This document shows positions 1-35,173 of a stretch of DNA of 35,173 nucleotides, in pieces. Positions within the stretch are counted from its first letter, which is position 1. The number at the start of each line of letters is the position of its first letter. The notes under the pieces were generated by a model. That model was given only the letters and a program-made list of their open reading frames with translations. It ran no database searches and had not been told where the DNA came from. The position numbers and the translations under genes were made by a program. Source of the DNA: Kiloniellaceae bacterium (GTDB lineage Bacteria > Pseudomonadota > Alphaproteobacteria > Kiloniellales > J153); NCBI GenBank assembly GCA_021776055.1, contig JAJFGP010000041.1, positions 1-35,173 on the forward strand, read 5' to 3'.

Positions 1-1
1 C

Positions 2-361
2 CTGTGGCTGAACGACGAGACCTTCATCAAAATAAAGCCGACCATTATCGAGGGTCTGTTCTCGGCCGTGCTGTTTGGGGGCCTTGCCCTGGGCCGCCCC
101 TTGCTCAAACCGCTGTTCGGCACGGCCTGGGCCATGGATCAGCAGGGGTGGCGGCGCCTGTCATTCCGCTTCGCCGTATTTTTTGCCGCCATGGCAGGGC
201 TGAACGAGATCATCTGGCGGACCCAGAGCACGGATGTCTGGGTGCTTTTCAAGGTTTTCGGGTTGATCGGCTTGACCTTGGTCTTCGTCATAGCGCAGAT
301 ACCCTTGATGACCCGCCACCGTCTGGCCGAAGATACCGCCGATACGGGCGGCGAGACGTAG
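2..361 (+). CDS. yciB: YciB/IspZ-family inner membrane septation protein (5' truncated by window edge)
   Basis: The reading frame is open from base 2, so the true start lies upstream of the window. The visible 119 residues match the C-terminal two thirds of the YciB/intracellular septation protein A family. They include the family's characteristic WLND...IKPT stretch, followed by GLALGRPLLKPLFG and hydrophobic helices around VFFAAMAGLNEIIW and VFGLIGLTLVFVIAQIP. Family members are about 180-residue polytopic inner membrane proteins linked to cell envelope and division integrity; their biochemical role is not settled. No plausible start codon with a ribosome binding site exists inside the window, so this is a partial gene rather than a short one. 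A 171-base gap to fhs follows, in which I see no further gene. Confidence 0.85.
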   Translation: MWLNDETFIKIKPTIIEGLFSAVLFGGLALGRPLLKPLFGTAWAMDQQGWRRLSFRFAVFFAAMAGLNEIIWRTQSTDVWVLFKVFGLIGLTLVFVIAQIPLMTRHRLAEDTADTGGET

Positions 362-532
362 AAGGTCCGCCAGAACCCCGGCCTATGTCGGCAACAAGCT
401 GAGCGATGTCGAATACAGCAAATCCGCTCGGGTGCTTGGTGGCTACGGTGCGGGGGCGCAAAAGTCCGCGGTGTGCGCTGATGGCGCGATCTGAGCAAAT
501 TACAAAAGATCAGGATGGGGAGAAGAGGTGCC

Positions 533-2203
533 ATGGCGAAGAGCGACATTGAAATCGCCCGCGAAGCCACAATGCGACCGATCGGGGAGATTGCCGGTAA
601 GCTGGACATACCCACCGACGCGCTGCTGCAATTCGGGCCGCATAAGGCGAAGGTTTCCTTCGAATTCATCAATAGCCTGGCGAACAAACCCGACGGCAAG
701 CTGATCCTGGTCACCGCGATCACCCCGACACCGGCGGGCGAGGGCAAGACCACCACCACGGTGGGCCTGGGCGACGGGCTGAACCGCATCGGCAAGAAGA
801 CGGCCATCTGCCTGCGCGAACCCTCGTTGGGCCCATGCTTCGGCATGAAGGGCGGGGCCGCCGGCGGCGGTTATGCCCAGGTCGTGCCGATGGAAGATAT
901 CAACCTGCACTTCACCGGCGATTTCCATGCCATCGGTATCGCCCACAACCTGCTCTCGGCGCTGATCGACAATCACATCTATTGGGGTAACGAGCTTGGC
1001 TTCGATACCCGCCGGGTGGCCTGGCGCCGGGTGGTGGACATGAACGACCGGGCCTTGCGCTCCATCGTAAATTCCCTCGGTGGTGTGGCCAACGGTTTCT
1101 CCCGCGAGGACGGCTTCGACATCACGGTTGCCTCCGAGGTCATGGCGATCTTCTGCCTGGCCACGGACCTGAAAGACCTGGAAGAACGCCTAGGCAAGAT
1201 CGTGGTCGGGCAAACCCGCGACCGCAAGCCTATTACCGCCCGCGATCTCAAGGCGCCGGGGCCCATGAGCGTGCTGTTGAAGGATGCCATTGCCCCCAAT
1301 CTGGTGCAGACCCTGGAAAACAACCCGGCCTTCATCCACGGCGGCCCGTTCGCCAACATCGCCCATGGCTGTAATTCGGTGATCGCCACCAAGACCGCCC
1401 TGAAGTTGGCCGATTACGTAGTCACCGAGGCGGGCTTCGGGGCGGATCTAGGGGCGGAGAAGTTCTTCGATATCAAATGCCGCAAGGCCGGCCTGAGCCC
1501 GAGCGCCGTGGTCGTCGTTGCCACGGTGCGTGCCTTGAAGATGCATGGCGGCGTGACAAAGGACGACTTGGGGCAAGAGAATGTGGCGGCGGTCACCGCT
1601 GGTTGCAGCAACCTGGCCCGTCATATCGCCAACGTGTCCTCCTTCGGCGTGCCGGTGGTGGTCGCCGTCAACCGCTTCGTCAAAGATACCGAAGCCGAGG
1701 TGGCAGCGGTGCAAGCGGCCGCGGAAGCGGTCGGTGCCAAGGTTATCGTCTGCAACCATTGGGCCGATGGCGGGGCCGGGACCGAGGAATTGGCTAAGCA
1801 CGTGGTAGACTTGGCCGATTCGGGCCAAGCCAAATTCAAGCCACTTTACCCGGATGAGATGCCGTTACGCGGTAAGGTCGAAACCATCGTCAAGTCGATC
1901 TACGGCGGCGACGGGATCGTCTGCGACGATGTCATCGAGAAACGTTTCGCGGAGTTGCAGAAGGACTTTGGCCATCTTCCGGTCTGCATGGCCAAGACTC
2001 AGTACAGCTTCTCCACGGATCCGAATCTAAAGGGCGCCCCCTCGGGCTTTACCGTGCCGATCCGCGAGTTACGTCTCTCTGCGGGAGCGGAGTTCGTCGT
2101 CGCCGTCACCGGGGCCATCATGACCATGCCCGGCCTACCCCGCGTGCCCGCCGCCAACAGCATTCACCTCAACGATCAAGGACAGATCGAAGGGCTGTTT
2201 TAG
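533..2203 (+). CDS. fhs: Formate-tetrahydrofolate ligase
   Basis: The 556-residue protein matches the usual length (about 556) of formate-tetrahydrofolate ligase. This cytosolic enzyme condenses formate and tetrahydrofolate with ATP to give 10-formyl-THF for one-carbon metabolism. The nucleotide-binding loop [11 protein letters not shown] lies at residues 64-74, and the family segments [20 protein letters not shown] and NEFGFD-like NELGFDTRR follow. Near the end is [13 protein letters not shown], the family C-terminal signature. An in-frame ATG six codons earlier (515) is possible, but GGAGAAGAGG just upstream of the ATG at 533 and the family N-terminus (SDIEIA) favour 533. The gene stands alone: the previous gene ends 171 bases upstream and the next is convergent. 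I looked for a ZTP-type riboswitch upstream and could not recognise one. Confidence 0.96.
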
Positions 2204-2225
2204 CGAGGAACAAAGCAGAGCCCGC

Positions 2226-2606
2226 CTACGCGGCGTTACGCGATCGGCGGGAGGCGTTCTTTTGCCGCAACTTCTTCAGCTTATGCCCGACCGCGACAAT
2301 GGCTTGAATCGCCGGCACCAACTCCTGTCCGAGGCTAGTTAGGGCATACTCCACCGACGGCGGTGACGTCGGCTTTACCGTGCGTTCCACGATACAGTCG
2401 TGCTCGAGCTCGCGCAGGCGGGTCGTGAGCATCTTGGGCGAGACGCCCGGTATGTCCGACTTCAGTTCGCTGAAGCGGCGCGGGCCAGCACTCAGATACC
2501 ATAGAATATTCGGTCCCCACGCCCCTCCTAGAAAGGCCATGCACGTCATCAAGGGACAGTCCGGCGGTGGGGCCGGGCTAAGATTTTTACGTAATTTCAA
2601 GGCCAT
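2226..2606 (-). CDS. HxlR-family winged-helix transcriptional regulator
   Basis: The 126-residue protein has HxlR/MarR-like winged-helix features: CPLMTCMAFLGGAWGPNILWYL near the N-terminus, then RFSELKSDIPGVSPKMLTTRLRELE (recognition helix) and the wing region RTVKPTSPPSVEYALTSLG. Cys17 occupies the conserved N-terminal cysteine position that, in characterised relatives such as YodB and HypR, senses electrophiles or disulfide stress; Cys22 is a second candidate. The start has GGAGA eight bases upstream. The gene is divergent from the glutathione transferase gene, and the space between holds an inverted repeat (2628-2650). Local control of both genes is therefore likely (inference). Confidence 0.9.
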   Translation of the reverse strand: MALKLRKNLSPAPPPDCPLMTCMAFLGGAWGPNILWYLSAGPRRFSELKSDIPGVSPKMLTTRLRELEHDCIVERTVKPTSPPSVEYALTSLGQELVPAIQAIVAVGHKLKKLRQKNASRRSRNAA

Positions 2607-2627
2607 GGGAATCTCCGGTTACCGGGC

Positions 2628-2650
2628 AGTAACTCAATAATCTAGTTACT
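2628..2650. promoter_or_regulatory. Candidate HxlR operator (AGTAACT-N9-AGTTACT)
   Basis: A perfect 7-base inverted repeat, AGTAACT and AGTTACT, is separated by nine bases. It lies 21 bases upstream of the HxlR-family gene and 80 bases upstream of the divergent glutathione transferase start. HxlR-family dimers bind inverted repeats of this general type, often with TAACT-like half sites. Assignment to this regulator is inference from position and symmetry. Confidence 0.55.
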
Positions 2651-2730
2651 TTTCAATATCAAGTATCATTTCTATAGCGCATGCCCTACATAGCGGTTCA
2701 TTGACATCCCTTAACGAAGGAGACCGAACC

Positions 2731-3345
2731 GTGAAGCTTTACTACATACCCGGCGTCTGCTCGCTGGCCTCGCACATTGCGCTGCGCGAAATCGGGGCCG
2801 ATTTCGAGCTCGACAAGGTCGATTCCGCTACGAAAATGACCGAGAGCGGCGAGAATTATAGCGCCATCAATCTCAAGGGGCGGGTGCCCGCCCTGCGCTT
2901 AGACGACGGCTCGGTTGTCACCGAGGGCCCCGCCATTCTTCAATTCATTGCCGATCAGGCTCCGGCGAAGAAGTTGGCGCCGGAGAACGGCTCTCTGGCC
3001 CGGACTCGGCTGCAAGAACATTTGAACTTCATCTCGTCGGAACTGCACAAGGCTTTCAGCCCTCTCTTCTCGGCGAACCCACCGACCGGTGACGCGCGTA
3101 AAGACGCCGAACACCTGATCGGCCAGAAGTTCGACGTTATCGAAACAATCCTGTCCGACGGCCGGCAATTCTTGCTCGGCGATACGTTCGGTGTCGCCGA
3201 CAGCTATCTCTTCGTTGTCGCGGGTTGGGCGGTGCCGACCGGTGTCGGCTTGGGCGATCGCCCTAATCTAAAAGCCTTCATGGACCGCGTCGCTGCCCGC
3301 CCGATGGTGCAGGCCGCCATGCGGGCCGAGGGATTGGTTCACTGA
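2731..3345 (+). CDS. gst: Glutathione S-transferase, beta-class-like
   Basis: The gene encodes 204 residues beginning at GTG. It starts with the thioredoxin-fold segment KLYYIPGVCSLASHIALRE, in which Cys10 sits at the position of the catalytic cysteine of bacterial beta-class GSTs. The glutathione-site signature VPALRLDDG...VVTEGPAILQFIAD follows at about residues 50-75, and the C-terminal helical domain is intact. I prefer GTG 2731 over ATG 2701 because AAGGAGA lies just upstream and the beta strand then starts at the N-terminus as in the family. The predicted cytosolic role is conjugation or reduction of electrophiles with glutathione. It heads a four-gene same-strand run (to 4746) divergent from an HxlR regulator, consistent with an inducible electrophile-response unit (inference). 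Confidence 0.93.
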   Translation: MKLYYIPGVCSLASHIALREIGADFELDKVDSATKMTESGENYSAINLKGRVPALRLDDGSVVTEGPAILQFIADQAPAKKLAPENGSLARTRLQEHLNFISSELHKAFSPLFSANPPTGDARKDAEHLIGQKFDVIETILSDGRQFLLGDTFGVADSYLFVVAGWAVPTGVGLGDRPNLKAFMDRVAARPMVQAAMRAEGLVH

Positions 3346-3409
3346 TCCACCCGCGGGCAGGATGGCGCAGATACCGACCTGCCCGCGGGGGCCCACATTT
3401 GGAGCCGGA

Positions 3410-3445
3410 CCAATGCAACAGGAATACCCAATGCAACAGGAATAC
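3410..3445. repeat. 18-bp perfect tandem duplication across a start codon
   Basis: Bases 3410-3427 and 3428-3445 are identical (CCAATGCAACAGGAATAC). The unit is a multiple of three and contains the start codon, so the downstream gene has two in-frame ATGs six codons apart, each followed by the same residues (MQQEY). Only the first copy is preceded by a good GGAG motif. This looks like a recent slippage event. Confidence 0.9.
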
Positions 3446-3817
3446 AGGGAAATTGTCGCTGTCCTGGAGCGATACAGTGACGGCCTTTACCGGTGCGATA
3501 CGGCGATCCTGCAAACAGCGTTTCACCCGCAAGCACAATACTTCACCGCTTCGGACGGCAAGCTGCTGCATCTGGATATGGCAGCCTACTTTCCGATCGT
3601 CGAGGCACGCACATCTCCGCAGAGCCGCGGCGAGCCATACCAGTTCGCCATAGACTCGATCGAATTGGCCGGCCCCGTGACGGCCTTCGCCCGCCTGCGC
3701 TGCACCATGCTGGAGCGACGGTATGTCGATCTCCTGACCCTCGTTCAAATCGACGGGAAGTGGCGGATCATTGCCAAGGTCTTTCATTTCCAGCCCATCG
3801 AGTCCGTGCAAGCGTAA
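3413..3817 (+). CDS. SnoaL/NTF2-like (lumazine-binding-type) small protein
   Basis: The 134-residue protein resembles the Lumazine_bd_2/SnoaL-like branch of the NTF2 cone fold. It has an N-terminal helix pair (YREIVAVLERYSDGLYRCD), then AFHPQAQYF, and late beta strands FARLRCTMLERRYVDLLTLVQIDGKWRIIAKVFHF. No signal peptide is visible. Family members are often small isomerases, hydrolases or ligand-binding proteins, so no reaction can be assigned. The chosen ATG has GGAG eight bases upstream. The first codons are part of a perfect 18-base in-frame tandem duplication (3410-3445), so a second ATG at 3431 would give a 128-residue version. The gene follows gst by 67 bases on the same strand. Confidence 0.8.
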   Translation: MQQEYPMQQEYREIVAVLERYSDGLYRCDTAILQTAFHPQAQYFTASDGKLLHLDMAAYFPIVEARTSPQSRGEPYQFAIDSIELAGPVTAFARLRCTMLERRYVDLLTLVQIDGKWRIIAKVFHFQPIESVQA

Positions 3818-3836
3818 TCTAAGAGGAACGCGATCC

Positions 3837-4049
3837 ATGCCCTATGTGAACATCAAGATTACCCGTGAAGGCGGCACCACACCGCAGCAAAAAGCGGCGC
3901 TGATCCGCGGGACGACGGATCTTCTGGTCAAGGTTCTGGACAAATCGCCGGCAACGACCATGGTTGTCATCGATGAGGTGGGACTCGAGGACTGGGGCAT
4001 AGGGGGTCTGCCGGTCGAGCAATACCGGCGTCAACAGCAGGATAGGTGA
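3837..4049 (+). CDS. 4-oxalocrotonate tautomerase-family enzyme
   Basis: The 70-residue protein starts MPYVNIKITREG. After methionine removal Pro1 would be the catalytic base of the tautomerase superfamily, whose small members are 60-80 residues and assemble as hexamers. The middle helix (QQKAALIRGTTDLLVKVL) and the strand TMVVIDEVGLEDWGIGGLP are typical. AGAGGAA precedes the ATG by eight bases. These enzymes tautomerise or dehalogenate unsaturated acids and similar small electrophilic metabolites; the actual substrate cannot be read from sequence. It sits 19 bases after the SnoaL-like gene and 31 before the cupin, suggesting one transcript. Confidence 0.88.
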   Translation: MPYVNIKITREGGTTPQQKAALIRGTTDLLVKVLDKSPATTMVVIDEVGLEDWGIGGLPVEQYRRQQQDR

Positions 4050-4080
4050 CAGGTCGGTCACTTTGTTCGCGAGGTAAACT

Positions 4081-4746
4081 ATGAAAATAAATGCCGATTT
4101 CTCCAGCCCGGCTCTAAGGCACTTCGATGAGGATGGTTGGCAGCCGAGTCCGAGCGGCGGCGTGGATCGAATCATGCTCGATCGGATCGGCGACGAAGTG
4201 GCCCGCGCGACGTCCCTCGTGCGGTACGCGCCCAAGTCACGCTTTCCGGAGCACGTTCACGGCGGCGGCGAGGAGTATTTCGTTCTCCACGGCGTCTTCA
4301 GCGACGAGAAGGGCGATTATCCCGCCGGCACCTACGTGCGAAATCCGATCGGCTCGCGCCACGCGCCGTTCAGCGCCGAGGGGTGCATCATCTGGGTCAA
4401 GCTCTGGCAGTTCCAGCCGGACGATGCCGCGAAGGTCGTGGTCGATACGACGTCAATCGCCCCCGCCGTGGTGCGTCACCATCTGCATACCCATGGCACG
4501 GAGGAGGTCTATCTTCTGCGCCTGCCCGCCGGTGCTAGCCACATCTTGCAAGCAGAATCGAGCGGCGCCGAGGTGTTGGTCCTAAGCGGCTCGACACACC
4601 TAGCCGGAAAGACGCTGACGCGGTGGTCTTGGTATCGCAGCCCCAGAGGCCAAAACGTGGGTCTGACGGCGGGCAATAAAGGCACATACTTGCTGGTCAA
4701 AGAAGGACACCTGCCTGCAACAGCATCTGGCCCGCCGACGCTTTAG
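4081..4746 (+). CDS. Cupin (ChrR-like) metal-binding protein, probable bicupin
   Basis: The 221-residue protein has a cupin motif 1 with metal ligands His58, His60 and Glu64 or Glu65 (EHVHGGGEEYFVLHG). Motif 2 is around YPAGTYVRNPIGSRHAPFS, with His94 as the fourth ligand. A second, more divergent cupin lobe follows (RHHLHTHGTEEVYLLRLPAGA). This resembles the cupin domain of ChrR-type anti-sigma proteins, but the zinc-binding N-terminal anti-sigma domain is absent, so it is more likely a stand-alone enzyme or sensor. GCGAGG lies seven bases before the ATG. It is the last gene of the run behind the HxlR operator. Function beyond metal binding is not assigned. Confidence 0.82.
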   Translation: MKINADFSSPALRHFDEDGWQPSPSGGVDRIMLDRIGDEVARATSLVRYAPKSRFPEHVHGGGEEYFVLHGVFSDEKGDYPAGTYVRNPIGSRHAPFSAEGCIIWVKLWQFQPDDAAKVVVDTTSIAPAVVRHHLHTHGTEEVYLLRLPAGASHILQAESSGAEVLVLSGSTHLAGKTLTRWSWYRSPRGQNVGLTAGNKGTYLLVKEGHLPATASGPPTL

Positions 4747-4782
4747 ATCGGGGCGACGCTCTAGATCAGGACGGCGCCCTTT

Positions 4783-5058
4783 TCAAGCAACGTCGCGCGA
4801 GCGCACCTCCGGGCCGCGTAAGGCGGTGCGCGCCCGGTCGATCGCGGCCCACACGTCGGCGGGACCGAGGTTGTCTCGGCGCATTACCAGGCGCACGATC
4901 GGATCGGCCATCATTTCGTGAATGTGCGGCTCTCCGGCGAGCCAGTCATCTCGTGTCGGCAATGTTCGCATCCACTTTCTAAACAGGTCCTGGTCTTTCA
5001 ATTGCAATTTCATGTTGGTCGTCGGGTGCGTTCCGGCAAGCGGCGATCTCGTGGTCAT
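4783..5058 (-). CDS. Conserved small protein of unknown function, coupled to upstream zinc-ribbon gene
   Basis: I do not recognise a named family with certainty. The 91-residue product is charged and mostly helical, with KDQDLFRKWMRTLP, HIHEMMADPIVRLVMRRDNL and VWAAIDRAR segments; there is no signal peptide or membrane segment. Short proteins with a similar DPIVR..MRRD stretch are, from memory, found as hypothetical proteins in related alphaproteobacteria. The start was chosen because ATG 5058 overlaps the stop codon of the upstream gene as ATGA, a classic translational-coupling arrangement. A later ATG (5013) would give 76 residues. Confidence 0.65.
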   Translation of the reverse strand: MTTRSPLAGTHPTTNMKLQLKDQDLFRKWMRTLPTRDDWLAGEPHIHEMMADPIVRLVMRRDNLGPADVWAAIDRARTALRGPEVRSRDVA

Positions 5059-5249
5059 TTGATGTCCGTATTGAGATTGCGATGGGCCCGGCAGTTGGCC
5101 AATAAGTCGACCAGCCTGGCGCGGGCGCCACAGATGAGACAGCGGACCAGGCCATCGTGCGACTCCGTCGGCTTGTGCGCCGTGAGCGAGTAACACCCGC
5201 AACTGCATTTCACGGTGATGCGATCACCGGATTCCGTAACGGAAAGCAT
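5055..5249 (-). CDS. Small zinc-ribbon candidate protein (64 aa)
   Basis: The 64-residue product carries cysteines at 15, 17 and 19 (KCSCGCY) and a CxxC pair at 37 and 40 (RCLICGAR), plus Cys53. This layout suggests a small zinc ribbon or other metal site. GAGGAGAA lies immediately upstream of the ATG, a strong ribosome binding site. The stop codon overlaps the start of the next gene (ATGA). No function is assigned; the pair may act together (inference). An upstream in-frame extension to 5543 is open but has no good start signal and reads through strong hairpins, so I treat it as untranslated. Confidence 0.7.
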   Translation of the reverse strand: MLSVTESGDRITVKCSCGCYSLTAHKPTESHDGLVRCLICGARARLVDLLANCRAHRNLNTDIK

Positions 5250-5634
5250 ATTCTCCTCGTTGTCTTGTGCGCCCAGAAAGTTGCGCGCGGTGGTCGCCGA
5301 CCCGAGGGGGGTCGGGCCGGCGACCAGAACCGCGGTTGTCTCGCGGTGCGGGCGAGACAACCGCACCAAAGATGGAAGGGTCTTAGTCCCGTCCTCGAAG
5401 CCCACCTCCTGCGGGTCCGCCCGATGGGCGGCCGCCGAACCTGGCGGTTTGCGTTTCCCCAAGACAAGCATTGGAACCCTTCCTACCTTTGGCGTTACGT
5501 GGCCTTGGCACCGGATGCCGCGAGAGGTCGGCAAGTCGTCCAAGGCTGATTAGATATGTAAGGCAGGTTGGCAACGCCCGTCTGTGACGCTCGTCACAGA
5601 TGTATGCGATTTTTCCGCGTCAGGCGCGTGAAGG
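5250..5634. other. Non-coding stretch with strong hairpins
   Basis: I see no convincing gene in these 385 bases. They contain strong inverted repeats: a nested stem at 5292-5325 (GGTCGCC...GGCGACC, with an inner CGACCC/GGGTCG pairing), a perfect 13-bp stem with 7-base loop at 5332-5364, a 6-bp GC stem with 3-base loop at 5417-5431, and the palindrome at 5581-5600. None is followed by a long T-run. On the minus strand they would form a structured leader upstream of the zinc-ribbon gene at 5249; a small RNA or a set of terminators is equally possible. Confidence 0.6.
5581..5600. promoter_or_regulatory. CRP/FNR-family-like palindrome TGTGA-N6-TCACA
   Basis: The 20-base sequence is symmetric in its outer 16 bases and contains TGTGA-N6-TCACA at 5583-5598, the canonical half-site spacing of CRP-type regulators. 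It lies 34 bases beyond the stop of the DoxX-like gene and about 330 bases upstream of the zinc-ribbon gene. It can also fold as an 8-bp hairpin with a 4-base loop, so a transcription-end structure for the DoxX-like gene is an alternative reading. Confidence 0.45.
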
Positions 5635-6168
5635 TTACGTTGCGTCGATGTGTTGTTCGCGCCGACGGGCCAGCCAGGCATCGAGCGACCAAACATCCTG
5701 GCGACGCAACAGCCATAGGGCGGCGAAACCGGCGAAGGCGGCCAGGGCCACCGCCTGATTACGATTGCTGGGAAAGCCGTTCTCGATGACGAACGGCGCG
5801 ATCAAGCTGGGAAAGATAACGGCGATGGTCACCGCGTGCATGGCCAAGCCCAGGCCATAGCTCACCGTACGCCAGAATCCAGCGGCCATCGCCATGCAGA
5901 TAACGATCTGCAGGCCGCCCATGAAATAAGGCGCCACCGCCCCGATCTCGATGCCGTGGAAATAACCCCAGAGCTTCACGTACTGTTCCGGCGCCAAGAT
6001 CTTGTTGACCGCCCAGACGAACAGAAACCAGGCAAGCCCGACGCGCAGGATCACGAGACCCAGCGCCTCTTGCCAGACGTGACGTGGTCCACTCGCGTCC
6101 ATGGCGTTGTGTCCGAAGCTGTTGCCGTTGCGCCCAGTATCGCCGGGCGCACCGTGCTTTCCGTTCAC
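5635..6168 (-). CDS. DoxX-like membrane protein
   Basis: The 177-residue protein has four predicted membrane helices, roughly LGLVILRVGLAWFLFVWAV, VAPYFMGGLQIVICMAMAAG, GLAMHAVTIAVIFPSLIAPF and AVALAAFAGFAALWLL. The order and the early L-R-V-G-L-A-W-F-L-F motif fit the broad DoxX family. DoxX/DoxD proteins include the small subunits of archaeal thiosulfate:quinone oxidoreductase, but most bacterial members have no known role. It starts seven bases after the ureohydrolase stop and is the last gene of a closely spaced minus-strand run beginning at soxR, which makes a sulfur-related role conceivable but unproven. Confidence 0.75.
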   Translation of the reverse strand: MNGKHGAPGDTGRNGNSFGHNAMDASGPRHVWQEALGLVILRVGLAWFLFVWAVNKILAPEQYVKLWGYFHGIEIGAVAPYFMGGLQIVICMAMAAGFWRTVSYGLGLAMHAVTIAVIFPSLIAPFVIENGFPSNRNQAVALAAFAGFAALWLLRRQDVWSLDAWLARRREQHIDAT

Positions 6169-6175
6169 ATTGTCG

Positions 6176-7144
6176 TTAGGCGCCGCGCCGGGCGGCGATG
6201 GCGTCGGCCAGGACGCAGAGGATCTCGAACATCATGGTCGCACCCACCATGGCGGTATTGCCGCTGGGATCGAACGGTGGGGCGACCTCGACCACATCAC
6301 CGCCGATGAGATTGAGGCCCTGCAGGCCGCGCAGCATCTGTTGCGCCTCGTAGGTGGTGAAGCCGCCGATCTCGGGCGTGCCCGTGCCCGGCGCATAGAC
6401 CGGGTCCAGGCCGTCGACGTCGAAGCTCACATAGGTGGGGCCGTCGCCGACCACCCGCCTGGCCTCGGCGATGACCGCCGGAATGCCCATACGATACATC
6501 TCGTCGATGTCGATGATGCGGATGCCTTGCGCCACGCCCCAATCGTTGTCGCCGTCGCTGTAGAGGGCGCCGCGGATGCCGATCTGCACGGTGCGCTTGG
6601 GGTCGAGCAAACCTTCCTCGATGGCCCGGCGAAACGGTGTGCCATGGGTATAGATATGATCGCCGAAATAGCGGTCCCAGGTATCCGTATGCGCATCGAA
6701 ATGCACCATGCCGACCGGGCGGTCGCGGGCGATGGCGCGCATGATCGGTAAGGAGATCAGATGATCGCCGCCGGCGGACAGCGGGGCGACCCCGGCGCCG
6801 TGTAGGCGAGCGAAAAATCGTTCGATACGGGCGAGGCTATCTTCCAGATCGATGGGGTTGACCGGCACGTCGCCCAAATCGGCGCAGCGGCAAATATCGT
6901 AGGGTTTAATGCGGCTGACGTGGTGCACATTGCGCATCAGGGTCGACATATCGCGGATCTGGCGCGGGCCGTGCCGGGCGCCGGCCCGGTTGGTGGTGCC
7001 GCCGTCCCAGGGCACGCCGGTCAGACCGATGTCGATACCCGCCGGCTCGGTCACGTGCGGCAGGCGCATGAACGTGGCAATGCCGGAAAAGCGTGGCATC
7101 ACATTGCCGGAGATGGGTTTGAAGGGATTCTCTGCCTCGGTCAC
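6176..7144 (-). CDS. speB: Agmatinase-family ureohydrolase
   Basis: The 322-residue product has the binuclear manganese site signatures of the ureohydrolase (arginase/agmatinase) superfamily: GGDHLISLP, VHFDAHTDTWD and YVSFDVDGLDPVYAPGTGTPE. Such enzymes hydrolyse agmatine, guanidinobutyrate or related guanidino compounds to urea and an amine. The exact substrate is uncertain, with agmatinase or guanidinobutyrase most likely. GTG at 7144 is chosen because AAGGGG lies eight bases upstream and it falls just after the tag stop codon. The longer open frame upstream overlaps tag and has no matching signal. The gene lies in the tight minus-strand run soxR-soxT-tag-speB-doxX. Confidence 0.88.
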   Translation of the reverse strand: MTEAENPFKPISGNVMPRFSGIATFMRLPHVTEPAGIDIGLTGVPWDGGTTNRAGARHGPRQIRDMSTLMRNVHHVSRIKPYDICRCADLGDVPVNPIDLEDSLARIERFFARLHGAGVAPLSAGGDHLISLPIMRAIARDRPVGMVHFDAHTDTWDRYFGDHIYTHGTPFRRAIEEGLLDPKRTVQIGIRGALYSDGDNDWGVAQGIRIIDIDEMYRMGIPAVIAEARRVVGDGPTYVSFDVDGLDPVYAPGTGTPEIGGFTTYEAQQMLRGLQGLNLIGGDVVEVAPPFDPSGNTAMVGATMMFEILCVLADAIAARRGA

Positions 7145-7155
7145 GGTTGTGCCCC

Positions 7156-7728
7156 TTAAACCTGCTTGTAGCGAAAGCAATCCGTCGTGTGGTCGTTGAC
7201 CATGCCCACCGCCTGCATGAACGCATAGACGATGGTCGGGCCGACAAAGCGGAACCCGCGCGCTTTCAAGGTCTTTGACATGGCCTTCGATACATCGGTT
7301 TCCGCCGGCACATTCGACAGACTTTGCCAGTGGTTGACCTTTGGTTTGCCGTCCACGAAGTCCCACAGAAAGGCCGAGAATCCGTCGCCTTCCGCCATGA
7401 TCTCCAGCCAGCCACGGGCGTTGCCGATGGTCGCCTCGATCTTAGCCCGGTTGCGCACGATCCCCGCATCGGCCATCAGGCGCGCTACGTCATCGGGGGT
7501 ATAGGCGGCGATTCGCTGTGGATCGAAGTCGTGAAAGGCGCGGCGGAAATTATCGCGTTTCTTGAGAATGGTCAGCCACGAGAGCCCGGCTTGAAAACCA
7601 TCGAGGATGAGTTTCTCGAAAAGGGCCTGGTCATCCCATTCGGGCACGCCCCATTCTTCGTCGTGATAGGCGGTATACAAAGGATCGGCGCCGACCCAGG
7701 CGCAACGCGTTTCGGCTTTCTTGGACAT
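7156..7728 (-). CDS. tag: DNA-3-methyladenine glycosylase I
   Basis: The 190-residue protein matches Tag across its length. The N-terminal RCAWVGADPLYTAYHDEEWG contains Cys9 and His22, and the C-terminal VNDHTTDCFRY contains His180 and Cys184; together these four give the structural zinc site known in E. coli Tag. The helix-hairpin-helix glycosylase core includes LFEKLILDGFQAGLSWLTIL with the conserved acidic residue. It removes 3-methyladenine from alkylated DNA in base excision repair. It begins 17 bases after the soxT stop and ends 11 bases before the ureohydrolase start, so co-transcription with sulfur genes is likely but may have no functional meaning. Confidence 0.95.
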   Translation of the reverse strand: MSKKAETRCAWVGADPLYTAYHDEEWGVPEWDDQALFEKLILDGFQAGLSWLTILKKRDNFRRAFHDFDPQRIAAYTPDDVARLMADAGIVRNRAKIEATIGNARGWLEIMAEGDGFSAFLWDFVDGKPKVNHWQSLSNVPAETDVSKAMSKTLKARGFRFVGPTIVYAFMQAVGMVNDHTTDCFRYKQV

Positions 7729-7745
7729 CAGGCTCCTATTGGCTG

Positions 7746-8843
7746 TCAGTAACGGGCGAAGCCGGAGCGCAAGACACCGCGCAGGCTACCTTCGATCAGG
7801 TACTTTAAGCCGAAATAGGCGCCGATAAAAATGGAACCTAGCGCCAGCGGCGCGCTCAGGGACAAGGTCGACAGGCCGGTAATCCCCTGGCCGATGGTGC
7901 ATCCCATGGCCAGGACACCGCCGAAACCCATCATCGCCGCGCCGGCGAGATGGCGCAGCATTTCCTTCTCGTCGTCAAAGGCCTCCAGGCGAAAATCGCG
8001 CCGGCCTCGGCTGGCCAGAAAGGCACCGACGATCACACCGCCCACCGAGGCGATGCCGAAGTTGATGGTCGCGCCGCTGAAGGTCATGACATAGACCAGC
8101 GCCCGGCCCACGGGCGCGACGAAGGTAAAGGAAGCCAGGGCCGTGGGCTCGAAGGGATCGGCCCCGGCGACGCCGGTGGCAATCCAGCCGAAGGCGATCA
8201 GCAGGCCGATAATCGCGCCGCCCGCCACATCGCGTCGGCTGCGCCGAAAAGCCGGGTCCTTGAAGCAATAAAGCGCCAGGGCCGCGACCATGGCGGTGAC
8301 CAACAGGGCGCGGACCAGCGTGACATCGACGGCCAGCAGCCAGGCCAAGGCATCGGGAATGCCCTGATTGCCGATGCCGGACAACGCCGCGTTCGCTGCC
8401 TCGATGACATAGACCCGGCCCATCCCGGAAAGCCCGCGCAAGGTTGCGTAGGCGACAATGCCGAGCACCAGGAAATCGACCAGCGCCTTTAGATCGCCAC
8501 CGCCGAGGCGTACCATGGAGCCATAGGCGCAGGTGCCGACAAGGGCCATGCCGAAGCCGAAACAAAGCCCGCCGATGATGGCGCCGAGCCAGCCGAAATC
8601 GGGGACCAGGTAGATCGACTGATAGATATCGACGACCCCGGTCATGTGCAGGGTCTGGGTCGTCAATGTCGCGGTGGCAATGGCCAGCGCCCAGGCGCGT
8701 AGGCGCCGATGATCGGTGGTCAGGAAAGCATCCGCGATGGCGCCCAAGGTGCAGAACTGCATGGCGCGCGCGACGGCGCCCAAAACGATGCCGCCGGCAA
8801 AGCCGAGCAGCGCGACCAAGGTGGTTACGGGCAGACCGTCCAT
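7746..8843 (-). CDS. soxT: YeeE/YedE-family sulfur-compound permease (SoxT-type)
   Basis: The 365-residue multi-spanning membrane protein belongs to the YeeE/YedE (TsuA, sulf_transp) family, whose characterised members import thiosulfate. Conserved cysteines thought to pass thiosulfate along the channel are visible in MQFCTLGA (Cys31), LVGTCAYGS (Cys105) and MGCTIGQGITG near residue 310. Nine or more hydrophobic helices are evident. It starts 24 bases after the soxR stop on the same strand, the arrangement seen for soxT next to soxR in other sox clusters. The likely role is uptake of a sulfur compound that feeds sensing or assimilation. The symbol is by context and family, not by a close match. 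Confidence 0.87.
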   Translation of the reverse strand: MDGLPVTTLVALLGFAGGIVLGAVARAMQFCTLGAIADAFLTTDHRRLRAWALAIATATLTTQTLHMTGVVDIYQSIYLVPDFGWLGAIIGGLCFGFGMALVGTCAYGSMVRLGGGDLKALVDFLVLGIVAYATLRGLSGMGRVYVIEAANAALSGIGNQGIPDALAWLLAVDVTLVRALLVTAMVAALALYCFKDPAFRRSRRDVAGGAIIGLLIAFGWIATGVAGADPFEPTALASFTFVAPVGRALVYVMTFSGATINFGIASVGGVIVGAFLASRGRRDFRLEAFDDEKEMLRHLAGAAMMGFGGVLAMGCTIGQGITGLSTLSLSAPLALGSIFIGAYFGLKYLIEGSLRGVLRSGFARY

Positions 8844-8867
8844 TGAAGCCTGTCCATTGAGGCTACA

Positions 8868-9254
8868 TCAAACTCGCACGAGGGTCCGCTTGGCCGTAAC
8901 GCCCGCCTTGCCTTGCGTGCCGTTTGGCTCGCAAAACATCTCGTAGAGCAAGTCGATGACCCGGCGCACATCCGTGCTGGCCAGGGAGTAGTAAATAGTC
9001 TTGCCGTCGCGGCGGAAATTGACCAGATGATCGGCGCGCAGGCGGGCCAGTTGCTGGGAAACCGTCGGTTGGCGCAACGCCAGCAGGCTTTCCAACTCGG
9101 TCACCGACTTCTCACCCTCGGCCAACAGGCAGAGCAGCAACAGGCGATTCTCATTCGCGAACGCCTTGAGGAAATCGCTGGCCGCCTCGGCGCTATCCAT
9201 CATCGCCTTCATCTCGTCAGCCGAATCGATTTGCCGGTCGCCTGCTGCCATCAT
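8868..9254 (-). CDS. soxR: SoxR: ArsR-family repressor with persulfide-sensing cysteine pair
   Basis: From the preferred start the protein is 128 residues and shows the ArsR winged helix: SDFLKAFANENRLLLLCLL, then VTELESLLALRQPTVSQQLARLRADHLV (recognition helix) and the wing RRDGKTIYYSL. Cys42 and Cys108 fall at almost exactly the positions of the reactive pair in SqrR/BigR-type repressors (Cys41 and Cys107 in SqrR), which form polysulfide links and release DNA when reactive sulfur rises. The ATG at 9254 has GGAG seven bases upstream; an earlier ATG at 9299 has no such signal. It would repress the sox island through the AT-rich sites listed here, including one in front of itself. Confidence 0.92.
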   Translation of the reverse strand: MMAAGDRQIDSADEMKAMMDSAEAASDFLKAFANENRLLLLCLLAEGEKSVTELESLLALRQPTVSQQLARLRADHLVNFRRDGKTIYYSLASTDVRRVIDLLYEMFCEPNGTQGKAGVTAKRTLVRV

Positions 9255-9330
9255 TCTCGTGCTCCATTCGGGCGCCAAAACGCCAACCGCTCCAGCCACG
9301 CCAACGCGGCGCCCTGCTCGAACCGCCTGT

Positions 9331-9357
9331 ATTTATATCACAAACGGCGAATATGAT
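9331..9357. promoter_or_regulatory. Candidate SoxR operator A, upstream of soxR
   Basis: This AT-rich patch in GC-rich DNA reads ATTTATATCA, seven bases, then CGAATATGAT. Read on the minus strand it is ATCATATTCG...TGATATAAAT, matching the sox-island motif at 18157-18196 in elements and order. It lies 77 bases upstream of the soxR start, consistent with autoregulation of soxR-soxT. Confidence 0.6.
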
Positions 9358-9421
9358 GGCCTTCCGTGTTCCGCCTGTCAACCGAGGGCAGGTTGGCGAC
9401 CGGTGGCGAAAACCCAGGCCC

Positions 9422-9931
9422 TTAGAAGGCAATTTTGTCGGCAATCGCCTCGATTCCCGCGCGGGCACAGACATCGTCCGCGTCGCCGCCAGGGGCCCCG
9501 GAAACGCCGATCCCGCCAACGATGGAGCCGGCCGCCTCGACTGGTACCCCACCGCCGACCATCAGCGCATCGTTGACGAAGCGTATGTTCGTTATCGGTT
9601 GATCGGAGGTGGTGAGCTTGGCCAACTCCAAGGTATCGCTACGGAAGCTAATCGCGGTCCAAGCCTTGCGCCGCGCCGTATCCGGCGTATGCGGGCCGGC
9701 GAAGCGGTCGCGCAGCAGGATTTGCGGGGTACCGAACCGGTCGACCACGGAAACCGCCACTTGATAGCCGCTGTCCTGGCAGTTGCGCAGGGCTGCTTGG
9801 GCCATCTCCAAGGCCGTGGCCGGGCTGAGGACTTTGAACTCGATCAATGCCGGTTCCTCGGCGGCCGCGCCGCGTAGGGCAGCGAATGCTATGGCTGCCG
9901 TTAGAATGATCATCCGGTTGAGTCTCGCCAT
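9422..9931 (-). CDS. Exported GlcG/HbpS-like heme-binding protein
   Basis: The 169-residue protein has a signal peptide (about residues 1-24, cleavage after GAAA). A GlcG/HbpS (DUF336) domain follows: ALEMAQAALRNCQDSGYQVAVSVVDRFGTPQILLRDRFAGPHTPDTARRKAWTA, and near the end the family's GGGVPVE...VGGIGVSGAPGGDADDVCARAG. Related HbpS proteins bind heme and act in oxidative-stress sensing or heme handling; others of the family are uncharacterised. It follows soxS by 36 bases on the same strand, so it is probably expressed with soxF and soxS. The role in sulfur oxidation is unknown; heme delivery or binding for the periplasmic Sox cytochromes is one possibility (inference). Confidence 0.85.
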   Translation of the reverse strand: MARLNRMIILTAAIAFAALRGAAAEEPALIEFKVLSPATALEMAQAALRNCQDSGYQVAVSVVDRFGTPQILLRDRFAGPHTPDTARRKAWTAISFRSDTLELAKLTTSDQPITNIRFVNDALMVGGGVPVEAAGSIVGGIGVSGAPGGDADDVCARAGIEAIADKIAF

Positions 9932-9967
9932 GATGGACTTCCCTTCGTTTTCTCGGTTTCAGCCGGC

Positions 9968-10342
9968 CTACGAGCCGGCACCTGCGTCGGTCTTGCGCAG
10001 CAATTCGCCGAACAGACCCCAAAAGTGATCTTCCCCGGGGTAACCGATGATTCGCCCCATCTCCCGCCCGTCTTCAACGAGCACAAAGGTCGGCGTATAG
10101 ACGATACCTTCGATATGGCGGAGATCGGCGGGTCGTGGCGTATCCACATCGACCCGGCGTAAGGGCACGCGCTGCCCTTCCTCGGTCTTGTGGTAGATGA
10201 TCCCGACATCCCGGTTCCATGCCGCGCACCATGGGCAAGTTGCACTCTCGAACATAACCAGCTCGGCCGCGGCGACATTGATCGACATCAAGCCGATCAG
10301 CAGGCCGGCCAGAAGGGTGTTCATCCATCCACGGCGGATCAT
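9968..10342 (-). CDS. soxS: SoxS: periplasmic thioredoxin-like protein
   Basis: The 124-residue protein has an N-terminal signal or anchor (about residues 1-26, ending INVAAAE). A short thioredoxin fold with the active site SATCPWCAAW (Cys36 and Cys39) follows, and the cis-proline segment YTPTFVLVEDG lies further on. SoxS in Paracoccus keeps SoxY reduced and active with electrons delivered by the membrane protein SoxV, which is encoded at 15717-16460. The start codon overlaps the soxF stop (ATGA), so the two are translationally coupled. Confidence 0.9.
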   Translation of the reverse strand: MIRRGWMNTLLAGLLIGLMSINVAAAELVMFESATCPWCAAWNRDVGIIYHKTEEGQRVPLRRVDVDTPRPADLRHIEGIVYTPTFVLVEDGREMGRIIGYPGEDHFWGLFGELLRKTDAGAGS

Positions 10343-11610
10343 CCGAACATCTCCTGGCTCATTTTGGCGTACCAGTCCTCGGCCTCCTGCGCGGTGGCGG
10401 CGCGCTCGGCGTTGCTTTCATCGGGCCCGCTGATAAAGCCGTCGTGTTCGTCGAAACCAACATCGCCGGGCCCATAGCGGCCCCCGACCTTCACGGCGTT
10501 GCCGCTGGCGATCAGGCTCCAGCAGGCGTTGCTAAGCAGATTAGTATCGGCAGTGGTGCCCGTCAGCGCGGCGCGCACGGCGGCGGCGCACAGCTTGCCT
10601 TGTTCGCTGGCGGCAAAGGCGGCTTTGGGCATATGGCCGGCATCGATGGCATCGCCGAGCACGTGAATATCCGGCTGCAACCGCGAGGCCAAGGTATGCG
10701 GATCAACCGGGCACCAGCCGCTCTCATCGGCCAGACCGGCGCGTTGGGCGATGTCACCGGCGCGTTGCGGCGGGATGATGTTGGCCACGGCCGGGCGAAA
10801 GGTCTCACCGTCGCTCATAACGGTGCCGACTTGCGCGTCCACCGCCACCAAGCCGCCCGTGAACTCGGCCGGCAGCCATTCGATCATATCGGGATAGAAG
10901 CGCTGCCAGCCGTCCTCGAAAAGCTTCTGTTTCGCGAACGAATCCTTGGCATCCAGAATCACGACTTTCGAGCGCGGCTTGTGCTGTTTTAGGTATTGCG
11001 CCACCAGGCTGGCGCGCTCGTAGGGGCCGGGTGGGCAGCGATAGGGCAACGCCGGTGGAGCGATCAGCACCAGGCCACCATCCTCCATGGCCGCGATCTG
11101 TCGCCGCAAAAGGCGCATCTGCGCGCCGCCATGCCAGGCATGCGGCATGGTCTGTGCCGTGGTTTCGTCATAGCCGTCGATGGCATCAATGCGGAAGGCG
11201 ATGCCGGGCGACACAATAAGCCGGTCGTAGGCCAAGGTGCCGCCGCTTTGCAATGTCACCTGATGGCGCGCCGTATCCACGTCGATCGCCCGGTCATGCA
11301 TCAGACGGAGGCGGTCGTCGGCGCCCACGCGATCGTAGGTATGGGTAATCGACTCAAGCGACCGAAGGCCGCCGATGTAGTGGTTGGCGAAGTAGCAGGT
11401 GGTATAGCGCGCCGCCGCCTCGACCAATGTGACATCGATCCCGGGCGCATCCTTGGCCAAGCGCCGAGCCACCGTGAGGCCACCGGGTCCGCCACCGATG
11501 ACCACCACGCGCGCCTTGGCGGCACGCACGAGCGACGGACTGGCAACGGCCGCGATCGCTGCGGCGCCCGCCAGATGCGCAAAAGTCCGCCGTGTCAGTT
11601 TCGCTGTCAT
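10339..11610 (-). CDS. soxF: SoxF: flavocytochrome c sulfide dehydrogenase flavoprotein subunit
   Basis: The 423-residue protein begins with a twin-arginine signal (KLTRRTFAHLAGAAA), then the FAD-binding segment ARVVVIGGGPGGLTVARRL. Cys72 in the TTCYFANHYIGG stretch and a second cysteine in YRCPPGPYERAS correspond to the redox-active disulfide of FCSD flavoproteins. These periplasmic enzymes oxidise sulfide and pass electrons to a cytochrome subunit (SoxE/FccA). No soxE is present in this window, so the partner is elsewhere or another c-type cytochrome serves. ATG 11610 is chosen because it gives a proper Tat leader; an in-frame ATG at 11646 would add 12 residues. It is divergent from soxX across operator B. 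Confidence 0.93.
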   Translation of the reverse strand: MTAKLTRRTFAHLAGAAAIAAVASPSLVRAAKARVVVIGGGPGGLTVARRLAKDAPGIDVTLVEAAARYTTCYFANHYIGGLRSLESITHTYDRVGADDRLRLMHDRAIDVDTARHQVTLQSGGTLAYDRLIVSPGIAFRIDAIDGYDETTAQTMPHAWHGGAQMRLLRRQIAAMEDGGLVLIAPPALPYRCPPGPYERASLVAQYLKQHKPRSKVVILDAKDSFAKQKLFEDGWQRFYPDMIEWLPAEFTGGLVAVDAQVGTVMSDGETFRPAVANIIPPQRAGDIAQRAGLADESGWCPVDPHTLASRLQPDIHVLGDAIDAGHMPKAAFAASEQGKLCAAAVRAALTGTTADTNLLSNACWSLIASGNAVKVGGRYGPGDVGFDEHDGFISGPDESNAERAATAQEAEDWYAKMSQEMFG

Positions 11611-11646
11611 GTGCCGGTTCGGCCACCGTGAAACACATTGAAACAC

Positions 11647-11682
11647 ATTCGCACTTGATATTTTATAAAATCCGAATATGAT
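11647..11682. promoter_or_regulatory. Candidate SoxR operator B, between soxF and soxX
   Basis: The site reads ATTC-N3-CTTGATAT-N11-CGAATATGAT and sits in the 187-base space between divergent soxF and soxX. Operator D upstream of soxC has exactly the same elements and the same spacing. The surrounding bases are strongly AT-rich against a GC-rich background. Control of both directions by SoxR is inferred. Confidence 0.7.
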
Positions 11683-11797
11683 TTTACAGTCAAGCTAGGT
11701 AATTTCAGGGTAACGCATGGCTTGGCACAAGGCTCTAAACCATAACAGACGGCTGACAAACAGCCGTTGAAAACCGGAAACGGGGGAGGAGACAAAG

Positions 11798-12268
11798 GTG
11801 GCTTGGCGTTTGCACTCATCGCTTCGTGTCGTGCTTAGTGCCGCGATCTTCGCCGCGTTGCCACTGGCCGTGGCGGCGGAGGAGTTGGTGGCCTACAAGA
11901 TCACGAACAAAACCAGCATCGAAAATTCCCTCACGGGTAAGCCCGGCGACCCGGTGAACGGGCGCAAGGTGGCGATCAATCGCAAGCAGGGCAACTGCCT
12001 GGCTTGCCATGCATTACCGGTCCCGGAACAACCGTTTCATGGCGAGGTCGGACCCGATCTCTCGGCCGCCGGCAGTACCTTGAGCGAAGGCGCGATCCGA
12101 CTGCGCATCGTCAATCCCAAGGCCGTGAATCCGGATACCTTTATGCCGGCCTTCTACCGAAACGACGGCTTTACCCGGGTGGCCAAGAAGTTCCAGGGCA
12201 AAACGATCCTCAGCGCCGAACAGGTCGAGGATGTTGTCGCCTATCTGATGACGCTGAAGGGCAACTAG
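11798..12268 (+). CDS. soxX: SoxX: c-type cytochrome subunit of SoxAX
   Basis: The 156-residue protein starts at GTG with GGGGAGGAG upstream. A signal peptide (about 1-27) precedes a single heme motif CLACH at residues 67-71, with Met116 in TFMPAFYR the likely axial ligand. SoxX is the small monoheme subunit that pairs with SoxA to couple thiosulfate oxidatively to the SoxY cysteine. It heads the run soxX-Y-Z-A-B-V, behind operator B. Confidence 0.96.
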   Translation: MAWRLHSSLRVVLSAAIFAALPLAVAAEELVAYKITNKTSIENSLTGKPGDPVNGRKVAINRKQGNCLACHALPVPEQPFHGEVGPDLSAAGSTLSEGAIRLRIVNPKAVNPDTFMPAFYRNDGFTRVAKKFQGKTILSAEQVEDVVAYLMTLKGN

Positions 12269-12320
12269 GCGTCAGACCAGGAGGGGGTTGCACCGCTCCC
12301 AAGGACCAAAGGTCAGGAAC

Positions 12321-12800
12321 ATGAACACAACGAAACACAGCACGAAATTGAACCGCCGGGAGATTCTTTTCTCCCTGGGGGCCGGAAGCATGGCCTTGGT
12401 GACTCTCACCATGCTGCCCGGGCTCGCGCGCGCGGATAAGACCGCGGCCGATGCGGAGATCAAGAAAATCCTCGGCGGCAAAACCGCGCAGGACGGGCGC
12501 GTCACCCTGGATGTCCCGCAGATCGCCGAGAACGGCAACACGGTACAGCTAGAGGTCGCGGTGGATAGCCCCATGACCGAAAAGGATTACGTCAAGGCAG
12601 TCCACGTCTTCGCCGACGGCAATCCGGTGCCGAACGTGGCTTCGTTCCACTTCACGCCAGCGTCCGGAAAAGCGGTGGCGGCGACGCGCATGCGTTTGGC
12701 GAAGACCCAGAACGTGATCGCGCTGGCGGAAATGAGCGACGGCAGCATCTATTCGACCCAGGCCGCGGTGAAAGTCACCATCGGCGGCTGTGGCGGGTAA
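12321..12800 (+). CDS. soxY: SoxY: sulfur-carrier protein
   Basis: The 159-residue protein has a twin-arginine leader (KLNRREILFSLGAGS) and ends KVTIGGCGG. Cys157 in the C-terminal GGCGG is the swinging-arm residue that covalently carries sulfur intermediates through the Sox cycle. The ATG at 12321 follows AGGAAC; the in-frame ATG at 12288 would place 11 unrelated residues before the Tat signal and is less likely. It is exported as a SoxYZ complex with the next gene product, 12 bases downstream. Confidence 0.97.
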   Translation: MNTTKHSTKLNRREILFSLGAGSMALVTLTMLPGLARADKTAADAEIKKILGGKTAQDGRVTLDVPQIAENGNTVQLEVAVDSPMTEKDYVKAVHVFADGNPVPNVASFHFTPASGKAVAATRMRLAKTQNVIALAEMSDGSIYSTQAAVKVTIGGCGG

Positions 12801-12812
12801 GGAGTAAGGGCA

Positions 12813-13142
12813 ATGGCGAAGTCAAAACCGCGCATCAAGCTACCCGCGAAGGCGGCAAAGGGTGAGATCATTCAGATCAAGACTCTGATCTCGCACAAGA
12901 TGGAATCGGGTCAGCGCAAGGACAAGAAAACCGGCGAAAAGATTCCACGCCAGATCATCAACAAGTTCGTCTGCACCTTCAAAGGCAAGGAAGTGTTCAG
13001 TGCCGATTGGCACGGCGCGATCTCGGCCAACCCGTACATGTCGTTTTATACGGTGGCGACGGAAAGCGGTGCCTACGAGTTCACCTGGACCGACGATGAC
13101 GGGTCCGTCTATTCGAAGAGTGCAAAGATCGCGGTAAGCTGA
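12813..13142 (+). CDS. soxZ: SoxZ: partner of SoxY
   Basis: The 109-residue protein is the full SoxZ immunoglobulin-like domain: IKLPAKAAKGEIIQIKTLISHKMESG at the start and ANPYMSFYTVATESGAYEFTWTDDDGSVYSKSAKIAVS at the end. It has no signal peptide, as expected, since it is co-exported with Tat-targeted SoxY. It holds SoxY and helps present the carrier arm to SoxAX, SoxB and SoxCD. AAGGAGTAAGG lies just upstream of the start. Confidence 0.97.
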   Translation: MAKSKPRIKLPAKAAKGEIIQIKTLISHKMESGQRKDKKTGEKIPRQIINKFVCTFKGKEVFSADWHGAISANPYMSFYTVATESGAYEFTWTDDDGSVYSKSAKIAVS

Positions 13143-13181
13143 GCGGAAGAAAAGAAACCAAATCCAAAGGGAGGCGATGCC

Positions 13182-13985
13182 ATGCGGCGAGGCATTTTGG
13201 CGGCGGCATTGGGACTAGGGCTTAGCGCGGTGTTGGCCGGACCGGCCATGACCGAGCAATCGCAGTGGGGCCCCTATCAAGTGGGCGATGTGCGCAGCGG
13301 TTATACCTACGCTGCCGGGGAAACCCGAGACATGCAGGACGACGATTTCGTCAACCCGGCCATGCTGTGGGTCGATAGCGGGGCCGAGCTGTGGGAAACG
13401 GTCGACGGCGCCGCCGGTAAATCCTGCGCCAGTTGTCACGGCGATGCGGCCGAGTCCATGGCGGAGGCCGGGACCAAGTTTCCGGTCTACTTCGAGCCGT
13501 CGGGCAAGATGATGAACCTGGAGCAACGCATCAACTTCTGCCGCACCGAGAACATGAAGGCGGATGCGTTCAAATGGGAGGGGCAGGAGCTGCTCAGGTT
13601 GACGACGTTCGTGCGCAATCAATCGCGCGGTAAGCCGATGAACGTCAAGATCGATGGCCCGGCCGCGCCCTTCTATGCGAAGGGCAAGGAATTTTACGAG
13701 ACGCGGCGTGGCCAACTCGACATGGCGTGCTCCAGTTGTCACGTGGATAACGCCGGTAACATGCTGCGGGCCAACCTGCTGAGTCAGGGCATGAGCAATG
13801 GCTTCCCCACCTACCGCCTGAAATGGCAAGGGGTGGGCTCGCTGCACCGGCGCTTCCGTGGCTGCAACAAGCAGGTTCGGGCGCAACCCTATGACTATGG
13901 GTCCGAGGAGTACGTGAACCTGGAGCTTTATCTGGCCGACCGGGCGCGCAGCTTGCCTGTTGAGGCGCCGGCGGTACGCAACTAA
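13182..13985 (+). CDS. soxA: SoxA: diheme cytochrome subunit of SoxAX
   Basis: The 267-residue protein has an N-terminal signal (to about residue 24) and two heme motifs, CASCH at 82-86 and CSSCH at 183-187, so it is the diheme type. Cys120 in INFCRTENM fits the known heme-1 axial cysteine, and Cys228 in RRFRGCNKQVR is the catalytic cysteine ligand (persulfidated in studied enzymes). With SoxX it catalyses formation of the SoxY-thiosulfonate. GGGAGG sits seven bases upstream of the ATG. Confidence 0.97.
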   Translation: MRRGILAAALGLGLSAVLAGPAMTEQSQWGPYQVGDVRSGYTYAAGETRDMQDDDFVNPAMLWVDSGAELWETVDGAAGKSCASCHGDAAESMAEAGTKFPVYFEPSGKMMNLEQRINFCRTENMKADAFKWEGQELLRLTTFVRNQSRGKPMNVKIDGPAAPFYAKGKEFYETRRGQLDMACSSCHVDNAGNMLRANLLSQGMSNGFPTYRLKWQGVGSLHRRFRGCNKQVRAQPYDYGSEEYVNLELYLADRARSLPVEAPAVRN

Positions 13986-14006
13986 CAAACTTGCCGAGGG
14001 CGGGCG

Positions 14007-15695
14007 ATGTTCAGCCGGCGTGACTTTCTACAGGTGACGGCGGCAACGGCGGCGCTGACCGGGGCGCTCGGTCAAATGGCGCGTGCCGCGGCGCGGCAGG
14101 CGATTTCTCAGGACGATCTGCTGCGCTTCGATGCCCTGGGCCAGGTCACGCTGCTGCACATGACCGATCTGCACGCCCAATTGATGCCGATCTATTTCCG
14201 CGAACCGTCGATCAACGTGGGTGTCGGCGCGGCACGCGGCCTGCCGCCGCATCTCACCGGCAAGGCGTTGCTCGATGCCTTCGCTGTCTCCGCCGATACG
14301 CCCGAGGCCTATGCCCTAAGCAGTGAGGACTTCACCGCCCTCGCCAAGACGTATGGCCGGGTCGGCGGCCTCGACCGCCTGGCCACCCTGGTGCGGGCAA
14401 TTCGCGCCGAGCGGCCGGGAAACACCCTGTTTCTGGACGGTGGCGATACCTGGCAGGGGTCGTACACCTCGTTGGTCAGCACTGGGGCCGATATGGTCGA
14501 GGTGATGAACGTCCTGCGCCCCGATGCCATGACCGCTCATTGGGAATTCACTTACGGTACCGACCGGGTGAAAGAACTGGTGGACCAACTCGCCTTTCCC
14601 TTCCTGGCCGGCAACGTGCGCGATACGGAATGGGACGAGGAGGTCTTCGAGGCAACGGCGACCTTCGAACGCGGCGGCGTCAAGATCGCCGTCATCGGTC
14701 AGGCGTTTCCGTACACGCCGGTTGCCAACCCGCGTTATCTGATCCCCACCTGGTCTTTCGGTATTCAAGAATCGCTAATCGCCGAACGGGTCGCCGCGGC
14801 GCGCGCCGACGGTGCTGAACTGGTGGTCTTGCTCAGCCACAACGGCTTCGATGTGGACCGCAAGTTGGCGGCTCGGGTGGATGGTATCGATGTGATTCTG
14901 ACGGGCCATACGCACGATGCCCTGCCGGTGGCGGTTACGGTCAATAAGACCTTGCTGATTGCGTCCGGCTCGCACGGCAAATTCCTCTCGCGTCTCGATC
15001 TCGAGATCAAGGACGGGGCCGTGGCCGACTACCGCTATCGCCTGATCCCGATCCTCACCGATGCCATCGCGCCCGATCCCGAGATCGCGGCCCTGGTGGA
15101 AAAGATTCGCGCGCCGCACGCCGCCGAGCTATCACGGGTGCTCGGCCAAAGCGAAAGCCTGCTTTACCGGCGCGGCAATTTCAACGGCACCTTCGACGAT
15201 CTTATCTGTCAAGCGCTGTTGCAGGAACGCGATGCCCAGATCGCCTTATCGCCGGGTTTCCGCTGGGGCGCCACGCTGTTGCCGGGGCAGGATATTACGG
15301 TGGAGGATGTCTACAACCAGACCGCCATCACCTACGCCAACACCTATCGTAACGAGTTCACCGGAACCTTCCTGAAAGAGGTGCTGGAGGATGTGGCCGA
15401 CAACCTCTTCAACCCCGACCCCTACTACCAGCAGGGCGGCGACATGGTGCGAGTCGGCGGCCTCGGCTATACCATCGATATTGGCAAGCCTATCGGCCAG
15501 CGCATTTCGGATCTGACCTTGCTCGCCGATGGCTCGCGCATCGAGGCCGAAAAAAACTACGTGGTTGCCGGTTGGGCCTCGGTCAACGAGGGAACTGACG
15601 GCCCGCCGATCTACGATTTGGTCTCCCGCTATATCCAGGCGCAAAAAGTCATCCGCATCGACGATAAGCCGGCGATCAAAGTCCTGGGCGCCTAG
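14007..15695 (+). CDS. soxB: SoxB: thiosulfohydrolase
   Basis: The 562-residue protein has a Tat leader (FSRRDFLQVTAATAALTG), then the metallophosphoesterase fold with dimanganese ligands in LLHMTDLHAQ (Asp54, His56), FLDGGDTWQGS, AHWEFTYG, VLLSHNGFD and ILTGHTHDALP. The C-terminal 5'-nucleotidase-like domain is complete. SoxB releases sulfate hydrolytically from the SoxY-bound intermediate. Length and order match the family throughout. It follows soxA by 21 bases and precedes soxV by 21. Confidence 0.97.
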   Translation: MFSRRDFLQVTAATAALTGALGQMARAAARQAISQDDLLRFDALGQVTLLHMTDLHAQLMPIYFREPSINVGVGAARGLPPHLTGKALLDAFAVSADTPEAYALSSEDFTALAKTYGRVGGLDRLATLVRAIRAERPGNTLFLDGGDTWQGSYTSLVSTGADMVEVMNVLRPDAMTAHWEFTYGTDRVKELVDQLAFPFLAGNVRDTEWDEEVFEATATFERGGVKIAVIGQAFPYTPVANPRYLIPTWSFGIQESLIAERVAAARADGAELVVLLSHNGFDVDRKLAARVDGIDVILTGHTHDALPVAVTVNKTLLIASGSHGKFLSRLDLEIKDGAVADYRYRLIPILTDAIAPDPEIAALVEKIRAPHAAELSRVLGQSESLLYRRGNFNGTFDDLICQALLQERDAQIALSPGFRWGATLLPGQDITVEDVYNQTAITYANTYRNEFTGTFLKEVLEDVADNLFNPDPYYQQGGDMVRVGGLGYTIDIGKPIGQRISDLTLLADGSRIEAEKNYVVAGWASVNEGTDGPPIYDLVSRYIQAQKVIRIDDKPAIKVLGA

Positions 15696-15716
15696 GCCTA
15701 GGCCAGGACAACACGA

Positions 15717-16460
15717 ATGGGCGGCTTGGAAATTGGTATCGCAGGCGCTTTCGGGGCCGGCATTCTTTCGTTTCTTTCACCGTGCGTTCTGCCCCTGGTG
15801 CCGCCGTATCTTGCCTTTATCGGCGGCCTAACCCTTGACCAGTTAGCCGAGGAGCAAGTGGCCGGTGCGGCGGTCGGGCGGCGCGTCTTCGCGGCAGCGG
15901 TCGCCTTTGTTCTGGGCTTTACCACGGTCTTTGTCGTACTGGGGATCACCGCCTCGGCGATCGGACAGGTGGTGGCCAGTAACTTCGACCTGCTGGGCCA
16001 GATCGCCGGTGTCATCATCATCGTCATGGGCCTGCATTTCTTGGGCATCCTGCGCTTGAGCATGCTCTACCGGGAGGCTCGGTTTCACGTGAACAGCCGG
16101 CCCGTCGGATTGCTTGGTGCCTATTTGGTCGGCCTTGCGTTTGCTTTCGGCTGGACGCCGTGCGTTGGTCCGGTTTTAGCCACCGTTCTCATGGTTGCCG
16201 GGGCCGAGGACTCGGCCATGTACGGCGGCAGCCTGCTCGCGGCCTATGCGCTGGGTATTGGGGTGCCGTTCTTGGCTGCCGCCCTGGCGGCGCGGCCGTT
16301 CATGAATTTCATGGCCCGGTTTCGCCGCGTGCAGGGGCACGTGGAGAAAGTCATGGGTGGTTTGCTGGTGGTCACCGGTGTGCTCTTCCTCACCGGTTCC
16401 ATGTCCGAAATGGCCTACTGGATTCTAGAGGCTTTTCCCAGCCTGGGCCGCATTGGCTAG
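15717..16460 (+). CDS. soxV: SoxV: CcdA-type membrane thiol-electron transporter
   Basis: The 247-residue protein with six predicted membrane helices belongs to the CcdA/DsbD-beta family. The two redox cysteines are Cys23 in LSPCVLPLVPPYLAFIGG and Cys149 in GWTPCVGPVLATVL. It carries reducing equivalents from cytoplasmic thioredoxin to periplasmic thioredoxins, here SoxW and SoxS. Its stop codon lies three bases before the palindromic element at 16464-16733. Confidence 0.93.
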   Translation: MGGLEIGIAGAFGAGILSFLSPCVLPLVPPYLAFIGGLTLDQLAEEQVAGAAVGRRVFAAAVAFVLGFTTVFVVLGITASAIGQVVASNFDLLGQIAGVIIIVMGLHFLGILRLSMLYREARFHVNSRPVGLLGAYLVGLAFAFGWTPCVGPVLATVLMVAGAEDSAMYGGSLLAAYALGIGVPFLAAALAARPFMNFMARFRRVQGHVEKVMGGLLVVTGVLFLTGSMSEMAYWILEAFPSLGRIG

Positions 16461-16463
16461 GGC

Positions 16464-16733
16464 CTAGTGGATAGAATCCAACATATGATGCCCATACGAT
16501 CCCGTATCCCGGTTTCTCGGCAGGAGAAGGCCCGTAGGCGATGCCAAAGCATCGTCGAGGGTTTTCGACGCCCCGAGAAGCCGGGATACGGGACCCGAAG
16601 GGCGGCTTCCCGAGCTCACCGGCCGCGTTGCACGACGCTTGTGATGCTCCAGCATCACGGCGCATCGCGCGCCTCGCCGGGTGAGCTCGGGAAGCCGTCG
16701 TATGGGCATCATATGTTGGATTCTATCCACTAG
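16464..16733. mobile_element. MITE-like palindromic element with 36-bp perfect terminal inverted repeats
   Basis: Bases 16464-16499 and 16698-16733 are perfect 36-base inverted repeats, each ending in CTAG at the outer edge. The outer CTAG may be a 4-bp target duplication, leaving 32-bp repeats. The interior holds two more long stems, 16501-16520 with 16573-16592 (20 bp, one mismatch) and 16603-16620 with 16680-16697 (18 bp). These are capped by small hairpins at 16539-16554 and 16641-16658. The whole 270 bases can fold as a three-way junction. There is no transposase. It lies exactly between convergent soxV and the next gene, whose TAG stop lies in the element's terminal CTAG. Confidence 0.85.
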
Positions 16734-17458
16734 CCGAAGCGCAAAAAGAGAATCTGCTCGAACGAGCGTAATTCGCGCAAGGTATTGATCAATAGATGTT
16801 GGTCGCGTTCATCCAGGGCCCGCCAGATGCGCTTAATGCCTTCTTCCGATCCGTCGAGCAGACGAATGAACGCCGCATCCTCGCGCACCGCCGCCGGCGC
16901 TTGGTCCCGGCAGCGGTCGAACATATAGCCAAGCACGGCGGTCTTCGCGGCGATGTCGCGCGCGATATCGGCGGAGGCAAGATCCGGCTCGCCCCGGCGG
17001 TACGCCCACAACGCCGCCATGGCCGCCGAGACATCGTTGATCCGGTCGGAAAAGACCGTAACACCGTTGCGCCGGCGCAGCTCGGCCAATTCGTCGCGGA
17101 TCGGGGCGATGGCCTCGAGCCCCGCCTCGACCTGCCCGGCATCGATGGCGGCGAGGGCTTGGTTTATTCGAGCGCCAATACCAGCCAGGGTGGTCGCCCA
17201 GGCCGGATCGTCGGCGAAGGCATCGGGTGCGGCTTGCGCGTACCGGACAGTTACGTCGCGCCACTTGGCCGCCATGTCATCCAGCTCGAACGCGGCCAAT
17301 GCCACATTCCCGGTGCGCAGGTAACTGATCGCGCCGCGATAGGGCGCATACGCCGCCGCCACCGCGCCGTTGAAGTCCGCCAACTCCCCCGCGCGCGCCG
17401 CGCTGGGGGCCGCCAACAGGCTTGCAATGAGAATAAGTCGCCGACCCCAAGCGCGCAT
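16730..17458 (-). CDS. Exported helical protein of unknown function, internal duplication, sox-linked
   Basis: I do not recognise this family. The 242-residue product has a signal peptide (about 1-24, AAPSAARAG) and an all-helical mature part with no cysteine motif of a heme. The mature protein looks like two repeats of about 105 residues. AYAPYRGAISYLRTGNVALAA resembles AAMAALWAYRRGEPDLASADI, and INQALAAIDAGQVEAGLEAI resembles IKRIWRALDERDQHLLINTL. This suggests a tandem four-helix-bundle arrangement. The ATG at 17458 is preferred because GAGAGGGA lies upstream of it; ATG 17482 lacks a binding site. The stop codon falls in the edge of the palindromic element. It is divergent from soxW across operator C. 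Confidence 0.75.
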   Translation of the reverse strand: MRAWGRRLILIASLLAAPSAARAGELADFNGAVAAAYAPYRGAISYLRTGNVALAAFELDDMAAKWRDVTVRYAQAAPDAFADDPAWATTLAGIGARINQALAAIDAGQVEAGLEAIAPIRDELAELRRRNGVTVFSDRINDVSAAMAALWAYRRGEPDLASADIARDIAAKTAVLGYMFDRCRDQAPAAVREDAAFIRLLDGSEEGIKRIWRALDERDQHLLINTLRELRSFEQILFLRFG

Positions 17459-17480
17459 AGAAAACCGTCCCTCTCTAGGC

Positions 17481-17520
17481 ATTCAGACGAAGTTATGATA
17501 ACATGCGAATACGAGAATAT
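17481..17520. promoter_or_regulatory. Candidate SoxR operator C, between unknown exported gene and soxW
   Basis: An AT-rich stretch contains ATTC, then TTATGATAA and CGAATACGAGAATAT. The ATTC-to-CGAAT offset is 25 bases, close to the 26 of operators B and D. The match is weaker than in those two. It lies between the divergent exported protein gene and soxW. Confidence 0.45.
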
Positions 17521-17578
17521 AACCGATGAAGAGACGGTCGGCCACGATTGGCGCGGCGGAATTTTTGGGGTTGGAGCC

Positions 17579-18148
17579 ATGGCGACGCGGCGAAATTTCA
17601 TGATGGTTTGTGCCGGTGCGGTGGCCGCGCTGACCGGCTGGCCGGCGCGCGCGGCGGTGCTCACGGATGACGGCCTGTATTCCGAGGAATGGTTCCTGGA
17701 GAGCTTCCTGGACCTGGCCGAGGATCTGCGGGAGGCCACGAGCCAAGGCAAGCGCTTCGCAATCATGTGGGAACAGCGGGGTTGTCCCTATTGTCAGGAG
17801 ACGCACCTGGTCAACTTCGCCCAGCCGGACATCAACAGCTTCGTGCGCGAGAACTTCGTGATCCTGCAACTCAATATGTTCGGCTCACGCAAGGTCACCG
17901 ACTTCGACGGTGAGGAGCTGGAGGAGCGTGACCTGGCGCGCAAGTACAGCGTGCGCTTTTCGCCGACCATTCAATTTTTCCCCGACGATCCCACCGCCCT
18001 GGAGGGCAAGACGGGCCAGGAGGCCGAGGTGGTGCGAATCCCCGGTTACCTGCAGCCGCCGCATTTCCTGGCCATGTTCAAGTTCGTCCGCGAAGAGGCG
18101 TATCAGAGCACATCCTTGCGGGATTATTTGAAGCAGGCGGTTCGCTAG
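17579..18148 (+). CDS. soxW: SoxW: periplasmic thioredoxin
   Basis: The 189-residue protein has a leader (ATRRNFMMVCAGAVAALTG, Tat-like, ending ARA) and a thioredoxin-fold domain with the active site WEQRGCPYCQETH (Cys69, Cys72). A cis-proline region RFSPTIQFFPDD follows. SoxW is the thioredoxin partner of SoxV in known sox clusters. The frame is open far upstream, but that part overlaps the opposite-strand gene and lacks a start signal; the ATG at 17579 gives a proper leader. Confidence 0.88.
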   Translation: MATRRNFMMVCAGAVAALTGWPARAAVLTDDGLYSEEWFLESFLDLAEDLREATSQGKRFAIMWEQRGCPYCQETHLVNFAQPDINSFVRENFVILQLNMFGSRKVTDFDGEELEERDLARKYSVRFSPTIQFFPDDPTALEGKTGQEAEVVRIPGYLQPPHFLAMFKFVREEAYQSTSLRDYLKQAVR

Positions 18149-18156
18149 GGGTAAAA

Positions 18157-18196
18157 TCATATTCAAACTTGATATAATATAAGAAACGAATATGAT
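18157..18196. promoter_or_regulatory. Candidate SoxR operator D, upstream of soxC
   Basis: The site reads ATCATATTC, then CTTGATAT, eleven bases, then CGAATATGAT. Elements and spacing from ATTC onward equal those of operator B, and ATCATATTC is close to the reverse complement of the closing CGAATATGAT. It lies 42 bases upstream of the soxC start and gives soxCD its own promoter region. Confidence 0.7.
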
Positions 18197-18237
18197 TTAT
18201 CGGCATTCTGGATGCCAACCCAATCGACGGGGGCGTA

Positions 18238-19539
18238 ATGTCGCGTGAAACACCAAAAACAGGGCCGGGGAAAACGGGGACTCGCGTAGACCGGCGGGCG
18301 TTCATGCGCGGTAGCGCAGCTTTGGCGAGTGGATTGGCAGCGGGTGCCGCCGGTGGACGAATTGTCCGCGCCGACAGTGCCGCCGGCCAGCCACCGAATG
18401 TGCCCGACTGGTCGCGCTATCTCGGGTCCGGCGTCGATGCGGCGCCTTATGGCGCGCCCTCGCCGTATGAGAGCGAGGTGGTTCGCCGCAACGTTCCGTG
18501 GCTGACCGCGACCCCGGAATCATCGGTGAATTTCACGCCGCTACAGGACCTGCACGGCTTTGTCACGCCGAACGGTCTGTGTTTCGAGCGGCACCATGGC
18601 GGTGTCGCCGAGGTCGACCCGGCCGATCACAGGCTGGTCATTCACGGCTTGGTCGAAAAGCCGCTTGTTTTCACCGTGGACGACATCCGGCGCTTCCCAC
18701 CGGTTAGCCGCTTCTACTTCTTGGAGTGCGCCGCCAACGGCGGCATGGAGTGGCACGGGGCGCAACTCAATAGCTGTCAGTACACCCACGGCATGGTTCA
18801 TTGCGTGCAATGGACGGGCGTGCCGCTGAAGACCCTGCTGGCGGAAGCGGGCCTCAAGCCGAAGGCTAAATGGCTGTTGGCCGAGGGTGCCGATGCCGCC
18901 GGCATGACCCGCTCGGTGCCCTTGGATAAAGCGTTGGATGATTGCCTGGTCGCCTACTCGCAGAACGGCGAGCGCCTGCGGCCAGAGCAAGGCTATCCTT
19001 TACGCCTGCTGGTGCCCGGCTGGGAAGGCAACATGTGGATCAAGTGGCTGCGCCGCATTGAGGTCGGCGATATGCCCTGGCACACGCGCGAGGAAACCTC
19101 GAAGTACACGGACGTGATGGCCGACGGTAAGGCACGGCAATTCACCTGGGCGATGGACGCCAAGTCGGTGATTACCGATCCGTGCCCGGAAAAGCCCATG
19201 CGGCGCCAGGGCTATCACCCGATTACCGGCCTTGCCTGGTCCGGCCGCGGGGCCATCAAGCGCGTGGATGTCTCCGTGGACGGCGGCAAGAACTGGCACA
19301 CGGCGCGCTTGGATACCCCGGTTCTCTCTAAGTGCCTGACCCGGTTTTATCTGGATTGGAATTGGAGCGGCGAGGAGGTCTTGCTGGAAAGCCGCGCTAT
19401 GGACGAGACCGGCTACGTGCAGCCGTCCATCGTCGAGTTGCGCAAGGTGCGCGGCGAAAATTCCATCTACCACAACAATTCAATTCAGACGTGGTTGGTG
19501 AACGCCAGCGGCGAGGTCGAGAATGTTCAAATCTCATAG
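18238..19539 (+). CDS. soxC: SoxC: sulfane dehydrogenase molybdenum subunit
   Basis: The 433-residue protein has a twin-arginine leader (RVDRRAFMRGSAALASG; Arg19, Arg20) and the sulfite-oxidase-type molybdopterin domain. The predicted Mo-ligand cysteine is Cys164 in FYFLECAANGGMEWHG. A C-terminal dimerisation domain is recognisable in WSGRGAIKRVDVSVDGGKNWHTARL. With SoxD it oxidises the sulfane sulfur left on SoxY, a six-electron step that gives complete thiosulfate oxidation. The gene overlaps soxD by 17 bases. Confidence 0.96.
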   Translation: MSRETPKTGPGKTGTRVDRRAFMRGSAALASGLAAGAAGGRIVRADSAAGQPPNVPDWSRYLGSGVDAAPYGAPSPYESEVVRRNVPWLTATPESSVNFTPLQDLHGFVTPNGLCFERHHGGVAEVDPADHRLVIHGLVEKPLVFTVDDIRRFPPVSRFYFLECAANGGMEWHGAQLNSCQYTHGMVHCVQWTGVPLKTLLAEAGLKPKAKWLLAEGADAAGMTRSVPLDKALDDCLVAYSQNGERLRPEQGYPLRLLVPGWEGNMWIKWLRRIEVGDMPWHTREETSKYTDVMADGKARQFTWAMDAKSVITDPCPEKPMRRQGYHPITGLAWSGRGAIKRVDVSVDGGKNWHTARLDTPVLSKCLTRFYLDWNWSGEEVLLESRAMDETGYVQPSIVELRKVRGENSIYHNNSIQTWLVNASGEVENVQIS

Positions 19540-20167
19540 GGCGGTAGTGTTCGCCGGTGCGCTCGCGGTGGCTGTGGTGGCGTCCGCGGCTGCTATGGGT
19601 GGCGAGCGCTACGGCCTTGGCCAGACGGCCAGTCCGGAACTGATCGCCGGCTGGGATATCGACGTGCGGCCGGACGGGCAAGGCTTGCCAACGGGCCAAG
19701 GCACGGCGGCCGGTGGAGAAACTATTTTCGTGGAACAGTGTGCTTCCTGTCACGGGGAGTTCGGCGAGGCGGTCGGCCGCTATCCGGTGCTTATCGGGGG
19801 TGGCGATAGCTTGGCCTCGCCCGATCCGGTCAAGACCGTGGGCAGTTATTGGCCCTATGCCTCGACCCTATGGGACTATATCCACCGGGCGATGCCATTC
19901 GGCGACGCGCAATCGCTCAGCGTCGACGAGACCTATGCGATCACCGCCTACGTGCTCTATCTGAACGATCTGGTGGCCGAGGACTTCGTGCTCGATCGCA
20001 ACAGTTTGCCAAAGGTCGTGATGCCCAACCGCGACGGCTTTATCGCCGAGGACCCGCGCCCCGATACGCCCGCCGCCGAACCGTGTGTGAGCGACTGCAA
20101 GACCGAGGCCAAGGTCATGTTCAAGGCCAAGCGCCTGGATGTCACCCCCGAGCGCGAGAGCGACTAA
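19523..20167 (+). CDS. soxD: SoxD: c-type cytochrome subunit, single-heme form
   Basis: The 214-residue protein has a signal peptide (about 1-24) and one heme motif, CASCH at residues 73-77. Met124 in HRAMPFGDAQ is a likely axial ligand. It matches the N-terminal cytochrome domain of SoxD (WDIDVRPDGQGLP...GRYPVLIGG). The longer Paracoccus-type SoxD carries a second heme domain that is missing here. The C-terminus instead has a short tail with a CVSDC cysteine pair (188, 192) that lacks the heme-binding His. The start overlaps the end of soxC, so translation is coupled. Confidence 0.92.
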   Translation: MFKSHRAVVFAGALAVAVVASAAAMGGERYGLGQTASPELIAGWDIDVRPDGQGLPTGQGTAAGGETIFVEQCASCHGEFGEAVGRYPVLIGGGDSLASPDPVKTVGSYWPYASTLWDYIHRAMPFGDAQSLSVDETYAITAYVLYLNDLVAEDFVLDRNSLPKVVMPNRDGFIAEDPRPDTPAAEPCVSDCKTEAKVMFKAKRLDVTPERESD

Positions 20168-20221
20168 ATCGCGGCACGCAAGGCGCGGCCCTTTCTCACA
20201 CAATTGTGACCCCGACCCCAC

Positions 20222-20244
20222 ATTCAAATATGCGAATTTGATAT
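20222..20244. promoter_or_regulatory. Candidate SoxR operator E, upstream of the 403-residue secreted protein
   Basis: The site contains ATTC-N8-GAAT (20222-20237), the arrangement reported for SqrR-type repressors, directly followed by TTGATAT. It is 58 bases upstream of the next start codon. This links the secreted protein gene to the sox regulon independently of soxCD. Confidence 0.65.
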
Positions 20245-20302
20245 TGCGTCGCGCGCCAGGAGCGCGCGCCAGCAAGATCAATCGTAAGGGGAGGGTCGAC
20301 TA

Positions 20303-21514
20303 ATGAAGAGTTTCAAGTTGTTGGCGGTCGGGGCATTCGTTGTCGCGTCGGCGCTAGGTTCCGCCACTGCCATGGCGCACGGCATCGTCAATAAAATCGT
20401 CAACTCGCCGCTGTCCGCTGCCGGGACGGTGAATAATGCGCGCGTGGGGATCAATGTCTATCTACAACGCGCCGAGGCGCCGGGCAAGGAATTCATGGAC
20501 CCCAAGGTGGTCGGCTACGGCATCCCCGCCGGTGGTCACTTGGACGTCGAGATGGGCAACGGGTTCGAGCGCGACTGGGAGGTTGGTCTCTCGCAGGCAG
20601 CGATCATGTTGGTCACCGGGACGCCGCAACAGGGTTTGCCCGGCAAGGCGGTGGGCTATGCGGTTGGCGAGGGCGACAACGATCGCACGTTCCGCATTAC
20701 GCCGACCGGCGACAAAGGGCTGCCGGCCGAGGCGCTGGTCTCGCCGGCGCCTGGTGCCAAGGGGGATCCGATCCGCCAGCGCGGTCTCAAGGTCCTGCAC
20801 ATCGGCTTCATGCAAAGCGCGTTCTTCAATCGCGGCAAGACGGGCACGGTGACCGTGCGTATCCGCGATGCCGCGGGCAATGTGGTCGAGGAGGGAACTG
20901 GGTTAGTCAAATTCCTAACCGCTCCGGTACCGCAAATTCAGCCGACCAATTTCACCGACAAGATGCGTAACCACAACTGGCAACGGGTAAAGGCCGGCGA
21001 TGTGTTGGGCAAGACAGCGGGTACCGTGCCGATCACGCTGATGCTCTATGACAAAGCACCCGCCGGCGATGCGGCTAAGCTGCACGAATACAAGGGCGGC
21101 ATTGCCGGGGTGGGCGTGCTCTCCACCCAGCAACTCAAGGCCATGAACTATGCCAAGCCGGCGACCTTGGCGCGCTACAACGGTGGTTTGATCGTTCAGG
21201 ATACCAACGGCGATGGTGCACTAAGCCCCGATGCGGATCGCATCATCGGCGGTGTCATCGGCGCTGCCCCGGCGGGCGCCAAGGGCCAGGAGTTGCGCAG
21301 TTTGGAAAAGGACGGCAAGCCCATGCTCTCGCAAGCCAGCGAGATGGTCGTGCCCAAGCCCGGCAAGCGCTGGGGCGGCGCTATCATGCAACTGCAATTC
21401 AACGCCGGAAGTGCCGCCGGCAAATACCGCCCGACCCTGGCGCTGCTCAGCAACCCGGACGATATCGCAAGTCCCGACGGGTCGAGCTATACCTATACAA
21501 TCGTGGTGGAGTAG
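20303..21514 (+). CDS. Secreted protein of unknown function at the end of the sox island
   Basis: No named family recognised. The 403-residue product has a clear signal peptide (KSFKLLAVGAFVVASALG...) with predicted cleavage ATAMA-HG, so the mature chain would begin with histidine. The mature part looks beta-rich, with repeated strand-turn patterns such as GTVTVRIRDAAGNVVEEGTG. A loop DTNGDGALSPDADR near residue 300 matches the spacing of an EF-hand or dockerin-type calcium site. There are no cysteines in heme motifs. GGGGAGG precedes the ATG. It has its own operator-like site and follows soxD by 135 bases. A role in extracellular or periplasmic sulfur handling is only inferred from location. 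Confidence 0.8.
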   Translation: MKSFKLLAVGAFVVASALGSATAMAHGIVNKIVNSPLSAAGTVNNARVGINVYLQRAEAPGKEFMDPKVVGYGIPAGGHLDVEMGNGFERDWEVGLSQAAIMLVTGTPQQGLPGKAVGYAVGEGDNDRTFRITPTGDKGLPAEALVSPAPGAKGDPIRQRGLKVLHIGFMQSAFFNRGKTGTVTVRIRDAAGNVVEEGTGLVKFLTAPVPQIQPTNFTDKMRNHNWQRVKAGDVLGKTAGTVPITLMLYDKAPAGDAAKLHEYKGGIAGVGVLSTQQLKAMNYAKPATLARYNGGLIVQDTNGDGALSPDADRIIGGVIGAAPAGAKGQELRSLEKDGKPMLSQASEMVVPKPGKRWGGAIMQLQFNAGSAAGKYRPTLALLSNPDDIASPDGSSYTYTIVVE

Positions 21515-21553
21515 CGAGAGAAACTTACGCCAACCTAATCCGCTGTCTCCAGA

Positions 21554-21591
21554 TGCCAGCTAGGCACCAACTCCATGGCGTCTAGCTGGCA
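21554..21591. terminator. Hairpin between convergent genes
   Basis: A 10-bp perfect inverted repeat (TGCCAGCTAG / CTAGCTGGCA) with an 18-base loop lies between the secreted-protein gene and the convergent lipoprotein gene, and overlaps the stop codon of the latter. There is no T-run, so a terminator role for either strand is tentative. Confidence 0.45.
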
Positions 21592-22094
21592 GGAGGAGCG
21601 GGGATTACGATTTTTCTCATTTTCCCATCGATGCCGGAGAGCTCCACGAGAACCGTCCACCGGCGATACGTCCGGCGATAAGTCTCCAAGTTGGGAATCT
21701 TGATCACCGCGGCGACGCTGACGAACTCGCTGCGCCGGTCCGTGGGTGGGATGATACTGAAATTGTCCGGTACCTGGCCGCTGTTGCCGCTGCCGCGCAG
21801 CCCCGGCAGTGTTGCGTAGGAATACGGTTGTCGGGATACCAGTTGCTGATCCGGCTTCGGCGTAAAACTTTGCCCATCGGGTGAGACCAGCTCAATAGAC
21901 TCCACCATCTGGGAGCTTCGGTCTCGGGCGTCCAAGGTCACGAGAATTTTCACGGCCGGCGCGGGCGCTAGAATAACCGATGCACCCACGTAGGGGTCGC
22001 GAACCTTGTCTGTGCCAGACAGCAGCCCGCATCCGCCAAGAACGGTTAGCGCCAATAGAACCAGCGATTTCTGACAAACGACGTATTTTCTCAC
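21582..22094 (-). CDS. Predicted lipoprotein of unknown function
   Basis: The 170-residue product starts at GTG, with AGGAT about ten bases upstream. It has a lipoprotein signal peptide with lipobox LGGC (ALTVLGGCGLLSG). The mature part is beta-strand rich (VKILVTLDARDRSSQMVESIELVSPDGQ, then RTYRRWTVLVELSG) and has no recognised domain. It is convergent to the secreted-protein gene and not obviously part of the sox unit. Function unknown. The 219 bases between it and the next gene hold no recognised element. Confidence 0.7.
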   Translation of the reverse strand: MRKYVVCQKSLVLLALTVLGGCGLLSGTDKVRDPYVGASVILAPAPAVKILVTLDARDRSSQMVESIELVSPDGQSFTPKPDQQLVSRQPYSYATLPGLRGSGNSGQVPDNFSIIPPTDRRSEFVSVAAVIKIPNLETYRRTYRRWTVLVELSGIDGKMRKIVIPAPPAS

Positions 22095-22313
22095 AATGAA
22101 CCGATCCTGTTAGGGAATCTCCAATTCAACAGGATATCAAAACGGTCTCTGTATTTCTCGTTGAAAAAGACAATATCCACAACAGGCTCCGCCGATTATT
22201 GCCGCAACTTCGACAGGACTTTTCTTTTGCAATTCGGCCAACGGTAAGCGAATCCTGAGCATCACCGACATCTGGTGGTATCGGAAATTTTATGGGAAAT
22301 GGGAGAATCGAGC

Positions 22314-23531
22314 ATGGCTAATCAGGAGCGCCGCAATCGGCGGCCGGGGTTTTCAACCCGCGCCATCCACGCCGGTTACGACCCCTTCGCCAACCAGGGC
22401 GCCTTGAGCCAGCCGGTCTACATGACCTCCACCTTTGCCTTCGAAAGCGCGGAACAGGGCGCCGATCTGTATAGCGGTGCCGCCGAGGGGTATATCTATG
22501 GCCGTCTCCATAACCCCACCCAAGCCCTTCTGGAACGCCGCCTCGCGGACTTGGAGGAGGGCGAGGCCGGGCTTGCCGCCGCCTCGGGCATGGGCGCTAT
22601 TTCGGCAGCCTTTTGGAGCCTCTGCCAAGCCGGCGACCGCATTGTCGCGGACCGTTGTCTCTACGGGAACACCCATGTCCTTTTAACCCAAGGCATGGCG
22701 CGCTATGGCGTTGAGGTCGTGCAGATCGACATGACCGATCTCGATCAACTCGCGGTTGCCTTGAAGCAGCCAACGCGGATCGTCTACCTGGAGAGCCCCG
22801 CCAATCCTAATCTTCATTTAGTGGATATCGCCGCCGCCGCACAGTTAGCCCACCAGGCCGGCGCGCTGCTGCTGGTGGACAACACCTTCGCCACCCCGGT
22901 GCTGCAGCGCCCGCTTACCCTGGGGGCGGATTTGGTCCTTCACTCCGCGACCAAATATCTCGGCGGGCACGGCGATCTCCTGGCCGGGGCCGTGATCGGG
23001 TCGGCCGAGCTGGTAACCCAGGTGCGCAAGCATGGCCTGCGCTACATGACCGGCGCCGCCCTGTCGCCTTGGAACGTCTTCCTGGTGCTGCGCGGTCTGA
23101 AGACCCTGGAACTGCGCATGGCCCGCCACAGTGAGAACGCGCTGGCCGCGGCGCGGTTCCTCGACGGCCACCCCGCCGTGGCCCGGGTGATCTATCCGGG
23201 CTTGCCGGACTTCCCCCAGGCCGATCTCGCCCGCCGGCAAATGACCCTGGACGGACGCGGCGGTGGCGGCCTGGTGGCCATCGAGCTGAAAGACGGACTG
23301 GAGGCTGGCCGGCGCTTCCTGAACGCGCTTCAGATGACGCTTCGCGCCGTCAGCCTGGGCGATCCTGAAACGCTTGCCCAGCACCCTGCCTCCATGACTC
23401 ACTTCGCCGTCCCCCGCGAAGCCCGCGAGGCCGCCGGCATCACCGACGGTTTAGTTCGCCTCTCCCTCGGCCTGGAAAACAGCGACGACATCCTGGCCGA
23501 TCTGGAAGAAGCTCTAGCGGCGCTGGGGTAA
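22314..23531 (+). CDS. Methionine gamma-lyase-like PLP enzyme (Cys/Met metabolism family)
   Basis: The 405-residue fold type I PLP enzyme has YGRLHNPTQALLERRLADLE, a phosphate-site AAASGMGAISAAF, the LLLVDNTFATPVLQ aspartate and the Schiff-base lysine in LHSATKYLGGHGDLLAG. Length and the segment RCLYGNTHVLLTQGM place it nearest methionine gamma-lyase. The cysteine that true methionine gamma-lyases carry in that loop (LYGCT) is Asn here, so cystathionine gamma-lyase, cystathionine gamma-synthase or O-acyl-homoserine sulfhydrylase activity cannot be excluded. ATG 22314 has GGGAGAATCGAGC upstream; the earlier ATG (22275) lacks one. No SAM riboswitch was recognised in front. Confidence 0.85.
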   Translation: MANQERRNRRPGFSTRAIHAGYDPFANQGALSQPVYMTSTFAFESAEQGADLYSGAAEGYIYGRLHNPTQALLERRLADLEEGEAGLAAASGMGAISAAFWSLCQAGDRIVADRCLYGNTHVLLTQGMARYGVEVVQIDMTDLDQLAVALKQPTRIVYLESPANPNLHLVDIAAAAQLAHQAGALLLVDNTFATPVLQRPLTLGADLVLHSATKYLGGHGDLLAGAVIGSAELVTQVRKHGLRYMTGAALSPWNVFLVLRGLKTLELRMARHSENALAAARFLDGHPAVARVIYPGLPDFPQADLARRQMTLDGRGGGGLVAIELKDGLEAGRRFLNALQMTLRAVSLGDPETLAQHPASMTHFAVPREAREAAGITDGLVRLSLGLENSDDILADLEEALAALG

Positions 23532-23588
23532 GGCACCACCTAAGGTCGGGTAATTCGGAAGGCCGGTCGTCCTTCGTGGCGAGATAAT

Positions 23589-23665
23589 TGGCGGACCCGA
23601 CAGGATTCGAACCTGTGACCCCTGCCTTCGGAGGGCAGTACTCTATCCAGCTGAGCTACGGGTCC
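23589..23665 (-). tRNA. tRNA-Arg (anticodon CCG)
   Basis: Read on the minus strand the 77 bases form a complete cloverleaf. The acceptor stem is GGACCCG/CGGGTCC with discriminator G and encoded CCA, and the D arm is GCTCAGCTGGATAGAGT. The anticodon stem CTGCC/GGCAG encloses the loop CTCCGAA, giving anticodon CCG, and the T arm is ACAGGTTCGAATCCTGT. It reads CGG arginine codons. Confidence 0.97.
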
Positions 23666-23751
23666 GCGATTGCTCGTCTTGGGTGTTGGCGGCAATTCGA
23701 GGCGGACAATACTGCATGCCCCAGTCTTGAGTAAACCGGCTTGGCCGCGAT

Positions 23752-24762
23752 TTACTCCGCCGCGGCGTCCAAATGGGCAAGCGCGTACGCCTCGGCGCCG
23801 GAGGGGAGCGGCGCGCGCGGGTCGGTAATCCAATGGGCGATATCGTCGAGAACCACCCGGGCCTGCAGATCGCGCAAGAGCATGTGCCAGCCGTTAGCGT
23901 AGAGAGCCCGGCGCTGGTCTGGCCGCGTTGCCGCCGGCAAACCGCGCCAAAAGCGCAGGATCGGTTCGGCCGGGATCACCTGATCCTTCTCGCCGTAGAG
24001 GAGAAGGGCGGGCACCCGTAGGTTCGGCGCCGAAGCCAGGGCCTGGTCCATGAGGTCCACCAAGCCGTGTACCGCATCGACACGGGTTTCCTTGATGACC
24101 AGTGGATCGCGGCCAAGCGCGCGCAGCATCTCGATATTGTCCGAGGCCTGGATGCCCAGGCCGCTGCCCGAAAGATCCATCCACGGGACCGTATGGGCGC
24201 TGACCCACAGGGCCACCCGGTGCGGCAAAGGCATGGCCGAACGGGCCCAGACCGCCGGGGCGGCCAGGATGATACCGTTCACCGGCGGCGCCTCGGGGCC
24301 GGTGACGGCGGCGGCGATCACGGCGCCGCCCATGCTGTCGCCGAGCAGGTAAAGCGGTACGCCCGGATAGCGGGCACGCAAGGCCCGCGCGGCATCGGTG
24401 AGGTCCGCCGTTAGCACGTCGCTGCCGGCCCACAGGCCCCGGTGGGGCGCCATGCCGAAGCCACGCTGGTCATAGGCGAACGTGGCGATATCCCGCATGG
24501 CTAGGTAAAGACCCGGCGCCGCGAAGGCATGGGAATAGTCGTTAAAGCCATGCAGGGCGAGGATCAGCGCCTTAGGCGTGGTGCCGTCCGTGGGCAGCCA
24601 GGCGCGCAACGGCAAGCGGGTTCCGTCGCGGGTTTGGAATTCCTCGGCGGTTACATCCAGGCGCGGCTCGGCGGGGCCAGGGCCGGGTGGGGCCAAGCGT
24701 GGCGCGCAGGCAGCAACCGCCAGCACAAGAAAAACAGCGATGACGCGAAAACTAGTGGCCAT
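23752..24762 (-). CDS. Lipoprotein alpha/beta hydrolase (lysophospholipase/monoacylglycerol lipase-like)
   Basis: The 336-residue product starts with a lipoprotein signal peptide ending LAVAACAPR (Cys19). It then shows the serine hydrolase 4 (Hydrolase_4) pattern: LILALHGFNDYSHAF, FAYDQRGFGMAPHRG and the nucleophile elbow LLGDSMGGAV (Ser143), with acid and base in LLYGEKDQVIPAEP and NGWHMLLRD. It probably cleaves lipid esters at the membrane face. The chosen ATG overlaps the end of the upstream ABC ATPase gene by 11 bases and gives the lipobox at the normal distance; ATG 24789 would place nine extra charged residues before it. Confidence 0.85.
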   Translation of the reverse strand: MATSFRVIAVFLVLAVAACAPRLAPPGPGPAEPRLDVTAEEFQTRDGTRLPLRAWLPTDGTTPKALILALHGFNDYSHAFAAPGLYLAMRDIATFAYDQRGFGMAPHRGLWAGSDVLTADLTDAARALRARYPGVPLYLLGDSMGGAVIAAAVTGPEAPPVNGIILAAPAVWARSAMPLPHRVALWVSAHTVPWMDLSGSGLGIQASDNIEMLRALGRDPLVIKETRVDAVHGLVDLMDQALASAPNLRVPALLLYGEKDQVIPAEPILRFWRGLPAATRPDQRRALYANGWHMLLRDLQARVVLDDIAHWITDPRAPLPSGAEAYALAHLDAAAE

Positions 24763-25762
24763 TGTCCCCGCGCGGCGCATCATGGGCACCGCGGGTCAAC
24801 TGCAGGAACAAATCCTCCAGATCGGTTTCCTCGGTGGTGATGTCCTGCACCGCGAGGCCGAGTTGATTCAACGCCGCCAGGAATTCGGGCACCGGGCCCT
24901 CGCTGGGCCGAAAACGGAATACCAAGCGACGGCGGTCGACAAGCTCCACGTGGAAGCGCTGCAAGGAGTCGGGCACCGCGTCAAGGTCTTGACCGAGGAC
25001 CATGGTCAGCGACTTGCTGTCCAGGCGCTGCAGCAACGCCTCGGTGGTATCGCAGGCAATAACCTTGCCATGATTGATGATGGCGATGCGGTCGCACAGC
25101 TCTTCCGCCTCTTCCAGATAGTGGGTGGTCAGGAGGACGGTGGTGCCCAGGCGGTTAAGCTCGCGCACATGCTCCCAGAGCTGCTGGCGCAGCTCGATGT
25201 CCACCCCCGCCGTCGGCTCGTCGAGGACCAGGACCGGCGGATTGTGGACCATGGCCTTCGCCACCATCAAGCGCCGGCGCATGCCGCCGGAAAGAGTGCG
25301 GGCGTAAGCTTCCGCTTTGTCCGCCAGGCCGAGGGCGGTGAGGATTTCGTCGCTGCGCCGCTCGCGCGGTGGTACGCCGTAAAGGCCCGCTTGTAGTTCC
25401 AGCAACTCGCGCGGGGTGAAGAACGGATCGATATTCAACTCCTGCGGCACCACGCCGATGGCGGCGCGCGATTGGCGCGTCTGCCGGTCGATATCGAAAC
25501 CCCAGATGGCGGCCGTGCCGCCGCTCTTGTTGACCAGGCCGGCCAGGATGTTGATCAGGGTCGACTTGCCGGCGCCGTTGGGACCGAGCAGCCCGAAAAG
25601 GGAGCCGCGCGGGATCGCCAGATCGATCTCCATCAGGGCATGCGCCGGCTTGCCGCGTCCGGCGGCGGCATAGCGTTTATCCAGGCCATGCACCTCGACG
25701 GCATAGTCGGGCAAGGCAGCAGCGGACGCTGGTGGCGCGGTTTGGGGCATGTCGTCGGGCAT
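24752..25762 (-). CDS. ABC-2-type transporter ATP-binding protein
   Basis: The 336-residue protein has Walker A GLLGPNGAGKST (near residue 60), Q-loop VVPQELN, signature TLSGGMRRRL, Walker B VLVLDEPTAG and the switch histidine in LLTTHYLEEAEEL. The roughly 90-residue C-terminal extension is typical of the CcmA/DrrA drug and lipid exporter ATPases. No permease gene is in the window; only a lipoprotein hydrolase follows, overlapping it. The start at 25762 follows GGAAAAG; longer in-frame starts up to 25834 are possible. Substrate unknown. Confidence 0.88.
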   Translation of the reverse strand: MPDDMPQTAPPASAAALPDYAVEVHGLDKRYAAAGRGKPAHALMEIDLAIPRGSLFGLLGPNGAGKSTLINILAGLVNKSGGTAAIWGFDIDRQTRQSRAAIGVVPQELNIDPFFTPRELLELQAGLYGVPPRERRSDEILTALGLADKAEAYARTLSGGMRRRLMVAKAMVHNPPVLVLDEPTAGVDIELRQQLWEHVRELNRLGTTVLLTTHYLEEAEELCDRIAIINHGKVIACDTTEALLQRLDSKSLTMVLGQDLDAVPDSLQRFHVELVDRRRLVFRFRPSEGPVPEFLAALNQLGLAVQDITTEETDLEDLFLQLTRGAHDAPRGDNGH

Positions 25763-25916
25763 CGAACAGCTTTTCCGGTGGCGGCGCGCCGGAGGCTCGG
25801 GCGCCAAGTTCGACCGTTGATCGAATCTGGGCAATGGGTATCATCCACCCTGCAAGTGGTCAACCGATGCGCCCGGCGATGGTCCGGGGCGCCCATCCGC
25901 GATGGAGGCCAATGAC

Positions 25917-26105
25917 GTGAGCAACTCTCTGGAGCCGCCGGAAACCGTCGAGGCCGATGACGAGGTTGTCTCCTGCGACGGGGGCGGTGCGTTGGGTCAT
26001 CCACGGGTTTGGCTGAATATGGAAGGCAAAGGGCAAATCGACTGCCCCTATTGCGACCGCCGCTTCGTCCTGCGCCAAGGGGCGCGTGCGAGCGCAGGGC
26101 ACTAG
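25917..26105 (+). CDS. Zinc-finger protein, NDUFS6/zf-CHCC type
   Basis: The 62-residue protein has the short CHCC zinc-finger pattern: [18 protein letters not shown] followed by [13 protein letters not shown]. This matches bacterial homologues of the mitochondrial complex I accessory subunit NDUFS6, common as stand-alone genes in alphaproteobacteria. GTG 25917 is preferred because GGAGG lies eight bases upstream; ATG 25902 (67 residues) is the alternative. It is divergent from the ABC ATPase gene. A link to NADH dehydrogenase assembly is family knowledge, not shown here. Confidence 0.85.
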
Positions 26106-26219
26106 AGAGTCCAGCACTGGAGAGCTAGGGCGGCTCTTGAACTGAAGTGTTGGCAAACGGCCCAGGCAATTTCCGAACGAATTTGACCGGAACAGGGGCG
26201 GATTTTCCGCATTTGTCTC

Positions 26220-26260
26220 TTGTATCTCCACGGCCAATTCATACATTAGAATTATTCTAA
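26220..26260 (+). promoter_or_regulatory. katA promoter with overlapping Fur-family (PerR/Irr-like) palindrome
   Basis: A -35 TTGTAT (26220-26225) and -10 TACATT (26242-26247) are separated by 16 bases. The perfect 15-base palindrome TTAGAATTATTCTAA (26246-26260) overlaps the -10. It resembles PerR boxes and the alphaproteobacterial Irr/ICE box (TTTAGAA-N-TTCTAAA). A near-identical arrangement precedes the peroxiredoxin gene. Confidence 0.75.
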
Positions 26261-26282
26261 ACTAGTTCACAAGGCGGATTTC

Positions 26283-27752
26283 ATGTCAAAATCAAAGAAA
26301 CCCACCCTCACCACATCCGCCGGCATACCTGTCGGCGACAACCAGAACTCGTTAACCGCCGGCCGGCGTGGCCCGCTGCTGGTTCAAGACTGGCAGCTCT
26401 TCGAGAAGCACGCCCACTTCAACCGCGAGCGCATCCCCGAGCGTGTGGTGCACGCCAAGGGCTCCGGCGCCCACGGCACCCTCAAAATCACTGGCGATAT
26501 CAGCCGCTATACCAAGGCGAAAGCCCTGCAGCCGGGAGCTGAGAACGAGTGCTTTCTGCGCTTCTCGACCGTGGCCGGCGAGCGCGGCGCGGCCGATGCC
26601 GAGCGCGATGTGCGCGGTTTTGCCCTGAAGGTCTACACCGAGCAGGGCAACTGGGATCTTGTCGGCAACAACACGCCGGTCTTCTTTGTTCGCGATCCCT
26701 ACAAGTTCCCCGACTTCATCCACACGCAGAAACGGGATCCCCGGACCAATCTCCGTACCCCGACAGCCATGTGGGATTTCTGGTCGTTGTCGCCAGAAAG
26801 CCTGCACCAGGTCACGATTTTGATGTCAGACCGCGGCCTGCCGAAGAGTTTGCGGCACATGAACGGCTACGGCTCGCACACCTACAGCTTCATAAACGAC
26901 AGGGACGAACGCTTCTGGGTCAAATTCCACTTCAAGACCATGCAAGGCATCGCCAGCCTGACTGACGAGGAAGCCGGCCAGATCGTCGCTGGGGATAGGG
27001 AGAGCCATCAGCGCGACCTCTATCATTCGATCGAGAACGGCGACCATCCGAAATGGCGCTTCTGCGTGCAGGTCATGCCCGAGGAAGATGCGGAGAAAAC
27101 CTCCTACAATCCCTTTGATCTAACCAAGGTCTGGCCGCATGGGGATTATCCTTTGATCGAGGTCGGCGTCCTTGAGTTGAACCGGAATCCGGAGAACTAT
27201 TTCGCGGAGGTCGAGCAGGCCACGTTCGAGCCGTCGAACGTGGTGCCGGGGATCAGCTTCTCGCCAGACAAGATGCTGCAATTCCGCATCTTCGCCTATG
27301 CCGATGCGCACCGCTACCGGCTCGGCTCCACCAATTACGCGAGCCTGCCGGTCAACAAGGCCCGCTGCCCGGTGCATTCCTATCACCGGGACGGCTTCAT
27401 GCGCTTTGACGGTAATTCCGGCGGTGCTGTTAACTACGAGCCCAACAGCTTCGACGGACCGGCGGAAGACGCCCGCTTCAAGGAGCCCTTGCTCAAAATA
27501 TCGGGCGATGCCGACCGCTACGACCATCGCGACGGCAACGACGACTACACCCAGGCGGGAAACCTGTTCCGGCTCATGACGGAGGAACAAAAAGAGGCGC
27601 TTTTTTCGAACACCGCACGCACCATGGTCGGTGTGCCAGAGGAGATTGTGCTCCGTTGGATCGCCTATTGCACAAAAGCCGATTCCGATTACGGAAAGGG
27701 CATCGCAAAGCGACTCGTCATTGACGCGGGCAAGGTCGTCGCCACCGAATAA
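26283..27752 (+). CDS. katA: Monofunctional heme catalase (small-subunit clade)
   Basis: The 489-residue protein is a small-subunit heme catalase that converts hydrogen peroxide to water and oxygen. The catalytic His57 is in [13 protein letters not shown] and Asn130 in [14 protein letters not shown]. The proximal heme tyrosine lies in [14 protein letters not shown]. The length and absence of a flavodoxin-like C-terminal domain fit the small clade. The start ATG at 26283 follows AAGGCGG. It sits directly behind the Fur-family palindrome, so peroxide or iron control is likely. Confidence 0.96.
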
Positions 27753-27767
27753 CACCTCCTCCAATCC

Positions 27768-27803
27768 GCCGGCAGTGGGGTTCCGCAGTGAACCACTGCC
27801 GGC
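27768..27803 (+). terminator. Hairpin downstream of the catalase gene
   Basis: An 11-bp perfect stem (GCCGGCAGTGG / CCACTGCCGGC) with a 14-base loop starts 16 bases after the catalase stop. There is no strong T-run after it, but its position before the next promoter supports transcription termination. Confidence 0.6.
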
Positions 27804-27835
27804 ACCGTTGGGGCCGGAATTTCCAATTTTGCCTC

Positions 27836-27876
27836 TTGTATCTCTGTCGGTGACCCTTATATTAGAATTATTCTAA
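27836..27876 (+). promoter_or_regulatory. Peroxiredoxin promoter with overlapping Fur-family palindrome
   Basis: A -35 TTGTAT (27836-27841), 16-base spacer and -10 TATATT (27858-27863) are overlapped by the same perfect palindrome TTAGAATTATTCTAA (27862-27876) as in front of the catalase. The preceding CTCTTGTATCTC is also shared, with identical spacing to the palindrome. Confidence 0.75.
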
Positions 27877-27964
27877 ATTCATCCGTAAGGCGCGGAATAA
27901 ACTTTAATGACGGGTATTTGGCCTTTCCACGAAAGGCTAACCGTTGGCAAAAAAGGAGACCTCT

Positions 27965-28516
27965 ATGATCGGCCGCAGACTGCCCGATGTGACTTTCAAG
28001 ACCCGCGTACGCGACGAGGCCGTGGGTGGCCCCAACCCTTATCGCTGGCAGGACCAGACCACCGCCGACTACTTCAAGGGCAAACGGGTGGTGCTTTTCT
28101 CCTTGCCTGGGGCGTTTACACCCACCTGTTCGACCTATCAGCTGCCCGACTTCGAGAAGTTGGCGCGGGAGTTCAAGGCCAAGGGCATCGAGGCGATCTA
28201 TTGCATCTCGGTGAACGATGCTTTCGTCATGAATGCCTGGGGCAAGCAGCAGGACCTGAGCAATGTGCAGCTCATCCCGGATGGCTCCGGCGAATTCACG
28301 CGCAAGACGGGCATGCTGGTCTGCAAGGATAACTTGGGCTTCGGCATGCGCTCCTGGCGCTATGCCGCCGTCATCGACGACGGCGTGGTCGAGGCGTGGT
28401 TCGAGGAGCCGGGCTTTTCCGATCTTTGCGAGACCGATCCGTACGGCGAATCGTCGCCGCAGAACGTGCTGGAGAAGTTGGCCGAGGGCCTATCCGCTGC
28501 CCGTCCGGCGGCATAA
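27965..28516 (+). CDS. Peroxiredoxin (Prx5/AhpE-like, thiol peroxidase)
   Basis: The 183-residue protein has the Prx5 signature VVLFSLPGAFTPTCSTYQLP, with the peroxidatic Cys55. The continuation is YCISVNDAFVMNAWGK and later RSWRYAAVIDDGVVEAWFEEPG. It reduces peroxides using glutathione, glutaredoxin or thioredoxin. Start ATG 27965 follows AAAAGGAG; an in-frame TTG seven codons earlier is less likely. It is preceded by a promoter nearly identical to that of katA, so both form one peroxide-responsive regulon. Confidence 0.92.
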   Translation: MIGRRLPDVTFKTRVRDEAVGGPNPYRWQDQTTADYFKGKRVVLFSLPGAFTPTCSTYQLPDFEKLAREFKAKGIEAIYCISVNDAFVMNAWGKQQDLSNVQLIPDGSGEFTRKTGMLVCKDNLGFGMRSWRYAAVIDDGVVEAWFEEPGFSDLCETDPYGESSPQNVLEKLAEGLSAARPAA

Positions 28517-28521
28517 AGCTT

Positions 28522-28553
28522 GCGCCCGGACTCCCCAGCCGGAGTCCGGGCGC
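28522..28553 (+). terminator. Intrinsic-terminator-like hairpin after the peroxiredoxin gene
   Basis: A 13-bp GC-rich perfect stem (28522-28534 with 28541-28553) and a 6-base loop lie just after the peroxiredoxin stop and before the convergent methyltransferase. The following T content is low, so termination may rely on the hairpin or act for both strands. Confidence 0.7.
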
Positions 28554-28581
28554 CGCTATCTCGATTAGGCGGCCGCTTTTA

Positions 28582-29529
28582 CTAGGCTGCCGCTTTTACC
28601 GCGACACAGATTTGCTCGATGTGCCGATGGTCGGTGCCACAGCAACCGCCGAACACGTTGATGTGTCCAAAGCGCTGCTGAAGGGACCGGTGCTGGGTGC
28701 CCAACTCCGCCGGATTGCCATCGTCAAGCTCGGTTGCCTCATCAAGCTCCGCGTGGCTTAGGGCCGAGGCGTTCGCGCGTAGGCCGTGAATGCGTTGCAC
28801 CCATGGCTTACCCGCCGCCAGGGCATCCTGGAAATGCGTTGGGTGGGCGCAGTTGATCATGAAGTATGCAGGACCGTTGCCGGTCGCCTCGTCAACTGCA
28901 TTGATCGCCTCGGCCAGGCTTTGCCCGGTGGGCAGGCGGCCATCCGTTTCCACCGTGAAGGCAATGACCACGGGAATGTCGGCTGCTTGCGCCGCGCGGG
29001 TGACGCCAATCGCCTCGTTGACATTGGTCATGGTGATGGCGGTGATCTGGTCGGCTTCGGTCTCGGCAAAGACGCAAATCTGCTTGCTGTGATAGGCCTC
29101 CGCCTCGGTCGGAGTCATTACATTGCCCGGATCATAACCGTCGCCGCGCGGGCCGACGCAGCCACTGATGACGATCGGCATGCTATCGCTCTCGTAGTCC
29201 TGCCGGACCTCGGCCATCAGGGCGATGGAGTCCCGGTTGACGGCTGCCATATCTTTCTCGGAGTAATCCAGCTTCTCGCCCCAGTCGCTGCTGGCGCGCC
29301 AAGTGGGGCTCTCCAGAACGAAACCGGTGCCGTTGGTTTTGGCGATATCGGCATAGCGATTGAAGTACGCACGCAAAGCCTGCCGGCCTTTGGCATCGTT
29401 CAGCAACGTGAACGCGGCGAAGTAAGGCAGATCGAACCCCTCATGAAAAATCAGGGTGGTCTCGGCTCCGCCGTCGGTTAGAAACAAACCGCCGTCCAGT
29501 TGCGGCAGGCGGCTCCTGTATTTTGGCAT
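28582..29529 (-). CDS. Homocysteine S-methyltransferase-family protein
   Basis: The 315-residue protein is a TIM-barrel homocysteine S-methyltransferase. Early GLFLTDGGAETTLIFHEG matches the family opening. The zinc-binding cysteines are in FMINCAHPTHF and in the paired cysteines of VFGGCCGTDHRHIEQI. It transfers a methyl group to homocysteine to give methionine; the donor (S-methylmethionine, SAM or betaine) is not readable. The start is set at ATG 29529, with AAGGA about ten bases upstream. The frame extends to 29637 but has no leader-like or conserved sequence there. It is divergent from a TetR regulator. Confidence 0.9.
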   Translation of the reverse strand: MPKYRSRLPQLDGGLFLTDGGAETTLIFHEGFDLPYFAAFTLLNDAKGRQALRAYFNRYADIAKTNGTGFVLESPTWRASSDWGEKLDYSEKDMAAVNRDSIALMAEVRQDYESDSMPIVISGCVGPRGDGYDPGNVMTPTEAEAYHSKQICVFAETEADQITAITMTNVNEAIGVTRAAQAADIPVVIAFTVETDGRLPTGQSLAEAINAVDEATGNGPAYFMINCAHPTHFQDALAAGKPWVQRIHGLRANASALSHAELDEATELDDGNPAELGTQHRSLQQRFGHINVFGGCCGTDHRHIEQICVAVKAAA

Positions 29530-29724
29530 CTCTTGCAATCCTTGTGAATGAACACCGCCGCACCATGCGATCGGCACGGTGGAAGATGCTGATTGTGCCG
29601 CGCACGGTCCAGACGACTCGTGGTACAGGTAATGCAAGAATCATATTTTCGTTGTTTAATAGGAGGTTGCAGGCATTCGCCGATGGCGGATCCTGGTCTA
29701 TCCCCGGCGAAATTTGTGGCCAAG

Positions 29725-29739
29725 TGTACTTGTGGTACA
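29725..29739. promoter_or_regulatory. Candidate TetR operator TGTAC-N5-GTACA
   Basis: A 5-base inverted repeat with a 5-base spacer ends eight bases before the TetR start codon. A related segment GTGGTACAG occurs again near 29620, on the methyltransferase side of the intergenic region. Autoregulation plus control of the divergent gene is a reasonable inference. Confidence 0.5.
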
Positions 29740-29746
29740 GTTTTGC

Positions 29747-30382
29747 ATGCTGAAAGTGCGTGCTCAGCCACGTGGCCGTACCCGCGAGCGCATCCTGGAG
29801 CTGGCCGAATCAGCCGTTCTGGAGAAAGGCTTTGCGGCTACCTCGATCGAGGAGTTAGTTGCCGCCGCCGGCATCTCGAAAAGCGGCTTTTTCTACCATT
29901 TCCAGGACAAGGGCGAGCTGGCCGAGGCTCTGCTGCAGCGCTACTTGGATCGAGACGAAGCGGTTTACAACGATCTCTTCGATCGCGCCGATAATCTGAA
30001 TGAGGACCCCCTGCACGGTTTTCTCGTCGGCTTGAAATTGTTTGCCGAGATGATGGACGATCTACCGCACGGTCACCCCGGTTGTCTGGTTGCTTCGTAT
30101 TGTTACCAGGACCAGATGTTCAACAAGACCGTCCGCGACTTGAACGCTGCCGGCGTTCTCAGGTGGCGCCGCCGTTTTCGCGGGCACTTCGATCGGATCG
30201 CGGCGCGCTATCCGCCGCGTGTCGAGGTGGACCTGGACGCCCTTGCCGATATGATCTCGGCCCTGGCGGATGGTGGGATCATCATTTCCAAGGTGGCGAA
30301 GGACAAATCGATTTTGCCCAAGCAGATCATGCTGTACCGGGAATTCATCCGGACCATCTTCCTCGGCACGGAAACGCAATAG
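29747..30382 (+). CDS. TetR/AcrR-family transcriptional regulator
   Basis: The 211-residue protein has an N-terminal TetR DNA-binding domain: RTRERILELAESAVLEKGFAATSIEELVAAAGISKSGFFYHFQDKGELAEALL. The ligand-binding domain HGFLVGLKLFAEMMDDLPHGHPGCLVASYCYQ follows, resembling the TetR_C subgroup that controls small-molecule enzymes. There is no evident ribosome binding site before ATG 29747, where an operator-like repeat lies instead, so the message may be leaderless or start at GTG 29756. It is divergent from homocysteine S-methyltransferase. Confidence 0.88.
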   Translation: MLKVRAQPRGRTRERILELAESAVLEKGFAATSIEELVAAAGISKSGFFYHFQDKGELAEALLQRYLDRDEAVYNDLFDRADNLNEDPLHGFLVGLKLFAEMMDDLPHGHPGCLVASYCYQDQMFNKTVRDLNAAGVLRWRRRFRGHFDRIAARYPPRVEVDLDALADMISALADGGIIISKVAKDKSILPKQIMLYREFIRTIFLGTETQ

Positions 30383-30436
30383 ATCGTTCCACACTCCTTG
30401 CGGGTCTCTTGCGCCTCCGGCATTCTCGCACCCGCC

Positions 30437-33232
30437 ATGACTCAACTTGACGCATCGCCCCACCCGCACGACCATCATCTCTATTTGGTCGACGGGTCGG
30501 GTTATATCTTCCGCGCCTTTCACGCCCTGCCGCCGATGACCCGGCCGGACGGCACGCCGGTGAATGCGGTCTATGGCTTTACCAACATGCTCATCAAGCT
30601 GTTGGCGGATACGGACGCCGCCGGCATCGCGGTTATCTTCGATGCCGGGCGCAAGACCTTCCGCAACGACATCTATCCGGACTACAAGGCCAACCGGCCG
30701 CCGCCGCCGGAGGAGTTGATCCCGCAGTTCGCTCTGATCCGCGAAGCCACGCGCGCCTTCAACGTGCCGTGCATCGAGCTGGCGCAATTCGAGGCCGACG
30801 ATCTGATTGCCTCCTACGCGCGCCAAGCGCGGCGGGAAGGGCTGGATGTCACCATCGTCTCCTCGGACAAGGACCTGATGCAGTTGGTGGGGCCGGGGGT
30901 GAACATGCTCGACCCGGTGAAGAACCGCGCCATCGGCCCGGACCAGGTGCGCGAGCGTTTCGGCGTGGGACCGGAGAAGGTGGTGGAGGTTCAGGCGCTG
31001 GCCGGCGATTCCACCGACAACGTGCCCGGTGTACCGGGCATTGGTGTAAAGACGGCCGCGCAACTGATCACCGACTACGGCGATTTGGAAAGTCTGCTGG
31101 CCCGCGCCGGCGAAATCAAACAACCCAAGCGGCGCGAGAATTTGTTGCAGTTCGCCGAGCAGGCGCGCATCTCGCGCAAGCTCGTGGAGTTGCGGGCGGA
31201 TGCGCCGTTGGAGATGTCGCTGGATAAGCTCCGGCCGGGCACCCCGGACCCGGATATCTTGCGCGCCTTCCTGGCGGAAAACGGCTTCCGTTCGGTCATT
31301 GCGCGCTTAGAGCTCGGCGCCGAGGACAAAGGGCAAACGACAGAGCAGAAGGGCGCGACCCCCGAACCATCCCCGGCCGAGGCTACTTACGAGCTGGTGC
31401 AGGATTTGTCGGCGCTGGAGGCCTGGGTCGCGGCGGCGTACGAACAGGGCGTGGTCGCGGTGGATACGGAGACCACGTCGCTCAATGCCTTGCAGGCGGA
31501 TTTGGTGGGTGTCTGCCTGGCGGTAACCCCCGGCAAGGCGTGTTACATCCCGCTTGGCCACCGGGGTGCTGGCAACGATGGCGGTCTGGACCTGGCGGGA
31601 GCCGAGGCGGCGCCGAAACAAATCCCACTCAAAAAGGCAATCTCAGCGCTCAAACCCCTGCTGGAGGACCCGGGGATTCTCAAGATCGGCCAGAACATGA
31701 AGTACGATAGCCTGGTGCTGGGACGCCATGGCATCGAGGTGGGGCCGTTCGACGATACCATGCTGCTCTCTTATGTGCTCGATGGCGGCCGGCATGGGCA
31801 CGGCATGGACGACTTGGCGAACATCCATCTTGGCCATACCACCATCACCTTTTCCGAGGTGGCCGGGTCCGGGCGCAACAAAATAACTTTCGATCAGGTG
31901 CCGCTGGATAAGGCGCTCGACTATGCGGCGGAGGATGCGGATATCACCCTGCGCCTGCATGCGGTGCTCAAACCGCGCCTGGTAGCCGAGCACCGGACCA
32001 CCGTTTACGAGACGTTGGAGCGGCCGCTGGTGCCGGTGCTCACCACCATGGAGCGCACCGGCATCAAGGTGGACCGCGAAGTCTTGCGCCGCCTCTCCAA
32101 CGACTTCGCCACGCGCATCGCCGATCTAGCAACGCAAATCCATAAACTCGCCGGACGATCGTTTAACATCGGCTCACCCAAGCAGTTGGGCGAGATTCTA
32201 TACGACGAAATGAGCTTGGCGGGCGGCAAGCGGGGCAAAAGCGGTGCGTATGCCACCGGCGCCGATGTGCTCGAAGGCCTAGCGGCGCAAGGACATGACC
32301 TGCCGGCTCGCGTTCTCGATTGGCGCCAGCTCAGCAAACTCAAAAGCACCTACACGGATACTTTGCAGGAGCAGATCGATCCCGCCACCGGTCGCGTGCA
32401 CACGTCTTTCAGCCAGGCAATCGCCTCCACCGGGCGGCTGGCCTCCAGCGACCCGAACTTGCAGAACATCCCGATCCGGACCGAGGAAGGGCGCAAGATT
32501 CGCCACGCCTTTATCGCCGATGCGGGGTGTCGCCTGCTCTCCGTCGACTATAGTCAGATCGAGCTGCGCTTGGCCGCCGAGATCGCCGATGTGCCGGCCT
32601 TGCGCCAGGCCTTCCTCGACGGGCAGGACATTCATGCCATCACCGCCGCCCAAGTCTTCGGCGTGCCGGTCGAGGGCATGGACCCCATGATCCGGCGCAA
32701 GGCCAAGGCCATCAACTTCGGCATCATCTATGGCATTTCCGCCTTCGGCCTGGCGAACAACCTGAGCATTCCGCAAGGCGAGGCGAAGGCCTACATCGAA
32801 GCTTATTTCGCCCGCTATCCGGAAATCCGCGCCTATATGACGCGCACCGCCGATTTTTGCCGCAAGCACGGCTATGTGGAGACCCTCTTCGGCCGCCGCA
32901 TCCACATAGCAACCATCGCCGATAAGAATCCGGCGCGGCGCAACTTCGGCGAACGCGCGGCCATCAACGCACCAATCCAGGGCACGGCCGCGGATATCAT
33001 CAAACGGGCGATGATCCGCGTGGGTCCGGCCCTGACAAAGGCCGGGCTGAAAGCGCGCCTTTTGCTCCAGGTGCACGATGAGCTGTTGTTCGAGGTGCCG
33101 ACGGCGGAGATCGATGAGACGGCTGCCTTGGTCAAACAGGTTATGGAAAATGCCTGTCGCCCAGCGGTCGAGTTATCCATACCCATCACCGCCGATGTCG
33201 GCATCGGCGACAACTGGGCCACGGCGCACTAG
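30437..33232 (+). CDS. polA: DNA polymerase I
   Basis: The 931-residue protein has all three domains. The 5'-3' nuclease runs from LYLVDGSGYIFRAFHALPPM to the helix-hairpin-helix GDSTDNVPGVPGIGVKTA. The 3'-5' proofreading exonuclease keeps its acidic residues (VAVDTETTSLNALQ and later YAAEDADITLRL). The polymerase domain has motif A LSVDYSQIELRLAAE, motif B RRKAKAINFGIIYGISAFG and motif C LLQVHDELLFEVP. It fills gaps in repair and removes Okazaki primers. ATG 30437 is chosen by homology; there is no clear ribosome binding site, and the 13 residues before it in frame look unrelated. Confidence 0.97.
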   Translation: MTQLDASPHPHDHHLYLVDGSGYIFRAFHALPPMTRPDGTPVNAVYGFTNMLIKLLADTDAAGIAVIFDAGRKTFRNDIYPDYKANRPPPPEELIPQFALIREATRAFNVPCIELAQFEADDLIASYARQARREGLDVTIVSSDKDLMQLVGPGVNMLDPVKNRAIGPDQVRERFGVGPEKVVEVQALAGDSTDNVPGVPGIGVKTAAQLITDYGDLESLLARAGEIKQPKRRENLLQFAEQARISRKLVELRADAPLEMSLDKLRPGTPDPDILRAFLAENGFRSVIARLELGAEDKGQTTEQKGATPEPSPAEATYELVQDLSALEAWVAAAYEQGVVAVDTETTSLNALQADLVGVCLAVTPGKACYIPLGHRGAGNDGGLDLAGAEAAPKQIPLKKAISALKPLLEDPGILKIGQNMKYDSLVLGRHGIEVGPFDDTMLLSYVLDGGRHGHGMDDLANIHLGHTTITFSEVAGSGRNKITFDQVPLDKALDYAAEDADITLRLHAVLKPRLVAEHRTTVYETLERPLVPVLTTMERTGIKVDREVLRRLSNDFATRIADLATQIHKLAGRSFNIGSPKQLGEILYDEMSLAGGKRGKSGAYATGADVLEGLAAQGHDLPARVLDWRQLSKLKSTYTDTLQEQIDPATGRVHTSFSQAIASTGRLASSDPNLQNIPIRTEEGRKIRHAFIADAGCRLLSVDYSQIELRLAAEIADVPALRQAFLDGQDIHAITAAQVFGVPVEGMDPMIRRKAKAINFGIIYGISAFGLANNLSIPQGEAKAYIEAYFARYPEIRAYMTRTADFCRKHGYVETLFGRRIHIATIADKNPARRNFGERAAINAPIQGTAADIIKRAMIRVGPALTKAGLKARLLLQVHDELLFEVPTAEIDETAALVKQVMENACRPAVELSIPITADVGIGDNWATAH

Positions 33233-33236
33233 GGCC

Positions 33237-34157
33237 TCACTCCGATCGGACGGTTGACTCCGCTGTATGCCAGGTGGGTAGGCGCTTGGTCAGGATGACG
33301 GCGTTGCCGAGTAGCACCAGGGCGATGCCGACGGCATCCAGAGCCGTCCAGTGGAAACCCTCGAACCAGGTGGAAAGCGCCAGGGCAACGATGGGGAAGA
33401 GCACGGTGACATAAGAAGCGCGGTCCGGGCCGATGTGGCCGATCAGGGTCAAATAGCTCCAGAAGCCGGCGACCGTGGCAAAGATCGCCAGATACAGCAG
33501 GGACAACACATAGACCGGCGCCGGGTCGAAGACAAAATCGCTGCCGCGCGCAACGGTCAGAAGAGTGATGGCAAGGGCGCCGTAAAACATGCCATAGGCG
33601 TTGCTTTGCAACACCGGCAGACCGCGCTTGCGCTGGCTCCAGGCCGAGGTGAGCATACCCGCCGAGGCGAAGCAGGTGCCGATCAGAGTCAAGCCGAGAC
33701 CGAGCGACCCCTGGCGGGACAGATCGAAAGCCATGATCTCCGGCCAAAAAACAACCGCGATGCCGCCAACCCCCAAGACCGCACCGACAACCACCCGCGC
33801 CTGGACGGCCGTGCGGAAGAGAATGGCACCGCCGATGATGTTCAGGATCACCACGGTTGAAAACGCAACGGCGACCAGGCCTGTCGTCAGGTGCTGGCTA
33901 CCTGAGTAGATGAAGAAGTAATTGACGGAAAACAGGCTGAACCCCTGCAGGGCCATGAAACCATGATCCGCCAGGGAAAACCGCATACGGCGGCGCATTG
34001 CTAAGCAGAGAACAAGCATGAGCACCGCGGAAAGGATGATGCGGTAAGCAACAGAGACGTCCGGCGGCACCACGCCGAGTTGGAACTTGATCGCCAGCCA
34101 GCTTGTCCCCCAAAGGAGGACGGTCAGCGCGTAGAGGCCGAGATCTTTAGACGACAT
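33237..34157 (-). CDS. EamA/DMT-superfamily transporter
   Basis: The 306-residue protein has about ten predicted membrane helices in two EamA repeats. The first starts YALTVLLWGTSWLAIKFQLG and the second GLGLTLIGTCFASAGMLTSAW. Such inner membrane proteins export metabolites or amino acids; the substrate is unknown. It is convergent with polA, with only four bases between stops, and lies 56 bases downstream of pckA on the same strand. GAGAGAA is upstream of the start. Confidence 0.92.
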   Translation of the reverse strand: MSSKDLGLYALTVLLWGTSWLAIKFQLGVVPPDVSVAYRIILSAVLMLVLCLAMRRRMRFSLADHGFMALQGFSLFSVNYFFIYSGSQHLTTGLVAVAFSTVVILNIIGGAILFRTAVQARVVVGAVLGVGGIAVVFWPEIMAFDLSRQGSLGLGLTLIGTCFASAGMLTSAWSQRKRGLPVLQSNAYGMFYGALAITLLTVARGSDFVFDPAPVYVLSLLYLAIFATVAGFWSYLTLIGHIGPDRASYVTVLFPIVALALSTWFEGFHWTALDAVGIALVLLGNAVILTKRLPTWHTAESTVRSE

Positions 34158-34213
34158 ATATCATTCTCTCTGGCGCGAAGTACCGCGCCGAGGGCAGCGG
34201 TGTTTTATGGCGG

Positions 34214-35173
34214 CTAGACGCTGGCGTGGATGCCGGCGGCCTTCACGGCGTCGCTGACGTAGGGCTCGAACTGTTTGAAGTTGGCCTCGAAACGAGCCGA
34301 AAGCTGACGCGCCGTCTGATCGTAAGCGGCCTGGTCCGCCCACGTGGTCTTCGGGTTCAAAACCCCCGCCGGCACATCGGGGCACGCCTCGGGAATGGCC
34401 AGGCCGAAGGTCGGATGCACCGCGGTGGCCGCATCGGCCAGGCGGCCGTCCAGGGCGGCCCGCACCATGGTGCGCGTGTAGTCGATCTTCATGCGGGTGC
34501 CGACACCGTAAGCACCGCCGGTCCAGCCGGTATTGACCAGCCAGCAACGGGCCCCGGTGCGGGCGATTTTTTCGCCCAGCAACTTGGCATAGGCCGACGG
34601 ATGGCGCGGCATGAAGGGCGCGCCGAAACACGTGGAGAAGGTGGCCTTGGGTTCGTTGCCCAGGCCTTTTTCCGTGCCCGCGACGCGCGCCGTATAGCCG
34701 GACAGGAAATGATACATCGCCTGTTCGGGGCTGAGCTGGCTGATCGGCGGCAGCACGCCGAAGGCATCGGCGGTGAGCATGACGATGGTTTCGGGATGTC
34801 CGCCGCGGCTGCTCTCGCTGGCGTTCGGAATGAAATCGAGCGGGTAGCTCGCACGGGTATTTTCCGTGTAGCGACCGTCATCCAGATCCAAGGCGCCGGT
34901 GGCTTCGTCCAGGACCACGTTCTCCAAGACGGTACCGAAGCGCCGGGTGGTTGCGAAAATTTCCGGCTCGGCCTCGGCCGAAAGGCGGATCACTTTGGCA
35001 TAACAACCGCCCTCGAAATTAAAGACGCCGGTATCCGACCAGCCATGCTCATCATCGCCGATCAGAAGCCGCGTGCTGTCCGCCGAGAGTGTCGTCTTGC
35101 CGGTGCCGGATAAGCCGAAGAAGATGGCCGCATCGCCGCGCGCGCCGATATTGGCGGAGCAATGCATGGGCAA
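34214..35173 (-). CDS. pckA: Phosphoenolpyruvate carboxykinase (ATP), partial
   Basis: The 319 visible residues are the C-terminal 60 percent of ATP-type PEP carboxykinase; the N-terminus lies past the window edge. Signatures include PMHCSANIG, the kinase loop [15 protein letters not shown], the metal-site [12 protein letters not shown] and [12 protein letters not shown], then [12 protein letters not shown] and [10 protein letters not shown]. It converts oxaloacetate and ATP to phosphoenolpyruvate, the entry step of gluconeogenesis. The first codon at the edge is TTG (Leu) within the gene, not a start. Confidence 0.97.

Follow-up and report, generated by a model that had tools for sequence, protein, structure and literature searches.

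The Sox pathway is a main route by which thiosulfate and sulfide are oxidized, and its list of parts is often regarded as complete. The stretch of DNA analyzed here (the window, 35,173 nucleotides from a Kiloniellaceae bacterium) carries a sox cluster in which soxD is followed by a gene for an exported protein, hereafter the target gene, that a sequence-only reading had proposed as an undescribed accessory factor. The locus raises the question of what this protein is, whether its gene belongs to the sox regulon, and what role it may play outside the cytoplasm.

The target gene and its product

The cluster consists of the following genes.

7746 to 8843, minus strand: TsuA/SoxT-like sulfur transporter (PF04143)
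8868 to 9299, minus strand: ArsR-family regulator, BigR/SqrR-like, with two cysteines (PF01022)
9968 to 10342: thioredoxin-like gene (weak match, below the Pfam cut-off)
10339 to 11646, minus strand: SoxF-like flavoprotein of flavocytochrome c sulfide dehydrogenase (PF21706, PF09242)
11798 to 12268, plus strand: soxX (TIGR04485)
12288 to 12800, plus strand: soxY (TIGR04488)
12813 to 13142, plus strand: soxZ (TIGR04490)
13182 to 13985, plus strand: soxA (TIGR04484)
14007 to 15695, plus strand: soxB (TIGR04486)
15717 to 16460, plus strand: CcdA/SoxV-like thiol transporter (PF02683)
17579 to 18148, plus strand: SoxW-like periplasmic thioredoxin (PF13098)
18238 to 19539, plus strand: soxC (TIGR04555)
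19523 to 20167, plus strand: soxD-like cytochrome c (position after soxC and CASCH motif; no specific model match)

An HbpS-like (PF03928) exported protein is encoded at 9425 to 9931 (minus strand), between the regulator and the thioredoxin-like gene. Another orphan exported protein, about 250 residues long, is encoded at 16730 to 17482 (minus strand), between the ccdA-like and SoxW-like genes; it has no Pfam match, and its place is kept in two related loci, L011 (57% identity) and L012 (53%).

The target reading frame starts 135 bases after soxD and is open from 20303 to 21514. It is a real coding sequence, given that homologues match it across nearly its full length at 46 to 71% identity and that comparison with the gene of locus L009 gave a dN of 0.22 and a dS of 1.0, values which also show that it is under purifying selection. 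The features of the gene are listed below.

20303 to 21514, plus strand: target gene, exported protein of an undescribed family (403 residues, mature part about 39.5 kDa, cysteine-free)
20303 to 20377, plus strand: Sec-type signal peptide, residues 1 to 25, with predicted cleavage between AMA and HG (judged by eye)
20378 to 20950, plus strand: N-terminal module, residues 26 to 216 (from an alignment of 14 sequences)
20951 to 21511, plus strand: C-terminal module, residues 217 to 403 (conservation between classes is lower)
21200 to 21238, plus strand: calcium-type loop DTNGDGALSPDAD, residues 300 to 312 (from comparison of copies)

The protein is mostly beta, and its conservation is rich in glycine. 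Five residues of the N-terminal module (Q109, K163, H166, N176, and N216) are invariant in all 14 aligned copies. Cysteine is absent from the conserved core onward in 19 of 21 copies, including all 12 alphaproteobacterial ones, and a protein without cysteine is not itself a thiol client.

Searches of Pfam, NCBIfam, and the PDB returned no family that matches the target protein or its relatives, and profile searches of the PDB gave no match either. Against NCBIfam the protein matched 0 families, while soxX, Y, Z, A, B, and C each matched their own models. The earlier remark that no known Sox component fits is thus borne out, and extends to other families. An AlphaFold model of the full-length protein, built from two sequences, was of low confidence (mean pLDDT 36.5), as was that of the N-terminal module alone (mean pLDDT 46.1, pTM 0.52). 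What resemblance could be detected was weak, sub-threshold, and confined to beta-sandwich domains. No fold was assigned to the N-terminal module from its best PDB matches, which were to beta-sandwich structures (p53 core) with E values of 0.002 or worse and TM scores of about 0.3. No description of the protein was found in the portions of the literature covered by the search (parts of PMC9774250, PMC10451225, PMC6527743, PMC3511301, PMC3445524, and PMC6180224).

An SqrR-type operator precedes the target gene

The intergenic regions of the cluster contain the following operator elements.

9348 to 9356, plus strand: element before the ArsR-family regulator gene (element scan)
11673 to 11681, plus strand: element between the soxF-like gene and soxX (element scan)
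17506 to 17514, plus strand: element before the SoxW-like gene, one mismatch (element scan)
18187 to 18195, plus strand: element before soxC, with an inverted partner at 18157 to 18165
20222 to 20237, plus strand: SqrR/BigR-type operator ATTC-N8-GAAT, sequence ATTCAAATATGCGAAT, an exact match to the SqrR pattern
20233 to 20241, plus strand: copy of the element CGAATATGA with one mismatch, overlapping the SqrR-type operator (element scan)

The sequence-only reading had placed an SqrR-like site in front of the target gene, and an exact ATTC-N8-GAAT, the published pattern of SqrR sites (PMC9774250), is indeed found 65 bases 5' of its ATG. Exact copies of this pattern occur twice in the window against 0.61 expected, which by arithmetic scales to about 0.002 expected for the 135-base region between soxD and the target gene. 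The other exact copy in the window (26237 to 26252) lies 30 bases before a gene at 26283 that was named by eye as catalase-like. With one mismatch allowed, the window holds 10 copies where 10.5 are expected, and exact copies are present at 31 places across the genome, so the site by itself proves little. The argument for a regulon rests on an element common to the sox regions and on conservation of the site.

The common element is the 9-base CGAATATGA. With at most one mismatch it is present in five of the five sox intergenic regions, with six matches in total (mean of 0.23 in 1000 shuffles, none of which equaled 6); over the whole window it is in no excess (8 observed, 5.5 expected). Since CGAATATGA was picked after inspection of the sequences, this shuffle test is partly circular and does not count as independent. 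Independent support for control of the target gene comes from the published ATTC-N8-GAAT pattern, because it stands in exact form before the gene, is kept in L012, where, as in the window, it lies 64 to 65 bases before the ATG, and is present in L011. A candidate regulator is encoded within the cluster, at 8868 to 9299; its best NCBIfam model is BigR, at 90 bits, below the cut-off of 155.

Taken together, the operator shared with other sox promoters and the sox genes that adjoin the target gene in relatives indicate that it is apparently a member of the sox regulon, and the tie to sulfur oxidation drawn earlier stands on these two observations. The arrangement resembles the SqrR/SoxR/BigR-controlled clusters of Rhodobacter capsulatus and Hyphomicrobium denitrificans in having an ArsR-family regulator within the cluster, the ATTC-N8-GAAT pattern, and one element at several sox promoters. 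It differs in the target gene itself, which does not figure in the parts covered of two papers on those clusters (PMC9774250, PMC10451225).

Neighborhoods of the target gene in relatives

In all, 22 copies of the target gene were handled, the window included; genome G808 also gave a match of 34 residues on a second contig, which was left out of this count. In L011 and L012 the homologue adjoins soxXYZAB together with ccdA-like and SoxW-like genes. SoxW-like thioredoxins flank it on both sides in L011, and one adjoins it in L009 and in L012, a pairing that may reflect merely the sox context. A thioredoxin and a CcdA-like gene also precede the distant homologue of genome G769. In locus L030 (6594 to 8853), a thioredoxin, a CcdA-like gene, and a distant, lipoprotein-like homologue stand in a row. 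Next to the sox cluster of L011, at 11224 to 19374, a LysR-type regulator and transketolase, aldolase, and RuBisCO-like genes (named by eye) were observed, which suggests that this locus comes from an autotrophic sulfur oxidizer. In locus L053 of genome G988 (4343 to 8880), two proteins of the 5'-nucleotidase kind, 23 to 26% identical to SoxB, converge just before the homologue.

Linkage to soxCD, which the sequence-only reading had suggested surveying, is found in the window only, the sox-linked relatives L011 and L012 having soxXYZAB, ccdA-like, and SoxW-like neighbors instead. This bears on the proposal, made in the same reading, that the protein handles elemental sulfur or extracellular polysulfide. 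As a covalent carrier or binder of such sulfur it would fit membership in the sox regulon, yet none of the 12 alphaproteobacterial copies has a cysteine from the conserved core on, and the soxCD link does not extend beyond the window; we regard this role as very improbable.

Occurrence of the family and co-occurrence with SoxB

Relatives of the target protein were found in 5/61 genomes of the window's order, 3/385 of a class sample, and 2/398 of a phylum sample (the window being included in each), in 1/190 genomes of a second class sample, and in 7/24 genomes from the order of G263, 1/100 from the family of G769, and 9/321 from the class of G769. One carrier, L002, is an alphaproteobacterial metagenome-assembled genome. 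Collections of plasmid and viral contigs contained no homologue. A tree of 18 copies separated the gammaproteobacterial copies from the others with full support; the position of the long G769 branch is unsure. Three of the 22 copies are broken (L011, 9365 to 10540; L035, 8263 to 8832; and L053, 9201 to 10330) by deletions at both ends, an internal deletion, and, in a single-contig genome, one in-frame stop, so that the protein is dispensable or these are errors of assembly.

Across the family, soxXYZAB is present on the fetched stretch in 3/22 copies, including the window, several of the contigs being short. Beyond these three, L009 has a SoxW-like gene nearby and L010 has FCSD- and SorA-like genes. 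By gene linkage, then, the homologues are mostly unlinked to sox, which the earlier reading had held to speak against its proposal; this is offset by the co-occurrence of soxB in the same genomes. Scored with TIGR04486, SoxB is present in 5/5 target-bearing genomes of the window's order versus 29/61 (Fisher p=0.02, ancestry ignored) and in 8/9 target-bearing genomes of G769's class versus 127/321 (Fisher p=0.003, ancestry ignored), where two samples of 321 genomes were taken as the same because they share handles of gene-bearing genomes. In the order of G263, SoxB was found in none of 10 genomes, seven of them target-bearing, and G769 also lacks it; the protein therefore does not need Sox. It favors sulfur oxidizers and is not bound to Sox. 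With the co-occurrence and the lack of any family match in the libraries searched, the description of the protein as an undescribed accessory factor is upheld.

Linkage to ECF sigma factors

In five of eight gammaproteobacterial loci, genes for an ECF sigma factor and its anti-sigma factor lie directly upstream of the target gene. The sequence GGAATAAA-N-GCATC stands before these sigma genes, exact in four of the five and with one change in the fifth, and had no further occurrence in 478 kb of loci, overlaps counted.

A similar association occurs within the window's own family. In L010 (genome G005), the target gene and an ECF sigma/anti-sigma pair point away from each other, and SorA-like and FCSD-like genes come after the pair. 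The L010 sigma factor is 47 to 50% identical to three plasmid-encoded ones that precede anti-sigma and sulfite oxidase genes (all three that were opened, among 10 matches listed). The promoter of the SorA-like gene carries GGGAATAAA, which fits the ECF26 consensus, with its -35 motif GGAATA (PMC6180224); no ECF26 motif was found before the L010 target homologue itself. A response to sulfite has been described for the ECF26 factors RpoE1 and RpoE4 (PMC3511301, PMC6527743). The L010 pair resembles the sulfite-responsive ECF26 systems. The gammaproteobacterial sigma factors are more distant, being 30 to 35% identical to that of L010, and have a GGAATA -35 motif before their genes with a different -10; they are at most candidates for the ECF26 group.

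The L010 cluster of sigma, anti-sigma, and SorA-like genes with GGAATA is comparable to the ECF26 regulons of Sinorhizobium meliloti (RpoE4-SorT) and Starkeya novella (SigE-SorAB). Those regulons differ in that other secreted proteins are listed for them in the parts covered of PMC3511301, PMC6527743, and PMC6180224, and in that the plasmid collection, which includes the chromosome-size S. meliloti CP090106.1, holds no target homologue. The window differs as well, with neither an ECF sigma/anti-sigma pair nor an ECF26 promoter at its target gene. SMc02156, an adhesin-like member of the RpoE1/RpoE4 regulon whose co-purification with SorT has been reported (PMC3511301, PMC6180224), is likewise a protein of the sulfite response; it is set beside the target protein by description, the collection with CP090106.1 having no target homologue.

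Recruitment by ECF sigma factors and other regulators is also what would be expected of a general envelope-stress protein, whose presence would mirror the oxidative or sulfite stress that sulfur oxidizers frequently meet and which would have no part in sulfur oxidation. The sigma/anti-sigma linkage, the order in which seven of seven target-bearing genomes lack SoxB, and the patchy distribution (for example, 3/385 in the class sample that includes the window) are consistent with such a protein. We nevertheless consider it unlikely, given the SqrR-type operator in the window, L011, and L012, the element common to the sox promoters, the enrichment of SoxB among target-bearing genomes, and the sulfite-type surroundings of the relatives of the L010 sigma factor. 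That a single protein apparently stands under or beside two different sulfur-responsive regulators is the strongest hint at its role.

The N-terminal histidine and the calcium-type loop

The predicted mature N terminus HG, from which a copper-binding histidine brace had been proposed, is present in the window (AMA/HG at residues 25/26, by eye), and its cleavage place aligns with AD/GIV and similar sequences in relatives. The leader ends of all copies were judged by eye. A predicted N-terminal histidine occurs in 2 of 12 alphaproteobacterial copies, those of the window and L010 (where the mature chain would start HN), which belong to one bacterial family; the other 10 have aspartate, and none of nine distant copies (eight gammaproteobacterial and G769) has histidine at this place. 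The histidine brace is unsupported, because the N-terminal histidine is no trait of the family, and since relatives do without it a brace does not qualify as a function of the family. It could have been gained locally, in the branch of the window and L010. A copper protein of the CopC or lytic polysaccharide monooxygenase (LPMO) type, binding copper through His26 and a second histidine, would have candidates for the latter in H166 (14/14 aligned copies) and H224 (kept in most alphaproteobacterial copies). However, the likeness to such proteins is limited to the predicted first residue in the window and L010, which aspartate replaces in most alphaproteobacterial copies, and there is no Pfam or NCBIfam match of any sort; we give this explanation hardly any credence.

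The calcium-like loop noted earlier, DTNGDGALSPDAD in the window, is kept in G769 and in every alphaproteobacterial copy that extends to it (11/11); these 11 carry Asp at loop positions 1 and 13, with Asp or Asn at 3 and 5. Among the gammaproteobacterial copies it is found, degenerate, in 2/8 (L051 and the damaged L053). The loop is a real feature that many family members do without. Its conserved acidic ligands are like those of EF-hand-like loops (DxDxDG), and it would be expected to bind calcium.

The protein could also be a structural or adhesive component of the envelope or surface, built from stacked Ig-like beta modules and a calcium loop, which would attach cells to mineral sulfur, to one another, or to the matrix during growth on sulfur compounds and itself bind no sulfur species. 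Such a role is somewhat unlikely. The mostly beta, cysteine-free protein with its loop, its glycine-rich conservation, and its weak, sub-threshold resemblance to beta-sandwich domains only is in line with it, whereas the invariance across classes of K163, H166, N176, and Q109 suggests that the N-terminal module carries a site, and most gammaproteobacterial copies have no calcium loop.

Proposed role of the target protein

Our preferred reading, to which we give a little less than an even chance, is that of an exported accessory protein of sulfur oxidation or of the sulfite response. The target protein would be an exported, cysteine-free, mostly beta-strand protein of two modules that is made once the genes of sulfur oxidation are switched on. 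A persulfide-sensing ArsR-type repressor of the SqrR/SoxR/BigR type would sit on positions 20222 to 20237 and, as at the other sox promoters, leave its operator as sulfane sulfur accumulates. Elsewhere among sulfur oxidizers, the gene lies beside an ECF sigma factor, of which that of G005 resembles the sulfite-responsive ECF26 type. The protein would act outside the cytoplasm, probably in the periplasm, as an accessory of Sox or of the sulfite response, and most likely through non-covalent binding of a sulfur oxyanion or a partner protein by the N-terminal module, at Q109, K163, H166, N176, and N216. The loop, with calcium bound, may stiffen the C-terminal module. Ligand binding is the weakest step of this mechanism.

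A more specific version, which we consider quite improbable, is that members of the family sense or buffer a sulfur oxyanion, probably sulfite, in the periplasm. The anion would be held by K163, H166, N176, and Q109; in gammaproteobacteria, where the gene stands in line behind the sigma and anti-sigma genes, the protein would signal to the anti-sigma factor, and in the window's genome it would have come under the SqrR-type repressor. The activation mechanism of ECF26-like systems has been termed hypothetical (PMC6180224), and if the sensor version is true, the protein would be a candidate for how these systems perceive sulfite.

A family of exported proteins that has no database model, apparently belongs to sox regulons in one class, and adjoins ECF sigma factors in the sulfur oxidizers of a second points either to a step outside the cytoplasm that has yet to be assigned or to a connection of sulfur oxidation with the defence against sulfite.
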